Below, one piece after another: positions 1 through 64,000 of a stretch of DNA of 64,000 nucleotides; the first letter of the stretch is position 1, and each line of letters begins with the position of its first letter. The notes beneath the pieces are model-generated. The model saw only the letters and a list, made by a program, of their open reading frames with translations, did no database searches and was not told the DNA's origin. The stretch is from Seonamhaeicola aphaedonensis (GTDB taxonomy: Bacteria; Bacteroidota; Bacteroidia; Flavobacteriales; Flavobacteriaceae). The stretch spans positions 252,801 to 316,800 of the forward strand of contig NZ_QRDX01000005.1 in assembly GCF_003386195.1 (NCBI RefSeq), in the 5' to 3' direction. Made by a program: the position numbers and the translations under genes.

Positions 1-156
1 TTGGGTTATTTTGATAATATTATTCCTTGCGGAATACGAGGGAAAGCTGTAACTTCTTTAAATGTAGAACTTGGTAAGAAAACTGTTGATGAAGGAGAGG
101 TTAAGGAAAAACTTCTAAAGTATTTTGCTGAACTTTTTGAGGCTGAATTAGATTGA
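1..156 (+). CDS. lipB: Octanoyltransferase LipB, 3' end only
   Basis: This is the C-terminal 51 residues of a gene that starts before the window. The frame is open from base 1 and ends in TGA. The visible PCGI and AVTSLNVELG motifs are typical of the end of lipoyl(octanoyl) transferase, which moves octanoate from acyl carrier protein to lipoate-dependent enzymes in the cytoplasm. The cysteine in PCGI fits the conserved catalytic cysteine of the family (family knowledge, not tested here). It is transcribed toward the acyl-CoA-binding protein gene and the two 3' ends are about 80 bases apart. The identification rests on the short motif match only. Confidence 0.8.
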   Translation: MGYFDNIIPCGIRGKAVTSLNVELGKKTVDEGEVKEKLLKYFAELFEAELD

Positions 157-238
157 GTATTTGTTCTTTATAAGATAGCTTTTAATATCAGATATTTTCA
201 AGGTTTTAAACATAAATATTTTTAAGGAAACGTCTTCT

Positions 239-505
239 TTATTCTCTATATAAAAAATACTTGTTAACAAGTTCGATGTATTTGCGTTTAGCTTCCAATT
301 CAGAAATATTTCTGGCTTGAAAAAGGGCATTGGTTTTAAAAGCGTTTATTAAGGCTTCCCTACTCCTGGGTCTACCGTAATCATTTGTGGCTCTTTTATA
401 GTAAGCGTACAATTTTAATAATGTGTCTGCTGGAAAAGGTTCAGTATGCTTATTAACCCTAGCAACAGCTTCTTGGAATTTTTTATTTAATTCTTCAATG
501 CTCAT
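239..505 (-). CDS. Acyl-CoA-binding protein (ACBP family)
   Basis: An 88-residue protein, the usual size for the four-helix ACBP fold. The KLYAYYKRAT segment and the later AKRKYIELVNKY segment match the two most conserved stretches of acyl-CoA-binding proteins, which buffer and carry long-chain acyl-CoA esters in the cytoplasm. Its ATG overlaps the stop codon of psd (TAATG arrangement), so it is translationally coupled at the end of the LUD-cdsA-psd unit. That context supports a role in supplying or sensing acyl chains for phospholipid synthesis, which is inference. ACBPs are mainly eukaryotic but recur in this phylum. The family call is good; the physiological role is unproven. Confidence 0.85.
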   Translation of the reverse strand: MSIEELNKKFQEAVARVNKHTEPFPADTLLKLYAYYKRATNDYGRPRSREALINAFKTNALFQARNISELEAKRKYIELVNKYFLYRE

Positions 506-1155
506 TACATTTCCGCAATAATTGTTTCTCCGCCGCGCACTTTCTGGTTTAATGATACTTTTATATGGGTGTCTAATGGTAGAAATAAATCTACTCTAGA
601 GCCAAATTTTATAAAACCAGCGTCGGCACCTTGCTCAGCTTTGTGGTTTTGTTTGGCATAGTTGACAATGCGTTTAGCTAAGGCACCAGCAATCTGTCTG
701 TAAAGTACTTTGCCGTAGATTTCATTTTCAATAACCACGGTAGTACGCTCATTTTCTTCACTCGCTTTAGGGTGCCATGCTACTAAATATTTACCAGGAT
801 GGTATTTGCTAAAAATAACATTGCCATTTACCGGGTAGCGGGTGACATGCACATTGAGTGGAGACATAAATACACTTACCTGTAACCGTTTGTCTTTAAA
901 ATATTCCTTTTCAAAAACTTCTTCAATAACAACAACCTTTCCGTCAACAGGGGCAATAACTTGCTTGTCGTTAGAAACTGTATGTCTTTTGGGGTTTCTA
1001 AAAAATTGAAGAATTAAGATTAATAAAACCAATAACGCAATGAGAGCTAAAGTTCTCAACCAAAAAATTGTTATAAAACTATCAACCAATAAAAAGGAAG
1101 CTACTACAATTACAAATGTTACAAATATAATTTTATGACCTTCTTTATGAAACAT
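505..1155 (-). CDS. psd: Phosphatidylserine decarboxylase, short single-domain type
   Basis: A 216-residue enzyme that makes phosphatidylethanolamine from phosphatidylserine at the inner membrane. Two hydrophobic segments lie at about residues 9-30 and 33-51, followed by the catalytic domain (APVDGKV at 68-74, MSPLNVHV at 97-104). GFIKFGSR near 180-187 carries the Gly185-Ser186 site where these proenzymes cleave themselves and convert the serine to the pyruvoyl group. The length fits the short decarboxylases of this phylum rather than the longer E. coli type. The start overlaps the end of cdsA by 11 bases, and the stop overlaps the ACBP start, so the three genes are tightly coupled. Confidence 0.92.
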   Translation of the reverse strand: MFHKEGHKIIFVTFVIVVASFLLVDSFITIFWLRTLALIALLVLLILILQFFRNPKRHTVSNDKQVIAPVDGKVVVIEEVFEKEYFKDKRLQVSVFMSPLNVHVTRYPVNGNVIFSKYHPGKYLVAWHPKASEENERTTVVIENEIYGKVLYRQIAGALAKRIVNYAKQNHKAEQGADAGFIKFGSRVDLFLPLDTHIKVSLNQKVRGGETIIAEM

Positions 1156-1966
1156 AATTTATGAATCTTAAAAATGAATATATGAATGGAGCTGCAAAAA
1201 TAATACTATCTAGTCTATCTAATAAACCACCATGACCAGGCATAATAACACCACTGTCTTTTACTCCAGCTTGTCTTTTAAACTTAGACTCAATTAAATC
1301 TCCTAAGGTACCAAACACACTAATTATAATACTTAAAATTAACCAATTAGTAAAATCTAATGTTTCTGTAAAGGTAGTGATAAAATAGCTTGCGATACAG
1401 CCGAAAAGCAAACCACCAAGGAACCCCTCAACAGTTTTTTTAGGTGAAATTTTGGGAAAAAGCTTTTGCTTGCCAAAGTTTTTACCAACTAAATAAGCGA
1501 AGGAATCATTAATCCAAATGAGCATAAAACATCCCAAAAGGATATTAGAGTTAAATACGTTTCTAAAGTTGGCTATTAATATTAGGAAAACAAATGCGCT
1601 GGATAAATAGAAGGTTGTTAAAATAAATCTTTTCGAGGCAAACAGAGGAATGGTTTTTTCTGAAAATAAATCCTTTATTAAAAATAGTTCAACAAAAATG
1701 GTAATTACCATGAGTATTTGTATAGCTTCATCTAAACCAAGTGGTGTATTGAGAACTAGCCTCCAATAAACAAATACAAAGTAAAAAATAATAAAGATTA
1801 TGTATGGAAAAACACTTTTTAATTGAATTAGTTTTTTAAACTCTGCCAAACAAATAAGTCCAAAAATAAAAAAAAGAACAATTAAAGCATGCTCATTTTG
1901 TAAACAGCCTATCAATAATAAAATATAGAGTAGACCTGAAAAAGCTCTGATAATTGTTTCCTTCAT
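1145..1966 (-). CDS. cdsA: Phosphatidate cytidylyltransferase
   Basis: A 273-residue polytopic membrane enzyme making CDP-diacylglycerol from phosphatidate and CTP, the common precursor of bacterial phospholipids. About seven to eight hydrophobic segments are visible. The C-terminal third holds the CDS signature: SPKKTVEGFLGG, then GDLIESKFKR and KDSGVIMPGHGGLLDRLDS, with the Asp residues that bind metal and nucleotide. It starts four bases after the LUD gene stops and overlaps psd, so enzymes for successive steps of the same pathway are co-transcribed. Confidence 0.95.
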   Translation of the reverse strand: MKETIIRAFSGLLYILLLIGCLQNEHALIVLFFIFGLICLAEFKKLIQLKSVFPYIIFIIFYFVFVYWRLVLNTPLGLDEAIQILMVITIFVELFLIKDLFSEKTIPLFASKRFILTTFYLSSAFVFLILIANFRNVFNSNILLGCFMLIWINDSFAYLVGKNFGKQKLFPKISPKKTVEGFLGGLLFGCIASYFITTFTETLDFTNWLILSIIISVFGTLGDLIESKFKRQAGVKDSGVIMPGHGGLLDRLDSIIFAAPFIYSFLRFINYVS

Positions 1967-1970
1967 TGTT

Positions 1971-2579
1971 CTATAAATCTTCTAAAAGTAGTAGATAAAG
2001 GTTTTTTGCGCTACTTCCATAACTCAAAAAGTCTTTTTCATCACCAGATTTAAAGTGCTTTATGGTTGTAATGTTTGTTGGAATTCTTTGTCTGTTTTTA
2101 GATTTTATACCCCGAAGTCCCTCACCTATATTTTCGACAATTTGACTGGTGGTAGCAAATACAATAAAGTTAAAAGGAAGTTCTGTTAGTTTTTTTTCGA
2201 AAATTTGCTTTGAAGATATTAGTAATGATCCATCGTTGGCAATTAAATTTTCGCAGGTAGTTAAGAAAAATGTTGAATCACTTATTCGAAGCGTGGGTTC
2301 TAGGTTGGAGTTCCTGAATTTATCCTTTAAGTTTGTATCTAGAATTAAAACTTTTTTATCGTGCCATTTATTTTCATCAATAATGTTTTCGAGGTTTTCA
2401 TAAACTTCATTTAAGTCTTCGCAATACAAAAACTTACCACCATTAGCTTTAAAGTTTATAGTAAACCTTTCGTCTATTGGTAATTTAATTTCTGGCATAT
2501 ATTTACCTCTTTCGTCAGATTTCAATTCCTCACCAGAGCGCTCAGATTTGGAACCAAAAATTTTTCTAAAAAGACTCAT
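1971..2579 (-). CDS. LUD domain protein (LutC/YkgG type)
   Basis: A 202-residue cytoplasmic protein. The N-terminus is basic and polar with no membrane segment, followed by a LUD-like alpha/beta domain from about residue 45 to 180. Its late segment, with FIVFATTSQIVENIGEGLRG, resembles the conserved end of lactate-utilisation LutC-type proteins. LutA and LutB are absent nearby, so a role in lactate oxidation cannot be inferred from context; in this phylum single LUD proteins sit in conserved cdsA/ftsH neighbourhoods with unknown role. It is the first gene after the terminator behind ftsH and has a TAnnTTTG promoter 39 bases upstream. Confidence 0.7.
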   Translation of the reverse strand: MSLFRKIFGSKSERSGEELKSDERGKYMPEIKLPIDERFTINFKANGGKFLYCEDLNEVYENLENIIDENKWHDKKVLILDTNLKDKFRNSNLEPTLRISDSTFFLTTCENLIANDGSLLISSKQIFEKKLTELPFNFIVFATTSQIVENIGEGLRGIKSKNRQRIPTNITTIKHFKSGDEKDFLSYGSSAKNLYLLLLEDL

Positions 2580-2617
2580 TCAGTTGCTGCTATTACCCAA
2601 TTCTTATTGATTGTAAT

Positions 2618-2625
2618 CAAAGATA
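2618..2625 (-). promoter_or_regulatory. -7 box (TATCTTTG) before the LUD-cdsA-psd-ACBP unit
   Basis: On the minus strand TATCTTTG fits TAnnTTTG and lies directly behind the ftsH terminator, 39 bases before the LUD ATG. No -33 TTG was found. Confidence 0.45.
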
Positions 2626-2665
2626 AAAAATCTTAAACTAACCTTGAGATTAATTTAAGATTTTT
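2626..2665 (-). terminator. Terminator behind ftsH
   Basis: AAAAATCTTAAA (2626-2637) pairs with TTTAAGATTTTT (2654-2665); on the minus strand the stem is followed by TTTTTTATC. It separates rsfS-ftsH from the lipid genes. Confidence 0.7.
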
Positions 2666-2712
2666 ACCAAAAGCTTCAAAATATTATGTATGAAAGCTTA
2701 TTTTTTTAAACT

Positions 2713-4695
2713 TTATTCTTCTTCCTGAGTAGAATCTTCGGTTTTGGTTTCCTTTTTGGGTTCTTCAGTTTCTGCTTCTTTTTCAAAAGCTCGTTTACCA
2801 AAAATACGTTCTAAATTGTCCTTAAATATTACTTCTTTCACCAGAAGCTCTTCAGCAAGTTCAATAAGTTTATCTTTATTATCCTCTAAAAGTTTAACAG
2901 CTCTTTCGTACTGTTCTTCAATAATATCTGAGATTTCTTTATCAATCAATTCAGCTGTTTGTTCACTGTAAGGTTTAGTGAAACCGTATTCACTTTGACC
3001 CGAGGAATCGTAATAAGTTAAATTTCCAATCTTATCACTCAAACCGTAAATGGTTACCATGGCTCTTGCTTGTTTGGTAACTTTTTCCAAATCACTTAGA
3101 GCACCCGTAGATATTTTTCCAAAAATAACCTGCTCTGCAGCTCTACCGCCTAGAGCAGCACACATTTCATCAAGCATTTGCTCTGGACGGACAATAAGCC
3201 TTTCTTCTGGTAAATACCAAGCAGCACCAAGTGATCTTCCTCTTGGAACAATAGTAACTTTAATTAACGGAGCTGCATGTTCCAGCATCCAACTTACTGT
3301 AGCATGTCCTGCCTCATGGTAAGCAACCGCTTTTTTCTCAGCAGGAGTGATTATCTTGTTTTTCTTTTCTAAACCACCAATAATTCTATCAACCGCATCA
3401 AGGAAGTCTTGTTTGTCAACTTCTTTTTTACCATTTCTTGCAGCAATTAAAGCCGCTTCATTACAAACATTGGCAATGTCAGCTCCAGAGAACCCTGGGG
3501 TTTGTTTAGATAGGAAATCAGTATCTAAGTCTTTGGACTTTTTAAGTGGCCTTAGGTGGACTTCAAAAATTTCTTTGCGTTCGCGCAAATCTGGTAAATC
3601 AACGTAAATCTGTCTGTCAAACCTACCGGCCCTCATTAAAGCTTTGTCTAAAATATCTGCTCTGTTGGTAGCTGCTAATACAATAACATTGGTATTGGAG
3701 CCAAAACCATCCATTTCTGTAAGTAGTTGATTTAAGGTGTTTTCTCTTTCATCGTTGCTTCCAGACATGGCATTTTTTCCTCGTGCTCTACCAATAGCAT
3801 CAATCTCATCAATAAAAATGATAGAAGGTGATTTTTCTTTAGCTTGTTTAAATAAGTCACGAACTCTAGAAGCTCCTACTCCTACAAACATTTCAACAAA
3901 ATCTGATCCCGATAGAGAAAAGAAAGGTACTTTTGCTTCTCCTGCAACCGCTTTTGCAAGTAGGGTTTTACCCGTTCCTGGAGGGCCAACAAGTAAGGCT
4001 CCTTTTGGTATTTTTCCTCCTAGCGTAGTATATTTTTCAGGGAATTTTAAGAAATCTACAATTTCCTGAACTTCTTCTTTAGCACCTTCTAAACCAGCAA
4101 CATCTTTAAATGTAGTTTTTACCTCTGTATTCTGGTCAAAAAGTTTGGCTCTTGATTTTCCAATGTTGAAAATTTGTCCACCAGCACCACCACCAGCACC
4201 ACCAGACATTCTACGCATAATAAAAATCCAAACCCCTATTAACAAGATAAACGGAAGGATGCCTATTAATAAATTTCCAAAAGTATCTGTTTCTGTGTCG
4301 AACTCAATTACAGGTTTGGTGTCTAAATCTTCTATAATCTCGTTTAGTTTATTTTCAAAATTTTGAAGATCACCAAATTCAAATTTATAATTTGGTAAGG
4401 CACTTCCGGTAGGAATAAAGGGTTGTTGAATTGATTTTCGGTGCTCTTCTTTAGATTCAGCCTCATTAGTTAAATAAACTCTAGCAACTCTTGTGTTTTT
4501 TACAATATCTATTTTTTCGACATCACCATTAGCCAAAAATTTAAAAAAGTCTGACGTAGTAGTTTTAGACCCCCCACTGCTACTCTCACCACTAAATAAC
4601 TGGAATCCTAGAAATAGAGCAATTAGAATACCATAAATCCAAAATGGACTAAACTTTGGTTTTTTATCTTTTATATTTTTTTTATCGTTTGCCAT
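2713..4695 (-). CDS. ftsH: ATP-dependent membrane zinc protease FtsH
   Basis: A 660-residue AAA+ protease anchored in the inner membrane that degrades misassembled membrane proteins and short-lived regulators. Membrane segments are at about 17-35 and 143-165, with a periplasmic domain between. A glycine-rich GGAGGGAGG linker follows, then Walker A GPPGTGKT at about 237-244, Walker [12 protein letters not shown], the arginine-finger region [15 protein letters not shown], and the zinc site HEAGH at about 460-464. The C-terminus is a Glu/Lys-rich tail. It lies eight bases after rsfS in the same transcript; a hairpin with a T run ends the unit behind it. Confidence 0.98.
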
Positions 4696-4703
4696 GTAAT
4701 TCT

Positions 4704-5075
4704 TTAATAACTTGTTTCTATAACTGTTGTTTTTGCATCACCCCAAAGACTCTCAATATCATAATATTCTCTAACATGCTTCTGGAATACATGTACAACA
4801 ACATTAACATAATCTATTAAAACCCACTCAGCATTATCTTCACCTTCAACATGCCAAGGTTTGTCTTTAAGTTCTTTACTTACCTTTTTTTGTATGGAGT
4901 TAACTATGGCGTTTACTTGAGTGTTAGAAGTTCCTTCACATATTACAAAGTAGTCGCAAACAGTATTTTCAATTTCTCTAAGATCTAGAATATTAATTTC
5001 TTTTCCTTTTACATCTTCAATGCCACTTATAATAACCGATATTAATTGGTCTGCGCTTATTTTTTCTTTCGCCAT
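4704..5075 (-). CDS. rsfS: Ribosome silencing factor RsfS
   Basis: A 123-residue protein of the RsfS/Iojap family, which binds L14 on the large subunit and blocks subunit joining when nutrients are scarce. Typical features are DLREIENTVCDYFVICEGTS near the middle, PWHVEGEDNAEWVLIDYVNVVVHVF, and the REYYDIESLWGDA ending. The length is normal. It is the first gene of the rsfS-ftsH transcript and a TAACTTTG -7 box lies 20 bases before the ATG. The gene diverges from birA. Confidence 0.95.
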   Translation of the reverse strand: MAKEKISADQLISVIISGIEDVKGKEINILDLREIENTVCDYFVICEGTSNTQVNAIVNSIQKKVSKELKDKPWHVEGEDNAEWVLIDYVNVVVHVFQKHVREYYDIESLWGDAKTTVIETSY

Positions 5076-5094
5076 TAATTTTATTTAATTTGTG

Positions 5095-5102
5095 CAAAGT
5101 TA
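5095..5102 (-). promoter_or_regulatory. -7 box (TAACTTTG) before rsfS-ftsH
   Basis: TAACTTTG on the minus strand fits TAnnTTTG and lies 20 bases before the rsfS ATG. Confidence 0.5.
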
Positions 5103-5168
5103 TTATTTTTTTAGTTCTTTATGCTTTAAAAAAAGCATAAGATTTTATAGCCCTACAATAACCTGTAT

Positions 5169-5897
5169 ATGCACATAATCAAACTTAATGCCACTGATTC
5201 TACAAATAGTTACCTCCGTAGATATATTGCTGAAAATAAGGTTGAAGATTATACGGTTGTTGTAGCTAAAAAACAGACCAACGGAAGAGGGCAAATGGGT
5301 ACTTTATGGAGTTCTGAAACATCTAAAAACCTTACGTTTAGTATGTTTAAAGATTTAAGTGTACATACTGTTGAGTTTCCTTTTTACATAAGTATGGCCA
5401 TTTCTTTGTCTATTTTAAAAACTTTAAAGATCTTGAATATTCCTGATTTAAAGATTAAATGGCCTAACGACATTTTGTCAGAAAACAAAAAAATCTGTGG
5501 AATTTTAATTGAAAATGTCATAAAGAATAAGTTAGAATCCACTATTATTGGTATTGGTGTTAACGTGAACCAAACAAAGTTTAAAGGACTTCCTAAAGCG
5601 GCCTCATTAAAAACCATTACAGGAATCCATTATGATTTAGAAGAGGTTTTACATAGAATAATGTTAAGTACCATGGAGTACTCTGCGCTGCTACAAAAAG
5701 GTGATTACGATACTGTTAAAAAAGAGTATGAAGCTAATTTATTTAGAAAAGACAAGCCTTCAACATTTAAAGACGCTGAAGGAAATTTATTTTCTGGATT
5801 TGTAAAAGGTGTTACAAAGTATGGTAAGCTAATGATAACCCTCGAAGATGAATTAGTTAAGAAATTCGACTTAAAAGAAATAGAAATACTTTACTAA
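5169..5897 (+). CDS. birA: Biotin--[acetyl-CoA-carboxylase] ligase, monofunctional
   Basis: A 242-residue ligase that adenylates biotin and attaches it to the carrier domain of acetyl-CoA carboxylase. GRGQMGTLWSS near residue 39-49 is the biotinyl-AMP loop, KWPNDI near 97-102 contains the substrate-contacting lysine, and CGILIENV plus GIGVNVNQ follow. There is no N-terminal helix-turn-helix domain, so unlike E. coli BirA this protein should not repress biotin genes. It diverges from rsfS and converges with the SRPBCC gene, leaving a single base between the two stop codons. Confidence 0.95.
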   Translation: MHIIKLNATDSTNSYLRRYIAENKVEDYTVVVAKKQTNGRGQMGTLWSSETSKNLTFSMFKDLSVHTVEFPFYISMAISLSILKTLKILNIPDLKIKWPNDILSENKKICGILIENVIKNKLESTIIGIGVNVNQTKFKGLPKAASLKTITGIHYDLEEVLHRIMLSTMEYSALLQKGDYDTVKKEYEANLFRKDKPSTFKDAEGNLFSGFVKGVTKYGKLMITLEDELVKKFDLKEIEILY

Positions 5898-5898
5898 A

Positions 5899-6294
5899 CT
5901 AAATTGAATTTGGGATACTGGTGGCTAGTGTTTCAATAAATTTGCTAATGGGGCCTTTAATCATCATAGCCATCATGGGGTTAAAATCACCTGAAAATAG
6001 CAATTGTACCTCACTTGACGTTTCGCCTTTAGGTACAATATTTCCAGTTAAAGAAAAGTCTATTTTTCCACCAGCTGCTCCCAAAACAATTTTATTTGGA
6101 GCAACAACTTCTTTCTTTTTTAGTATAATTTCGGGCATACCTTTCAGAGCAAATAGAAATGTGTCTGCTTCTAAAACTTCAAATTTACTTATATTTTCAG
6201 GCATTAAAGCTTCAAAGTTTTTAACATCATCTAAAAAATTAAAAACTTCTTCAGGTGTTTTTTCTACGTTTATTTTAGGAGATTCTAAATTCAT
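5899..6294 (-). CDS. SRPBCC-fold small protein, function unknown
   Basis: A 131-residue soluble protein. An N-terminal KTPEEVFNFLDDVKNFEALMP segment resembles the first strand and helix of START/SRPBCC ligand-binding folds. The middle is alternating beta pattern and the last 30 residues form a long hydrophobic helix. No catalytic residue is apparent; the fold class usually binds hydrophobic ligands. It follows pyrE by 46 bases on the same strand and is probably co-transcribed with it. No function can be derived from the neighbour. The family call is by pattern only. Confidence 0.65.
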   Translation of the reverse strand: MNLESPKINVEKTPEEVFNFLDDVKNFEALMPENISKFEVLEADTFLFALKGMPEIILKKKEVVAPNKIVLGAAGGKIDFSLTGNIVPKGETSSEVQLLFSGDFNPMMAMMIKGPISKFIETLATSIPNSI

Positions 6295-6340
6295 TATTTT
6301 GTTACGTTGTAGTTTGTTAAGCTGTTTAGCTGCAGATCAA

Positions 6341-6985
6341 TCAAATTCCGTTCCATTCACTAGGGTTCGTATTCCATTCAGATAGGGTTTCCAATTGGTC
6401 TTCGGTAATATATCGGGTTTGTAAAGCTTGCTCTAATAAACTTTCATAATTACCCAAAGTTTGTAAACTTACATTTTCTTTTTCAAAATTTTGTTTGGCT
6501 ACATCAAATCCGTAAGTAAAAATGGCTATCATTCCTTTTACATTAATTCCAGCATCCCTTAAAGCTTTAACAGCATTCAAACTACTTTTTCCAGTACTAA
6601 TTAAGTCTTCAACAACTACTACATTCTGACCTTTTTCAATGAAGCCTTCAATTTGATTTTTTCTTCCATGACCTTTAGCATCTGGTCTAACATAAATAAA
6701 GGGTAATCCTAAATATTCAGCAACCAGCATACCAATACCAATAGCTCCAGTAGCAACCCCTGCAATAGCATCAGGCTTACCATATTGCTTTTCAATTTGT
6801 TTGGCCATTGTTTCTCTTACATAATTACGAATGGGAGGAAATGACAGAATAATCCGGTTGTCGCAATATATTGGAGATTTCCATCCTGAAGCCCAAGTAA
6901 AAGGTTCTTTTGGGCTTAGTTTTATAGCGTTTACCTGCAATAAAACTTCGGCTGTTTTTCTGGCAGTGTTTTTATTAAAAATCAT
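6341..6985 (-). CDS. pyrE: Orotate phosphoribosyltransferase
   Basis: A 214-residue enzyme making orotidine monophosphate from orotate and PRPP in pyrimidine synthesis. ASGWKSPIYCDNR near 31-43 is the orotate-binding loop, and VVVVEDLISTGKSSLNAV is the PRPP-binding signature with the Glu-Asp pair. I set the start at the ATG at 6985. The frame stays open for 42 more codons upstream, but those codons would run into the divergent Nudix gene and do not resemble the family. A TAATTTTG box lies only six bases before this ATG, implying a very short leader or an unrelated match. Confidence 0.95.
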   Translation of the reverse strand: MIFNKNTARKTAEVLLQVNAIKLSPKEPFTWASGWKSPIYCDNRIILSFPPIRNYVRETMAKQIEKQYGKPDAIAGVATGAIGIGMLVAEYLGLPFIYVRPDAKGHGRKNQIEGFIEKGQNVVVVEDLISTGKSSLNAVKALRDAGINVKGMIAIFTYGFDVAKQNFEKENVSLQTLGNYESLLEQALQTRYITEDQLETLSEWNTNPSEWNGI

Positions 6986-7105
6986 GTTGGCAAAATTACA
7001 ATTAAATGTTTGAGTTGAATTAGCATTAAAAATATTTTTTTCAACAATGATTGGTTTGTATTGAAAAATGATATTTTTACCAAAACCAAATTCTAAAAGT
7101 AACCA

Positions 7106-7687
7106 ATGCATAAAGTTTTTGTAGGAGATAAACCTATAGTTTTAACTTCTGAGGTTGAAAAGGAAACTGATTTTAAAAATTATTTACTGGACACCGTAAA
7201 CATTGGAAAGGTGATTAGAGATTTACGTAATTCTCAATGGAGTGAGGTTAGGTTAATTCATAAAAATCCCGATAAGCTTTTGAGTAAGTTTTTAAAGAAA
7301 CTACCTAATGTCATTGCTGGTGGTGGAAAGGTTTACAATGAAAGGGGTGAAGTATTGTTCATTTTCAGAAATGACAAATGGGATTTACCAAAGGGTAAAG
7401 CCGAAAGAAAGGAAACCATTGAAGAAACTTCTATAAGGGAAGTAGAAGAAGAAACAGGTGTTGAAGGTTTGGAAATAACCAAACCTTTAGAAACTACCTA
7501 CCATATTTTTAAGCGTAACGGACGCCACCGGATAAAAATCACCTATTGGTTTGAGATGAAAACTACATTTAAAGGTAAATTATATCCACAAGAAAAAGAA
7601 GGTATAACAAAAGTAGAGTGGTTAAATAAAAAAGAAACTGTAAAAGCTCTAGAGAACTCCTATGCTAATATTAGAACTCTGGTTTAG
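7106..7687 (+). CDS. Nudix hydrolase
   Basis: A 193-residue protein with a complete Nudix box at about residues 97-119: Gly, five residues, Glu, seven residues, then REVEEETGV, so the metal-binding REUXEE core is intact. Such enzymes cleave nucleoside diphosphates linked to another group; the substrate cannot be read from the sequence. The roughly 70-residue N-terminal part before the Nudix fold is typical of a Bacteroidota subgroup usually found beside pyrE, as here. It diverges from pyrE across about 120 bases. Confidence 0.9.
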   Translation: MHKVFVGDKPIVLTSEVEKETDFKNYLLDTVNIGKVIRDLRNSQWSEVRLIHKNPDKLLSKFLKKLPNVIAGGGKVYNERGEVLFIFRNDKWDLPKGKAERKETIEETSIREVEEETGVEGLEITKPLETTYHIFKRNGRHRIKITYWFEMKTTFKGKLYPQEKEGITKVEWLNKKETVKALENSYANIRTLV

Positions 7688-7813
7688 GGTTTTGAAAAAG
7701 AACAGTAGTTTTTGGTGTATATTAATTGCTTTAAGTTGGTTAGCAATGCAATAGCTATTATAATTAAATTCAAACGTTTTAGTCTTTCTATGTGTTTAAT
7801 TATAGTAAATTAC

Positions 7814-7843
7814 TTGTGACTTCTTTTATTAGCCTTAAATTTG
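7814..7843 (+). promoter_or_regulatory. Promoter of the SulP transporter gene
   Basis: TTG (7814-7816), a 19-base spacer and TAAATTTG (7836-7843) match the Bacteroidota consensus; the ATG is 20 bases further. Confidence 0.6.
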
Positions 7844-7862
7844 CACTCTCAAAAATCGAGCC

Positions 7863-9482
7863 ATGACAGAATTTATTAGAAAGCGTGCTAAAAATGCCAA
7901 AAATGATATTTTAAGTGGAGCTACAGTAGCTCTTGCATTAGTTCCCGAAGCGGTTGCGTTTGCTTTTGTAGCTGGTGTAGATCCTCTGGTAGGTTTGTAT
8001 GCCGCTTTTATGATTGGTTTAATTACGTCTATATTCGGGGGTCGCCCAGGCATGATAAGTGGAGCCACCGGAGCCTTAGCAGTTGTTATGGTTAGTTTGG
8101 TTGCCGAAGGTAATGCTATGGGGGCTCCAGAAGATAACCTTGGATTGTATTACCTGTTTGCTACCGTAATTTTAATGGGATTAATACAAATTTTAGCAGG
8201 TGTTTTTAAACTGGGAAAGTTTGTAAGATTGATTCCACATCCAGTAATGATGGGGTTTGTTAATGGTTTGGCAATTGTAATTTTCTTAGCTCAATTAAAA
8301 ATGTTTAGAGGTGCCGATGGTGCTTATTTTGCAGGTTCAGAATTATGGACCATGTTAGGTCTTGTGGCTTTAACAATGGGTATTATGTTTGTGTTACCTC
8401 AAATCAAACTAACAAAAAAACTACCCGAGGCTTTAATAGGAATCTTGGTTGTCTCAGCCATTGTAATTTTCGGAAAATTGGATGTTGCTACTGTGGGTAG
8501 TTTTATTAGAGATGGAGGAGGGGAAGGTTTGAAGGGAGGCTTGCCACAATTTCAAACAGACATATTTAGTAAAGTGCCTTTCAATTGGCAAACTCTCAAG
8601 TTTATTGGTCCTTACGCCATCATATTAGCAGCTATAGGATTGATTGAATCTTTAATGACATTAAACTTAGTTGATGAATTAACAGAGACTAGAGGTAATG
8701 CTAATAAAGAATGTATGGCACAAGGGGGAGCTAACATTATTACTGGACTATTTGGTGGTATGGGAGGTTGTGCTATGATTGGACAGTCTATCATTAATAT
8801 TAAAGGTGGTGGCCGTGGTAGACTTTCAGGAATAGTTGCCGCTGTTTTATTACTTATTTTCATATTATTTGCATCTGAATACATTGAGCAAATACCTATT
8901 GCTGCCCTAGTTGGCGTGATGTTTATGGTGGTTGTAGGAACATTTGCATGGAGTAGTTTTAGAATACTTAGAAAAATTCCAGTTACCGATGCTGTAGTTT
9001 TAATTGCTGTTTCATTAATAACTGTTTGGAAAGATTTAGCAGTTGCTGTCATTGCAGGAGTTATTATCAGTGCTTTAGTATTCTCTTGGGAAAATGCCAA
9101 ACGTATTAGAGCCCGAAAGCGTATGAAAGACGATGGTACTAAAATTTACGAAATTTGGGGGCCGTTATTTTTTGGGTCTATCAAGGCTTTTAATGAAAAA
9201 TTCGATGCAAAAAACGACCCTCAAAATGTTGAGGTTGATTTTGTGGAGTCAAGAGTAAGTGATCATTCAGCTATTGAAGCTATCTATAATTTGGTTCATA
9301 AATATGAAGCCGAAGGAAAATCAATCAAGCTTAAGCATTTAAGTGAAGATTGTAAGGTGTTGTTATACAAGTCCAGTCCAAAATTTAGGGAAGTTATTGT
9401 TGAAGATATTGATGACCCGCGTTATCATTTAGCTGAAAACCCTGAGGCTTTTACCAAAGGGCTTTCTGAGTATAAGCTTTAA
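7863..9482 (+). CDS. SulP family anion transporter with STAS domain
   Basis: A 539-residue inner-membrane transporter. Roughly 10-12 hydrophobic segments fill residues 15-410. The first contains ALVPEAVAFAFVAGVDPLVGL and the next GGRPGMISGATGALAVV, hallmarks of the SLC26/SulP fold. Residues about 425-525 form a cytoplasmic STAS domain. The family moves sulfate, bicarbonate or other small anions; no sulfur-assimilation or carbonic anhydrase gene is adjacent, so the substrate is open. It is transcribed alone from a well-formed promoter at 7814-7843. Confidence 0.93.
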   Translation: MTEFIRKRAKNAKNDILSGATVALALVPEAVAFAFVAGVDPLVGLYAAFMIGLITSIFGGRPGMISGATGALAVVMVSLVAEGNAMGAPEDNLGLYYLFATVILMGLIQILAGVFKLGKFVRLIPHPVMMGFVNGLAIVIFLAQLKMFRGADGAYFAGSELWTMLGLVALTMGIMFVLPQIKLTKKLPEALIGILVVSAIVIFGKLDVATVGSFIRDGGGEGLKGGLPQFQTDIFSKVPFNWQTLKFIGPYAIILAAIGLIESLMTLNLVDELTETRGNANKECMAQGGANIITGLFGGMGGCAMIGQSIINIKGGGRGRLSGIVAAVLLLIFILFASEYIEQIPIAALVGVMFMVVVGTFAWSSFRILRKIPVTDAVVLIAVSLITVWKDLAVAVIAGVIISALVFSWENAKRIRARKRMKDDGTKIYEIWGPLFFGSIKAFNEKFDAKNDPQNVEVDFVESRVSDHSAIEAIYNLVHKYEAEGKSIKLKHLSEDCKVLLYKSSPKFREVIVEDIDDPRYHLAENPEAFTKGLSEYKL

Positions 9483-9523
9483 ATTGGCTAAAAGTTTCTT
9501 TGTATCTTCGCAAGAAATAGAAG

Positions 9524-9970
9524 CTAACGTATAGGTTTTTTTAATTGTTCTTTAACTCTTTCAAAACTTTTTTTGCTGGCACGTTCCCAGCGGTAAATAT
9601 TATACTTTTTACCTTTGTTGGCTTCTTGTTTTGCTTTTTTATTACGTTGTTTTTTTACCCAATCAAAGCGCTTTTTAATTATAGTAGCACCTAATTCATC
9701 TTGGCATCCAATTTGGTCAAGGGCGTTCAAAACAGCTATTGATACGTTTTGAACTTTGTCATCAATACTTTTAAATAAAACAGGAATGGAAGCACTTGAA
9801 CCTAGTTCACCTAAAGCTTCTGCGGCTAGTTTTCTGGTTTTATAATTACCATGTTTTAGTGCATATTCAATTCTATTTACATAACGATACAGCATCCAAT
9901 TGTAGATATCATTTTTACATGGCTGTATATTACTTAATTTAAAAAGGAAATATTTAATGTGGTGTAACAT
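9524..9970 (-). CDS. Small HEAT-repeat protein
   Basis: A 148-residue protein. Residues about 30-95 contain two HEAT-like helical repeats; the clearest is TRKLAAEALGELGSSASIPVLF followed by VSIAVLNALDQIG. Such repeats form protein-binding surfaces. The C-terminal 50 residues are strongly basic (KKQRNKKAKQ and a Lys/Arg-rich tail), which could contact nucleic acid or a membrane; this is inference. There is no signal peptide. It converges with the SulP gene and lies 38 bases downstream of coaD's upstream neighbour region, but no functional partner is evident. Confidence 0.7.
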   Translation of the reverse strand: MLHHIKYFLFKLSNIQPCKNDIYNWMLYRYVNRIEYALKHGNYKTRKLAAEALGELGSSASIPVLFKSIDDKVQNVSIAVLNALDQIGCQDELGATIIKKRFDWVKKQRNKKAKQEANKGKKYNIYRWERASKKSFERVKEQLKKPIR

Positions 9971-10029
9971 GAACTATTATTCTTACTTAATTAGTATAGA
10001 ATAATTTGAAAATGTTACAAGGTAAAAAT

Positions 10030-10485
10030 CTATTTCATCCTCACACTTTGGGGAACAAGTTTTGTGTAATCACCGTTATTTCTAATAACATCACGCACTA
10101 TCGAAGAGGCGATATATGATGTTTCTGCCGATGTTAGTAGAAAAACAGTTTCAATTGGAGCTAGATTTCTATTGGTATGTGCAATAGCTTTTTCAAATTC
10201 AAAATCTGCAGGATTACGCAAACCCCTTAAAATGAATGCTATATCATTTTTTTTGCAGAAATCTACTGTTAATCCCTCATATGTCATTACCTTAACTTTA
10301 GGTTCTTTAGCAAACGCATGTTCAATAAACGCTTTTCGTTCTTCCAATGTGAACATATAATTTTTATCGGAGTTAATACCAATGGCTACTATGAGTTCAT
10401 CAAAAAGCGTTACGCCACGTTTAATAATGTCGTAATGTCCTAGAGTAATGGGGTCAAAAGACCCGGGAAATATGGCACGTTTCAT
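10030..10485 (-). CDS. coaD: Phosphopantetheine adenylyltransferase
   Basis: A 151-residue enzyme that converts 4'-phosphopantetheine and ATP to dephospho-CoA, the fourth step of CoA synthesis. GSFDPITLGHYDII at about 8-21 is the nucleotidyltransferase signature with the (T/H)xGH motif, and EIVFLLTSAETSYIASSIVR-like sequence near the end matches the ISSSxVR motif (here IASSIVRD). The length is slightly short but normal for the phylum. It follows ddl on the same strand, separated by a palindromic repeat stretch. Confidence 0.96.
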   Translation of the reverse strand: MKRAIFPGSFDPITLGHYDIIKRGVTLFDELIVAIGINSDKNYMFTLEERKAFIEHAFAKEPKVKVMTYEGLTVDFCKKNDIAFILRGLRNPADFEFEKAIAHTNRNLAPIETVFLLTSAETSYIASSIVRDVIRNNGDYTKLVPQSVRMK

Positions 10486-10496
10486 AAAAGCCCTCT

Positions 10497-10605
10497 TAAT
10501 CTCCCCTATGGGGAGAAACGATTGTGTTGTAAATATACAAATCTTTAGATTTAATTAAAGAATTCAGTTTCCCTCTTTAGGAGGGGTTAGGGGAGGCTTA
10601 TAAGA
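10497..10605. repeat. Palindromic intergenic repeat overlapping the end of ddl
   Basis: Between coaD and ddl the sequence contains CTCCCC-TAT-GGGGAG near 10511-10525 and, near 10571-10600, a C-rich tract that read on the minus strand gives CCTCCCCTAACCCCTCC. Related C-rich blocks at both ends suggest a dispersed short repeat of the kind scattered in flavobacterial intergenic DNA. It supplies the last codons and stop of ddl, so the element may have been inserted into the gene's tail. Confidence 0.5.
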
Positions 10606-11570
10606 GCCTCGGTGATAGCATTATCAAACAAATCGGCGAGTGGAATACCTGCTTCGGCAGCTTGTTGGGGTAAAATACTTTCTTTAGTTAAACCAGGTAC
10701 CGTGTTCACTTCTAGCAAATGGGGTTCACCATCTTTAAAAATGTATTCACTTCTGGAAAAACCGGTCATCTTTAAGGTTTCATAAACTTTTTTAGCAACC
10801 GTATTTACTTTTTCTTCCTGTTCTTTGGTTAATCTGGCGGGCGTTATTTCTTGAGATTTCCCTAGATATTTGGCTTCATAATCAAAAAAATCATTTTCAC
10901 TTACAATTTCGGTGATGGGTAGTACTTTAGTTTCACCTTTGTAGGTTATCACGCCAACCGATACTTCAATACCATCCAGAAACGATTCTATAATAATTTC
11001 GTCATCTTCTTTAAAAGCCACGTCTATGGCATTTTGGAAGTCTTCCTTTTTATGGACTTTACTAACCCCAAAACTACTTCCTGCTTTGTTAGCTTTTACA
11101 AAACATGGCAGTCCGACTTTTTCAATAATCGTATCTTCATCAATAGTATCGCCTAAATTTAAGTAGTAAGATTCGGCCGTTTTTATACCGTAAGGCTTCA
11201 GAATACTTAAACAATCACGTTTATTAAACGTTACTGATGCCTGATACATGCCACAACTGGTGTGCGGAATCCCCAACAATTCAAAATAAGCTTGCATATA
11301 ACCGTCTTCACCAGGAGAACCATGAATGGCATTAAATACACAATCAAAGGTGATTACTTCATTGTTAAGTTTAACTGAAAAATCATTTTTATTCACTGGA
11401 AATTCATCATCATTGTCATCAACGTAAACCCATTTATCTTTAAAAATATGGATGCGATATCCGTTGTATTTCGAATTATTAAGAGTTTCATATACGACGT
11501 TTCCGCTCTTTAATGAGATTTGGTATTCACTGGAGTACCCACCCATGATGATGGCAATATTTTGTTTCAC
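10587..11570 (-). CDS. ddl: D-alanine--D-alanine ligase
   Basis: A 327-residue ATP-grasp enzyme that joins two D-alanines for the peptidoglycan precursor. The N-terminal IAIIMGGYSSEYQISLKSG resembles the family's GGxSxEhxVSL motif. The mid-protein LPCFVKANKAGSSFGVSKV forms the ATP-binding region, HGSPGEDGYMQAYFELLGIPHTS is the Ddl signature, and LLEVNTVPGLT with metal-binding Glu and Asn is near the end. It diverges from the PASTA gene. The last residues fall in a C-rich repeat, which may have altered the native C-terminus. Confidence 0.96.
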   Translation of the reverse strand: MKQNIAIIMGGYSSEYQISLKSGNVVYETLNNSKYNGYRIHIFKDKWVYVDDNDDEFPVNKNDFSVKLNNEVITFDCVFNAIHGSPGEDGYMQAYFELLGIPHTSCGMYQASVTFNKRDCLSILKPYGIKTAESYYLNLGDTIDEDTIIEKVGLPCFVKANKAGSSFGVSKVHKKEDFQNAIDVAFKEDDEIIIESFLDGIEVSVGVITYKGETKVLPITEIVSENDFFDYEAKYLGKSQEITPARLTKEQEEKVNTVAKKVYETLKMTGFSRSEYIFKDGEPHLLEVNTVPGLTKESILPQQAAEAGIPLADLFDNAITEALISLP

Positions 11571-11678
11571 AGAATAAAATTGTTAAAGGTTAGTCTGAAA
11601 TGTATAATAAAACGTAAGTAATATTAGTTAAGCTAAAATATCATATATATCGCAAAAGAAAAAGCAGTTCTGTTTTTA

Positions 11679-11686
11679 TATATTTG
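11679..11686 (+). promoter_or_regulatory. -7 box (TATATTTG) before the PASTA gene
   Basis: TATATTTG fits the Bacteroidota -7 consensus TAnnTTTG and lies 20 bases before the ATG at 11707. No clear TTG -33 element was found at the usual spacing. Confidence 0.4.
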
Positions 11687-11706
11687 CGGTATTCAAAATT
11701 CTACCA

Positions 11707-12267
11707 ATGAGCATTATAAAATTCTTAGTAAGCAAAGCTTTTTTAAAACAAATTTTATTAGCAGTAGTAGCGGTTGTTGTATTGTGTTTTTTAATGTTAT
11801 GGTGGCTGAAAGGATATACCAACCATGGAGATTTTGAAACAGTTCCAGACTTAAAAGGAAAATCCATTAGCGTGGCTCAAATAGAATTAGATGAGAACAA
11901 TTTGGTGATGCAGATACAGGACTCTGCTAATTTTAATCCAGATTACCCAAAGTTTTCGGTGATAGAGCAGGAGCCTATTGCAGGGACTCAAGTTAAAGAA
12001 AACAGAAAAATATACTTAACGTTAAATCCATCAGGTTACCGAAAAATTGAAGTGCCCGATTTAAGAGAGCGTACTTTTAGGCAGGCTAAACCAAATTTAG
12101 AAGCGTTGGAATTTAAAATAGGTAAAATTACCTATGAGGATAATATTGGTAAAGATTTAGTTTTAAAAATGTATCATAACGGAGAACTTTTAAAACCTGG
12201 TGATAAGCTTGCTAAAACATCCATCATAGATTTAGTACTAGGCAACGGGAACCGTCCAAGTAAATAA
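11707..12267 (+). CDS. PASTA-domain membrane protein
   Basis: A 186-residue protein with a membrane anchor at about residues 10-32, then two PASTA domains outside the membrane (about 40-110 and 115-184). FETVPDLKGKSISVAQIELDE and VPDLRERTFRQAKPNLEAL are their starts. PASTA domains bind muropeptides or beta-lactams in penicillin-binding proteins and kinases. There is no kinase or transpeptidase domain here. The gene diverges from ddl, the enzyme making the D-Ala-D-Ala end, and is nine bases before rluD, which suggests a cell-wall role and co-transcription with rluD. Confidence 0.88.
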   Translation: MSIIKFLVSKAFLKQILLAVVAVVVLCFLMLWWLKGYTNHGDFETVPDLKGKSISVAQIELDENNLVMQIQDSANFNPDYPKFSVIEQEPIAGTQVKENRKIYLTLNPSGYRKIEVPDLRERTFRQAKPNLEALEFKIGKITYEDNIGKDLVLKMYHNGELLKPGDKLAKTSIIDLVLGNGNRPSK

Positions 12268-12276
12268 TTTTTTTCA

Positions 12277-13314
12277 ATGGAGGATTACACACCACAACTT
12301 CCCGAGGAAGATAATCTGTACGAACATTATACTTTTACTGTTGGTAAGGGGCAAGCACCCCTGCGTATTGATAAATATTTGATGAATTTTATTGAAAATG
12401 TCAATAGAAATAAAATTCAAACGGCTGCTAAAGAGGGTGGACTTTTTGTAAATGATATTCCAGTAAAGTCTAGCTATAAAGTAAAACCCGACGATACAAT
12501 AAGAGTGATGTTTACGCATCCAACTTATGAAGCCTTGTTGGTAGGTGAAGATATTTCTTTGGATGTGGTTTATGAAGATGAAGAATTACTTGTTGTTAAT
12601 AAGCCAGCAGGTATGGTGGTGCACCCAGGTCATGGGAATTATTCAGGAACCCTAATAAATGCTTTAATTTATAGGTTTGATAATTTACCAAATAATTCTA
12701 GTAACAGGCCAGGTTTAGTACACAGAATTGATAAAGATACCAGCGGTCTTTTGGTAGTTGCTAAAACCGAACATGCCATGGCGCATTTAACGTCTCAGTT
12801 TGCAAAAAAAACCAGCGAACGTGAATACATAGCTTTGGTCTGGGGTAACGTTGAAGATGATGAAGGCACTATAGAAGGTAACATTGGTCGTCATCCCAAA
12901 AACCGATTACAGAACACTGTTTTTCTAGGTGATGAAGCCGAAAAAGGCAAACCAGCCGTTACCCATTACAAAGTTTTAGAGCGCCTAGGCTATGTCACTT
13001 TGGTTTCCTGTAAGTTAGAAACAGGGCGTACGCACCAAATACGAGTCCACATGAAACACATTGGACATACTTTGTTTAATGACGAACGTTACGGCGGTGA
13101 AAACATATTAAAAGGAACCACCTTTACTAAATATAAGCAGTTTGTAGATAATTGTTTTAAGGTATTACCTCGTCAGGCACTACATGCTAAAACTTTAGGG
13201 TTTGAACATCCAAGAACTGGTGAGTTTATGCGTTTTACCTCCGAAATCCCTGAGGATATGCAACAGTGCATTGAAAAGTGGCGAGGGTATTCAAAGCATC
13301 AAGAATTGGAATAA
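12277..13314 (+). CDS. rluD: 23S rRNA pseudouridine synthase, RluD type
   Basis: A 345-residue enzyme. An S4 RNA-binding domain covers about 27-85 (RIDKYLMNFIENVNRNKIQ start). The catalytic RluA-family domain follows with HRIDKDTSG at 149-157, in which Asp152 is the expected nucleophile. GRTHQIRVHMKHIGHTLFND is the second family motif. The length and S4 domain favour RluD (positions 1911/1915/1917 region of 23S rRNA) over RluA/RluC. A separate rlmH gene at 38498, acting on pseudouridine 1915, is consistent with this. It is co-directional with the PASTA gene. Confidence 0.92.
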   Translation: MEDYTPQLPEEDNLYEHYTFTVGKGQAPLRIDKYLMNFIENVNRNKIQTAAKEGGLFVNDIPVKSSYKVKPDDTIRVMFTHPTYEALLVGEDISLDVVYEDEELLVVNKPAGMVVHPGHGNYSGTLINALIYRFDNLPNNSSNRPGLVHRIDKDTSGLLVVAKTEHAMAHLTSQFAKKTSEREYIALVWGNVEDDEGTIEGNIGRHPKNRLQNTVFLGDEAEKGKPAVTHYKVLERLGYVTLVSCKLETGRTHQIRVHMKHIGHTLFNDERYGGENILKGTTFTKYKQFVDNCFKVLPRQALHAKTLGFEHPRTGEFMRFTSEIPEDMQQCIEKWRGYSKHQELE

Positions 13315-13317
13315 AAT

Positions 13318-13363
13318 GTCACTTCGAGTGTCTTGAACTTGTTTCGGGATGTATCGAGAAGTG
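13318..13363. repeat. Dispersed imperfect palindrome (CACTTCGA / TCGAGAAGTG)
   Basis: Just after rluD, arms CACTTCGA (13320-13327) and TCGAGAAGTG (13354-13363) face each other around a TTGAACTTGTTTCGGGA-type centre. This wording is typical of short intergenic repeats in flavobacterial genomes (general knowledge). It does not look like a terminator because no T run follows. Confidence 0.55.
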
Positions 13364-13487
13364 GGTGTTATTCAATTTCGCTAGAGATTCTCAATGTGAG
13401 TTGGAATTTATTATCCGTGCACAAATCTTGGATAATTCCATTCTTGATTTAACGTTCACCCTATAATCAGGACAACCTAAAGTGGAA

Positions 13488-13528
13488 AAAACTCGTAAGT
13501 AACGATATTACTTACAACGTCGAGTTTT
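13488..13528 (-). terminator. Compound palindrome behind the hydrolase, possible terminator
   Basis: Outer arms AAAACTCG (13488-13495) and CGAGTTTT (13521-13528) enclose a perfect inner pair GTAAGTAA (13495-13502) and TTACTTAC (13508-13515). On the minus strand the outer arm runs into TTTTTT, so it can end hydrolase transcripts about 75 bases after the stop. The asymmetric bulge is unusual for a terminator, and a recombination site is an alternative. Confidence 0.45.
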
Positions 13529-13601
13529 GTAATTGTTCGTGTAATGATAATAAGATCAATTGCGTCAATTTCAAGCAAGTATAGCTTTTACAGAGTTCAT
13601 G

Positions 13602-14405
13602 TCAATGATCAGCAATGAACGATCGTATTGACGTAACAAACTCTAGATGACGAGCTAGATTGTCCAACCCGTGCCCCTCGCCATCGATGACCAATAACTT
13701 CATGTCTGGCATCAGGGTCTTTAGCTCTTCCAAACGAGCAAGATTCCGATCTTCGCTTCCTACAATTGCAAACGTTGGTACCTTCAAATTTCTAAGTTCC
13801 TGTTTGGTTACAACGAGCTGCGAGAACCCTAACACGAGGATGCCGAGTGCTTGAATATCCTGCCCCTGATCTATTAATCGTTGAGGCGGGTTACGTATCA
13901 TATTGTTAGATCTCCTTTCTATAGATTGCTGGACATCTGCACTCCAGTTCCAAACGGGGGCAAATCCAATGAAGGTCACAGTCAAGAGTCGGTCGGCGTG
14001 CGTTGGCATCAAAGGACCAAGAACCCGTCCGCCCATGGAGGATGCTATGATATGGGCTCTATCAATATCGAGATGATCTAATAGCCGAATAATGTCCCGA
14101 CTCATCTCAAGACCGTACGCTGAGATCTCGGATGGCTTGTCGCTCTTTCCATGTCCTCTGGCATCAAAGGCAATGACACGATAGTCCTGTGCAAGGCTTT
14201 TGAATATTTCCAACTGTGACCAATCATTAACGCTCCTTGTATATCCATGCATCAAGATGACAGCTTCGCCAGCTCCTTGCTCGACATAATGGATGCTGAT
14301 ACCATTAGAGTCAAAATATTGGCTTTCGGGTAAGCTTTGAGCAATAACATTTCCGCATGTTATGGCTGTCAGAAAGCCAAGGACTAATTTACTTTTCAAG
14401 GTCAT
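13602..14405 (-). CDS. Secreted alpha/beta hydrolase, probably horizontally acquired
   Basis: A 267-residue hydrolase with an N-terminal signal peptide (hydrophobic about 5-22, ending VIAQ). HGYTRSVNDW holds the oxyanion-hole HG, ARGHGKSDKPS is the family's conserved loop, ASSMGG supplies the nucleophile serine, IVGSEDRN the acid, and GEGHG the histidine, so the triad is complete. Substrate unknown; the family includes esterases, lactonases and dehalogenases. Its G+C content and codon use are clearly unlike the neighbours and the protein style looks proteobacterial. It sits alone in a non-coding, hairpin-rich segment between rluD and the aconitase gene. Transfer is inferred from composition. 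Confidence 0.88.
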   Translation of the reverse strand: MTLKSKLVLGFLTAITCGNVIAQSLPESQYFDSNGISIHYVEQGAGEAVILMHGYTRSVNDWSQLEIFKSLAQDYRVIAFDARGHGKSDKPSEISAYGLEMSRDIIRLLDHLDIDRAHIIASSMGGRVLGPLMPTHADRLLTVTFIGFAPVWNWSADVQQSIERRSNNMIRNPPQRLIDQGQDIQALGILVLGFSQLVVTKQELRNLKVPTFAIVGSEDRNLARLEELKTLMPDMKLLVIDGEGHGLDNLARHLEFVTSIRSFIADH

Positions 14406-14635
14406 ATTAATCAGATTATATTTTTTTAAATCATAAATCTACAGTTATGCTTTTCATGACCATCGCGTATCTGAAACGATAATTTCTCCTGATAATTCGG
14501 CAGGCTAAAAGTCCGTTTACAAGCCATAATGTTGATAATGAAATTTTTGAAGCTCAAACCTCAAAATATTCTCTATTCCAGCTTCCAGTTCCTATCTAAA
14601 ATCTTCTAAGGCCTAATTTCTTAAATTACTTACAA

Positions 14636-14905
14636 CTCAGGGTTAAACGTATTTCTGTTTTAAGAATGAAAAGATAATAAATTCCTTAGCAATAATTAGA
14701 GAAAAGCTCTTCCTTATAATCTCTAATTATTGATTATCAATTCGCTTCGCGTTAGCGAAGGATAAATTGTGGAATTTAATAGATTGGGAATTCGAGAAAC
14801 AGAGCCAATTACTTTTAAGCACACGATGGCTCACGTTAGGGCTCGATGCCCTTCGATGGTGATTACTTAGTTAAGGGATTGTTAGTAATTTGGTTTAACC
14901 CTGAG
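14636..14905. repeat. 270-bp interval bounded by 13-bp perfect inverted repeats
   Basis: CTCAGGGTTAAAC at 14636-14648 is the exact reverse complement of GTTTAACCCTGAG at 14893-14905. The interior has no open frame of note. This is the size and form of a miniature inverted-repeat element, but no flanking duplication is visible. Confidence 0.5.
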
Positions 14906-14986
14906 ATGGAACACATTTACTTTAAGATGCATTGTCTGCGAAGCAGCGTAGATTAAAGTTCGCCATCGGCGAATGTGTTCCATCTC
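14903..14986. repeat. 84-nt nested hairpin
   Basis: Outer arms of 15 perfect bases (14903-14917, 14972-14986), an inner pair ACTTTAA/TTAAAGT (14919-14925, 14953-14959), and small hairpins CTGC-GAA-GCAG and CGCC-ATC-GGCG. It overlaps the right arm of the 270-bp element by three bases. It could fold as RNA on either strand or as a cruciform. No U run follows, so it is not a plain terminator. Confidence 0.6.
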
Positions 14987-15188
14987 TAGGAATATGTGTC
15001 TTTTTAATGACTTATATTCAACGTTAAACGAAGGTAGTTAAAAATTCTTACAAAATCAAGTGGTTTGGTGTCATGTTTTAAAGAAAAAAGTAGTCCACAT
15101 TTTCTAACGCTTTAAATGAACTTTTTAAATAGATTTTAACAAATTTGGAATAAAAGAAGTCTATTTTAAAGGGTTTTATACGGTGTTC

Positions 15189-15196
15189 TAATTTTG
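15189..15196 (+). promoter_or_regulatory. -7 box (TAATTTTG) of the aconitase gene
   Basis: TAATTTTG matches TAnnTTTG and would give a leader of about 47 bases before the ATG at 15250. No TTG was found at the expected -33 position. Confidence 0.4.
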
Positions 15197-15249
15197 TATA
15201 TTAGTGATTCTAAAAAATCAAACATTAACTTATAAAATAAATACAGCTT

Positions 15250-17517
15250 ATGGCATTTGACATTGATATGATAAAAGGCGTTTATGCACGCATGAAAGAA
15301 CGTGTAGACGCTGCCCGAGATATTGTTGGAAAACCTTTGACACTTTCAGAAAAGATTTTATATAACCACCTTTGGGATGGCATGCCAACAAAATCTTTTA
15401 TTAGAGGCAAAGACTATGTTGATTTTGCGCCCGATAGAATTGCTTGTCAAGATGCTACGGCGCAAATGGCATTGTTACAATTTATGCAAGCTGGAAAAAG
15501 TAAAGTAGCAGTGCCTACTACGGTGCACTGTGACCACTTAATACAAGCCAAAGAAGGTGCTGCTGCAGATTTAAAGCATGCTAATAATACAAGTAGTGAA
15601 GTTTTTAATTTCTTAGAATCGGTATCTAATAAGTACGGTATTGGCTTTTGGAAACCCGGAGCAGGAATTATTCATCAGGTTGTTCTAGAAAACTATGCCT
15701 TTCCTGGAGGTATGATGATTGGAACCGATTCTCACACCGTAAATGCCGGCGGTTTAGGAATGGTAGCTATAGGTGTTGGAGGTGCTGATGCGGTTGATGT
15801 TATGGCGGGTATGGCTTGGGAATTAAAGTTTCCTAAACTTATTGGAGTCAAATTAACCGGGAAGTTGTCTGGATGGACAGCACCAAAAGACGTTATTTTA
15901 AAAGTAGCTGAGATTCTTACCGTAAAAGGAGGAACAGGAGCTATTGTGGAGTATTTTGGTCCTGGTGCTATTGCCATGTCTTGTACCGGAAAGGGAACGA
16001 TATGTAATATGGGCGCTGAAATAGGAGCCACAACATCCACCTTTGGTTATGATGATTCTATGGAACGTTATTTACGTGCTACAGATAGGGCTGATATTGC
16101 AGACGCGGCTAATACCGTAAAAGCATATTTAACAGCTGATGAAGACGTTTATAAAAACCCAGAGCAGTATTTTGATCAGGTGATTGAAATCAACTTATCT
16201 GAATTAATGCCATTGCTGAATGGTCCTTTTACTCCTGATTTATCTACTCCTGTTGGAAGTGAAATGACTGGAAAAGCAAAAGAAAATGATTGGCCAATTA
16301 AGGTGGAATGGGGGCTGATTGGTTCTTGTACTAATTCCTCATACGAAGATTTATCTCGTGCTTCATCCATTGCTCAACAAGCCTTAGATAAAGGTTTAAA
16401 AACCAAAGCCGAATTTGGTATCAATCCGGGTTCTGAAATGGTGCGCTATACAACTCAACGTGATGGCATTCTTGAAGTATTTGAAAAGCTAGATGCTACT
16501 ATATTTACTAACGCTTGTGGACCATGCATAGGGCAGTGGGCACGTTATTCAGACCCTAAAAATGCACCAAAAAATAGTATTGTACATTCCTTTAATAGAA
16601 ATTTTGCAAAACGAGCGGATGGAAACCCCAATACACATGCTTTTGTAGCATCACCAGAAATTACTGCAGCCATTGCCATTGCAGGTCGTTTAGATTTCAA
16701 TCCATTAAAGGATAAGTTAATAAATGAAAATGGCGAAGAAGTAATGCTAGATGAACCAACGGGCTGGGAATTACCGCCTAAAGGATTTGATGTAAAAGAT
16801 AACGGTTATATAGAGCCAGAAGCAGACGGTAGTCATGTAAATGTGGCTGTAAAGCCAGACTCTGAGCGTCTGCAATTACTTGAGCCTTTTGTACCCATAG
16901 GAGACTCTATTACTGGTGCTAGATTATTAATTAAAGCGTTTGGTAAGTGCACAACCGATCATATTTCAATGGCTGGACCATGGTTGCGTTTTAGAGGACA
17001 CCTAGATAATATTGCCAATAATACCTTGATAGGAGCAGTAAATGCCTTTAATAAGCAAACAAATTTTGTGAAAAATCAATTAACTAGTGAATATGGCGGC
17101 GTACCAGATGTACAGCGTGCCTACAAAGCAGCTGGCATCAAAACTGTGGTGGTTGGAGATCATAACTATGGCGAAGGGTCATCTAGAGAGCATGCAGCAA
17201 TGCAACCGCGTCATTTAGGTGTTGCTGCAGTAATTGTAAAGTCCTTTGCGCGTATTCATGAAACAAACCTAAAAAAGCAAGGGATGTTAGGTTTAACTTT
17301 TGCCAATGAAACCGATTATGATTTAATTCAAGAAGATGATATCTTCAACTTCCTAGATTTAAATGAATTTGCTCCAGATAAGCCATTAACTGTCGAGGTT
17401 GTGCATGCAGATGGTAGTTCTAATATCATAAAGTTAAACCATACCTATAACGATGCTCAAATTGCATGGTACAAAGAAGGCTCAGCTTTAAATTTAATAA
17501 AAAAACAAAACGCCTGA
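15250..17517 (+). CDS. acn: Aconitate hydratase
   Basis: A 755-residue TCA-cycle enzyme interconverting citrate and isocitrate, cytoplasmic and carrying a [4Fe-4S] cluster. Cluster cysteines are visible in [11 protein letters not shown] and in the pair ACGPCIGQW. Other conserved stretches are [41 protein letters not shown] (broken here only for display of the key GTDSH), and the swivelling-domain [15 protein letters not shown]. Length and order match the mitochondrial-type aconitase used throughout this phylum, not the longer AcnA. It is transcribed alone, with its own promoter and a strong terminator at 17565. Confidence 0.96.
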
Positions 17518-17564
17518 TTGAACCTTCAAGGATTTTAATACCTTGTTATTTTTCTATAAAATTG

Positions 17565-17597
17565 AAACCCAACGTTTTTATACGTTGGGTTTTTTTG
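17565..17597 (+). terminator. Rho-independent terminator of the aconitase gene
   Basis: AAACCCAACGT (17565-17575) pairs with ACGTTGGGTTT (17582-17592), followed by a run of T. It lies 48 bases after the stop codon. Confidence 0.85.
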
Positions 17598-17640
17598 TAA
17601 AGGAAAATTTTAATTTTCTGTTTGATCAAAATTTGTTTAG

Positions 17641-18873
17641 TTAAAAGAAAGAATAACCAACAATTAATGAAAAATAACGAAATTCTGAACCCCAAGCACC
17701 TAGACCATTTAAAATATTGTAGGTTGGTGTGTATCTTAATTCTAAAGCGTAACCTGCTTGGTGCTTGCAACCAACGCCTATGGCAACACTACCACCCGAT
17801 GTAATTTCTAGATTCTCAGCTGATTTCCCTTCTATTGAAGATGTGACAGTAATAGAAGAATTAAAACTCTGGTTTAATGTACCAAGGACATTTGCAAAAA
17901 CATTCAATTTTTTATCAGTTGAAAGGTAATATCTAATTCCTAAATTAACATCAATAGCTTGTTGATTTACTTCAACTAAAAACTCTTCACCTGTTGTGAA
18001 TTTTGAAACAAATGTTTTCTCTGTTTTTAAATTAGTATAAGTAGGTTCAAGAAGTATTGCCCATTTATTGTTATTGAAGCCTAAAATAAATTCGGCTTCA
18101 ATACCTAACCTAGGAGAAGTAATACCACTTCCTAGATCAAAATTCCTTCTGGAGTTTTCATTTGCTATAAATAGAGCGGAGCTTTTTAAACCTGGGCGAA
18201 TGGATAGATTGAATAAATCTCTTTTAACTTTTTCATTAAAATTAATAAATTCTGAATTGCTACAGGTATTGTACTTTATAAAGAAATTTACTAAATCGGA
18301 TTCTCTGTAATTCAATTTCGAAAGTTGATTCATTGATATGTTAGAACACTTTAAAGTATTCCATAATTGGTTTCTAAACATATTGTTATAACCAACCAAG
18401 CCTTCATTGGTTAAATAGCTTTTATGAATAAGTTGTACAACATCATCATTATCTTTGTTGAAAAAGTATCTTCTTAAACCTTTGTCTTCATAAGAATATA
18501 GATTCCCTTTTCCCTCTACAAGCATTTTTAAAAACAATACTTCCTCATTGAATACTGGGTTTTTATTGTAATCCATTTCTTTTAGTGAATTACTTGATTT
18601 ATCAATATCAACTTCAAACCTTACGTATTTTGAAGAGTTAATAATGCCAAATTCTTTTACCGACTCGATCGACAATATTTTAAGTTGCTCATTTTCAGTA
18701 AGTTTGTATTTGAATTCTGTTGGGTTATTTAACCAATCTAAATCATTAATAAAGCAGCTTACTTTTTTGTTATTATTATCAATATAATAACCTTTTTTTA
18801 ATGAGCTTTGAGAGTATGCTTGAATTCCAAAAATTAAAATTAAAAGTATAGTTGCTTGTTTCAGTGCTTTCAT
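17641..18873 (-). CDS. Predicted outer-membrane beta-barrel protein
   Basis: A 410-residue exported protein. A signal peptide covers about residues 1-22 (hydrophobic TILLILIFGIQAYSQ). The N-terminal half, to about 215, is soluble and unrecognised. The C-terminal half shows alternating strands with glycine-aromatic turns (RLGIEAEFILGFNN, VNLGIRYYLS, GVGCKHQAGYALELRY), and the protein ends FSLIVGYSFF with a terminal Phe, as in barrels inserted by BamA. The role is unknown; the barrel half resembles PorT/OmpA-like small barrels. It converges with the aconitase gene and stands alone. Confidence 0.75.
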   Translation of the reverse strand: MKALKQATILLILIFGIQAYSQSSLKKGYYIDNNNKKVSCFINDLDWLNNPTEFKYKLTENEQLKILSIESVKEFGIINSSKYVRFEVDIDKSSNSLKEMDYNKNPVFNEEVLFLKMLVEGKGNLYSYEDKGLRRYFFNKDNDDVVQLIHKSYLTNEGLVGYNNMFRNQLWNTLKCSNISMNQLSKLNYRESDLVNFFIKYNTCSNSEFINFNEKVKRDLFNLSIRPGLKSSALFIANENSRRNFDLGSGITSPRLGIEAEFILGFNNNKWAILLEPTYTNLKTEKTFVSKFTTGEEFLVEVNQQAIDVNLGIRYYLSTDKKLNVFANVLGTLNQSFNSSITVTSSIEGKSAENLEITSGGSVAIGVGCKHQAGYALELRYTPTYNILNGLGAWGSEFRYFSLIVGYSFF

Positions 18874-19085
18874 TCTATATAGTTTACTTTGGCTATTTAG
18901 TTTAAAATAAATAGTTTGTGGTTCTGTTAAACTTTTTCGTTTATTGGCAGGGAAATTAATAAAAATCTGACAGATTGATATTACATATCATGTAAATTGT
19001 TAAAAAAAGGTTTAACGACTTTTATGTCATTTTAGATATGTGTTCAAAACGAGATGGTTATGATCAATAAAGTTTAAGGAAGATA

Positions 19086-19790
19086 CTATTTCGTTTGCCA
19101 AAGACGCCACCATGGAACTCCTGGAGCATCGTGATGTTCATAGTGATAACCAAAAAAATAACAACTTAAAAATGCCCATAAATGATTCTTTTTCAATGTA
19201 CCAGATTTATGCTGGTTGTTATTATGAGCATCATGTCTATGTGGAATATAAGTACCAAAATAAAATAACTGAAACGTGGATAAAATACTTGGTAAAACCC
19301 AAAATAATATTAGGTTTTCCAAAGGAAAGATGAGTTTTAATAATTGCAAGCTTACGGTTATTAAAATGAGTTGTTTTAAGGTAATATAACTTTTTATAAA
19401 GTTCCAATACCACAACCAGAATTTACCAGATTCATGGTAATCTGGATCATCATGAGAGGCCACGTGATTGTGGTGCATATGATGTTTACGTAATAAATAA
19501 TCATAAAAATTGAATGCAAATAAAAAAGCGGTTAATCGACCAAAAAATGAATTGACGCTTTTCTCTTTAGAAACAGTACCATGCATGGCATCATGAGCCG
19601 TTATAAATAATCCCGTGTATAAATGTGTTTGAATAAAAATGAATAGATACGTTATTATATTGCTGTAATCAATCTTCCAATTCAGTAAAAAAACTAAACA
19701 AAAGAACCAAGTTAGGATAACTACAGAACCTATAATGGTACCTATAGGGTCAATGGCTTTGGATAATATTTTCTTTTTATTATAAGACAA
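19086..19790 (-). CDS. crtW: Beta-carotene ketolase of the CrtW type (fatty acid desaturase superfamily)
   Basis: A 234-residue membrane di-iron enzyme. Histidine boxes are HDAMH at 66-70, HHMHH at about 103-107, and YHYEHH near the C-terminus, followed by the VPWWRLW ending that distinguishes CrtW-type ketolases from acyl desaturases; FGTYIPHR is also CrtW-like. The likely reaction is adding a 4-keto group to carotenoids. No other carotenoid gene is in the window. I took TTG at 19790 as start, because an in-frame stop lies a few codons upstream and the next ATG falls inside the first histidine box. Confidence 0.8.
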   Translation of the reverse strand: MSYNKKKILSKAIDPIGTIIGSVVILTWFFCLVFLLNWKIDYSNIITYLFIFIQTHLYTGLFITAHDAMHGTVSKEKSVNSFFGRLTAFLFAFNFYDYLLRKHHMHHNHVASHDDPDYHESGKFWLWYWNFIKSYITLKQLILITVSLQLLKLIFPLENLILFWVLPSILSTFQLFYFGTYIPHRHDAHNNNQHKSGTLKKNHLWAFLSCYFFGYHYEHHDAPGVPWWRLWQTK

Positions 19791-20024
19791 ATTTTTTGTT
19801 TAAAAATATAAAAAAAATATTAAACAAAAATAATAAACTCGACAAAATAATGATTTTGCTCTACAAGAAGTTTTAAATAATTAATACTTTATTAAATAAA
19901 AAAAAGTTAATGGATTTCATGACACATTAAAAGTTTATCTTTTCTAAAAACAGTCTTTCTAACATTTAAGATAGTTACTTTACGTTAAAATTTCAAAAAC
20001 ACTACATTTACAAAAACTTCAAAG

Positions 20025-20798
20025 ATGAACTCCAGACAAGATCAACTCAAAGCATTTGATAGACTTTTAACCATAATGAACGAGTTACGTGAGCAGTGTC
20101 CGTGGGATAAGAAGCAAACCATGGAGAGTTTACGTCATTTAACCATTGAGGAAACCTATGAGCTGGGTGATGCTATTCTTGATAATGACCTCGAGGAGGT
20201 TAAAAAGGAGTTGGGAGATGTGTTGCTTCATATTGTATTTTATTCTAAAATAGGTAGTGAAACTAATGATTTTGACATTGCCGATGTCTGTAATGGAATT
20301 TGTGAAAAGCTTATTAGCAGACATCCTCATATTTACAGCGATGTAAAAGTTAATAATGAAGATGATGTAAAGCGAAATTGGGAGAACCTAAAATTAAAAG
20401 AAGGTAAAAAAAGTGTTTTAGAAGGGGTTCCAAAAAGTTTACCAGCTTTGGTAAAAGCCAATAGAATTCAAGAAAAAGTAGCTGGAGTTGGTTTTGATTG
20501 GGAAAAACCCGAACAGGTTTGGGAAAAACTAGAAGAAGAATTAGCCGAATTTCAATATGAAGTTAAAACTGGCAACAAAGATGCTATGGAAAGTGAATTT
20601 GGTGATGTTTTGTTCTCTTTGGTAAATTATGCTCGTTTTTTAAAAATCAACCCTGAGAATGCCCTAGAGCGAACCAATAAAAAGTTTTCTAAACGTTTTC
20701 AATATTTAGAGAAAAAGGCAAAGTCTTTAAACAAAAGCTTAAAAGATATGACACTTGCCGAAATGGATGTGTTTTGGGAAGAAGCAAAAAGACTTTAA
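20025..20798 (+). CDS. mazG: Nucleoside triphosphate pyrophosphohydrolase MazG
   Basis: A 257-residue protein made of two tandem MazG domains. The first has CPWDKKQTMESLRHLTIEET and EVKKELGDVLLHIVFYSKI with the EExxE...ExxD metal-binding pattern; the second has EELAEFQ and ESEFGDVLFSLVNYARF. It hydrolyses NTPs to NMP and pyrophosphate, a house-cleaning function that in E. coli also limits ppGpp. It is transcribed toward the pro genes, but a separate promoter at 20840 follows. Confidence 0.95.
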   Translation: MNSRQDQLKAFDRLLTIMNELREQCPWDKKQTMESLRHLTIEETYELGDAILDNDLEEVKKELGDVLLHIVFYSKIGSETNDFDIADVCNGICEKLISRHPHIYSDVKVNNEDDVKRNWENLKLKEGKKSVLEGVPKSLPALVKANRIQEKVAGVGFDWEKPEQVWEKLEEELAEFQYEVKTGNKDAMESEFGDVLFSLVNYARFLKINPENALERTNKKFSKRFQYLEKKAKSLNKSLKDMTLAEMDVFWEEAKRL

Positions 20799-20839
20799 TA
20801 AGTCATTGTTTGACTTACACTTATCTTAATAAAAGTAAT

Positions 20840-20870
20840 TTGTTAATGGAGACTTGTTTTTGTAAATTTG
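20840..20870 (+). promoter_or_regulatory. Promoter of the leader/GNAT/proC/proB unit
   Basis: TTG (20840-20842), a 20-base spacer, then TAAATTTG (20863-20870) fit the Bacteroidota promoter well. The first ATG after it opens the 33-codon frame at 20875, only four bases past the -7 box. Confidence 0.55.
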
Positions 20871-20874
20871 CAGC

Positions 20875-20976
20875 ATGAGTAGCGGAATACATGAAACAAG
20901 AAATAATAGAATCTTCAACTTTAACTTTCTAGTCTTTAGAAATCAGTCTGATAAGTTTATTCCTCCTTCACTTTAG
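20875..20976 (+). CDS. Possible 33-residue leader peptide before the GNAT/pro genes
   Basis: An ATG directly behind a good promoter opens a 33-codon frame ending TAG. The peptide starts MSSGIHETRNNRIFNFNFL and ends DKFIPPSL. It has three Arg codons (9, 12 and 22, all AGA) and clusters of Asn and Phe, and is followed by about 150 non-coding bases before the GNAT start. Position and make-up suggest an attenuation leader responding to amino acid supply, but no clean antiterminator/terminator pair was found. Alternatively the transcript start lies so close that this ATG is barely used. Coding status is inference. Confidence 0.35.
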   Translation: MSSGIHETRNNRIFNFNFLVFRNQSDKFIPPSL

Positions 20977-21125
20977 TTTACCCTGCAGTAAGTTTTTATG
21001 AAAGTAGAGTTTGTTGGTCAAAGTTTATGATAAATCAAACCAATCTTAAGTACTTACTATATACACTTTAATTGTCCATTTTAAAAATGTGGGCAGGAAA
21101 TTATAACACCTATACCCATTATTTA

Positions 21126-21572
21126 ATGATCATAAAGACCTTTGACGCCTTTTCTAGATTGTCAATTATACAAATTAATAGAGTAACAAGATTCATAGTT
21201 GGAAACTACAGTAATACTAGAGAAACAAAAACCGCTATTAGAAAATCAATAATGTATGCTACTAAAGAACTTCCAGGTTTGGGTGGTTTTGTTTTTACAG
21301 TGGAGCATAAAAATGAATTACTAGCGGCGGCTGTGGTTAATAAGACTGGAATGAATGAATATCTATCAGAAAACATATTAGTGTATTTAGCAGTAAAGGA
21401 GGAATACAGAAAAAAAGGCATTGCAAACAAGTTAATACAACATATTGTGACGTATTGTAAAGGTGATATTTCTATATATGTGCAAAGAGACGATGTAATA
21501 ATGAACATGTTTAAAAAATTCGGATTTGAATCTAGAAATGTTGAAATGCGGCTTGAGCGAAAAACAAAATAA
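21126..21572 (+). CDS. GNAT family N-acetyltransferase
   Basis: A 148-residue acetyltransferase. The acetyl-CoA loop is seen in YLAVKEEYRKKGIANKLIQH (RxxGxA type, here YRKKGIA), followed by the helix and the MFKKFGFE strand typical of GNAT ends. I chose the ATG at 21126; in-frame TTG 21072 and ATG 21087 lie upstream but add residues not like the family. In related genomes a GNAT gene heads the arginine biosynthesis cluster (general knowledge), which makes an amino-group acceptor in arginine/proline metabolism plausible. It leads into the 63-codon gene after seven bases. Confidence 0.85.
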   Translation: MIIKTFDAFSRLSIIQINRVTRFIVGNYSNTRETKTAIRKSIMYATKELPGLGGFVFTVEHKNELLAAAVVNKTGMNEYLSENILVYLAVKEEYRKKGIANKLIQHIVTYCKGDISIYVQRDDVIMNMFKKFGFESRNVEMRLERKTK

Positions 21573-21579
21573 ATAAACA

Positions 21580-21771
21580 ATGAAAATTATACAAATAAAG
21601 AGAAAAACAGTAGTTGAAAAACGCTATAGTATAAAAATGGGAGAATTAATCACACATGTAACATATATAAAAAAGCACATTTTAGGTCTTCCTGTTAAGA
21701 CATTATATAAATATCGTAAAACCTACTATGGAGAAGTAAAAGATTGTAGTGATTGTATTTTATTTATCTAA
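21580..21771 (+). CDS. Small basic protein of unknown function in the pro unit
   Basis: A 63-residue frame starting ATG seven bases after the GNAT stop and ending 26 bases before proC. It is Lys/Tyr-rich (IQIKRKTVVEKRYSIKMGE start, KYRKTYYGEVKDCSDCI end) with a CSDC pair near the C-terminus. No signal peptide or membrane segment. I do not recognise it. The close spacing with both neighbours argues that it is a real co-transcribed gene; alternatively it is the remnant of a larger gene lost from the cluster. Confidence 0.5.
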   Translation: MKIIQIKRKTVVEKRYSIKMGELITHVTYIKKHILGLPVKTLYKYRKTYYGEVKDCSDCILFI

Positions 21772-21797
21772 AACTATATAAACCAAACATATTTTAA

Positions 21798-22604
21798 ATG
21801 AGAATATTAGTTATTGGAGCCGGTAATATGGGCTTGACATACGCAGAGGGAATGTCAAAATCTAAGCTTTTAAAGAAACGCAATATCATGGTGTTAGATA
21901 CTAGCGAAGAAAAATTAAAGGAACTCAACGCAGTATCACATTTTGATGCTTTTAACAAGCTTGAAGACTGTGTGCCTAAAGCAGACATCATATTTATAGC
22001 TGTTAAACCTTACCATGCTGAAAATGTATTTAAGGCCATTTATCCGTTAGTAAAGCCTCAACAGATAATTATTTCAATTATGGCTGGAGTAACTATTTCC
22101 AAGATAAAAACTCTAACAGGGTTGAAAAAAATTGTTAGGGCTATGCCTAATTTACCCGCTAAAATAGGTAAAGGGTTAACGTCTTATGTGGTGTCTTCAG
22201 AAGTATCAAGGGTCGAAAAGCTCACTATAGAAGGATTGTTAGATACCACAGGAAAGTCTATAGAAGTATCAAACGAAGAGCTAATAGATGCCTCAACAGG
22301 AATTTCAGGAAGTGGGCCAGCTTACGTATTTTACTTTATGCAAAGTATGATGGAAGCCGCACTACAAATGGGTTTTTCAAAAAATGATTCTGTGACTTTG
22401 GTGAGTCAAACTTTTACGGGAGCTGTAGAGTTGTTTAATCAATCTAATTTATCACCAAATTCTTGGATGGAGCGTGTAGCCTCAAAAGGAGGTACAACAA
22501 GAGCCGCTTTAGATTCTATGGAAGATAATAATGTAAGTTTATTAATTAAAGAAGCCGCTTTTTCTGCATTTAACCGTGCAGTAGAATTGGGTAAGGAATA
22601 CTAA
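21798..22604 (+). CDS. proC: Pyrroline-5-carboxylate reductase
   Basis: A 268-residue cytoplasmic enzyme reducing pyrroline-5-carboxylate to proline with NAD(P)H. The N-terminal ILVIGAGNMG is the dinucleotide-binding loop; MAGVTISKIK and RAMPNLPAKIGKG are conserved core stretches; GISGSGPAYVFYFM and SKGGTTRAALDSM form the P5C reductase signature region. The length is normal. One base separates its stop from the proB start, so the last and first steps of proline synthesis are coupled. Confidence 0.96.
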   Translation: MRILVIGAGNMGLTYAEGMSKSKLLKKRNIMVLDTSEEKLKELNAVSHFDAFNKLEDCVPKADIIFIAVKPYHAENVFKAIYPLVKPQQIIISIMAGVTISKIKTLTGLKKIVRAMPNLPAKIGKGLTSYVVSSEVSRVEKLTIEGLLDTTGKSIEVSNEELIDASTGISGSGPAYVFYFMQSMMEAALQMGFSKNDSVTLVSQTFTGAVELFNQSNLSPNSWMERVASKGGTTRAALDSMEDNNVSLLIKEAAFSAFNRAVELGKEY

Positions 22605-22605
22605 A

Positions 22606-23376
22606 ATGAGAAAACAAAGAGTTGTTGTAAAAGTTGGCACCAATGTAATGACCAACAAGGACAATAGAATTGTAAGACCAGTTTTAAATCATTTGGTGGA
22701 GCAAATAGCTGAACTTTACGAAAGAGACATCATGACTATTTTAGTGTCTTCTGGTTCTGTAATAGCTGGGAAAGAAGTTTTAGGAAAGTCTAAAATAAAG
22801 AATAAAACCCAAAAACGTCAAGTATATTCTGCTATTGGACAACCTAGAATGATGCGGTTGTACTATAATATTTTTCATGATTATGGAATGAAGTGTGCTC
22901 AGGTATTGCCTACAAAGAGAGATTTTAGCCCAGGAGTGCACAGGCAAAATATGATTAACTGTTGTGAAGGACTTTTATCAGAGGGAGTAATTCCTATCGC
23001 TAATGAAGATGATGCAGTTTCAGTTACTATGTCTATGTTCTCTGATAATGATGAACTAGCGAGTTTAATAGCACAACTTTTAGATGTAGACAAGTTAATT
23101 ATTTTAACAGATATTGATGGTCTTTATAATGGGCATCCAAATGAAGATGATAGTAGTTTGATTAAAAATGTAAATCCTAACGACGATTTATTAAAGTATA
23201 TTAAAGATGGTGGTAAAGAAGAAGGTGAAGGCAGAGGAGGTATGGGTTCTAAATTAGACTACGCCCAAAAGGCTGCAGCAAAAAACATACCTACATTTAT
23301 TGTAAATGGTAAAAAGAGAAACACCATAATTGATATTATTGAAGGAAAACCTGTAGGAACAAAAGTTTCTTTGTAA
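22606..23376 (+). CDS. proB: Glutamate 5-kinase without PUA domain
   Basis: A 256-residue kinase phosphorylating glutamate, the first step of proline synthesis. VVKVGTNVMT is the N-terminal phosphate loop, VSSGSVIAGKEVLG the glutamate-site region, NDELASLIAQLLDVDKLIILTDIDGLY the central signature, and GGMGSKLDYAQKAA the nucleotide-site motif. It ends after the kinase domain, lacking the C-terminal PUA domain of E. coli ProB. proA, which normally accompanies it, is not in the window: the next gene lies on the other strand behind a terminator. Confidence 0.94.
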   Translation: MRKQRVVVKVGTNVMTNKDNRIVRPVLNHLVEQIAELYERDIMTILVSSGSVIAGKEVLGKSKIKNKTQKRQVYSAIGQPRMMRLYYNIFHDYGMKCAQVLPTKRDFSPGVHRQNMINCCEGLLSEGVIPIANEDDAVSVTMSMFSDNDELASLIAQLLDVDKLIILTDIDGLYNGHPNEDDSSLIKNVNPNDDLLKYIKDGGKEEGEGRGGMGSKLDYAQKAAAKNIPTFIVNGKKRNTIIDIIEGKPVGTKVSL

Positions 23377-23405
23377 ATTATAGGTCATATTTCTATAAGA
23401 ATAAG

Positions 23406-23435
23406 AAGGGTTTAACACTTAGTGTTAAACCCTTT
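23406..23435. terminator. Bidirectional terminator between proB and the DUF349 gene
   Basis: AAGGGTTTAACACT and AGTGTTAAACCCTT form a 14-bp near-perfect palindrome with A and T tracts on the two sides, placed between two convergent stop codons. Confidence 0.75.
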
Positions 23436-23466
23436 CTAATTTATTTGTAGAGGAATAACTCGATTT

Positions 23467-25476
23467 TTAATAAAGTTCTTTAATTTTTTTAAGTTTCGTT
23501 TTCCAAAGTTTTAAGGATTCTTTGTGCGCTTTGATGTTATTACTAACTTCTTTTACCAAAGGGTTATCATCATCAACATTAGTAAAGAACTGTAGGTTGT
23601 TTTCTAACTGATTAATTTTACTTTTAACCTCGTCAATTTTTTTACGAATAAAATTGCGCTCATTGTCTAGGTTTCTGGAATCTTCAGGATTATTTAATGT
23701 ATCCAGTTTGTTTTCAAACTTAATCATTTCAACCTCATTTTTATCAAGGTTTGCACTAGACAATAATTCATCAACAGCTTTTTCAAATTGACCTTCAATG
23801 TATCGCTTGTCGTTAGGAACTTTACCAATAGACTTCCATTGAGTAATTTGATCTTTTACGGTTTGTATAACGTCTTCTTTGGTTCCTTTTGGTTTCAGAG
23901 ATTTTAAGTTGTTTAAGAGCTCATTTTTCTTATTATAAGCATCTAAAGTCTCTTTACTTACAGCATTTCTACTGGCATGCAATCTATCAAAGTAATGATT
24001 ACAGGCAGTTTTAAATTGTTTCCAGATTCTATCACTATCTTTTCTTGGAACATGTCCAATTTTTTTCCAGTCACTCTGAATCTTTTTCATGAGTGGTGTT
24101 ACAGTATCATAATCTTCACTGTCTTTATTGTCTTCAGCAATTTTAATTAAATCTAATTTCTGCTGAAGATTAGTATATTGCTCTTTCTTTAAATCTTTGT
24201 AAAAAGCATTCTTTTTTCTATTAAAAGTTCTAACAGCTCCTTTAAATTTTGCCCAAGTACTTTCGTTAACCTTAATAGGTACTTTTCCGGCATTAAAGAA
24301 CTCGTTTCTTAGACTCTCAATTTCTTTAATTTTCTTTTGCCATGCATTATGTGTATTGGCATCATTTCTGGCCGTAATTGCTTCAATATTGTCTATAATT
24401 TCAAGTTTTTTTTCTAGATTTTTTTCATAAGACTTATCTAAGTCTTTAAAATATTCTTGACGCTTATCATTAATTATTTTAGTAGCTGCCTTGAATTGTT
24501 CCCAAATAGCTTCGCGGTGTTCCTTTCCCACAGGTCCTAGCTCTTCTTTCCACATTTTATGGAGTTCCTGAAGCTCTCTAAAGGCTCTTAAAACGTTATC
24601 ATCTTTGGCTAATTCTTCAGCACGCTCAATAATTTTTAATTTCTTTTCAAGATTATGCTTAAAGTCTAAGTCACGTAAGTCTCTGTTTAAATGCAAAAAA
24701 TCGTAGAACATTTCCACATGATGGTGGTAGCTGTTCCATGCATTATTGTATTTGTCTCTTGGAATTGGACCTATGTTCTTCCAGCGTTCTTGAAGCTCCT
24801 TGAAGTGCTTATAAGTAGTATTTATGTTTTCCTCAATACTTATTAAACCTTTCAACTCTTCAATAATTTCAAGTTTCTGGTTTAAGTTGTCCTTTAGAGT
24901 TTTCTCAATGTTTTGGTAGTGTTCATTGAGTTTTTTTCTGTAATCTCTGTAAGCTGCTTTATATCTTTTCTGAACCGGAGAGGAGTAATAAAAATCTATT
25001 TCATGGCCACCATCATTGATGAATTCTTCCTTCTTTTCATCAATTAATGCTTGAAAATTTTCTTTGAAAGTATTGTTAATTTTATCAACATGCGACCTAA
25101 TGGCCTGTACTTTTTCGTTTTTTAGAAGTTTTTCCAACTCTATGGCCAATGCCTCTAAAGACATAGAATCATAGTCCTTAACTTCAATTTTATGTCTTTC
25201 TTTGTTGCCTTCATCTTCAGCATCTTCAGCATTAGATTCTTCTATTTCATTTAAAACTTCATCATTTTCAGACTCCTTATTTGGTGCCTTTTCATCATGT
25301 TCAGTATGATTCACCTCAGTATCTTTGGTCTCTATACTCGCTGTGTCCTGAGCTTGCTGAGAGACTTCATTTTCAGATAAATCATTATTTTCTAGAGTAT
25401 TGGATTCTGAGGTGTTAGTGTTTAAGTTATTTTCTTCAACTCCCTCTGCATCATGAAGTTTATTCGTGTCAGACAT
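23467..25476 (-). CDS. DUF349 repeat protein
   Basis: A 669-residue soluble, highly charged protein. Residues 1-95 are acidic, Asn/Glu-rich and probably unstructured. From about 120 to 620 run helical DUF349 units, each with a W-K-x-I-G-x-V/P core: WKNIGPIPRDKYNNAW (about 229), MWKEELGPVGKEHREAIW (307), FNAGKVPIKVNESTW (392), WKKIGHVPRKDSDRIW (464), WKSIGKVPNDKR (540). The last 50 residues form a coiled-coil-like helix. The family's biochemical role is not established; helical repeats point to protein or nucleic acid binding. It follows aroE on the minus strand with about 90 bases between. Confidence 0.85.
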   Translation of the reverse strand: MSDTNKLHDAEGVEENNLNTNTSESNTLENNDLSENEVSQQAQDTASIETKDTEVNHTEHDEKAPNKESENDEVLNEIEESNAEDAEDEGNKERHKIEVKDYDSMSLEALAIELEKLLKNEKVQAIRSHVDKINNTFKENFQALIDEKKEEFINDGGHEIDFYYSSPVQKRYKAAYRDYRKKLNEHYQNIEKTLKDNLNQKLEIIEELKGLISIEENINTTYKHFKELQERWKNIGPIPRDKYNNAWNSYHHHVEMFYDFLHLNRDLRDLDFKHNLEKKLKIIERAEELAKDDNVLRAFRELQELHKMWKEELGPVGKEHREAIWEQFKAATKIINDKRQEYFKDLDKSYEKNLEKKLEIIDNIEAITARNDANTHNAWQKKIKEIESLRNEFFNAGKVPIKVNESTWAKFKGAVRTFNRKKNAFYKDLKKEQYTNLQQKLDLIKIAEDNKDSEDYDTVTPLMKKIQSDWKKIGHVPRKDSDRIWKQFKTACNHYFDRLHASRNAVSKETLDAYNKKNELLNNLKSLKPKGTKEDVIQTVKDQITQWKSIGKVPNDKRYIEGQFEKAVDELLSSANLDKNEVEMIKFENKLDTLNNPEDSRNLDNERNFIRKKIDEVKSKINQLENNLQFFTNVDDDNPLVKEVSNNIKAHKESLKLWKTKLKKIKELY

Positions 25477-25568
25477 TCTTAAAAATGTTAAGGTTCAAAA
25501 ATAGTTTAAAAACTAAAGATACTAACAACTAAAATGATTTACAAAGAATAGAGAGTGGATTTAACTAT

Positions 25569-26321
25569 TTATTTAAGCTTTCCTTGTAAATTCCAAATAG
25601 ACCAAGCCTTTTCAGCTTGTAACTCCAGCATTTTCAATCCGTTTATAATTACAGCTCCTTTTTCTTTACCTTTTTTTAAGAATTTGGTTTCTTCTGGATT
25701 ATAGATGAGGTCAAATAATATATGCTTGTCTGTTATGCTATCATAAGGAATATGTGGACAATCATCAATATTAGGAAATGTACCTAAGGGCGTACAATTA
25801 ATAATTATCAAAGTTTCTTTAATGTCATTCTCTGAAAGTGTGTCATACGTAAAATCAATACCTTCAGACATTTTTCTAGAAACATACTGATAATTTACAC
25901 CTAGTTCTCTAAGGGTGTAAGCAATAGCTTTACTGGCACCACCAGTACCTAAAATCAATGCTTTGTTATGGTATTTTTTTAAAAAAGGTTCAATAGATTT
26001 TTTGAAACCATAGCAATCTGTGTTGTATCCAACTAATTTTCCTTTCTTTGTTATTTTAATGGTATTAACAGCTCCAATTTCTGCCGCTTTTTTATTAATC
26101 TTATCAAGAAAAGGTATTACTTCTTGTTTATATGGAATAGTAACATTTAAACCTTTGAGCCCCTTTGTATTGTTTAAAATAGAAGGCAATAAATCAATGG
26201 ATTCAATATCAAAATTTTCATAGGTAGTATCTGTAATTTGTTCTTTTTCAAATTTAGATTTAAAGTAAGCTCTTGAAAATGAATATGAAATATTTCTACC
26301 TAATAGGCCTAATTTGTTCAT
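25569..26321 (-). CDS. aroE: Shikimate dehydrogenase
   Basis: A 250-residue NADP-dependent enzyme reducing 3-dehydroshikimate in aromatic amino acid synthesis. ISYSFSRAYF near residue 10-19 is the shikimate-binding Ser pair; NVTIPYKQ holds the catalytic lysine; YNTDCYGF contains the paired aspartate; LGTGGASKAIAYTL is the cofactor loop. Its ATG overlaps the stop of the upstream DUF368 gene in an ATGA arrangement, so it is translationally coupled to two membrane lipid-carrier translocases. Confidence 0.95.
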   Translation of the reverse strand: MNKLGLLGRNISYSFSRAYFKSKFEKEQITDTTYENFDIESIDLLPSILNNTKGLKGLNVTIPYKQEVIPFLDKINKKAAEIGAVNTIKITKKGKLVGYNTDCYGFKKSIEPFLKKYHNKALILGTGGASKAIAYTLRELGVNYQYVSRKMSEGIDFTYDTLSENDIKETLIIINCTPLGTFPNIDDCPHIPYDSITDKHILFDLIYNPEETKFLKKGKEKGAVIINGLKMLELQAEKAWSIWNLQGKLK

Positions 26322-27334
26322 TTAACTTTTCTTGTTTTTTGTCCGTACCATTCAAGGCTCAAAACTATTAAAATTCCAACAACTATAAAACCGATGGCGA
26401 TATAGGTTTCTGAATTTAATTCTGGTAGAAATCGTTCATAATTTTCAATGATTTTTTCACCACGGGAGTCTAATTTGAAGGAACCATCTGCTTGTGTTTT
26501 AAAAATAGTTTTTTTCCAAGGCCATACAACTCCTAAAGACCCAATAATAAAGCCCACTAGTAATGAAAGCGTTATGTTTCTAAAGCGCTTTAATACATAA
26601 TTTAGAATATGCGAAAACGTTACTAAGCCTACCACAGATCCAAGAGTGAAAACCCCCAAAACCTCCAGCATTTTAATTCTGTAAGCATTATCAATAAATG
26701 TAAAATCTCCTGAAAAAACATCAAACATAGTATCATAAAGCGCATTTACAGAATCTACTAGAAGTAGTACATAATTACCCATAAGTATTAGAATAAAAGA
26801 ACCAGAAAATCCAGGGAGTGTCATTCCTGAGACACTAATCATACCGCATAAAAAAACAAAAAATAAATTATCATTTTCTTTGGCAGGGTCTAAAAAGCTA
26901 ATACTAATGCCTATTATAATGCCTATCAATAGCGATACAAATGCTTTGGTGCACCAACCCTCAAAATCTTTACTTATGTAATAAATGGAGCCTGCTATCA
27001 TTCCGAAGAAAACACTCCAAACGTATAATTCATAGTGAATAATGAGATAGTCTAGTAACTTAGATACACTAAAATAACTGACTATCATTCCTAAAAAAAG
27101 TAGACTAATAAATTTCCCGTTTATATATCTGTAGAAGCTCTTAAACCTACCGTTAATTAGAAGTTTAAAGGCTTTACCATTGAATTTTTGTAGTGAATAG
27201 ATAAACTCTTCGTAAAAACCAGCAACGAATGCTACTACACCACCAGATACACCTGGTACTTTGTTCGCAGCACCCATGCCTAAACCCTTGAGAAATAGAA
27301 AAATCTTATCAGTAAGCGTTCTGGTACTTTGCAT
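26318..27334 (-). CDS. DUF368 (PopT-like) polyprenyl-phosphate translocase, copy 2
   Basis: A 338-residue membrane protein with about eight hydrophobic segments. GMGAANKVPGVSGGVVAFVAGFYEEFI near residue 16-40 and SVSGMTLPGFSGSFILILMGNY near 155-175 are the two re-entrant signature regions of DUF368. The family includes PopT, shown to return undecaprenyl phosphate to the inner leaflet for reuse in wall and surface polymer synthesis (established work on the family). It is coupled to the neighbouring paralogue by a TAATG overlap and to aroE by ATGA. Confidence 0.88.
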   Translation of the reverse strand: MQSTRTLTDKIFLFLKGLGMGAANKVPGVSGGVVAFVAGFYEEFIYSLQKFNGKAFKLLINGRFKSFYRYINGKFISLLFLGMIVSYFSVSKLLDYLIIHYELYVWSVFFGMIAGSIYYISKDFEGWCTKAFVSLLIGIIIGISISFLDPAKENDNLFFVFLCGMISVSGMTLPGFSGSFILILMGNYVLLLVDSVNALYDTMFDVFSGDFTFIDNAYRIKMLEVLGVFTLGSVVGLVTFSHILNYVLKRFRNITLSLLVGFIIGSLGVVWPWKKTIFKTQADGSFKLDSRGEKIIENYERFLPELNSETYIAIGFIVVGILIVLSLEWYGQKTRKVK

Positions 27335-28257
27335 TATTGTGTTTTCGAGCCTAATTTTTCAAGTATAAAAATAGTTATGAATCCAAAAATCATCAAACCT
27401 AAGGCAAATAAAATTTGGTTGTCCCCATCTAAAGAAAACGGAGAAATACTTTCCTCTAAAAAAGGAACTTGCTCTCCTTTAGAATTAGTTCTGTATGATA
27501 ATACCTTTTTCCAAGGCCAAATTTTGTTTAATGAACCTAAAATGAAACCAGTTAATATAGCTAATGTTAGATTATGATAGTTTTTAAACAGCCATTTTAG
27601 GAGTTTTGAAAACGATAACAAACCAATTACAGCGCCAAAGCCAATAATTAAAATAGATTTAATGTCTTTATTGTTCACAGCTTCTAAAACCGGTTGATAT
27701 GCTCCAAGTAGCACTAATATAAAGGCTCCAGAAATACCTGGAAGAATCATGGCACAAACAGCCAAAGCACCAGCAAAAAATAAAAATAGATGACTTGAAT
27801 TTGATGATGCTAATGATGGTATTATGGTAATATAGTAAGCAACAAAAGCTCCTAATGTCAAACTAATAATTATTCCTAAATTCCATTGTTTTATTTGTTT
27901 ACCGATAAAGAGAACACTAGCCAAAACTAACCCAAAAAAGAAAGACCAAATTAAAATAGGATGATGTTTTAAAACCCATTCCAATCCTTTTGCTAATGAT
28001 AAAACACTTATGCCAATTCCTATAAACAAAGCAAGTAAAAAGTTGCCGTTTAGTTGACTCCAAGCCGCCTGAACCCCTTCTTTTTTTAGGGTTCTCAACA
28101 ACGAGAGATTTATGTTGTTAAGCGCAGTAATTAATTCCTCATAAATACCTGAAATAAAAGCTATAGTGCCTCCTGAAACACCAGGAACCACATCGGCCGC
28201 ACCCATTGCTAATCCTTTAAGAGAAATGACTGCATAATCAATAAAGCGTCTTTGCAT
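27334..28257 (-). CDS. DUF368 (PopT-like) polyprenyl-phosphate translocase, copy 1
   Basis: A 307-residue paralogue of the next gene, with the same two signatures: GAADVVPGVSGGTIAFISGIYEEL and MILPGISGAFILVLLGAYQPVL. About eight membrane segments. I used ATG 28257; a TTG nine codons upstream is also in frame. Two tandem, clearly diverged copies suggest either hetero-oligomers or different lipid carriers; that is inference. It is first in the transcript with copy 2 and aroE. Confidence 0.88.
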   Translation of the reverse strand: MQRRFIDYAVISLKGLAMGAADVVPGVSGGTIAFISGIYEELITALNNINLSLLRTLKKEGVQAAWSQLNGNFLLALFIGIGISVLSLAKGLEWVLKHHPILIWSFFFGLVLASVLFIGKQIKQWNLGIIISLTLGAFVAYYITIIPSLASSNSSHLFLFFAGALAVCAMILPGISGAFILVLLGAYQPVLEAVNNKDIKSILIIGFGAVIGLLSFSKLLKWLFKNYHNLTLAILTGFILGSLNKIWPWKKVLSYRTNSKGEQVPFLEESISPFSLDGDNQILFALGLMIFGFITIFILEKLGSKTQ

Positions 28258-28400
28258 TGCTTTGAATTTTAAAACGAAAACCAAAGGTATACAATTTACC
28301 CGATAATTATGATTTTATTAAATTTAGGTAGATACCAAGGAAATGAAACTAGCTATTCTTTGGTAAATGTAAATATCAACGGTATTTTAAATCAAATAAG

Positions 28401-29786
28401 TTAATTTTGTTTTAGTAAGTTTTTCACAAGGATTTTATTGGCGACTTTTGGGAAGAGTTCTTCAATAATAAAGGCGTAATCCTCATTAAATTTAAGACCA
28501 TTTTTTAAGTGAAATTCGCCTTTTTGGTTTTGATTCAAAAGAAAATACAATCCAGCTAGTCTATATTCTAATTCAGCATTTTCTGGGTAAAACTCACAGG
28601 CTTGTTCGAAATTGAAAATAGCAGCCTCAGGTTCACCAAGCTTTATTAATAAATCGCCTCTAGATAACCAGGTGTTTAACTCATAATTACCTAGTTCTAA
28701 GGTTTTTTTAAAGCCTCTTTCCGCTTCTTCATAAAAATTGAGTCTTTGGTTAATCTGTGAAAACAATTTCCAATAGATTACGTTTTCAGAATCAATATTA
28801 ATAGCCTTATTGATATAGTACAAGGCTTTTTGATAGTTTTTCTTTTTATTATAAAACTTGGTAATGGCAATCCAACCTTTATCTAAAAGCGGATCTTCGT
28901 GTACAGTTTTATAGTAATATTGAACAGCTAGTTCATTATTGCCTAACTTTTCATAACACGAGCCAATTCGAAGGAGAGCAAAGGAAGTAGGCTCGTCAAG
29001 CTTTAAAGTAATGGTGTAATTCTCAATGGCATCTTCATATCTTTTTAATTTTTCTAATACTTTGCCTCGTTCTAAGTAGGCACCAACAAAAGTATCATCA
29101 GAAATTATTGCGAAATCAAATGCCGCTAAAGCCTTATGGTATTTTTTTAAAATTATGTATTGCTTTCCTAGTTGGTGCCATGCAACTTCACAGTAAGGGT
29201 TTTTATCAAGAAAGACATTTAAATAGGAGATAGCATCTTCATTCTGATTTAAAAATTCAAAACAATAAATGATATTATAAAGTGCAGAATAATCTTCTAA
29301 ATCTTCCTCTAAACATTTCATAAAAAAGGTTTTGGCTTCTTCGTATTCGTCTAGAAAAAGGTACTCCATACCTATTAGGGAATATATATCAATTATATCA
29401 TCAGTTAACTCTAAAGCTCTTTTCAGAACATCAATAGCTTTTTGATGCTCGTCTTTTTTAGATAAAATGTTAGCTTTTTGAATGTAGATTTCTTCATTAG
29501 TAGGATCTAAGCTATAAAGTTCATTTAATAAATTATCTGCCTCTATAAGTTTGTCTTCAAAAACATAAACTTCTACTCTAAAAAGGCGTAAATTAATGGA
29601 TGTAGGATGTTGATCCAACCCTAGCTTTATAGCTTTTTTAGCCAAAGCAATTTTTCCTTGATTTAGATAGTGGTGAATAATGTTTTCAAACTCTTCAGAA
29701 TCGAAGAACAAAACATGATTTGTTTTCAACATCGATTCAAACTTGGTAAGTGGCAAATTGTTGTTGTCGTTATGACTAAACTCCAT
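28401..29786 (-). CDS. Tetratricopeptide-repeat protein
   Basis: A 461-residue soluble protein, all helix, composed of about eleven TPR-like units from residue 30 to the end; clear examples are QKAIDVLKRALELTDDIIDIYSLIG near 115 and KALYYINKAINIDSENVIYW near 320. There is no signal peptide, so it acts in the cytoplasm as a scaffold. ATG 29786 was preferred to TTG 29792. It stands between the aminotransferase and the DUF368 pair but is separated from both by more than 100 bases. The partner is unknown. Confidence 0.88.
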   Translation of the reverse strand: MEFSHNDNNNLPLTKFESMLKTNHVLFFDSEEFENIIHHYLNQGKIALAKKAIKLGLDQHPTSINLRLFRVEVYVFEDKLIEADNLLNELYSLDPTNEEIYIQKANILSKKDEHQKAIDVLKRALELTDDIIDIYSLIGMEYLFLDEYEEAKTFFMKCLEEDLEDYSALYNIIYCFEFLNQNEDAISYLNVFLDKNPYCEVAWHQLGKQYIILKKYHKALAAFDFAIISDDTFVGAYLERGKVLEKLKRYEDAIENYTITLKLDEPTSFALLRIGSCYEKLGNNELAVQYYYKTVHEDPLLDKGWIAITKFYNKKKNYQKALYYINKAINIDSENVIYWKLFSQINQRLNFYEEAERGFKKTLELGNYELNTWLSRGDLLIKLGEPEAAIFNFEQACEFYPENAELEYRLAGLYFLLNQNQKGEFHLKNGLKFNEDYAFIIEELFPKVANKILVKNLLKQN

Positions 29787-29940
29787 AAGCAATTTGTAAG
29801 TGTTCTATATCAATAAAGTTAAGTTTCTATTTTAGTTATTAAAGAAATTACTACAAATGTTTTTAACAAAGTAATGAACAGACAATTTTAATAATGTAAC
29901 ATGAAAATTATATACTGAATATCAGTAATTTACATGTTTT

Positions 29941-31125
29941 CTATGTTTGATGAATTTCGTTTAGAACATCAATAATTATAGCGCAACCTTTGATAATTTC
30001 TTCTTTTGATATTGTTAAGGGTGGTGTAATTCTGATGGCTTTTTCCTCAAAAAGAAGCCAAAAAAGAATTAATCCTTTGTCTTGAGATTTTAAAATTAAT
30101 TGATTAGTTATTTCGGCAGAATCCGTCATAATGGCTAACATTAATCCTTTTCCTCTAACTTCTTTTATTAGTGGGTGTACGAGCAGTTTTCTAAAGAGTT
30201 GTTCTTTTTTTAGAGTTTCCGGGATTAACTCACTTTCAGTAATTTCTTTTAATGTGGCTAAAGCTGAAGCAGCTATAACAGGATGACCACCAAACGTTGT
30301 AATATGTCCCAATTTTGGGATATCCATTAATAAGTCCATAAGATTGGTTGAAGCTGTAAAAGCACCAATGGGCATGCCGCCGCCTAAAGCTTTTCCTGTA
30401 ACAAGAATATCTGGGATACAGTTATAATTTTCAAAACCAAATAGTTTACCAGTTCTACCTATACCTGGCTGAATTTCGTCTAATATTAATAATGCACCAA
30501 CTTCATTGCAGCGCTCTCTAACTTTTTTCAGGTAGTTATTTTGAGGTTCAATAAAACCTGCACCTCCTTGAATGGTTTCTAAAATAACACAGGCTGTCTT
30601 ATCAGTTATTTTATTAAGGTCACTTTCTATGTTAAACTCAATAAATTTTACATCGGGAAGCAAAGGTCTAAAAGCTTGCTTACGTTCTTCAAAACCCATA
30701 ACACTCATAGAGCCCATAGTATTTCCGTGGTAAGCTTTATTTGCTGCTATTATTTCACTTCTTCCTGTGGCTCGTTTAGCTAGTTTTAAAGCCCCCTCAA
30801 TAGCCTCTGTACCTGAATTAGTGAGATAAGTTTTTTCAAGAGGTTTGGGAAGATTCTTAGCCAATAATTTTGTGAGTTCTACAGCTGGTTTTTGGATATA
30901 TTCTCCGTAAACCATTACATGCATATACTTGTCTAACTGTTCTTTAATAGTATTAATTATTTTAGGATGACTGTGCCCTAGAGGGCATGCAGAAACTCCA
31001 GCAACAAAATCTAGGTAAGCATTTTTTTTTACATCATAAATATACGAGCCCCGGGCATGAGAAATTTCCATGGCCAAAGGGTGAGGAGTGGTTTGTGCTT
31101 GGTATTTGTAGAAGTCACTTTTCAA
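29941..31125 (-). CDS. Class III PLP-dependent aminotransferase
   Basis: A 394-residue cytoplasmic enzyme. YLTNSGTEAIEGALKLAKRATG and AYHGNTMGSMSVMG form the phosphate-binding part, LILDEIQPGIGRTGKLF contains the Asp that holds the pyridine nitrogen, and VTGKALGGGMPIGAF carries the Schiff-base lysine. It belongs with acetylornithine, ornithine and GABA transaminases; the substrate cannot be assigned, and no arginine gene is adjacent. The start is a TTG at 31125 six bases behind the OstA-like stop; the first ATG is 18 codons later inside conserved sequence. Confidence 0.88.
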   Translation of the reverse strand: MKSDFYKYQAQTTPHPLAMEISHARGSYIYDVKKNAYLDFVAGVSACPLGHSHPKIINTIKEQLDKYMHVMVYGEYIQKPAVELTKLLAKNLPKPLEKTYLTNSGTEAIEGALKLAKRATGRSEIIAANKAYHGNTMGSMSVMGFEERKQAFRPLLPDVKFIEFNIESDLNKITDKTACVILETIQGGAGFIEPQNNYLKKVRERCNEVGALLILDEIQPGIGRTGKLFGFENYNCIPDILVTGKALGGGMPIGAFTASTNLMDLLMDIPKLGHITTFGGHPVIAASALATLKEITESELIPETLKKEQLFRKLLVHPLIKEVRGKGLMLAIMTDSAEITNQLILKSQDKGLILFWLLFEEKAIRITPPLTISKEEIIKGCAIIIDVLNEIHQT

Positions 31126-31131
31126 CTTTAG

Positions 31132-32904
31132 TTATTTTGTGGGAATCGGTTTCTTTTTAATATTCCGCTTGTTAGTGTCTTTATGAGGGTCTTTGTTTTC
31201 TTGTTTTGTAAGTTGTTTGAGTCTATCCTCATCAAAAAAATCTTCTTGTGGTATATAATCTTCAAGCCCTTTGATAATAGGTAAGTCCAAAGGTGGGTCA
31301 TCTTTAAATAAATCTTCCACACTATTTATTCGTTCTTCTCCTCTCCAATCGAATCCTCTTAAAAATTTATCGCGTTCTTCATATTCTGATTCAGGATGTA
31401 GGCTACCGTCAACTTGGTTTAATCTTGTGTATTCTTCAATGGCACCTTCATCAAAAAGAATAGAAATACTTCCTGATTTTGCTTTATCTATACCTATGAG
31501 TTCTTGTTGGTCATTTCTCGCATAAAAAATGGACTCAGCATTTTTGGTAATATCTACTTGACGAAGTTTATTTTGATCATTGAATAAACCTTTTAGGTGC
31601 ATGCCATAAATTTGATTATAACCTGTTTTGCTAACAGTATCTTGACTGATAATGAACGCATTTTCAAAGACTAAAAGCGAATCAATTTTTTCAGATTCTG
31701 GATTTGAAATTAAATGAATGGTATCTCCTGTCATTTGGTTTTCCAAATTCCATAGAATAGGTTTTCTAGCTAATGAGAATCTATCACTTAAACCCAATTC
31801 ATTAAGATTAATAAGTTGGGTTAACCCTGTTTTTTGATTTGAGTGAATAGAGTCTGCCTTTCCACTTAAATCAGACTTGTAAATTCTAGCATTATAATAA
31901 GCTCTAATGATTCTGTTGTCTGGTTTACCAGTCACCATAATTTTATCGGCATGCATGTAAATGGAGTCATTTTCCTGAACGGTAATAGCCAAGGCACGTT
32001 TCGTGATAAAAACAGAATCTTTTTCCTCGCCTTTAAAAACTTCGGCATAATGTCCCTTAATGATACTATGGTTTATGGTGTCTGTAACTTTAATATTGTT
32101 AGAAGCAGAAGCAAAATCTTTGGTAGTATCAAAGTAAAGACTATCACCTTCAATTATTCTATTATCATAATCAATTCTAGCATTTTTAAGCGCATAACCA
32201 ACTTCATTTTCGGAGTCATAAAACCCTTTTTCACAGTAGGTGGTACTTTCTGGGGTTGTTATGGTTGAAGGACCAAATAAATAGGCTAATCCAGTATCTG
32301 AGTAAAAATCGAAAAAATTAGATTTAATGGTAGTGCTATCATTAACCAGAACAACATCTTCAACAAATTTGAATTTGTTTTCTTGCATATAATGTCTTCC
32401 AATTTTACTAGTAATAGTAGTGGTTGAGTCTTTCACAACTGTGCCACCACTCCTATAGAAGGCCTCCTGTTTTAGTCTGTCAAAATACAGGGTGTCTGAT
32501 GAAACCGTTGTTTTAGGGTCTTCTAAAATCACATCACCCCTAGCTAAAGCTAATTGTGTTGTACCACTATATTCAACATACCTTGAAGTCATGTTAACAG
32601 TGTCTGCCTGTTTCATTCTCACATTCCCATAAGCCTCAATGTAGTTTTTCTCGCCATAATGAATGGCCCTATCGCACCACATATTCATATCTTTGTGAGC
32701 GATATGGACCTGTTGAGAATCATCTCTTGTTAAAATCCTGGCACCTGGATAGTTGGTTTCATCTACATTTAATCTACCCGCATATTTTATTTCGATTTTC
32801 TTTTTTTCCTGTGTGTTTATAATGTTGCTAAACCCAATAGATATTAAAAGGAATATGAGAAGTTGTCTATTCAAAATGAAAATATTTGAGGCAAAAATAA
32901 TCAT
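31132..32904 (-). CDS. OstA/LptA-like LPS transport protein
   Basis: A 590-residue exported protein. After a hydrophobic N-terminal signal (about residues 10-30), residues 40-170 and 200-330 form OstA-type beta-strand repeats with alternating phrases such as AYGNVRMKQADTVNMTS and DTLYFDRLKQEAFYRSGG, as in the periplasmic LPS bridge protein LptA, but about three times longer. The C-terminus is Lys/Pro-rich. I chose ATG 32904, just behind the purA terminator; TTG 32874 would give a tidier signal peptide starting at NRQLLIFLLISIG. It precedes the aminotransferase by six bases. Confidence 0.8.
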   Translation of the reverse strand: MIIFASNIFILNRQLLIFLLISIGFSNIINTQEKKKIEIKYAGRLNVDETNYPGARILTRDDSQQVHIAHKDMNMWCDRAIHYGEKNYIEAYGNVRMKQADTVNMTSRYVEYSGTTQLALARGDVILEDPKTTVSSDTLYFDRLKQEAFYRSGGTVVKDSTTTITSKIGRHYMQENKFKFVEDVVLVNDSTTIKSNFFDFYSDTGLAYLFGPSTITTPESTTYCEKGFYDSENEVGYALKNARIDYDNRIIEGDSLYFDTTKDFASASNNIKVTDTINHSIIKGHYAEVFKGEEKDSVFITKRALAITVQENDSIYMHADKIMVTGKPDNRIIRAYYNARIYKSDLSGKADSIHSNQKTGLTQLINLNELGLSDRFSLARKPILWNLENQMTGDTIHLISNPESEKIDSLLVFENAFIISQDTVSKTGYNQIYGMHLKGLFNDQNKLRQVDITKNAESIFYARNDQQELIGIDKAKSGSISILFDEGAIEEYTRLNQVDGSLHPESEYEERDKFLRGFDWRGEERINSVEDLFKDDPPLDLPIIKGLEDYIPQEDFFDEDRLKQLTKQENKDPHKDTNKRNIKKKPIPTK

Positions 32905-32921
32905 ATATGATGTTAGAAACG

Positions 32922-32956
32922 AAAAACGCTCCAAAATATTTTTGGAGCGTTTTTTA
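32922..32956 (-). terminator. Terminator of purA
   Basis: AAAAACGCTCCAAAA and TTTTGGAGCGTTTTT form a long stem flanked by T runs, 20 bases after the purA stop. It separates the rsh-fur-purA transcript from the OstA-like gene. Confidence 0.88.
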
Positions 32957-32974
32957 TATCTGTTTTTAAAATTC

Positions 32975-34249
32975 TTAGTTCCTAAAAATAGTCTGTTTTC
33001 TATCTGGACCAACTGAAACAATGGTGATAGGAATTTCTAATTCTTTTTCTAAAAAGTTGATGTAATCATTTAACTCTTTAGGGAACTGAGAAGCATCTGT
33101 CATGGTAGTTAAATCTGCTTCCCAACCTTTCATTTCAGTATAAACTGGCTCTACATTTTCTGGTTCTATATTGTAAGGTAAATGTTCAATAACTTCACCT
33201 TTGTATTTATAAGCGGTACATACCTTTAAAGTTTTGAAACCTGATAGTACATCACCTTTCATCATATTAAGTTGGGTAACGCCATTTACCTGACACGCAT
33301 ATTTTAGAGCCACTAAATCTAACCAACCACAACGTCTTCTACGTCCTGTAGTAGCACCAAATTCATGACCTACACGCCCCATAGTTTCACCATCTTCGTC
33401 AAATAATTCTGTTGGAAACGGACCAGAGCCAACTCTTGTTGTATAAGCCTTAAAAATACCGAACACTTCTCCAATTTTGTTGGGAGCCACTCCTAATCCG
33501 GTACATGCTCCAGCAGCTGTAGTATTACTGGAGGTTACAAAAGGATACGTTCCAAAATCAATATCTAAAAGAGAGCCTTGTGCTCCTTCGGCTAAAATGG
33601 TTTTACCAGATTTTTGAGCCTGATATACATATTCCTCAGAGTCAATAAAAGTTAAGGATTTTAAAACATCAATAGCTTTAAAAAACTCTTCTTCTAGGTT
33701 TGCTAAATCGTATTCTATTTCAACATTGTAAAATGCTATCATAGATTCGTGTTTATCTGCTAGTGTTCTGTAGCGTTCTTTCCAATCCGATAGTTCCAAA
33801 TCACCAACACGAATACCGTTTCTACCCGTTTTATCCATATATGTTGGGCCTATACCTTTTAATGTTGACCCAATTTTGGCTTTGCCTTTAGCAGCTTCAC
33901 TTGCGGCATCTAACAGCCTGTGAGTTGGCAAGATTATATGTGCTTTGCGCGAAATAAGAAGTGATTTCCTATAGTCAATATCTTGTTCTTCTAATTTATC
34001 AAGCTCACCTTTAAAAATCACAGGATCAATAACCACCCCGTTACCAACCAAATTAGTGGCATCATCATGAAAAATCCCTGAAGGAATGGTATGTAACACG
34101 TGCTTTTTTCCGTTAAAAACCAAAGTATGTCCTGCATTGGGGCCACCTTGAAAACGGGCAATAATATTATAGTTTTTGGTAAGTACGTCAACAATTTTTC
34201 CTTTGCCTTCGTCTCCCCATTGTAGTCCTAGTAGTAAATCTACTGCCAT
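32975..34249 (-). CDS. purA: Adenylosuccinate synthetase
   Basis: A 424-residue enzyme joining IMP and aspartate with GTP in AMP synthesis. GLQWGDEGKGKIVD at 8-21 has the catalytic Asp13; GGPNAGHTL follows with the catalytic His; the GPTYMDKTGRNGIRV and TTGRRRRCGWLDLV stretches are the other family motifs. The length is normal. It ends the transcript rsh-fur-purA, 13 bases after fur, so purine synthesis, a metal or peroxide regulator and ppGpp turnover share one unit; ppGpp is known to inhibit PurA in other bacteria. Confidence 0.97.
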   Translation of the reverse strand: MAVDLLLGLQWGDEGKGKIVDVLTKNYNIIARFQGGPNAGHTLVFNGKKHVLHTIPSGIFHDDATNLVGNGVVIDPVIFKGELDKLEEQDIDYRKSLLISRKAHIILPTHRLLDAASEAAKGKAKIGSTLKGIGPTYMDKTGRNGIRVGDLELSDWKERYRTLADKHESMIAFYNVEIEYDLANLEEEFFKAIDVLKSLTFIDSEEYVYQAQKSGKTILAEGAQGSLLDIDFGTYPFVTSSNTTAAGACTGLGVAPNKIGEVFGIFKAYTTRVGSGPFPTELFDEDGETMGRVGHEFGATTGRRRRCGWLDLVALKYACQVNGVTQLNMMKGDVLSGFKTLKVCTAYKYKGEVIEHLPYNIEPENVEPVYTEMKGWEADLTTMTDASQFPKELNDYINFLEKELEIPITIVSVGPDRKQTIFRN

Positions 34250-34262
34250 TGTAAAAAATTAG

Positions 34263-34715
34263 TTATTTGGTTGATTTTCTATTTCCGTAAAAATAAAGTG
34301 AGTGGTTGTTGATTTCGATATCGAAAACTTCTTCAATTGTTTTTTTGATTGATTGAATTCTAGGGTCGCAAAATTCTATAACTTCGCCGGTATCGGTTAG
34401 AATTACATGGTCGTGCTGTTTATCAAAATAAGATTTTTCATAATGCGCTTGGTTCTGACCAAATTGGTGCTTTCTCACCAAACCGCATTCCAGAAGTAAT
34501 TCTATGGTATTATAGAGTGTGGCACGAGATACTCTATACTTTTTGTTTTTCATATTTAGATACAGAGATTCTATATCAAAATGATCATTATTGTTATAGA
34601 TTTCTTGCAGTATAGCATAGCGTTCTGGAGTTTTTCTGTGACCTTTTGTCTCTAAAAAGCTAGTAAAAACGCTTTTAACTATTTCTTGATTTTTAGTATC
34701 TACCTTTGCACTCAT
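34263..34715 (-). CDS. Fur family transcriptional regulator
   Basis: A 150-residue winged-helix regulator. [14 protein letters not shown] near 27-40 starts the DNA-binding domain; [21 protein letters not shown] is the recognition helix and wing; [20 protein letters not shown] is the metal-site segment of Fur, Zur or PerR proteins. The C-terminal CxxC pairs that bind structural zinc in many relatives are absent. Whether it senses iron, zinc or peroxide is not decided. It is 26 bases behind rsh and 13 before purA. Confidence 0.9.
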
Positions 34716-34741
34716 AATTTAGTGGCAAATTTACACCTTTT

Positions 34742-36964
34742 TTATAATCTGGTAACTTTATCGATACCATTAATTTTTTTAAGTTTTTCAATAAGCTTTT
34801 TTATAATGGTATTGTTTTTTATGATAAGATTGATTTTTCCTGAAAAAAGCCCATCATTGCTTTCAAAATTTAGACTTTTCATATTAACATGCATGTTAGA
34901 TGAAATTACCTGAGTTATCTCGTTTACAAGACCTATATGATCAATTCCTGATACACGAATTTTTGCTAAAAATTCGGTTTGTGATGAATCAACCCATTTG
35001 GCAGGCATAATTCTATAAGCATAGTTAGATTGTAAACTTAAGGCATTAGGGCAGTTTTTTTTGTGAACTTTAATACCATCTGAAACCGTTAAAAATCCAA
35101 ATACTTGGTCTCCTGGTATTGGGTTACAGCAATTAGATAGTTTATAATCTAGTTTTTCTTCATCTTTACCAAAAACAAGCGAATCATAGTTAGCTGTGAC
35201 TTCTTCTCTTTCAATTTCTTCTTTACTAACGTTAGCCTTACGCTTTATTTTACTTTTTATAAAACTCATCAAGGCATTGCTTCTGGAGGTAGCAAAGTTT
35301 TTAAGCATGGTATTATCTATGGTGCCAATGCCAACCCTATAAAACAAATCTAAACTAGTTTTTAGTTTAAAATAGTTTACTAACTCATTTACAGAAGATT
35401 CATTAAGTGTAATTTTTAGTTGTTTAAGTTTTCTTCTAAGAATTTCTTTGCCTTCCTCACCTATACGTTTTTTGTCTTCACGAAGTGATGATTTAATTTT
35501 ACTTCTAGCTCTGGCAGTAGTAGTATAGTCTAACCAGTTTGGGTTTGGTTTTGTAGTGTCAGAAGTTAAAATATCAACTTGGTCACCGCTTTTTAGCTCG
35601 TGGCTAAGTGGTACTAATTTACCATTAACTTTGGCACCTCTGGTTTTCATGCCAACTTCGGTATGAATACTAAACGCAAAGTCTAATGCGGTAGCTCCTT
35701 TTGGTAACGATTTTAAATCGCCTCTAGGAGTAAATACAAATATTTCTTTTGAATAAAGATTTAATTTGAACTGCTCTACAAAGTCAACCGCATTAGTTTC
35801 AGGGTTTTCAAGAGCCTCTTGAAGTCTATTAATCCAAGTATCTAAGTTATCTTCTTTTTCTTTACCTTGTTTATATTTATAATGAGCGGCATAACCTTTT
35901 TCAGCTATTTCATTCATGCGTTCACTCCTAATCTGTACTTCAACCCAACGTCCTTTAGGGCCCATTACAGTTATATGTAATGCTTCATATCCTGTAGACT
36001 TTGGAGATGAAATCCAATCACGTAATCTAATGGGGTTGGGTCTGAAGTGGTCTGTAACTATAGAATAGATTTTCCAAGCAAAGAATTTCTCATTTTCTAA
36101 GTCACTTTCATAAATAATTCTAATAGCAAATTTATCATAAACTTCATCAAAAGATACGCCTTGGCTCCTCATCTTTTTTCTTATTGAAAAAATAGATTTT
36201 GGTCGTCCTTTAATGGTATACTTAAAGTTTTCTTTATCTAAAGATTTTTTAATGACACTACTAAACTGATTGATGTATTCGTCTTGCTCTTCTTTGCTTT
36301 CTTTGATTTTTCCTAAAATGTCAAAATAAACATCAGGGTCTGTGTATTTGAGGCCTAAATCTTCAAGCTCTGTTTTAATATTGTAAAGCCCAATCCTATG
36401 AGCTAAAGGAGCATAAATATAAAGTGTTTCCGAGGCTATTTTTTCTTGCTTATCTGGACGCATGGAGTCCATTGTTTGCATGTTGTGAAGCCTATCTGCA
36501 ATTTTAATAATGATAACCCGAACATCATCATTAAGTGTTAACAGCATTTTACGGAAATTTTCTGCTTGTAAAGACACATCCATGTCTTTTTCTTTACTCA
36601 TTGATGAGATTTTAGTGAGCCCATCAACAATAGTGGCTACGGTTTCCCCAAAACGTTTTCTTATATCTTCAATGGTGTAATCGGGGCTATCTTCAACCAC
36701 ATCATGCAGAAGTGCAGCTGCAATAGAAGTGCCATCTAAACCAATTTCTTGAGCTACAATTTTTGCCACAGCCAAGGGATGGAAAATATAAGCCTCACCA
36801 GATTTTCTGCGCTGGTCTTTATGACCATCCATAGCGACTTCAAAAGCACTTCTTATAAGTTTTTTATCATCATCAGAAAGCGTGGTATAACTTACCTTTA
36901 AAAGTTCCTTGTAGGCTTTAGTGATGGCTGCATTTTCTATTTCAATCTCTTGGGCTGTCATCAT
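34742..36964 (-). CDS. rsh: Bifunctional (p)ppGpp synthetase/hydrolase (RelA/SpoT homologue)
   Basis: A 740-residue stringent-response enzyme. The N-terminal HD hydrolase domain keeps its metal site (YIFHPLAVAKIV, ALLHDVVEDSPD), so hydrolysis should be active. The synthetase domain follows with YDKFAIRIIY and STGYEALHITVMGPKG at about 265-340. Next come TGS (EIFVFTPRGDLKSLPKGATALDFAF, near 395-420), a helical zinc-finger-like region with CCNPIPGDQ, and a C-terminal ACT domain. An intact HD plus synthetase makes it a bifunctional enzyme, as usual in this phylum. It begins the rsh-fur-purA unit. Confidence 0.96.
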   Translation of the reverse strand: MMTAQEIEIENAAITKAYKELLKVSYTTLSDDDKKLIRSAFEVAMDGHKDQRRKSGEAYIFHPLAVAKIVAQEIGLDGTSIAAALLHDVVEDSPDYTIEDIRKRFGETVATIVDGLTKISSMSKEKDMDVSLQAENFRKMLLTLNDDVRVIIIKIADRLHNMQTMDSMRPDKQEKIASETLYIYAPLAHRIGLYNIKTELEDLGLKYTDPDVYFDILGKIKESKEEQDEYINQFSSVIKKSLDKENFKYTIKGRPKSIFSIRKKMRSQGVSFDEVYDKFAIRIIYESDLENEKFFAWKIYSIVTDHFRPNPIRLRDWISSPKSTGYEALHITVMGPKGRWVEVQIRSERMNEIAEKGYAAHYKYKQGKEKEDNLDTWINRLQEALENPETNAVDFVEQFKLNLYSKEIFVFTPRGDLKSLPKGATALDFAFSIHTEVGMKTRGAKVNGKLVPLSHELKSGDQVDILTSDTTKPNPNWLDYTTTARARSKIKSSLREDKKRIGEEGKEILRRKLKQLKITLNESSVNELVNYFKLKTSLDLFYRVGIGTIDNTMLKNFATSRSNALMSFIKSKIKRKANVSKEEIEREEVTANYDSLVFGKDEEKLDYKLSNCCNPIPGDQVFGFLTVSDGIKVHKKNCPNALSLQSNYAYRIMPAKWVDSSQTEFLAKIRVSGIDHIGLVNEITQVISSNMHVNMKSLNFESNDGLFSGKINLIIKNNTIIKKLIEKLKKINGIDKVTRL

Positions 36965-37037
36965 AGATTAAAAGTAATATAAAGAATAGTAACAGCCAAC
37001 AAGAAGACTGTTTTTTGTATTGCTTGTAATACTGGGT

Positions 37038-37613
37038 TTAAGAATTTAAAAAATCTATAAGTTTTTGAACCGCTTTCCCACGGTGACCAATGCTGTTTTT
37101 TAAGTTTAAATCCATTTGAGCAAAAGTCTCTTTGTATCCATTAGGCTTAAAAATGGGATCATATCCAAATCCTTTTTCACCTAGTTTTATTTTGGTAATA
37201 ACACCCTTACAAATACCTGTGAATGTTTTTAATTCATTGTTAGTAATCAAAGCAATAACCGTTTTAAACTGAGCATTTCTGTTGTCTTTATTTTTTAACT
37301 CTTTTAGAAGTTTTTTTGTGTTATCTTCAGAATTGCGTTGTTCACCAGCGTATCGTGCGGAATATACCCCAGGCGCTCCGTTTAAGGTATCAACCTCTAA
37401 TCCGGTATCATCTGCAAAACAATCATAGCCATAGTTTGTTTTTATATATTCTGCTTTTTGAATTGCATTACCCTCAATGGTATCTTTGGTTTCTGGAATA
37501 TCTTCAAAACAGCCAATATCTTTTAAACTTAAAAGTTTGATGTCTTGTGGAATTAAAGCTTGTACTTCTTTAAGTTTATTTAAATTATTGGTTGCAAATA
37601 CGAGTTTATTCAT
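37038..37613 (-). CDS. rdgB: Non-canonical purine NTP pyrophosphatase (RdgB/HAM1)
   Basis: A 191-residue enzyme hydrolysing ITP, dITP and XTP so that deaminated purines stay out of nucleic acids. FATNNLNKLKEVQ at the N-terminus, DDTGLEVDTLNGAPGVYSARYAG near 67-89 with the metal-binding acids, FGYDPIF, and SIGHRGKA near the C-terminus are the family motifs. It lies 73 bases upstream of rsh on the same strand. Confidence 0.96.
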   Translation of the reverse strand: MNKLVFATNNLNKLKEVQALIPQDIKLLSLKDIGCFEDIPETKDTIEGNAIQKAEYIKTNYGYDCFADDTGLEVDTLNGAPGVYSARYAGEQRNSEDNTKKLLKELKNKDNRNAQFKTVIALITNNELKTFTGICKGVITKIKLGEKGFGYDPIFKPNGYKETFAQMDLNLKNSIGHRGKAVQKLIDFLNS

Positions 37614-37693
37614 TTTAAATAAATGCCTTTTAGCCTCATTAACTTTTTTTAATTAGTTTTATGGAATACAAAGCAAAAATAAAATTTATAGTT

Positions 37694-38059
37694 ATGAAAA
37701 AATTAATTGTTTTGTTGTTTATTGTTTTTGGATTAGTAAATCTCCAGGCTCAAAACAGAAAACAAACTAACGCCAACTATGAAAATATTTTTTTCAAAGG
37801 CTCTGAAGTTTTAGTCGATAGAATAGTTTATTCTTCTCAATTTGATAGCGCAAAATCTGAGGCTGAATATTTGATAACTATCTATGGTAAGGTAAAAGGC
37901 AGTAATCAAGAACTGTGTCATTATGTAAAATCTACAGAAGGTTTGGAGTATTACAAAGAAATTTTTGAAACGAACTACAAAAGAATTGATATATATAACA
38001 CTAAATATAAAATAGGGAGTAAACCTCATTACAGGACTTCAATTAGAGTTTCATATTAA
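37694..38059 (+). CDS. Small secreted protein, unknown
   Basis: A 121-residue protein with a clear signal peptide: MKK, a hydrophobic core to about residue 17, and a LQAQ cleavage site. The mature part of about 100 residues is mixed alpha/beta and rich in Tyr and Lys, with one Cys. I do not recognise a family. I chose the ATG at 37694 because the 11 residues upstream would spoil the signal peptide. It diverges from rdgB and precedes hpf by 90 bases. Periplasmic or surface location follows from the signal; no lipobox cysteine is present. Confidence 0.65.
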   Translation: MKKLIVLLFIVFGLVNLQAQNRKQTNANYENIFFKGSEVLVDRIVYSSQFDSAKSEAEYLITIYGKVKGSNQELCHYVKSTEGLEYYKEIFETNYKRIDIYNTKYKIGSKPHYRTSIRVSY

Positions 38060-38149
38060 TTCACTCTAATGTTTGTTTAAAATGATAAATATCACTTGAT
38101 TTATTTACAAAGAATTTTAATTTTATAATATTGTTGAATCAAATTGAAA

Positions 38150-38455
38150 ATGACTATGAATATAAACATTCAATACGTTCATATTGGCAATAGTGATGCT
38201 ATGAACACCTACGTAACCGAAAAACTAAACAATCTTCACAAAAAATACGATTGGATTATTAAAGCTGAGGTTCATTTTGAAGTAGAGCTAAACGCCAAAG
38301 AAAAAGGTAAAATATGTAAAATTGAATTAAGTGCTCCTGGGCCTAGAATTTTTGCTAGTTCTAATGAAGATCAATACGAAGAGGCCGTAAAGAAAACCAT
38401 AAAGGATTTAGAAATACAACTAAAAAAGCGTAAGCAAGTTTTTAGTAGTCATTAA
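38150..38455 (+). CDS. hpf: Ribosome hibernation factor, short HPF/RaiA type
   Basis: A 101-residue protein with the HPF/YfiA beta-alpha-beta-beta-beta-alpha pattern: INIQYVHIGNSDAMNTYVTEKL at the start, a central strand pair (IIKAEVHFEVE, KICKIELSAPG), and DQYEEAVKKTIKDLEIQLKKRK as the last helix. It binds the decoding site of idle ribosomes. It lacks the C-terminal dimerisation domain of long HPF. Start ATG 38150, with 38156 equally possible. Convergent with rlmH across a shared terminator. Confidence 0.9.
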   Translation: MTMNINIQYVHIGNSDAMNTYVTEKLNNLHKKYDWIIKAEVHFEVELNAKEKGKICKIELSAPGPRIFASSNEDQYEEAVKKTIKDLEIQLKKRKQVFSSH

Positions 38456-38476
38456 TTATTAAATATTTTTTAAAGC

Positions 38477-38517
38477 AACCTTATCACTATTATGTTTTTA
38501 CTGATGGTGATAAGGTT
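38477..38517. terminator. Shared terminator between hpf and rlmH
   Basis: AACCTTATCAC (38477-38487) pairs with GTGATAAGGTT (38507-38517) around a T-rich loop. The right arm overlaps the rlmH stop region. Confidence 0.7.
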
Positions 38518-38971
38518 CATTTTTTAAAATGGTAAAACCTCTGTAAAGTTGTTCAATAAAGAATAGCCTAACCATTTGATGTGAAAAAGTCATTTTTGAT
38601 AATGATAATTTACTGTTTGCCCTTTGGTAAAGAGCTTCTGAAAACCCGTAAGGACCTCCAATAACAAAAACTAGTTGTTTAATACCAGAGTTCATATGTT
38701 TTTGAAGGTATTCTGAAAACACTAAAGAACTAAATTGCTTGCCTTTTTCATCTAACAGAATTAGTGTGTCAGACTTGCTGGTTTTGTTTAAAATAAGTTC
38801 GCCTTCTTTTTGTTTTTGTTGTTCCTCACTTAAATTTTTAGCATTTCTTAAATCAGGGATTATTTCAAAAGAAAACTTAATATAAAAGCCTAGCCTTTTG
38901 ATATACTGGCTAATAAGGAGCTGTAATTCATTATTATCTGTTTTACCAATGGCAATAAGTTTTATCGTCAT
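38498..38971 (-). CDS. rlmH: 23S rRNA (pseudouridine-1915-N3)-methyltransferase
   Basis: A 157-residue SPOUT methyltransferase acting on helix 69 of assembled ribosomes. LILLDEKGKQFSS, VFVIGGPYGFSEALY with the SAM-binding glycine loop, and the knot ending SKMTFSHQMVRLFFIEQLYRG are diagnostic, as is the NEPYHH C-terminus. Its substrate pseudouridine is made by RluD, encoded at 12277. Divergent from nadC. Confidence 0.97.
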   Translation of the reverse strand: MTIKLIAIGKTDNNELQLLISQYIKRLGFYIKFSFEIIPDLRNAKNLSEEQQKQKEGELILNKTSKSDTLILLDEKGKQFSSLVFSEYLQKHMNSGIKQLVFVIGGPYGFSEALYQRANSKLSLSKMTFSHQMVRLFFIEQLYRGFTILKNEPYHHQ

Positions 38972-39071
38972 AAAATCAAAATTAAGTATTTGTAGTTGCG
39001 AAATTTTTATTTAAAACTAAAATAAATAGCAAATTCATAAATCTAAAATTTAAAAAAGCAAATCTATTTAT

Positions 39072-39079
39072 TATTTTTG
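39072..39079 (+). promoter_or_regulatory. -7 box (TATTTTTG) before nadC
   Basis: TATTTTTG fits TAnnTTTG and lies 20 bases before the ATG at 39100. No good -33 TTG was found. Confidence 0.35.
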
Positions 39080-39099
39080 TCGCAAACCAACAAAAAAAT

Positions 39100-39960
39100 A
39101 TGATTACACAAGAGCAGTTTGATCAAGAGGTAAGAGCCATTATTGCTAATGCTATTAGGGAAGATGTTGGAGATGGCGATCATAGTTCCTTAGCCTGTAT
39201 CCCAGAGAATGCCAGAGGAAAGGCTAAAATATTAGTAAAGGATAAAGGTATTATTGGTGGTGTTAATTTTGCAAAGAAAATTTTTGCTTACGTTGATAAA
39301 AATCTGAGATTAGATGTTCGTATTGAAGATGGTGAAGAGGTTACTTATGGAGATGTAGTCATGTATATTGAAGGACCATCACAATCAATTTTAAAAGCTG
39401 AGCGTACTGTTTTGAACTCTATGCAGCGTATGAGTGCCATTGCTACTAAAACAAGGCATTTTGTAAACCTTATTAAAGGAACAAATACTAAAATTTTAGA
39501 TACCAGAAAAACCACACCAGGAATTAGGGTCCTTGAAAAGTGGGCAGTGAAAATTGGTGGTGGTGAAAATCATAGGTTTGCTTTATATGATATGATAATG
39601 CTCAAGGATAATCATATAGACTTTGCAGGGGGGATTACCAAAGCTATTGAAACAAGTAAGCTATACTTAAGAGAAACTGGTAAGAACTTAAATATTATGG
39701 TTGAGGCTCGAGATTTGAGTGAGGTTGAAGAGATTTTAAGAAACGATGGCGTTTACCGAATTTTACTTGATAATTTTGATTATGAAGATACTAGAAAGGC
39801 GGTAAAAATGATTGGAGATAAGTGCTTAACAGAATCTTCTGGTAACATAAATGAAGATACCATAAGACACTATGCCGAGTGTGGTGTAAACTTTATTTCC
39901 TGTGGGGCATTAACACATTCGGTTCACAACATGGATTTAAGTTTAAAAGCTATAAAATAG
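39100..39960 (+). CDS. nadC: Nicotinate-nucleotide pyrophosphorylase (carboxylating)
   Basis: A 286-residue enzyme converting quinolinate and PRPP to nicotinate mononucleotide in NAD synthesis. AERTVLNSMQRMSAIAT, DTRKTTPGIRVLEKWAVKIGGG and HRFALYDMIMLKDNHI supply the quinolinate- and phosphate-binding residues; the C-terminal SSGNINEDTIRHYAECGVNFIS completes the TIM barrel. It is followed at 68 bases by the YihY gene on the same strand. Confidence 0.96.
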   Translation: MITQEQFDQEVRAIIANAIREDVGDGDHSSLACIPENARGKAKILVKDKGIIGGVNFAKKIFAYVDKNLRLDVRIEDGEEVTYGDVVMYIEGPSQSILKAERTVLNSMQRMSAIATKTRHFVNLIKGTNTKILDTRKTTPGIRVLEKWAVKIGGGENHRFALYDMIMLKDNHIDFAGGITKAIETSKLYLRETGKNLNIMVEARDLSEVEEILRNDGVYRILLDNFDYEDTRKAVKMIGDKCLTESSGNINEDTIRHYAECGVNFISCGALTHSVHNMDLSLKAIK

Positions 39961-40028
39961 TTTCTTTTCGTTATTTTACTAAGGTCATATTTAATAACTT
40001 TGTGTTATCTTTTTAATGCAATTTATTT

Positions 40029-40955
40029 ATGACTAAACCCATTGAAGACAAACTAGAAAAAATTCCAGTTATAAATGTCTTGGTGAGGTTTCTCAAAAAA
40101 ATTAAACTTCCGGGCTTAGAAGGTTTATCTTTATATGATTTATTGGAACTGTATATTATTGGCATTGCAAAAGGAGCTTTAACAACCCGTGCCAGTGCCA
40201 TTGCTTTTAGTTTTTTTATGGCGCTGTTTCCGTTTTTGCTTTTTGTACTTTTTATCATTCCTTATATTCCGGTTGAGGGATTTAAAACAGATTTTTTGGG
40301 TTTTTTAGAATCGTTTTTGCCACCCAATACTTCGGATTTTTTTATTCATAATATTTTTGAGAATATTGACCAATCTCAAAGAGGAGGCTTATTATCGTCT
40401 GTTTTTGTATTATCCATTGCCTTAATGGCAAATGGTGTTAATGCCGTGTTTTCTGGGTTTGAAAATTCATATCACGAACAATTGACTAGAAATGTGTTCA
40501 AACAATACATGTACGCACTAGGTATTGCATTAATATTAGCATTCTTACTAATCCTCACCATTGCTTTTTTAGGGTATTTTCAAATATACGTGGTACAAGG
40601 TTTGTTGGAGGTATTAGAGGTAGATTCCCAAAATGTGTTTTGGGCTAATTTTGCGCAGTATTTCTTTTTTATAATTATGGTTTATTTGGCCACCGCTACT
40701 TTATATTACTTTGGAACCCATGAAGGAAAGCATTCAAAATTCTTTTCAATAGGAGCACTTTTTACCACCCTACTTATTATGTTGTCCTCTTATTTGTTTG
40801 GTATTTATATTGAAAACTTTGGCCAGTACAATAAGCTTTATGGTTCTATTGGCGCCTTGTTAATTCTACTATTTTATCTATGGTTGAACGCCAATATCCT
40901 ATTGTTAGGATATGAGTTAAATGCTTCTTTGAATAAACTACGTAAAAGTTGCTAG
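40029..40955 (+). CDS. YihY/UPF0761 family inner-membrane protein
   Basis: A 308-residue protein with about six membrane segments from residue 50 to 300. TTRASAIAFSFFMALFPFLLFV near 55-76 and YGSIGALLILLFYLWLNANILLLGYELNA at the end are the family signature (formerly mis-named RNase BN or virulence factor BrkB). Function is not established; a transport role is often suggested. Its stop lies three bases before priA, so the two are co-transcribed. Confidence 0.9.
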   Translation: MTKPIEDKLEKIPVINVLVRFLKKIKLPGLEGLSLYDLLELYIIGIAKGALTTRASAIAFSFFMALFPFLLFVLFIIPYIPVEGFKTDFLGFLESFLPPNTSDFFIHNIFENIDQSQRGGLLSSVFVLSIALMANGVNAVFSGFENSYHEQLTRNVFKQYMYALGIALILAFLLILTIAFLGYFQIYVVQGLLEVLEVDSQNVFWANFAQYFFFIIMVYLATATLYYFGTHEGKHSKFFSIGALFTTLLIMLSSYLFGIYIENFGQYNKLYGSIGALLILLFYLWLNANILLLGYELNASLNKLRKSC

Positions 40956-40958
40956 TTT

Positions 40959-43412
40959 ATGCTGTATTTTATTGATGTAATACTTCCCATTCCGCTTCAA
41001 AAGTTATTCACCTACAGCATAACACCATCAGAGGCCAGTTTTTTAAAAGCCGGTATACGGGTAGCTGTTCCGTTTGGAAAATCTAAAATTTATACTGGTT
41101 TAGTATTTAACATTCATAATAATGCTCCAACGGCTTATGAAGCCAAAGAAGTTCATCAGATTTTAGATGAAACTCCTATTGTCAATAAAATTCAGCTAGA
41201 ATTATGGCAGTGGATTTCCAACTATTATATGTGTACCTTAGGTGATGTTATGCGAGCTGCTTTACCATCGGCTTTTATTTTAGAAAGCGAAACGGTGGTT
41301 ACTAAAAACTTTATAAAAGAAATAGATGAATCTATTTTAAAGGATGATGAGTTTTTAATTTATGAAGCATTGCATCATCAATCGTCTTTAAAGATTCATG
41401 ATATTTCAAATATTCTTGATACAAAGAATGTGCTACCAGTAATTAAAAGGCTTATTGAAAAAGAGGCTATCACCGTTGATGAGGAAGTTTATGAAAAGTA
41501 TAAACCAAAGTTGGTTCGATACGTAAAATTACAATCAAATTTTTCTACCGAAAAGGGGTTACAGAGTTTGTTAGAAAATTTGAGTAGGGCACCCAAACAA
41601 CGAGAGGTCATCATGACCCTGTTTTCACTTTCAGCTACGACACGAAAACCGGTTAAGGTTACAGATTTAAGTATTGAAAGTAAGGCGTCCTCACAAACCA
41701 TAAAGGCATTGTTAGACAAAGGTATTTTAGAGGAATACTATATTCAAACAGATAGGGTTCAATATAATGGTACAGATAGTGAAGCTTCTAAAAACTTGAA
41801 TAATCATCAAGAAACTGCTTTAACGGAGATACGGGGAAGTTTTAATAAGCACAACGTAACCTTACTTCACGGTGTGACATCATCTGGCAAAACCGAAATT
41901 TATGTAAAGCTTATTGAGAATATTATTGCTGAAGGAAAACAGGTATTGTATCTATTACCTGAAATAGCATTAACAACGCAATTGGTTAATAGGTTGCAGA
42001 CTTATTTTGGAGAGCAGGTGGCTATTTTTCATTCTAAATATTCTACCCAAGAACGGGTTGAAGTTTGGAATAACGTTCTTAGCAGTGCTTCAAAGGCTAA
42101 AATTGTATTGGGCGCACGATCATCTGTTTTTTTACCCTTTAATAATTTAGGGCTTATAATTGTTGATGAAGAACATGAGCAGTCTTTCAAGCAGTTTGAC
42201 CCTGCACCTCGATATCATGCAAGAGATACAGCAGTGGTTTTAGCCAGTATTCATAAGGCAAAAACCTTGTTGGGATCTGCTACCCCTAGTTTAGAAAGTT
42301 ATTTTAATGCAAAACAAGATAAATATGGTTTTGTTGAGTTAACACATAGATATAATAACGTTTTAATGCCAGATATTGAACTTGTGGATATTAAGGATAA
42401 GCATAAGCGTAAACGTATGACCGGGCATTTTAGTGATAGGCTTATTGAGGAAATAACCGAGGTGCTAAATAACAAGCAACAGGTGATTCTATTTCAAAAT
42501 AGGAGGGGTTTTTCTCCTATAGTTGAGTGTAATACTTGTGGGCATTCACCTCAATGCCCAAATTGTGATGTAAGTTTAACCTATCATCGATACAGGAGCC
42601 AATTGCGTTGTCATTATTGTGGCTATAATATGGCTATGTTACAAGATTGTATGGCCTGCGGAAGTCCTGATTTAGATAGCAAAGGTTTTGGAACAGAGCA
42701 AATTGAAGAGGAAGTGAAATTGCTATTTCCTAATGCTAAAGTTGCCAGAATGGATTTAGATACCACACGGGGAAAATATGGGTATGAAAAAATAATAACT
42801 GCCTTAGAGCAAGAAGAAATAGATATTCTGGTAGGTACGCAAATGCTCACAAAAGGTTTAGATTTTAGAAACGTAAAGTTGGTGGGAATTATGAATGCTG
42901 ATAATATGTTAAATTTCCCTGATTTTAGAGCGCATGAGCGCAGTTTCCAGTTAATGGTGCAGGTATCCGGTAGGGCAGGACGCACAGAAGAGCGTGGGAA
43001 GGTTTTAATTCAAACTTATAACCCATATCATACCATTTTACAACAAGTATCAACCAATAATTATATCAATATGTTTAATGAACAAATGAACGACCGATAT
43101 AATTATAAATATCCACCGATTTATAAGCAGATAAAAATTACATTAAAACATAAAGATTACAATAAAGTAGAAACTGCTTCCATATGGTTTGCAAAGTCTT
43201 TAAGACATTTTTTTGGTGATGCTGTTTTGGGTCCTGAATCACCGCCCATAGGAAGAATAAGGAATCAGTTTCATAAAAATATTTTGGTTAAAATACCTAA
43301 GAAACAATCGCTTTCAAAAACAAAAGAAGCTATCGTTAAAATAAACAATAGCTTCTTGAGTATAAAAGATTTTCGGTCGGTTAAAGTAATTTTAAATGTC
43401 GATAACTTTTAG
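40959..43412 (+). CDS. priA: Primosomal replication-restart helicase PriA
   Basis: An 817-residue 3'-5' helicase that reloads the replisome at stalled forks. The N-terminal 3'BD fold covers about 1-100. Walker A GVTSSGKTE is near 305, DEEH (IIVDEEHEQS) near 401, GSATPSLES follows, and the insert of eight zinc-binding cysteines (CNTCGHSPQCPNC, CHYCG, CMACG) spans about 524-567. QVSGRAGRTEERGKV is helicase motif VI. Complete and of normal length. Confidence 0.97.
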   Translation: MLYFIDVILPIPLQKLFTYSITPSEASFLKAGIRVAVPFGKSKIYTGLVFNIHNNAPTAYEAKEVHQILDETPIVNKIQLELWQWISNYYMCTLGDVMRAALPSAFILESETVVTKNFIKEIDESILKDDEFLIYEALHHQSSLKIHDISNILDTKNVLPVIKRLIEKEAITVDEEVYEKYKPKLVRYVKLQSNFSTEKGLQSLLENLSRAPKQREVIMTLFSLSATTRKPVKVTDLSIESKASSQTIKALLDKGILEEYYIQTDRVQYNGTDSEASKNLNNHQETALTEIRGSFNKHNVTLLHGVTSSGKTEIYVKLIENIIAEGKQVLYLLPEIALTTQLVNRLQTYFGEQVAIFHSKYSTQERVEVWNNVLSSASKAKIVLGARSSVFLPFNNLGLIIVDEEHEQSFKQFDPAPRYHARDTAVVLASIHKAKTLLGSATPSLESYFNAKQDKYGFVELTHRYNNVLMPDIELVDIKDKHKRKRMTGHFSDRLIEEITEVLNNKQQVILFQNRRGFSPIVECNTCGHSPQCPNCDVSLTYHRYRSQLRCHYCGYNMAMLQDCMACGSPDLDSKGFGTEQIEEEVKLLFPNAKVARMDLDTTRGKYGYEKIITALEQEEIDILVGTQMLTKGLDFRNVKLVGIMNADNMLNFPDFRAHERSFQLMVQVSGRAGRTEERGKVLIQTYNPYHTILQQVSTNNYINMFNEQMNDRYNYKYPPIYKQIKITLKHKDYNKVETASIWFAKSLRHFFGDAVLGPESPPIGRIRNQFHKNILVKIPKKQSLSKTKEAIVKINNSFLSIKDFRSVKVILNVDNF

Positions 43413-43449
43413 TTGAATGAAAATTCATTTTTCAAATTTCTAGATAAAA

Positions 43450-43530
43450 CCATTCCAATAAAAATGGGAATCTCACTTTAGTTTCATTTGAATCTAGTTG
43501 CTTTAAGAGAAACTGAAACAAGTTCAGTTT
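43450..43530. repeat. Degenerate dispersed palindromes
   Basis: CCATTCC...GGGAAT around 43450-43472 and AACTGAA-ACAAG-TTCAGTT around 43508-43530 resemble the GTCATTCC...GGAAT and CTGAAACAAGTTCAG intergenic repeats common in flavobacteria. They fill the gap between convergent priA and the LytTR gene. Confidence 0.45.
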
Positions 43531-43543
43531 AAAAAGCAAGTTT

Positions 43544-44239
43544 CTAAATGTTATTTAAAGCGTCAACCAATTGCGTCTTTTTGTTTCTACTTAAAGGAAT
43601 TTCATAAGCGCCCACTTCAACATTTTTACTGTTAAATCTATCAATCTTATCAAGATTTACAATGTAAGATTTGTGTATTCTTAAAAATTTGCCTTCAGGT
43701 AGTTCGGCTTCAAAAGCTTTCATTGTAGATAATACAACTAAGCTTGTTTCTTCGGTAACCAATTTAACATAATCACCCAAAGCCTCTATCCATTTAATGT
43801 CTTTGATATAAACCTTACGTTTTTTAAGATTGCTCTTCACAAATATGTGTTCGCCTTCTTCTTCGTTGAAGTCCTGAGTTAATCTATGTTGCTCAAGGGC
43901 TTTTTCTACAGAAACGTTAAAGCGTTCTCTTGTAATTGGTTTGTGTAAATAATCGGTAGCATCATAATTAAATGCCTTAAACGCATATTCGGTTTTACCG
44001 GTCACAAAAATAATTTGAGGTTTCTTGTTTAATACGTCTAGTAGTTCAAATCCGTTTAGAACAGGCATTTCAATGTCTAAAAAGATAAGATCCACTTGGT
44101 GCGTATTTAAACCATTTTTCGTCTCTAAAGCACTACTATACTCTGCTATTAAATTAAGCGAAGGGTGATTTTCAACTAATTTAACAATAGAGAGCCTTTG
44201 TATCGCTGAGTCGTCTACTACTACACAGTTTAAAGTCAT
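43544..44239 (-). CDS. LytTR-type response regulator
   Basis: A 231-residue regulator. The receiver domain, residues 3-118, has acidic pocket Asp9/Asp10, phospho-acceptor Asp55 in FLDIEMPVLNG, and KPITRE with the conserved lysine. The LytTR DNA-binding domain spans about 130-230, including ALGDYVKLVTEE and FLRIHKSYIVNLDKI. No histidine kinase gene is adjacent, so it is an orphan regulator here. It diverges from the ribosomal protein operon. Confidence 0.93.
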   Translation of the reverse strand: MTLNCVVVDDSAIQRLSIVKLVENHPSLNLIAEYSSALETKNGLNTHQVDLIFLDIEMPVLNGFELLDVLNKKPQIIFVTGKTEYAFKAFNYDATDYLHKPITRERFNVSVEKALEQHRLTQDFNEEEGEHIFVKSNLKKRKVYIKDIKWIEALGDYVKLVTEETSLVVLSTMKAFEAELPEGKFLRIHKSYIVNLDKIDRFNSKNVEVGAYEIPLSRNKKTQLVDALNNI

Positions 44240-44374
44240 AACATTTTATTATTTCGGTTAAGATATCGACAATAGTACGAAAAATTCGGTTAAAAACCAA
44301 AAATCATCGATAAAATGCGTTATTTAACAAAAATTTAACATTTTAAAAACGCATAGTAATTGTTAGGGTTATGC

Positions 44375-44405
44375 TTGCAATATATGAAATATTTAACTAA
44401 TTTTG
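44375..44405 (+). promoter_or_regulatory. Promoter of rpsF-rpsR-rplI
   Basis: TTG (44375-44377), a 20-base spacer, and TAATTTTG (44398-44405) match the Bacteroidota promoter; the ATG of rpsF is 31 bases on. Confidence 0.6.
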
Positions 44406-44436
44406 CAGCCAATTTTTAACAATTAAATAGATTTTT

Positions 44437-44775
44437 ATGAATCATTATGAAACTGTTTTCATCTTAAATCCCGTTTTATCTGAAGATCAGATAAAGGAAA
44501 CAGTAAAGAAATACGAAGATTTTCTTGTTTCTAACGGAGCTAAGATGATAGCTAAAGAAGATTGGGGCCTTAAGAAGTTGGCTTACCCAATTCAAAACAA
44601 GAAAAGTGGTTTTTATCACTTATTTGAGTACACTGTTGCTGGTGAAGTAATTGGTGACCTAGAATTAGAGTTTAGACGTGATGAGCGTTTTATGCGTTAT
44701 TTAACGGTTAAGTTAGATAAACATGCTGTAGCATGGGCAGAAAGACGAAGAGAAAAACTTAAACAAAAAGCTTAA
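44437..44775 (+). CDS. rpsF: 30S ribosomal protein S6
   Basis: A 112-residue protein with the S6 fold: [20 protein letters not shown] at the start, [24 protein letters not shown] in the centre, and [17 protein letters not shown] at the end. S6 pairs with S18 on the 30S platform, and rpsR follows two bases later. First gene of a three-gene ribosomal unit with its own promoter. Confidence 0.97.
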
Positions 44776-44777
44776 TT

Positions 44778-45074
44778 ATGGCATCAATAGATCAACAAGC
44801 AAAAGGAAAAAAAGATGGAGAAATAAGATATTTAACTCCGCTTAACATTGATACAAATAAACAAAAGAAGTATTGTCGTTTCAAAAAATCTGGGATTAAG
44901 TATATAGATTATAAAGACCCAGATTTCTTATTAAAGTTTGTAAACGAACAAGGTAAAATTTTACCAAGACGTTTAACAGGAACTTCATTAAAGTACCAAA
45001 GAAAAGTGTCTGTAGCAGTTAAAAGAGCACGTCACTTAGCTTTAATGCCATACGTAGCAGATTTATTAAAGTAA
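44778..45074 (+). CDS. rpsR: 30S ribosomal protein S18
   Basis: A 98-residue protein, longer at the N-terminus than E. coli S18. [33 protein letters not shown] core (key KILPRRLTG) and [21 protein letters not shown] are the S18 signature. Partner of S6 in the 30S platform. Thirteen bases before rplI. Confidence 0.97.
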
Positions 45075-45087
45075 AATACCGATAACA

Positions 45088-45540
45088 ATGGAACTTATAT
45101 TAAAACAAGACGTTGAAAATTTAGGATTTAAAGACGATGTTGTAACAGTTAAGAATGGTTACGGTAGAAACTTTTTAATTCCTACAGGAAAAGCTATTTT
45201 GGCTACAGTTTCTGCTAAAAAAGTATTGGCAGAAAACTTAAAACAAAGAGCTTTTAAAGAAAAGAAAATCATCGATGATGCTAATGCAGTTGCAGAAGTA
45301 TTAAAAGGATTAGAAATTAAAATAGCTTCTAAAGTTGGTACTGGAGATAAATTATTCGGTTCTGTCAATAATATTGATGTGGCAGCAGCTTTAGAAAAAG
45401 AAGGACAAGAAATAGATAAAAAATTCATCAATGTAATTGGTGGAAATGTGAAACGTTTAGGTAAATATAGTGCCATTATACGTTTACACAGAGAAGTATC
45501 TGTTGATTTACCATTTGAAGTTATAGCACAAGCTAAATAA
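45088..45540 (+). CDS. rplI: 50S ribosomal protein L9
   Basis: A 150-residue protein. The N-terminal globular domain has LILKQDVENLGFKDDVVTVK and NGYGRNFLIPTGKA, followed by the long connecting helix and a C-terminal domain with KLFGSVNNIDVAAAL. L9 binds 23S rRNA near the L1 stalk. It ends the rpsF-rpsR-rplI unit before a strong terminator. Confidence 0.97.
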   Translation: MELILKQDVENLGFKDDVVTVKNGYGRNFLIPTGKAILATVSAKKVLAENLKQRAFKEKKIIDDANAVAEVLKGLEIKIASKVGTGDKLFGSVNNIDVAAALEKEGQEIDKKFINVIGGNVKRLGKYSAIIRLHREVSVDLPFEVIAQAK

Positions 45541-45560
45541 TTTCAGATTTAGAATATTTA

Positions 45561-45594
45561 AAAACCGTTTAGAGACCTCTAAACGGTTTTTTTA
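45561..45594 (+). terminator. Terminator of the rpsF-rpsR-rplI unit
   Basis: AAAACCGTTTAGAG and CTCTAAACGGTTTT form a 14-bp stem with a two-base centre followed by T7, 20 bases after the rplI stop. Confidence 0.9.
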
Positions 45595-45612
45595 TTATAA
45601 TTTGTTTATAAA

Positions 45613-46080
45613 ATGAAGTATAGTAGACTTACCAAAGAACAGTTTGTAGAATTACACCAAGAGTTTATTAACTTTTTGGCAACACAATCCATAACTGCAG
45701 AGGAATGGAAAAATTTAAAAGAGAATAAACCCGAATTGGCCGAAACAGAATTAGATGTTTTTAGTGATTTAATTTGGGAAGGCGTTTTAAATACTGCAGA
45801 GTATTTAGAACATATATCTGCTAAACATATGTATCTGTTTAAATTGGGCGAAGACAATATGCAAGCCATTGTTGTTAATGTAAAGCATGATATAGATATT
45901 AATACAACAGAGGGTTATAATTGGTTGCGAGACAATTTAATGGATGAAAATGTTGAATTTTTACAAGCTCATAAGGAATACTCTGAAGATAAAAACTTAG
46001 ATAAATTTAAAATGATTGAGCAAGGTGCCATCATAACCAAAGGCGAATTATTTAAGTATTTTGATAACTTGATTAATTAA
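45613..46080 (+). CDS. DUF6495-like conserved protein
   Basis: A 155-residue soluble protein, acidic and mostly helical. Its opening YSRLTKEQFVELHQEFINFL and SITAEEWKNLK resemble a family conserved in Flavobacteriia that I recall as DUF6495; the number is from memory. No catalytic motif or signal peptide. It stands alone between the ribosomal terminator and hisS. Function unknown. Confidence 0.7.
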   Translation: MKYSRLTKEQFVELHQEFINFLATQSITAEEWKNLKENKPELAETELDVFSDLIWEGVLNTAEYLEHISAKHMYLFKLGEDNMQAIVVNVKHDIDINTTEGYNWLRDNLMDENVEFLQAHKEYSEDKNLDKFKMIEQGAIITKGELFKYFDNLIN

Positions 46081-46155
46081 GTAGGTGCCTTTATTTGTTG
46101 ATATATTGATTTGAAAAATTGAAAACAGTATTTTTGTTTGAATTCTAAATATTTT

Positions 46156-46181
46156 GTCATTCCTGCATATATAGGAATCCA
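46156..46181. repeat. Short dispersed palindrome before hisS
   Basis: GTCATTCCT...AGGAATCCA around an ATATAT centre, the GTCATTCCTGC-type intergenic repeat. It ends 16 bases before the hisS ATG, so it falls in the hisS leader. Confidence 0.55.
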
Positions 46182-46197
46182 CTTTTAAATAATTTAA

Positions 46198-47568
46198 ATG
46201 GCTCAAAAACCTAGCATACCTAAAGGAACACGTGATTTTACTCCAATTGAAGTAGCTAAACGAAATTATATTTTCAATACCATTCGTGGGGCTTTTGAAA
46301 CTTTTGGATTTCAACCCATTGAAACACCAAGTTTTGAAAACTCTGAAACCTTAATGGGTAAATATGGTGATGAAGGCGACCGCTTGATTTTTAAGATTTT
46401 GAATTCTGGAGATTATTTATCTAAAGCGAATACGGAGGCTTATAATACAAAGGACTCTAATAAACTTACCTCAAGTATTTCAGAAAAAGCCCTTCGTTAC
46501 GACCTCACAGTTCCTTTTGCGCGTTACGTGGTACAACACCAAAATGAGATTGAATTCCCATTTAAGCGTTACCAAATACAACCTGTTTGGAGGGCAGACA
46601 GACCTCAAAAGGGACGTTTTAGAGAGTTTTATCAATGTGATGCTGATGTAGTGGGTAGTGATTCCCTTTGGCAAGAGGTAGAGTTTATTCAATTATACGA
46701 TACAGTTTTTAAGGCCTTAAAACTTGAAGGCGTTACGATTAAAATTAATAATCGTAAGATCTTATCTGGAATTGCCGAAGTCATTGGTGCTTCCAATAAG
46801 CTAATTGATTTTACAGTTGCATTAGATAAACTTGATAAAATAGGAGAGGAGAAGGTAAAAGAAGAAATGCTTTCTAAAGGAATTTCTCAAGACGGAATCT
46901 CTAAATTACAGCCGTTGTTCTCATTATCTGGCTCTTTTGAATCTCAAATGGAGAGTTTAAGAACTATTTTAGCAACTTCCAAAGATGGTTTAAAAGGCAT
47001 TGAAGAACTAGCGTTTATAAATCTAGCCATTTCAGAATTAGGATTAACTACTGCTACCTTGCAGTTAGATGTTACCTTAGCTCGTGGTTTAAACTATTAT
47101 ACAGGTGCTATTTTTGAAGTATCAGCACCCCAAGAAGTAAAAATAGGTTCCATAGGAGGCGGTGGACGCTATGACGATTTAACTGGAATTTTTGGAATGA
47201 AAGATATGAGTGGCGTTGGTATTAGTTTTGGTTTAGATCGTATTTATCTGGTTTTAGAAGAACTGAATTTATTTCCTGAAACAGTAAATAAAAGTGTTGA
47301 GGTGCTATTTATCAATTTTGGAGATAAGGAGGCGCTTTTTAGTTTAAAAGCCATTAAGGTGTTACGTGAAGCTGGTATTAATGCCGAATTATATCCAGAA
47401 GCTGCTAAAATGAAAAAGCAAATGACACATGCCAATAGGCGTAATATTCCATTTGTTGTTTTAGTAGGCGAGGAGGAAATAACGTCTAGCACCTATACTT
47501 TAAAAGATATGACTTTAGGAGAGCAATATAAAGTCTCTTTACAAGATTTAATCTCAAAATTAAAATAA
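46198..47568 (+). CDS. hisS: Histidyl-tRNA synthetase
   Basis: A 456-residue class II synthetase. [13 protein letters not shown] at the start, [14 protein letters not shown] as motif 2 entry, [19 protein letters not shown] as motif 2, [15 protein letters not shown] as the HisA box, and GGGGRYDDL plus [12 protein letters not shown] as motif 3 are all present. The C-terminal 95 residues form the anticodon-binding domain. Complete. Confidence 0.97.
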
Positions 47569-47572
47569 AAAA

Positions 47573-47593
47573 GAGCCCTGAATTTCAGGGCTC
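47573..47593 (+). terminator. Hairpin behind hisS
   Basis: GAGCCCTGA-ATT-TCAGGGCTC, a perfect nine-base stem five bases after the stop. No T run follows, so termination may be partial. Confidence 0.6.
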
Positions 47594-47992
47594 ATAAGTA
47601 ATAGTAAAGATTTTTGGTAGATTTGGGATTCTACATTAACTAATTCAAACTAACTAAACAAACTAAAACTAACTACTATTGCTTTACTAAAACGCTCTTT
47701 AAGAATTTAGAATTGAATTTACTTTTAATTCCTTTGTTTATGGTTAATAGCTTAATAGCTATATCGATAGCTTGTCCGAATATAATAAAAAAATTAATAT
47801 AATCGACAAAAAGCTTAAAAAAATCGATGAAATACAATAAAAAAGAAAACCCTAGATGTATTTTGTGGCTCTTTTTATTTAAGTTTATTAGATTCTCCGA
47901 AGATCAATATATAGCGTGTTTCTAATCATTTTGTTCAATATCTAGGTGATATTTATCTTATAATAAAAACTGTTTTGATAGGTTTATAAAGC

Positions 47993-48023
47993 AAAAAGGT
48001 CTCGAATTAATCGAGGCCTTTTT
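47993..48023 (-). terminator. Terminator of the M14/fibronectin gene
   Basis: AAAAAGGTCTCG and CGAGGCCTTTTT form a stem with one G-T pair and flanking A/T runs, 24 bases beyond the stop codon on the minus strand. Confidence 0.8.
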
Positions 48024-48046
48024 CGTTGTATATTATTTTTTAAAGT

Positions 48047-51000
48047 TTATCTTTTTATAAACTTTTTTGATAAAGATTCTTTCTCATTATAAACATTAAT
48101 AAAGTAAAGTCCGCTTTCTAAATCATTAACAATAATGTCTTTAGTGATGCTTTCCCCATGTTTTACAATTTTACCTATAGTATTTATTATTCGGTATGAA
48201 TAGATAGATTCATTTTTGAATTTAACTCTTAATATACCTTCAACTGGGTTGGGGTATATAATAAAATCATCAACAGGTTTGGTGCTATCAGAAAGGTCAG
48301 ATTTACTGATACTAGTTTTTCCGGTTGAGTTATTTACTCTTCCTGTAATTATAACCTGATCTATATAAACATTATCATTTTTAGCATTTGCATTACATTG
48401 AATTCTAAACTGACCATTGTTTACTAAATTGTATTGGGAACTATCTAAGTTAAAAACAGCATTAAAGAATATATTATCATTAAAATCAGATCCGTTAATC
48501 CAGTTAACTACTGTGATCCATCCAGAGCCATCATTATATTGTAATAAAACACCATCACCAGATTCCATACCATTAGCATACAAATAAAAGTTAAATTCTA
48601 CTTGGTCAAATTGGGATAAATTAAATAAAGGAGAGCTAATAGATGATGATATCCCAGAATCTCTTAATTTAATTGATGACACACCTTCATAAGAAAAACT
48701 TCCAGAATAATAGAAAACATCTTTTCCGCCTTCAGTCCATCCATCAAATCCGGTTTCAAAATATCCTTCGTGTAAAATAGTGTCACTTGGAGGGCAAGTA
48801 GGGCATACAGAACCGCCACAATCAATTCCTGATTCGTCTCCATTTTGAATGCCGTCATTACAAGTTGGTGCAGCTAAAGTGGTAGGTGAAATAGAATTGC
48901 TTAGCTCAGAACTATTACCAGCGGCATCTCTTGCGATTACATAGAATGTATAATTGGTGCTTTCTGACAAACTAGTAACTTGGTAATTAGTGCCTGAAAC
49001 ATTTATTAAGAAAGTGGAATCTTGATAAATATCATATCCTGTAACCCCAACATTATCTGTTGAAGCATTCCAACTTAAATCAATACTGTTATCCGTAATA
49101 TTAGAAGCTGCTAGCTCTGTTGGAATAGTAGGTGGATTGGTATCTATAAATTCATCTGTGGTAACATTTACAGAATTACTTTGTACAGAACTATTGCCGG
49201 CTGCGTCTCTTGCAATTACATAAAATGAATAGGAGGTTGAAGAGCTCAAGCTAGTAACGGCATAATTTGTGGAAGCCGTATTGCCAATAAAACTTCCATC
49301 TTGATAAACATCATACCCAGTAACACCCACATTATCTGTTGGTGCTGTCCAAGATAAATCTGTTGAGTTAAAAGTAGTATTACTCGCAACTAAATTTGCA
49401 GGTGCACTTGGAGCCTCAGTATCTGGTGGGGCTTGGGTAGTAATATTTGCTGTATTACTTTGTGCAGATGAATTACCTGCTGCGTCTTTTGCAATAACGT
49501 AAAACGAATAAGGTGTGCTTGCACTTAATCCATTAACTTGGTAAGATGTGCCAGAGACATTGATTAAAAAATTGCTATCTTGATAGATGTCGTATCCTGT
49601 AACGCCTACATTATCTGTAGAGGCATTCCATGATATATCCGTTGTAGAATCTGTTGTGTTATTCGCAGCTAAACCAGTTGGTGCCGAAGGAGGTGTTACA
49701 TCTGGTCCTGTACTTTCAATTGTAATCGTGTAATCTTCTACTTCTCCGTCACTAAAAGATTCACAAGCGGTTGGTGTTCCGTTGTATTTCATGCTTACTC
49801 GCATTCTGAAAGAAGTTTCGGCAGCAGATTGCGGTACTGTGAAACTAGTGCTTATTTGACTACTTTTAGTAGGGCTCTGAGACAGTATTTGCTCACCCGA
49901 ATCATTAAAGTCGCCATCATAATTATAATCTATCCAAACACCATAGCCTTCGCGTCTGGAACGGCCGGTCCATTCTGGAGTTATCGTAACCGTATATTGG
50001 GAGCCTTTTTCAACGATTGTTGAAATATTAGTAAAGTCTGAATAAAGCGTTGCTCCAGATGAATTATCAATAGTATTCAACTGAACTCTCCCGATATATT
50101 CGCTGCTATTGCTTCCAGAAGTAGAGACACAATAATTAATGCTGTCTGTTGTGAATGTTATTGGTGTACTATATGATGACTCCAATGTATCTGGGCAAAC
50201 ACTATTTACCTGAACTTCGTATTGCGTTGAAGGTGTTAAGTTTGATAATACCACAGAATTACTAGTTGTGTTTTGTGTTATCCATGTCGAAGTTCCACTT
50301 TCTCTATATTGGTAATTAAAAGTGGCGTTTTGTACTGTATCCCAGCTTATTGTTGCTGACGATGGAGCTATGTTTGAAGCTGCTAACCCGGTAGGTGGTT
50401 GTAAACAAGGAGCTGGCAATACCTCAAAAGATTGTTCGACGTCAGTAGCAGGGTTGTAGGTGGTGTTTCCTGATTGACTTGCCCTAACGGTTACGAAACC
50501 AGTTGTACCATTAAGCGTAATGGTATTTCCAGATACCGAAGCAGGTCCTGATACGATGGAGAAGCTAACAGGCAACCCAGAGGAAGCCGTTGCATTCACT
50601 TGGAACGGGGCATCGGTTGTAAACTTATCACTAATAGAGTCGAAGGTAATAGTTTGTGGGATATTAGTTGAATTGGTTATGATTCTAAAGTCATCGAATA
50701 CAAAGCCATCGAAAGTCGTTGTGTAGCTGTCCTGATTGTTTGTAGAATCAGTATTGAAGCTAAACCTAAGAAAAACGTTAGCTTGGTTAAAGAATGAACT
50801 ATTTTCTGAGGCAGATATAACGATTTCCTCCATAACCCATTTGTCTTGTGTATCGCCATCATAAAGCTGTTCACCATCAGGTTGGAAGTTATTGTTTGTA
50901 GAGCTTTTACCCGAATAGGTATTGTTTTCGTTAGGCGCACCTGGTTTGGTATAGGTGCCACAGAGCGGTGTCCAAGTAGATCCGTTGGTAGAAGCTTCAA

Positions 51001-53008
51001 TTTGTACATAATCAAAACTACGTTCTAGATCCCACTTGGCGTTATACTGAATAACAGTTTGTATCAGTCCATTAGTACTGATGGCATTATTTAGTTGTAG
51101 TGTTTTGCTTTCATTGTTGTTATATGCACCAGAAGGAGAGTCTGTAATAGCCACTGTTCCAGAAAAGGCGTCATTAGTAGTTCCCCAAGATCCACCAGAT
51201 GCTGTCCAGTTTGCAATGCCATTGGTTTCTTCATTATCTTCAAAAAGTATGGTTGGCGTATAATATTTTATTACGTTGGCCTCGTATATGATACCGTCGT
51301 CATTGCTCAACGCAACTTTAAACTCAATAGCATCATTGGGTTGTATGCTTCCGTCTAGTGTAAAAGGAACAGATACGTTACGTTGCTCAAGAGTAATCAT
51401 TCCAGACTGAGCAGGAGGATTTGTCAATGAGATGATATTAGAGGATATAGGAGTGAGAGTCAGTGTAAAATCACTATCGGTTTGACCTAGATACTCAATG
51501 CCAAAGTTGAAGTTTCCGTTCAAAGACGTTACGTTAGAAGATGTTAAATCAATAATTTTAGCATATTTACCACTAAAGTAAGCCGCTAGGAAATTGGCTC
51601 TCATAGCTCTGCGAGCTATATCATCAATAAGAAGCGGGTCAGGCCAAAAGCCACTACCAGTAGATCCGGCTTCAGAGCCACCTCCATTCTCAGGAGTCCA
51701 AGCCATGGTATCTTTTCCAGCACCAGGTCCTCCTGTAGAACCCGCTACAGCAGGTCCCATCATCCAGTCGTTCATATTTCCGCTGTTCAGAGCACTAATC
51801 TGTGTACTGGGTCCATAGGCATACCGGTTAAAATGAGTCATGTCATGGTTATACTTGGCAAATTCATCTTCACGTCTATCCACCCCTGCAAGATCTAGCG
51901 TGGCAGGATCTACTCCCGCATAACCATGTAGCATAGCATTTTTAAAGGAGTGGTGGTTAAGTACTAATTTAAAGTCGTGATCTAGAAAGAAATCTCTAAC
52001 AATTTGTGATTCATTTTCAGAAAAGAACGAAGGTCCTCTATAGATCTCGCTACATACATTAGTTGATGATCCACCGTTACCCCAATAGTACCCAAAGTTT
52101 CTATTAAGGTCTACACCTTCTGATGTTGTACCACAACTACCTCCATAAATATTTCTGTTTTTACGTTGTAGTCCGCCACCATTAGGAGCTATAGCTTCAT
52201 TATATGCAAGACCATCAGAGTTTACAATAGGAATAAAATAGAGTTCTTGGTTGTTAACCAAGCTAGTAATAGCAGGATCAGATCCGTAGTTTTCTAGAAT
52301 ATACCACATGTAGTACATTAGGTTCATAAGGCTGGACAGCTCTCTGGAGTGTGTCATTCCAGTATAGAGTGTTTCAGGCTCATTAGGTTCATCGATATCG
52401 GGATTATCAGATATACGAACATAGTATGTGGTTCTTCCTTCTAACGTAGTTTGTTGGGTAGGAGAGGCATCTGTCTTTACGGATATGATGTTAGGATATA
52501 GAGATCGCATAAGGTCGAGTTCTGCCAGAGCCTCAGAGACAGTAAAACAGCCTCCCATACTACCAAGTTTGAAATTGGTAGGTGTTGGCCAATTGATTTC
52601 ATCACAGCCATTATATTGTCCTATATTATCGAAAAGAATATTAGAGACACTACTTTTACCAAAACCGGCTTTTGCATTTAGACTTGTTTTTTGCGATTCA
52701 AGTTCTTTAATAGCCGTTGGGAGATTTTTCGTAGCTCTATCGGCATAAAACTTAGTAAGATCATTAATAAGCACATTATAGGTAATACCCTTATTTTTTA
52801 AATTTTTTAGTTCATATTCAGAGAGTTCTAACTGTAGCCCTTGACTATTGATCAAGGCTCCACAAGATAAATCCATACCTAAATCACTTAATGTATGTAT
52901 GACATCATGGGTAGGGGAATTAATTATAATGCGTTTGTAATTAGGTTGTTGTGCATATACAATACCTAAGCAAAGTATTGAAAAAATAAGGGTCAGATTT
53001 CTTTTCAT
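48047..53008 (-). CDS. Secreted M14 zinc carboxypeptidase with fibronectin III and GEVED domains, T9SS cargo
   Basis: A 1,653-residue exported protein. Signal peptide about 1-19. The M14 catalytic domain, about 150-480, keeps zinc ligands His220 and Glu223 (THSRELSS) and His353 (NHHSF), substrate-site NRN at 302-304 (GVDLNRNFG), and the likely catalytic Glu440 in TPENGG. Beyond it come a beta-sandwich (to about 800), a fibronectin III domain (about 868-960), a GEVED domain (963-1096), three more fibronectin III domains (1103-1375), a CNDGIQNGDESG cysteine motif, a jelly-roll (1408-1560), and a type-A T9SS sorting domain (1582-1653). Residues about 100-863 are encoded by DNA almost identical to the gene at 59797. 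Fate: processed and exposed on the cell surface or released. Confidence 0.92.
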   Translation of the reverse strand: MKRNLTLIFSILCLGIVYAQQPNYKRIIINSPTHDVIHTLSDLGMDLSCGALINSQGLQLELSEYELKNLKNKGITYNVLINDLTKFYADRATKNLPTAIKELESQKTSLNAKAGFGKSSVSNILFDNIGQYNGCDEINWPTPTNFKLGSMGGCFTVSEALAELDLMRSLYPNIISVKTDASPTQQTTLEGRTTYYVRISDNPDIDEPNEPETLYTGMTHSRELSSLMNLMYYMWYILENYGSDPAITSLVNNQELYFIPIVNSDGLAYNEAIAPNGGGLQRKNRNIYGGSCGTTSEGVDLNRNFGYYWGNGGSSTNVCSEIYRGPSFFSENESQIVRDFFLDHDFKLVLNHHSFKNAMLHGYAGVDPATLDLAGVDRREDEFAKYNHDMTHFNRYAYGPSTQISALNSGNMNDWMMGPAVAGSTGGPGAGKDTMAWTPENGGGSEAGSTGSGFWPDPLLIDDIARRAMRANFLAAYFSGKYAKIIDLTSSNVTSLNGNFNFGIEYLGQTDSDFTLTLTPISSNIISLTNPPAQSGMITLEQRNVSVPFTLDGSIQPNDAIEFKVALSNDDGIIYEANVIKYYTPTILFEDNEETNGIANWTASGGSWGTTNDAFSGTVAITDSPSGAYNNNESKTLQLNNAISTNGLIQTVIQYNAKWDLERSFDYVQIEASTNGSTWTPLCGTYTKPGAPNENNTYSGKSSTNNNFQPDGEQLYDGDTQDKWVMEEIVISASENSSFFNQANVFLRFSFNTDSTNNQDSYTTTFDGFVFDDFRIITNSTNIPQTITFDSISDKFTTDAPFQVNATASSGLPVSFSIVSGPASVSGNTITLNGTTGFVTVRASQSGNTTYNPATDVEQSFEVLPAPCLQPPTGLAASNIAPSSATISWDTVQNATFNYQYRESGTSTWITQNTTSNSVVLSNLTPSTQYEVQVNSVCPDTLESSYSTPITFTTDSINYCVSTSGSNSSEYIGRVQLNTIDNSSGATLYSDFTNISTIVEKGSQYTVTITPEWTGRSRREGYGVWIDYNYDGDFNDSGEQILSQSPTKSSQISTSFTVPQSAAETSFRMRVSMKYNGTPTACESFSDGEVEDYTITIESTGPDVTPPSAPTGLAANNTTDSTTDISWNASTDNVGVTGYDIYQDSNFLINVSGTSYQVNGLSASTPYSFYVIAKDAAGNSSAQSNTANITTQAPPDTEAPSAPANLVASNTTFNSTDLSWTAPTDNVGVTGYDVYQDGSFIGNTASTNYAVTSLSSSTSYSFYVIARDAAGNSSVQSNSVNVTTDEFIDTNPPTIPTELAASNITDNSIDLSWNASTDNVGVTGYDIYQDSTFLINVSGTNYQVTSLSESTNYTFYVIARDAAGNSSELSNSISPTTLAAPTCNDGIQNGDESGIDCGGSVCPTCPPSDTILHEGYFETGFDGWTEGGKDVFYYSGSFSYEGVSSIKLRDSGISSSISSPLFNLSQFDQVEFNFYLYANGMESGDGVLLQYNDGSGWITVVNWINGSDFNDNIFFNAVFNLDSSQYNLVNNGQFRIQCNANAKNDNVYIDQVIITGRVNNSTGKTSISKSDLSDSTKPVDDFIIYPNPVEGILRVKFKNESIYSYRIINTIGKIVKHGESITKDIIVNDLESGLYFINVYNEKESLSKKFIKR
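50421..52711. repeat. 2.29-kb direct repeat, copy A
   Basis: This segment recurs at 61706-63996, offset 11,285 bases, same orientation. Only one difference was noticed, A at 50477 versus G at 61762, and it is silent. The left end is sharp: downstream of it the two genes share nothing. At the right end the match stops at 52711/63996, four bases from the window edge. Confidence 0.93.
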
Positions 53009-53141
53009 ATTAACAAGTTAAGTTAGAGTTATGTAAATTTAGATTTTTATAGTGCCGAAATATTTTTGTTATATTTTTTTTCTAACAATTCATTGTTAAT
53101 AAATTGCTAATTAATATGTTAGTTTATTTTGAATACAAGAA

Positions 53142-53168
53142 AGAGGCTACTATTACTAGTTTGCCTCT
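53142..53168 (-). terminator. Possible terminator of the HYDIN/LamG gene
   Basis: AGAGGC and GCCTCT face each other around an ACTAGT-containing loop, with TTCTTGT after the arm on the minus strand. It lies about 70 bases after the stop. The stem is short. Confidence 0.4.
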
Positions 53169-53238
53169 CTCATATTCAGATAAAGTTAGGGTATATTTTG
53201 GGATTGATTAATTAACCCAGATCAAACTTGACTAAAAA

Positions 53239-56200
53239 TTAACGTACCAAGACTTTTTTAGATAATGTTGCATCTATCATATTTACTTTAATAATATATG
53301 TTCCAGAATTGATATTTCTAGTTTTAAATTCTTGAAAACTGTCTTGTTTTATATTGTTAAATTGATAGACAGATTGACCAATAATATTATAAACCTCAAT
53401 AGACTTGACCTGTTTTAATTTAGGGTTGTGAAGTATAAAGCTTTGCTTTTCATTAGAAAAATAGGTATTGAGCACTTTATCTTCAATATCTTCGGTACTT
53501 AATGAGGCTTCTGCTTTATTTTCAAATGTAATTTCAAATCTATTTAAGTATTCTCCCGCTGTTAGGAAAACTTCATAATTATCCTCTTTTAAATTTTGAT
53601 AGATATCTAGAGTTTTATCATAAACAAAAATGTTAGTATCGGCGTTTATATTTTCAAGAGTATCAATTCTTATTACAGACACACCATCAACATCTGTTTT
53701 AATACCAAGTGGTAGTATGCGATTATTGTTAAAATGATCTACCGCTTGAATTATTAATTTATTATCATTTAATTTCCAATACATGTCCTCTAAGTTGTCA
53801 TCGTTCATTATAGCATCAAATCCAATATCAATGCCACTTGAAGCCCTGTTGTCAACACCAACCAATAATTGACGGTGATAACCTTTTGGAGAGTCAAACG
53901 CCAACCTGATTTTTTCTCTAGTATCAGTTGTACTTGATTTAGTTTCGGATAATTTTCCTTTAACATTAGTTGATTTCAAGAAACTTGAAGATCCACCTGA
54001 CTCTTTTTGGAATACCCGTTGACTATTTTTAAATAGGATGTTACCGCCATCTGGTATTACCGTGCCCGATGCACCTGTATCTCTAGCAACAACAAAGAAG
54101 CCTTGTCCGACTGGAATATAACGCTTCGGGATTTTAGTTCCGGTTTCACCAGTTGCACTAATACGTGTATCATTGTTCACGGCTGGTGCACCCCCCATTA
54201 AAGTGTACACGGCATATCCACCAGCATATTCTCTTAAAACATGGGTGCTACGTGCGAAATGATCCCAGAAGTATAAGGCGCCGTTTATAACGTTTACAGA
54301 ATTTCTTCCAATTTTGCCATTAATGGTTTCTGTAGTTTTAATATTGTCTTGAATAAATTCATCAGCATCTAAAGCAGATGGATACGGATTACCTACCAGA
54401 TAATCATTGCCAGATGCTATTGTAAGGGTTATATCACCATTATTTGGTTTTCCATTAAAAACATAGTTCTGTTCTTGCGAAATGAGTCCGCCTGTATTTT
54501 CAACACCTTTCATAGTAAATCCTTCACCAGCATTTATGCTTCCAGAACTTCTCATATGTTGCCATTCCGAATACGTGTCTCCAATTCTATTGGCATATTT
54601 CCATATCCAGTAGTCTGCTATGGTAGCTCCCGTTGTATTAGCTACTCCAGGAGAACCGTTATATCCAGAACCGGAAAAGGTTATTGACAATGGGTTAGAA
54701 GGAACTAATCCGTCTCTTAAGATTTCAGCAACAGTATATGAGTTATTATTAGTAGTTGTATTAGACCTACCTATAGGAGAAGACCAATAGTTATATGTAT
54801 ATAGGTCCTTTGTGCCTTGTTGATCTCTTTCCAGTGTTCCAGTACTTGTTACATCTAAATCACTATCCTCTGTCTGAATTAATTGTGATTCTCCTTCCAA
54901 GTCAATTGCACCATCTACTTTTAGGTAGTGGGTTACAGTCAATCCATTACCAGTCCCCAAAGAATTATCTCCATTGAGTGTCAGTTCATTTGAATCTATA
55001 AATAATCCAAGAACTGATCGGTTACCATTGTTGCCAGAAGGTAAAGAAGAGTTGTCAACGGTTATATTATGAGCTATCCTTACAATATTCCAATCTACCG
55101 TTACCGAATTATCGGCAAGAGCAGCTGCACCGGGTATGGTTTGAACATCGCCATTTACCCACGAACTGTTTGATGTCCAATCGCCATCTTGAGTTGAAAT
55201 GTATGGTAATGGTGCTGTTTGCCAGTCAACGGTTTTCAGATTTTTCAAGGCGCCTTGATTTCCGTTGCCAGATTCGTCTTTAGTATTGGTATAAGTATAT
55301 GTAGACATTGGATAGTATCCCGCCAAGCTAGACCAAGGTATAGTGGATATTTCGTCTTTAGTTGGACTTACTGAACGGCTAATAAAATACCCTGGGCCAA
55401 CATTAAGCGAATTATCTGTGATTTCTTGATTCATTATATAGCGTAACTGGTCCACGGTTAATGCGGTATTCCAAACCCTTACTTCGTCAATATTTCCATG
55501 GAAAAAAGCTTCTGGGGTTAATTTGGCAGCAGCAGCAATAAAGAATGATTGCGAAGTGTTAACTGGAGGAGATAATGTCTCCGTTTTTTCTAATACACCA
55601 TCTATATATAAATTCGCTGTGGTACCATTGTAAATGACAGCCACTTGGTGCCATTCGTCTTCAGGTATTACAACATCTGAGACAATAGTTTGAGTTCCAC
55701 CATTTATCCAAGACATTTCAACATGTCCTGTTGCGTTTATCTTTAGGTCATACCCTTCAGAGTAAGCGGCATTTCTTTTAGATACTATGGATTTATCTAA
55801 AGAGTTTGATCCTCTTTTAATCCAAGCCGAAACCGTAAAACTCGTTGGATTTAAATCTAAATGATCTTCTACGTCTACATAATGACCATTGGCTGGATCA
55901 AAATAAATAGATCTATCAAAAGTTTCTTCAGGTGCCCAGCCAAAAGTTATATACTCGGTATTATCAAAATCGTATTCTGCGTACAAATATCCACCAGTCT
56001 CAGTCATTACACGATAGTCAGCAGTTGGATCAAAAATACCAGTCGAAGAAATAAACATTAAGTAACGCCCATCTGGTGGAGCAGCGGTTCTTACGGCACT
56101 CACAGGGATAGACACTTCTACAGCAGGAATATCACCGCCATTGCCGTTTTCTACAACCTTCCATATTCTTGGAATAGCTGTAAAAGATACATTCGTTGTT

Positions 56201-59200
56201 GGTTTAGCTCCTATAATATCTTCACTCATATCAACGGTTACATTTATTGGAGCTCCGTTAATATCAGCATTATTATTACCCCACATTAAAAATTGTCTAT
56301 CTGCTAATGCTGTGGTATTGGCTATATTCTCTTTATTTGTTGCGTAAGTACTTGTTAATGCCATTGTAAGAAATCCGGATGTTGGCCCATCTACATCGGA
56401 CTCATCATTCTGACTTCTTGACTGTCTCTGGTCTAATAATGAGGCATCATCACGACCTATTCCAGCAATGTCAAAATTATGACCACTATTTGCAGTGGTA
56501 TCCCATATTACATTACCTTGAGAATCGATATAATCAACATCATTCTGTCTATATGTGGTAGCTGTACTGGAGGAACTTTGCAATGTTACGCCATACTTAA
56601 CCCCCAAGTAACTTTGAATTTTTTGTTGGTTTATTGCAGAATTTGGAGAAGTATATGATATAATTTCAGTTAACATACCATTCATTTGTGAAGTAGTACG
56701 TCCTGCCAGACCACTTCGCCCTGTACCTACTAAAAAGGGTGTATTATTAAATTCTTTAAAATTTAAATCGGCTCCATTTCCAGCTGTACCTGTGGCATTG
56801 TCCACACGTTTACCATTTTTATATATTTCGGTAGATGTTCTGGTAGCATTCGATTTAACATTGACAATCAAGACATGGTTCTGATAAGTTTCTGTATTAG
56901 TTGTGTAGGCTCTACCATATGAGTTATCATTAGGTGCTGATGAACCATTAGGGAACGAATTGAGATTGTGAGATAAAATTTCGTCTGTAAATCTGGCCGA
57001 AGTACTTCCCATACCCAGACCTGTTGGGTCTTCATGGAAATTATCATTACTATATCTTCCCCCAACAGCAAACTGTCTACCTGGGCTAAATGATCCGGTT
57101 TGTGTATCTACAATATCATCACTTCTAAACACGGCAAAATAATCGGTTGCATAAAAACCACCTTTACCATTCATATATTGAATGTTATTATTGTCAAAAT
57201 CAAGAACAGGATTATAGTTCATGTTTCTACTTGCATTATCTCTATAAATAGGTGCTATGGTTGATGCGGCAGAGGCATCCTCTTTATCGAGAGTGGTGTC
57301 ATAAGCTTGGTCTTCCCAACTTGTTAAGGCGACACCGTCGGTTGCAGCAATACCTTCATTGGCTTTTAACCACAATCTTAAATTAGATGTTATATTTGCT
57401 GGGGCAATGCTGGAATCGCTTAGAGCGGTACTTGGGTCTGCCTCAACTCTAAAATTATCAAAAGCAACACCATCATCTGTTCCCGATCCATTCGAACTGA
57501 ATTCAATTCTAAACCTCACATTACTTTGATTAGCAAATGTAGCATCAGATAATGTTAAGGAAGCATTTATAAATTTGTTGTGTGTAAAGGATGTATTTGT
57601 TGGGTGACTATTATTACTCCAGCCATCACTTCCAAGGGCATTTACATTTCCTTCGTACCAATTTGTTCCAGAACCACTGGCACCCAGTAGAGTATAGGCG
57701 CCTCCGGCAACGGAGTATAGAATGCGTACACCATCATTTCCACTTTCTGTTTTATATTTTATATCTAAGCTCACTCTTAGGTTATCCAATCCTGTAAAAT
57801 CTAGTTGGGGACTTTCAACAACTATATTAACATTACTTAAGTAATTATCGTAAGTACTACAACGCCAAAATCCGCCTTCGGCTAATTCAATGGCTGTACC
57901 TGGAAATGCATTGGTCCATATCCATGAATCACCGGTTGATGTTACTGCAGTCCATCCACCATCATTTATGTCGAAGTTTTCGTAGTAAGCTGTATACTCT
58001 GGTGGAGCAGCGGTTCCTTCACCTTGAACTGTGAACGTATATGGGTTTTCATCGCTATCATCATTAACTATGGTTATGTTACCTGTAATAATACCTACTG
58101 CAGATGGTGTGAATGTTATAGTGAACGTCGTGTTTCCTCCAGATGCCACAGGCGATGATGGGCTTACTGTAATAGCAAAGTCTGTATTATCGCTGGTTAT
58201 AGAACTAATATTTAAAGCTAAAGAACCATTATTTTCAATGGTATACGTAGTACTTATGGGCGTAAGCGCATCGGTAGCTCCAAATAATGTTTGATTAAGT
58301 GAAGCAGGGCTATTGGTGCTACCATCATTAATCGGATTGTTGGAATCGTCAAAAACATCGATTTCTGGTGATGGTGGGGTTCCCGTACCTTGTATATCAA
58401 ACACATAAGGTTGTTCACTACATACAGAACTGTTATTTACTATGGTAACCGTCGCTGTTCTTAAGCCTAGGGCACTTGGCATAAAGGTTATTGTAAAGGT
58501 TCCAAAACTATCTTTATTTATAGTTGTAATGGCACTTGTAACTGTAAAATCGGCAGCATGAGCACCTGATAAGGTGATGCTGGTAATACTTAATTGGTTC
58601 GTATTCTGACTTCCTCCTCCAGTATAAGTGTTTTGAATTTCAAAAGTGTTAATTATTGAAAAACCAACATTAGTACTTCCAAAGTCTGTATTATCTGAAG
58701 TAATAGGGGTAGTGTCATCATCAGGGATGTCAACTGTATTACCTCTAACATTAATGTCTTGTAAACCAGTAGTCGACGCTGTGCCTTCACCTTGAATATC
58801 GAAGGTGTACGAACTTTCATCACTGTCATCATTTGCAACAGTCACCGTAGCGTTTTTAATACCACAAGTTGAGGGATCAAACGTAATATCGAATGTTGTA
58901 TTTCCAGATGCTGCTATGGGTGTTGATGGGTTTGCAGTAATGCTAAAATCTGCTGCATCTGTACCACTTATAGTTATGTAAGTTGGTCCTGTTCCTGTTA
59001 GACTTAAATCGGCACTTCCTGTATTTAATACGGTAAAGGTGTTTACAACAGTGCCTCCTGATATATCAATTTGTCCAAAATCGGTATCGTCTGCTACATC
59101 AGGTGTAATATCTCCACTAGAAATCGACGTACCATTACCTTGAATGTCTATTTCGGGCGCGGGCGCGGTTCCTGTACCTTGAATAGTAAATGTATAGGGA

Positions 59201-59610
59201 TCTTCATCTGGATCATCACTATTAATTGTTACAGTAGCAGATATAAGCCCTGTAACACTAGGTGAAAAAGTTATTGTAAAAGTATCTGATTTTTCCCTAT
59301 CAACTTCAGATACGAAGCTCGTTACTGTAAAGTCAGTGGTATTGGAAACACTAACACTGCTTACAGTCAATCTGTTGTTTGCTGGATTTCCAGAGCCCGT
59401 AGCTACGTTTTGTATTTCGAATGTATGTACAATGCTACCACCTGTACCAATACTTCCAAAATCTGTGTTATCAGCTATTTCTGGTATTGTATCTCCATTA
59501 AGAATATCTAAGGAATTACCCCTTACATTTATGTCTTGATTTTGCGAATTCCCCTTTAAGCAAAACACACATAACAACATGCATAGTATTACATAAGTAA
59601 TTTTTTTCAT
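53239..59610 (-). CDS. Giant surface protein with HYDIN-type repeats and LamG domain, T9SS cargo
   Basis: A 2,123-residue exported protein. Signal peptide about 1-23. Four ASPM/SPD-2/Hydin-type (choice-of-anchor D) repeats cover about 25-533, each with a DFG...NTFEIQN...FTITFSP...YTFTIQGTG plan. A jelly-roll follows (540-723, GVAFDNFRVE), then a LamG-like domain (741-1000) and a GVKYGVTL...GIGRDD segment typical of flavobacterial surface proteins. A second LamG lectin-like domain lies at about 1232-1390 (TSFTVSAWIKRGS, DEVRVWNTALT). The last 75 residues are a type-A T9SS sorting domain ending SKKVLVR. No catalytic site is seen; adhesion or glycan binding is the likely role. It stands between the two near-identical protease genes. 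Confidence 0.88.
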   Translation of the reverse strand: MKKITYVILCMLLCVFCLKGNSQNQDINVRGNSLDILNGDTIPEIADNTDFGSIGTGGSIVHTFEIQNVATGSGNPANNRLTVSSVSVSNTTDFTVTSFVSEVDREKSDTFTITFSPSVTGLISATVTINSDDPDEDPYTFTIQGTGTAPAPEIDIQGNGTSISSGDITPDVADDTDFGQIDISGGTVVNTFTVLNTGSADLSLTGTGPTYITISGTDAADFSITANPSTPIAASGNTTFDITFDPSTCGIKNATVTVANDDSDESSYTFDIQGEGTASTTGLQDINVRGNTVDIPDDDTTPITSDNTDFGSTNVGFSIINTFEIQNTYTGGGSQNTNQLSITSITLSGAHAADFTVTSAITTINKDSFGTFTITFMPSALGLRTATVTIVNNSSVCSEQPYVFDIQGTGTPPSPEIDVFDDSNNPINDGSTNSPASLNQTLFGATDALTPISTTYTIENNGSLALNISSITSDNTDFAITVSPSSPVASGGNTTFTITFTPSAVGIITGNITIVNDDSDENPYTFTVQGEGTAAPPEYTAYYENFDINDGGWTAVTSTGDSWIWTNAFPGTAIELAEGGFWRCSTYDNYLSNVNIVVESPQLDFTGLDNLRVSLDIKYKTESGNDGVRILYSVAGGAYTLLGASGSGTNWYEGNVNALGSDGWSNNSHPTNTSFTHNKFINASLTLSDATFANQSNVRFRIEFSSNGSGTDDGVAFDNFRVEADPSTALSDSSIAPANITSNLRLWLKANEGIAATDGVALTSWEDQAYDTTLDKEDASAASTIAPIYRDNASRNMNYNPVLDFDNNNIQYMNGKGGFYATDYFAVFRSDDIVDTQTGSFSPGRQFAVGGRYSNDNFHEDPTGLGMGSTSARFTDEILSHNLNSFPNGSSAPNDNSYGRAYTTNTETYQNHVLIVNVKSNATRTSTEIYKNGKRVDNATGTAGNGADLNFKEFNNTPFLVGTGRSGLAGRTTSQMNGMLTEIISYTSPNSAINQQKIQSYLGVKYGVTLQSSSSTATTYRQNDVDYIDSQGNVIWDTTANSGHNFDIAGIGRDDASLLDQRQSRSQNDESDVDGPTSGFLTMALTSTYATNKENIANTTALADRQFLMWGNNNADINGAPINVTVDMSEDIIGAKPTTNVSFTAIPRIWKVVENGNGGDIPAVEVSIPVSAVRTAAPPDGRYLMFISSTGIFDPTADYRVMTETGGYLYAEYDFDNTEYITFGWAPEETFDRSIYFDPANGHYVDVEDHLDLNPTSFTVSAWIKRGSNSLDKSIVSKRNAAYSEGYDLKINATGHVEMSWINGGTQTIVSDVVIPEDEWHQVAVIYNGTTANLYIDGVLEKTETLSPPVNTSQSFFIAAAAKLTPEAFFHGNIDEVRVWNTALTVDQLRYIMNQEITDNSLNVGPGYFISRSVSPTKDEISTIPWSSLAGYYPMSTYTYTNTKDESGNGNQGALKNLKTVDWQTAPLPYISTQDGDWTSNSSWVNGDVQTIPGAAALADNSVTVDWNIVRIAHNITVDNSSLPSGNNGNRSVLGLFIDSNELTLNGDNSLGTGNGLTVTHYLKVDGAIDLEGESQLIQTEDSDLDVTSTGTLERDQQGTKDLYTYNYWSSPIGRSNTTTNNNSYTVAEILRDGLVPSNPLSITFSGSGYNGSPGVANTTGATIADYWIWKYANRIGDTYSEWQHMRSSGSINAGEGFTMKGVENTGGLISQEQNYVFNGKPNNGDITLTIASGNDYLVGNPYPSALDADEFIQDNIKTTETINGKIGRNSVNVINGALYFWDHFARSTHVLREYAGGYAVYTLMGGAPAVNNDTRISATGETGTKIPKRYIPVGQGFFVVARDTGASGTVIPDGGNILFKNSQRVFQKESGGSSSFLKSTNVKGKLSETKSSTTDTREKIRLAFDSPKGYHRQLLVGVDNRASSGIDIGFDAIMNDDNLEDMYWKLNDNKLIIQAVDHFNNNRILPLGIKTDVDGVSVIRIDTLENINADTNIFVYDKTLDIYQNLKEDNYEVFLTAGEYLNRFEITFENKAEASLSTEDIEDKVLNTYFSNEKQSFILHNPKLKQVKSIEVYNIIGQSVYQFNNIKQDSFQEFKTRNINSGTYIIKVNMIDATLSKKVLVR

Positions 59611-59749
59611 GAGAGACTAAGTTTTAGTTTTTGGGACTAATTAAGTTTTATAAAAACCTACGGTACAAACATACCACTTAACTCCATGAAATACAAAAAA
59701 AATCGATGAACGGTTATTTGTGTTTTTAAATCATTGAATAACAGTAATT

Positions 59750-59789
59750 TAAAATACTAAGTAAACTAATCAATTTACTTAGTATTTTA
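59750..59789 (-). terminator. Terminator of the M14/MAM/repeat gene
   Basis: TAAAATACTAAGTAAA and TTTACTTAGTATTTTA form a perfect 16-base stem with an eight-base loop, immediately after the stop codon at 59797. Confidence 0.75.
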
Positions 59790-59796
59790 AAGGGAT

Positions 59797-62700
59797 TTAA
59801 TATTTAATTAACTGCTTTACTACACTTTTACCAAATTCTAAACTTGTTAATTTCAAGAAATATGCACCTTCAGACAAACTTTCTAGATCAAATATTACAA
59901 TTTTAGAATTAATACTATTCCTAGCAGAACTGTATATTAATCTACCATTAACATCAAATAACTTAACTTGAAACTTCTTGTTATTTAGATTTAAAGGTAA
60001 GTTTATACTAATTTGATTTCTGAAAGGGTTTGGATTTATATTCAAGTTATTTAATGTAAAGTTTTCAGAACTTAATGTTTGATCGAATCCATCACAGTCT
60101 TCATCTATACCATTATTTGGTATTTCTATTCCATTGGGATTTAAGGTGTCATCGTTATCATCACAATCATCAGCAGTAGGAGCTACGAGCGAATGATTGG
60201 CCGATGGCTGCTCACAGGCGGTCACTGAGGATACACTTCCGAAGAAGGTATCGTTATCATTATCCACACCGATGTACCAAGTTTGGCCTGGGAACTCATT
60301 GTCGTCGTTGTCGTCACAATCGTCTGCAGTAGGCGCTACTAAGCTATATCCTGCAGGCTGCTCACAGGCGGTCACGGAATTGACACTTCCAAAGAAGGTA
60401 TCGTTATCGTTATCCACACCGATGTACCATGTTTGTCCTGGAAACTCGTTGGCATCGTTATCATCACAGTCGTCTGCAGTAGGCGCTACTAAGCTATACC
60501 CAACAGGCTGCTCACAGGCGGTCACGGAATTGACACTTCCGAAGAAGGTATCGTTATCGTTATCCACCCCAATGTACCAAGTTTGTCCCGGGAACTCATT
60601 GGCATCGTTATCATCACAGTCGTCTGCAGTAGGCGCTACTAAGCTATATCCTGCAGGCTGCTCACAGGCGGTCACGGAATTGACACTTCCGAAGAAGGTA
60701 TCGTTATCATTATCCACACCGATGTACCATGTTTGACCAGGGAACTCATTGGCATCGTTATCATCACAGTCGTCTACAGTAGGCGCTACTAAGCTATATC
60801 CTGCAGGCTGCTCACAGGCGGTCACTGAGGATACACTTCCGAAGAAGGTATCGTTATCATTATCCACACCGATGTACCATGTTTGACCAGGGAACTCGTT
60901 GGCATCGTTATCATCACAGTCGTCTGCAGTAGGCGCTACTAAGCTATACCCAACAGGCTGCTCACAGGCGGTCACTGAGGATACACTTCCGAAGAAGGTA
61001 TCGTTATCGTTATCCACCCCAATGTACCAAGTTTGTCCTGGGAACTCATTGGCATCGTTATCATCACAGTCGGTATTGTCTAAAACATAACCAGAAGGTT
61101 GAGTAATGGCATCTTGAAATACCAGAGGATTTCCGAAACCATCAGAGTCAGAATCCTGATACCATGTTTGGTTAGTGAGAGTTACTGTTAAACCAATATT
61201 ATCGATTGCCATGTCACTTCTTGGTTGCCCTGAAGGCACTGTGCCTATAAATCTTAATTTTATATATTTATTTATGTATGAGTCTAGACTAATAGTATTG
61301 GTAAGCCATGATGTTCCTTGATCACCAGACAATGTCCAAAGTTGAGACCAACTAGCACCATTATTATCTGAAATTTCTAAAGTTAAATCTCCCATATTGC
61401 TACCAGACATATGATATGAATAAGAAAAGGAAGCACTGGAAGTTGCGTTTAAATTGAAACAAGGACTAATAAGTATTAGATTTCCTGTTCCGTCATTTGA
61501 TTCTGCATATAAATAATAAAAACCTTCATCTGCACTAGATGGACCTGTACTACCTGTTGAAGTAGAGCCAGAATTAATATTCCAATCAATATTGTCAGAT
61601 ACTTCTTGAGTCCAATCACCTAATCCTCCAGTTCCTGAACCTTCAAAGCTTTCAGAATAAGGAAAAGTGTCTACCAATGTGCCTGTACATGGAGGTTGGA
61701 ATATCACCTCAAAAGATTGTTCGACGTCAGTAGCAGGGTTGTAGGTGGTGTTTCCTGATTGGCTTGCCCTAACGGTTACGAAACCAGTTGTACCATTAAG
61801 CGTAATGGTATTTCCAGATACCGAAGCAGGTCCTGATACGATGGAGAAGCTAACAGGCAACCCAGAGGAAGCCGTTGCATTCACTTGGAACGGGGCATCG
61901 GTTGTAAACTTATCACTAATAGAGTCGAAGGTAATAGTTTGTGGGATATTAGTTGAATTGGTTATGATTCTAAAGTCATCGAATACAAAGCCATCGAAAG
62001 TCGTTGTGTAGCTGTCCTGATTGTTTGTAGAATCAGTATTGAAGCTAAACCTAAGAAAAACGTTAGCTTGGTTAAAGAATGAACTATTTTCTGAGGCAGA
62101 TATAACGATTTCCTCCATAACCCATTTGTCTTGTGTATCGCCATCATAAAGCTGTTCACCATCAGGTTGGAAGTTATTGTTTGTAGAGCTTTTACCCGAA
62201 TAGGTATTGTTTTCGTTAGGCGCACCTGGTTTGGTATAGGTGCCACAGAGCGGTGTCCAAGTAGATCCGTTGGTAGAAGCTTCAATTTGTACATAATCAA
62301 AACTACGTTCTAGATCCCACTTGGCGTTATACTGAATAACAGTTTGTATCAGTCCATTAGTACTGATGGCATTATTTAGTTGTAGTGTTTTGCTTTCATT
62401 GTTGTTATATGCACCAGAAGGAGAGTCTGTAATAGCCACTGTTCCAGAAAAGGCGTCATTAGTAGTTCCCCAAGATCCACCAGATGCTGTCCAGTTTGCA
62501 ATGCCATTGGTTTCTTCATTATCTTCAAAAAGTATGGTTGGCGTATAATATTTTATTACGTTGGCCTCGTATATGATACCGTCGTCATTGCTCAACGCAA
62601 CTTTAAACTCAATAGCATCATTGGGTTGTATGCTTCCGTCTAGTGTAAAAGGAACAGATACGTTACGTTGCTCAAGAGTAATCATTCCAGACTGAGCAGG

Positions 62701-64000
62701 AGGATTTGTCAATGAGATGATATTAGAGGATATAGGAGTGAGAGTCAGTGTAAAATCACTATCGGTTTGACCTAGATACTCAATGCCAAAGTTGAAGTTT
62801 CCGTTCAAAGACGTTACGTTAGAAGATGTTAAATCAATAATTTTAGCATATTTACCACTAAAGTAAGCCGCTAGGAAATTGGCTCTCATAGCTCTGCGAG
62901 CTATATCATCAATAAGAAGCGGGTCAGGCCAAAAGCCACTACCAGTAGATCCGGCTTCAGAGCCACCTCCATTCTCAGGAGTCCAAGCCATGGTATCTTT
63001 TCCAGCACCAGGTCCTCCTGTAGAACCCGCTACAGCAGGTCCCATCATCCAGTCGTTCATATTTCCGCTGTTCAGAGCACTAATCTGTGTACTGGGTCCA
63101 TAGGCATACCGGTTAAAATGAGTCATGTCATGGTTATACTTGGCAAATTCATCTTCACGTCTATCCACCCCTGCAAGATCTAGCGTGGCAGGATCTACTC
63201 CCGCATAACCATGTAGCATAGCATTTTTAAAGGAGTGGTGGTTAAGTACTAATTTAAAGTCGTGATCTAGAAAGAAATCTCTAACAATTTGTGATTCATT
63301 TTCAGAAAAGAACGAAGGTCCTCTATAGATCTCGCTACATACATTAGTTGATGATCCACCGTTACCCCAATAGTACCCAAAGTTTCTATTAAGGTCTACA
63401 CCTTCTGATGTTGTACCACAACTACCTCCATAAATATTTCTGTTTTTACGTTGTAGTCCGCCACCATTAGGAGCTATAGCTTCATTATATGCAAGACCAT
63501 CAGAGTTTACAATAGGAATAAAATAGAGTTCTTGGTTGTTAACCAAGCTAGTAATAGCAGGATCAGATCCGTAGTTTTCTAGAATATACCACATGTAGTA
63601 CATTAGGTTCATAAGGCTGGACAGCTCTCTGGAGTGTGTCATTCCAGTATAGAGTGTTTCAGGCTCATTAGGTTCATCGATATCGGGATTATCAGATATA
63701 CGAACATAGTATGTGGTTCTTCCTTCTAACGTAGTTTGTTGGGTAGGAGAGGCATCTGTCTTTACGGATATGATGTTAGGATATAGAGATCGCATAAGGT
63801 CGAGTTCTGCCAGAGCCTCAGAGACAGTAAAACAGCCTCCCATACTACCAAGTTTGAAATTGGTAGGTGTTGGCCAATTGATTTCATCACAGCCATTATA
63901 TTGTCCTATATTATCGAAAAGAATATTAGAGACACTACTTTTACCAAAACCGGCTTTTGCATTTAGACTTGTTTTTTGCGATTCAAGTTCTTTAATGTCC
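59797..64000 (-). CDS. Secreted M14 zinc carboxypeptidase with MAM-like domain and metal-binding-type repeats, T9SS cargo (5' end outside window)
   Basis: 1,400 residues are visible; by comparison with the gene at 48047 about 97 N-terminal residues lie beyond base 64000. The catalytic domain is the same as that gene's, with the HSRE, GVDLNRNFG, NHHSF and TPENGG sites intact. At 61706 the sequence changes abruptly: a MAM-like domain (61180-61690, ending DMAIDNIGL) follows, then seven units of the MopE-type motif (DCDDNDANEFPGQ, WYIGVDNDNDTFFG), six of them nearly identical. The end is a T9SS sorting domain (about 59797-60050, NINPNPFRNQI to KQLIKY). The Asp-rich loops suggest calcium or copper binding; that is family inference. 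Confidence 0.9.
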   Translation of the reverse strand, partial: DIKELESQKTSLNAKAGFGKSSVSNILFDNIGQYNGCDEINWPTPTNFKLGSMGGCFTVSEALAELDLMRSLYPNIISVKTDASPTQQTTLEGRTTYYVRISDNPDIDEPNEPETLYTGMTHSRELSSLMNLMYYMWYILENYGSDPAITSLVNNQELYFIPIVNSDGLAYNEAIAPNGGGLQRKNRNIYGGSCGTTSEGVDLNRNFGYYWGNGGSSTNVCSEIYRGPSFFSENESQIVRDFFLDHDFKLVLNHHSFKNAMLHGYAGVDPATLDLAGVDRREDEFAKYNHDMTHFNRYAYGPSTQISALNSGNMNDWMMGPAVAGSTGGPGAGKDTMAWTPENGGGSEAGSTGSGFWPDPLLIDDIARRAMRANFLAAYFSGKYAKIIDLTSSNVTSLNGNFNFGIEYLGQTDSDFTLTLTPISSNIISLTNPPAQSGMITLEQRNVSVPFTLDGSIQPNDAIEFKVALSNDDGIIYEANVIKYYTPTILFEDNEETNGIANWTASGGSWGTTNDAFSGTVAITDSPSGAYNNNESKTLQLNNAISTNGLIQTVIQYNAKWDLERSFDYVQIEASTNGSTWTPLCGTYTKPGAPNENNTYSGKSSTNNNFQPDGEQLYDGDTQDKWVMEEIVISASENSSFFNQANVFLRFSFNTDSTNNQDSYTTTFDGFVFDDFRIITNSTNIPQTITFDSISDKFTTDAPFQVNATASSGLPVSFSIVSGPASVSGNTITLNGTTGFVTVRASQSGNTTYNPATDVEQSFEVIFQPPCTGTLVDTFPYSESFEGSGTGGLGDWTQEVSDNIDWNINSGSTSTGSTGPSSADEGFYYLYAESNDGTGNLILISPCFNLNATSSASFSYSYHMSGSNMGDLTLEISDNNGASWSQLWTLSGDQGTSWLTNTISLDSYINKYIKLRFIGTVPSGQPRSDMAIDNIGLTVTLTNQTWYQDSDSDGFGNPLVFQDAITQPSGYVLDNTDCDDNDANEFPGQTWYIGVDNDNDTFFGSVSSVTACEQPVGYSLVAPTADDCDDNDANEFPGQTWYIGVDNDNDTFFGSVSSVTACEQPAGYSLVAPTVDDCDDNDANEFPGQTWYIGVDNDNDTFFGSVNSVTACEQPAGYSLVAPTADDCDDNDANEFPGQTWYIGVDNDNDTFFGSVNSVTACEQPVGYSLVAPTADDCDDNDANEFPGQTWYIGVDNDNDTFFGSVNSVTACEQPAGYSLVAPTADDCDDNDDNEFPGQTWYIGVDNDNDTFFGSVSSVTACEQPSANHSLVAPTADDCDDNDDTLNPNGIEIPNNGIDEDCDGFDQTLSSENFTLNNLNINPNPFRNQISINLPLNLNNKKFQVKLFDVNGRLIYSSARNSINSKIVIFDLESLSEGAYFLKLTSLEFGKSVVKQLIKY
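60155..61072. repeat. 150-bp tandem repeat array, six near-identical units
   Basis: Landmark AGGCGCTACT recurs at 60331, 60481, 60631, 60781 and 60931, exactly 150 bases apart, and a sixth, diverged unit starts at 60178 with three extra bases. Each unit encodes 50 residues. Differences are few: A/V and S/N swaps and scattered silent changes. A seventh, older unit (WYQDSDSDGFG) precedes the array in the protein. Confidence 0.93.
61706..63996. repeat. 2.29-kb direct repeat, copy B
   Basis: Partner of 50421-52711. It encodes the same pre-domain, M14 catalytic domain and beta-sandwich. The encoded residues are identical throughout the comparable part. Confidence 0.93.

Follow-up and report, generated by a model that had tools for sequence, protein, structure and literature searches.

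Probable recurrent gene conversion of a shared catalytic core in two neighbouring M14 peptidase genes of Seonamhaeicola aphaedonensis and relatives

Two neighbouring genes of S. aphaedonensis, both predicted to encode M14 peptidases, share a core that is almost identical at the DNA level between ends that differ. Judging from sequence comparison with relatives, we consider it very probable that this reflects long-lasting concerted evolution through recurrent gene conversion, confined to the catalytic core.

Organization of the locus and the repeated core

The window (the whole stretch of 64,000 bp that was analysed) contains hisS (46198..47568, plus strand), a syntenic anchor that adjoins gene 1 in G000 (S. 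aphaedonensis), G002, G265, G040 and G304. Three genes on the minus strand follow, all identified as open reading frames. Gene 1 (48047..53008; 1,653 aa; Pfam and NCBIfam matches) encodes, in order, a signal-peptide-like start, a propeptide-like region, the M14 core, an FN3/GEVED tail and a T9SS sorting domain. Its specific tail, with four FN3 domains, GEVED and Por_Secre_tail (48047..50420, minus), is orthologous in four species. Core copy 1 (50421..52711, minus), defined by the repeat comparison, encodes residues about 100-862, and the part of gene 1 that completes the homogenised block (52712..52939, minus) was delimited by alignment to gene 3 past an assembly gap. An AlphaFold model of gene 1 residues 1-862 had a mean pLDDT of 70.9 and was used for rough domain edges only. 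The gene that the earlier note placed between the copies was confirmed; it encodes 2,123 aa with choice-of-anchor D, LamG and T9SS sorting domains by Pfam and NCBIfam (53239..59610, minus). Gene 3, encoding the second M14 protein, has 1,400 codons within the window (59797..63999, minus) and its own start codon past the gap, at L004 17291. Its specific tail, comprising MAM, MopE-type repeats and Por_Secre_tail (59797..61705, minus), was recognized by domain matches and the sorting-tail tree, and is followed by core copy 2 (61706..63996, minus), whose upstream end abuts the gap.

The M14 core was matched by PF00246 with 161.1 and 162.0 bits (cut-off 21.6). H220, E223, H352/H353, R303 and E440, which we take to include the zinc ligands and the catalytic glutamate of M14, were invariant in a 28-row alignment. 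Genes 1 and 3 are predicted to encode secreted M14 zinc carboxypeptidases. The C-terminal type A sorting domain, TIGR04183, was found in each of the three proteins (27.9-45.8 bits against a cut-off of 23), marking them as putative T9SS cargo.

When 50421-52711 and 61706-63996 were aligned base by base, the offset was 11,285 throughout and exactly one mismatch was found in 2,291 bp, as the earlier note had reported. This mismatch (A at 50477, G at 61762) separates exact runs of 56 bp and 2,234 bp, and is the 57th base counted from the unique tail. It lies at a third codon position and is silent, the proteins being 100% identical across 750 aligned codons. The segment had also been said to cover both the pre-domain and the catalytic domain. 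This holds for the catalytic core, but the exact part begins at about residue 100, and the pre-domain lies mostly in the 97% part of the homology, outside the exact segment. Elsewhere in the window, no direct exact 40-mer repeats were found except in a tandem array at about 60206-61038.

The window is followed directly by a gap of 95 N (contig positions 316801-316895), on whose two sides the sequence overlaps by 99 bp, with 1 mismatch. Position 63996, where copy 2 stops on its upstream side, lies against this assembly gap and is not a biological border; homology continues past the gap. There, gene 3 follows window positions 52712-52939 over 228 bp with 7 differences; upstream of this block the signal-peptide regions of the two genes differ. 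Because of the gap, base-level identity of the interior is unproven in the present assembly, and the exact interior of 2,234 bp may stem from a single collapsed consensus that was placed twice. Despite the gap, genes 1 and 3 are separate, as indicated by gene 3's own start and by the homology that continues with those 7 differences.

Divergence and phylogeny of the pair in related genomes

The order hisS, gene 1, middle gene and gene 3 recurs in uncultured Algibacter 2-1163 (G265), where both copies are present with no N within or between them, with the caveat that assembly from short reads can place a single repeat consensus more than once. S. sediminis (G002) and H. aestuarii (G040) have the same arrangement, each pieced from three contigs; contigs of both break off inside the homogenised block. 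The block interior is collapsed or unresolved in the assemblies of G000, G002 and G040. Deletion of the middle gene by recombination between the copies, raised in the earlier note, was not seen; the gene is kept in all four species found with the pair. In H. aquatilis the locus is retained with cores only 59% alike; the pair is therefore old. By their sequences, H. aquatilis and 4-544 show the unconverted state of an old pair, so that the states at hand are converted in 4 species and unconverted in 2. Relatives with two long-diverged copies, which had been named as evidence against recent copying or conversion, thus exist, but they fit the conversion reading rather than refute it.

DNA identity of the cores was 97.7-99.9% within genomes versus about 76-93% between them (four species, partial sequence in two), and dS was 0.004-0.06 within genomes versus 0.25 to saturated between species. 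Within-genome dS was 0.02 for the full core and 0.04 for the C half in the gap-free G265, 0.02 in G040 (337 separately assembled codons) and 0.06 in G002 (151 separately assembled codons). The separately assembled core parts were 97.3-99.1% identical, with real differences present. Between species, core dS was 0.25-0.32 for G040-G265 and 1.15-1.67 for G000-G002, and it ranged from 1.26 to saturated between the two genera; the middle gene gave 0.45-2.1, and core dN was low (0.03-0.10). Transfer between the G265 and G040 lineages may also be at work, since their gene 1 tails (dS 0.09) are closer than their cores or their middle genes (0.45).

In the core tree, pairs clustered by genome (G000 100/100, G265 100/99, G040 99/97); the G000 pair falls within the unresolved interior and is not independent support. 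A clade uniting the three gene 1 cores was rejected (AU p 4.6e-6). The sorting-tail tree split gene 1 from gene 3 at 100/100, by gene and not by genome, and AU tests on it rejected a G000 pair (p 1.7e-25) and a G265 pair (p 7.5e-4). Among the four species, 8 of 8 signal regions scored best with the same gene. As a separate observation, the G000 gene 1 signal region gave 55 with S. sediminis gene 3 and 46 with S. sediminis gene 1.

The N-side borders of the block differed in all four species (alignment nt 74, 121, 146 and 286). Of 29 diagnostic sites at nt 90-224, G000 gene 1 had the gene 3-like state at 20, and of 53 at nt 135-314, G040 gene 3 had the gene 1-like state at 48, both ranges having been picked after the borders were seen. 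These two counts suggest opposite copying directions in two lineages. The reciprocal comparisons gave mixed counts: G002 gene 1 was gene 1-like at 18 and gene 3-like at 13 of 40, and the figures for G265 gene 3 were 22 and 24 of 59. The tails shuffle too: over its first 250 residues the tail of G040 gene 3 is like gene 1 tails (50-54%) and not like those of gene 3, and in H. aquatilis MAM follows the core in B and FN3 in A.

Among 54 core sequences, 21 genomes had two, and only the pairs of G000 (100%) and G265 (99.7%) were near-identical; the remaining 19 showed 52.1-88.2% amino acid identity. These 21 comprise 17 of the 24 genomes with at least two matches plus 4 from another search; G040 (fragments, analysed apart) and G079, G084, G096, G162, G212 and G289 (second or both copies of a distant kind) were left out. 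The case for calling conversion by a simple cut-off on identity was weakened by G050 and G270, whose pairs reach 84-88% protein identity and whose orthologs are closer (90.6-98.3%). As a repeat control, we searched about 20 kb beside hisS from each of five members of the genus (from G004, 31 kb) and a 37-kb stretch from H. aquatilis for matches of at least 250 bp lying more than 800 bp apart. Among the 8 longest per genome, matches above 82% were all within one gene's tandem repeats, and between genes the best match (G005) reached 81.3% over 758 bp. The cores of H. aquatilis matched each other at 64.1%. GC3 of core versus tail was 32.5 vs 22.7 in G000 and 26.7 vs 19.8 in G265; GC-biased conversion is not claimed, as both H. 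aquatilis genes show the reverse pattern. Rfam gave 0 matches at gathering score in the whole window. In 47600-60000, a promoter scan found 48 sites (49.2 expected) and a terminator scan 11 (6.6 expected), and the conclusions draw on neither scan.

Alternative explanations and proposed mechanism

The second core could be a reused collapsed repeat, the true copies being absent or far more different. The overlap of the gap flanks where copy 2 ends, the position of the only mismatch so near the unique tail, and the termination of the S. sediminis and H. aestuarii contigs in the block all point that way. However, gene 3 possesses a start and a tail of its own, the separately assembled parts carry real differences, G265 holds both copies without N, and collapse itself would require near-identical reads. 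An artefact of this extent is unlikely, and it is plausibly limited to some interior base differences. The very low within-genome dS would also follow from a recent, independent core duplication in each lineage, but in four species the locus beside hisS and the middle gene are shared and the sorting tails are orthologous, which makes this very improbable. The earlier note had left recent copying and gene conversion side by side; conversion is strongly favoured by the incongruence of core and flanks, the lineage-specific borders and the apparent opposite directions, and recent duplication was rejected because both genes, the middle gene and the flanks occupy the same locus in other species.

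Strong purifying selection alone, keeping two old copies alike, would agree with the low core dN between species; since selection on protein cannot yield synonymous sites that are near-identical within genomes and near saturation between genera, we give it practically no credence. Programmed cassette exchange diversifying surface proteins (antigenic or phase variation) would account for direct repeats in surface-type genes and apparent two-way exchange. Yet a search of the draft genome assembly for a third or silent core copy gave nothing beyond the two copies and the overlap at the gap, no inverted repeats of at least 60 nt (seed 20) were found in 40000-64000, and the exchanged part is the uniform core and not the variable ends. 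Such a system seems as remote as independent duplication.

Under recurrent gene conversion, the core would be kept uniform by copying probably in either direction, with signal-peptide regions and C-terminal sorting tails staying gene-specific. The direct repeats, which lie 11.3 kb apart, would exchange sequence through ordinary homologous recombination, probably of the RecA type, and resolution without crossover would let the middle gene survive. An early event may have placed gene 1's core type into gene 3, because the H. aquatilis gene 1 ortholog (assigned by position and sorting tail) carries the same core type and its gene 3 ortholog another. The reverse donation, with the ancestral core passing from gene 3 (MAM tail) to gene 1, was dropped, as both position and the sorting-tail tree place H. 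aquatilis B on the gene 1 side. After the cores had become nearly identical, conversion would sustain itself.

We see an even chance that the genes form a self-sustaining core-exchange pair predating the Seonamhaeicola-Hyunsoonleella split, with a shared catalytic cassette rewritten both ways and independent ends, and that this state arose through one core replacing that of a diverged neighbour (H. aquatilis and 4-544 still show the earlier A/B state). If true, secreted enzymes in Bacteroidota would here show concerted evolution that is both long-lasting and domain-limited. The locus sets apart two portions of a single gene that obey different rules, the core evolving together with the neighbouring gene and the ends not. 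Its converted and unconverted states make it a natural experiment on the onset and the end of conversion between paralogs, and it is a warning that short-read assemblies can break or blur at exactly such genes.

Comparison with known systems

The kind of process is already known from homA/homB, babA/babB and tuf; new here is the variant in which only the enzyme core is homogenised. Porphyromonas gingivalis belongs to the same phylum as the hosts of the M14 pair. Its gingipains RgpA and RgpB are likewise a pair of surface proteases whose catalytic domains are nearly identical and whose other parts differ, with different propeptides and with adhesin domains in RgpA only; in contrast, they are cysteine proteases, studied in one species (PMC5266723). 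Where the excerpts of that paper speak of gene conversion, they refer to other surface genes or to the general case and not to rgpA/rgpB.

In H. pylori homA/homB and babA/babB (segment 3), one segment groups by strain and another by gene, which is explained by intragenomic gene conversion between paralogous surface proteins, as is probable for the M14 pair (PMC2795765, in part). Those are outer-membrane proteins compared among strains of one species, whereas the M14 pair spans different species and genera and homogenises a predicted enzyme core between gene-specific ends. The tufA/tufB genes and other prokaryotic paralogs have, as the M14 pair probably has, long been kept alike by recurrent conversion, at synonymous as well as other sites (PMC6053082, in part). 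In the excerpts of that paper whole genes are treated, whereas in the M14 pair the middle alone is homogenised; 22 of the paper's 26 genes encode proteins in stable complexes. In the main text of PMC6053082 the words 'bacteroidetes', 'flavobacter' and 'peptidase' do not occur, and 'protease' appears a single time, in a reference.

The closest solved relative of the core was carboxypeptidase T (PDB 3qnv, 1obr; E 2.9e-30), whose catalytic domain matches the M14 core over residues 56-319 of the repeat-encoded protein. Its chains, of 323-326 residues, match the catalytic domain only, and the beta domains were unmatched with a query that lacked the T9SS tail.

The repeated segment and the assembly gap

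Beside hisS, three neighbouring minus-strand genes follow one another: the open reading frame of gene 1 (48047-53008), a middle gene encoding 2,123 aa, and the open reading frame of gene 3 (from 59797 past the window's end). The earlier note had described a 2,291-bp repeat in genes 1 and 3 at an offset of 11,285 with a single mismatch, and base comparison reproduced it exactly. In profile searches both genes encoded M14 carboxypeptidase-type proteins with unlike tails (FN3/GEVED in gene 1 versus MAM/MopE repeats in gene 3), and a T9SS type A sorting domain formed the C-terminal end of all three proteins. Carboxypeptidase T was the closest solved structure to the core, the near-identical middle of genes 1 and 3. 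The gene 3 tail contains 150-bp tandem repeats (60056-61105) and matched a MopE-type metal-binding motif once; the S. sediminis counterpart of gene 3 has an array at 84-bp spacing, so the linker repeat differs between species.

The assembly of this genome (G000) is a 41-contig draft, with the window at C5:252801-316800, and a 95-N gap begins at contig position 316801, one base past the window. The 99 bases preceding the gap are repeated after it with one mismatch. Such a duplication resembles overlapping contig ends at a repeat, and a single collapsed consensus may therefore have been used twice for the exact 2,234-bp interior. Outside the overlap, homology covers the 228 bp of 52712-52939, where the copies show 7 differences, and ends abruptly after it; in gene 1 the homogenised block thus extends from 50421 to about 52939. 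These differences, together with a separate signal-peptide-like start of gene 3 past the gap, indicate that genes 1 and 3 are distinct despite the gap. In an AlphaFold model of modest quality (mean pLDDT 70.9), the block took in the catalytic domain together with the end of the propeptide-like region before it and the beta domains after it. Upstream of gene 3 (contig about 318309-329687) lies a 3,793-codon open frame with some N inside and internal repeats that reach 99% identity; the two contig stretches examined there (L004 and L005) jointly contain 285 N, 190 besides the 95-N gap.

Occurrence of the pair in relatives

The core protein was matched at E 1e-30 in 3/7 genus genomes, namely G000, Seonamhaeicola sediminis W255 (G002) and G004 (48% identity), and at E 1e-60 in 66 of 299 family genomes; 18 loci were matched in the collection with organism names. 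The twin arrangement was found in four species: that of the window, S. sediminis, Hyunsoonleella aestuarii (G040) and uncultured Algibacter 2-1163 (G265), the last two falling in one genus group. A further sample of 397 genomes at the stricter E 1e-255 gave nine matches and no additional carrier of the twin pair, at a cut-off that misses fragmentary carriers such as H. aestuarii. Contigs break off inside the block in both S. sediminis and H. aestuarii, as expected if reads could not separate the copies. In either species the genes are pieced together from three contigs: the first carries hisS with the tail of gene 1, the second runs from the start of gene 1 across the middle gene to the tail of gene 3, and the third holds the start of gene 3 followed by the next gene. 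A single contig of the Algibacter genome carries both copies at a distance of 10,290 bp; they agree exactly over a run of 2,259 bp, and neither the copies nor the sequence separating them contain any N. The label 'partial' is common among M14 relatives in public records, which would fit contigs frequently ending in such genes.

Near-identical cores occurred in two of the 21 compared genomes with two full cores, G000 (100%) and G265 (99.7%), the other 19 showing 52.1-88.2%. In the hisS-side stretches of five other genus members and H. aquatilis, the best between-gene match listed was 81.3% over 758 bp. Homogenisation thus looks specific to the gene 1/gene 3 pair, judging from these sequences, and not family-wide or island-wide. 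Downstream of hisS, genomes G000, G001 and G003-G006 carry a variable series of large genes on the minus strand. All 5 other genus members examined had a relative of the C-terminal part of the middle gene in this region, and 3/7 genomes have core-matching genes.

Divergence of cores, ends and borders

Cores were nearly identical within genomes, synonymous sites included: pS was 0.004 in G000, where the interior is uncertain, and dS was 0.02 in G265 (C half 0.04), 0.06 in G002 over 151 separately assembled codons and 0.02 in G040 over 337 such codons. Between species, core dS was 0.25-0.32 (G040-G265), 1.15-1.67 (G000-G002) and 1.26 to saturated across the two genera; that of the middle gene was 0.45-2.1. 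Within-genome dS in the 89-codon border stretch before the core was 0.09, 0.24 and 1.81 in G000, G002 and G265, respectively. A tree of four neighbouring genes, which we take from their sequences to be hisS, priA, a LytTR-type regulator and rplI, placed G000 with G002, G265 with G040 and H. aquatilis separately, with a midpoint root only. In the tree of the core's C-terminal half, from which the G002 gene 1 part is missing, all three complete pairs united within genomes; the G000 pair sits in the uncertain interior and the G040 pair represents two separately assembled copies. A clade of three gene 1 cores was rejected (AU p 4.6e-6), as was one of the G265 and G040 gene 1 cores (p 9.3e-4).

The last 100 residues grouped oppositely to the core, gene 1 tails versus gene 3 tails (100/100), and pairing within G000 (p 1.7e-25) and G265 (p 7.5e-4) was rejected. 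For the first 28 residues, a short stretch, the best score was to the same gene of another species in 8/8 sequences from four species; G000 gene 1 scored 55 with S. sediminis gene 3 versus 46 with gene 1 of that species. The 250 residues directly after the core were 85-96% alike across four gene 1 tails and 57-72% across three gene 3 tails. That part of H. aestuarii gene 3 was closer to gene 1 tails (50-54%) and begins with a gene 1-type FN3 sequence, which fits a moved border yet is an exception to the grouping by gene. Between G265 and G040, the gene 1 tails were 96.5% identical with dS 0.09, against 0.45 for the middle genes. Since these tails are far closer than the cores and middle genes, exchange between the two lineages may also have occurred. 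In H. aquatilis the post-core domain (FN3 or MAM) does not track gene position, which suggests that tail domains were shuffled separately there.

Towards the N terminus, the final stretch dense in mismatches stops at four different alignment positions (nt 74 in G000, 121 in G040, 146 in G002 and 286 in G265), so each lineage has a separate border. Direction tests used nt ranges selected after the borders were known. G000 gene 1 was S. sediminis gene 3-type at 20/29 diagnostic sites of nt 90-224 (5 gene 1-like, 4 neither) and at 15/42 of nt 0-89. H. aestuarii gene 3 was G265 gene 1-type at 48/53 sites of nt 135-314 (2 gene 3-like, 3 neither) and at 21/60 before nt 135. As same-gene controls, G000 gene 3 was gene 3-like at 56/71 and G040 gene 1 was gene 1-like at 101/113 sites; two reciprocal tests pointed in no clear direction (G002 gene 1, 18 gene 1-like and 13 gene 3-like of 40; G265 gene 3, 22 and 24 of 59). 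These site patterns suggest that gene 3 was copied onto gene 1 in the G000 lineage, and gene 1 onto gene 3 in that of H. aestuarii.

Origin, mechanism and comparable systems

In H. aquatilis SJ7 the locus adjoins hisS; gene B occupies the position of gene 1, gene A that of gene 3, an additional gene lies between them, and the sorting tails agree with these positions. The A and B cores share only 59.1% protein identity; A- and B-type cores, likewise at 59.1%, also occur in Flavobacteriaceae 4-544, there on two contigs. Both twin genes have the B core type of H. aquatilis and 4-544. In the simplest history, the B core would have overwritten gene 3's own A-type core before the split of the four species, and gene conversion would have been ongoing ever since. 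Recurrent conversion of the core could proceed by ordinary, presumably RecA-dependent homologous recombination between the direct repeats, probably resolved without crossover, which would account for the main features. None of the four species with the pair showed deletion of the middle gene, the by-product that such recombination would be expected to leave.

Our search for literature on gene conversion in secreted flavobacterial catalytic domains gave no match. Concerted evolution is already known as a phenomenon, and its enzyme-core form persisting across genera is new as far as the literature was searched. Segment-limited concerted evolution is also described, in excerpts of PMC2795765, for H. 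pylori homA/homB and babA/babB; here the homogenised segment is a predicted enzyme core, and the pattern spans genera. RgpA/RgpB, like genes 1 and 3, combine nearly identical catalytic domains with differing parts, the propeptides in their case (PMC5266723, in part). An extract of PMC6053082 lists tuf among cases of whole-gene concerted evolution, in contrast to the core-only homogenisation of genes 1 and 3.
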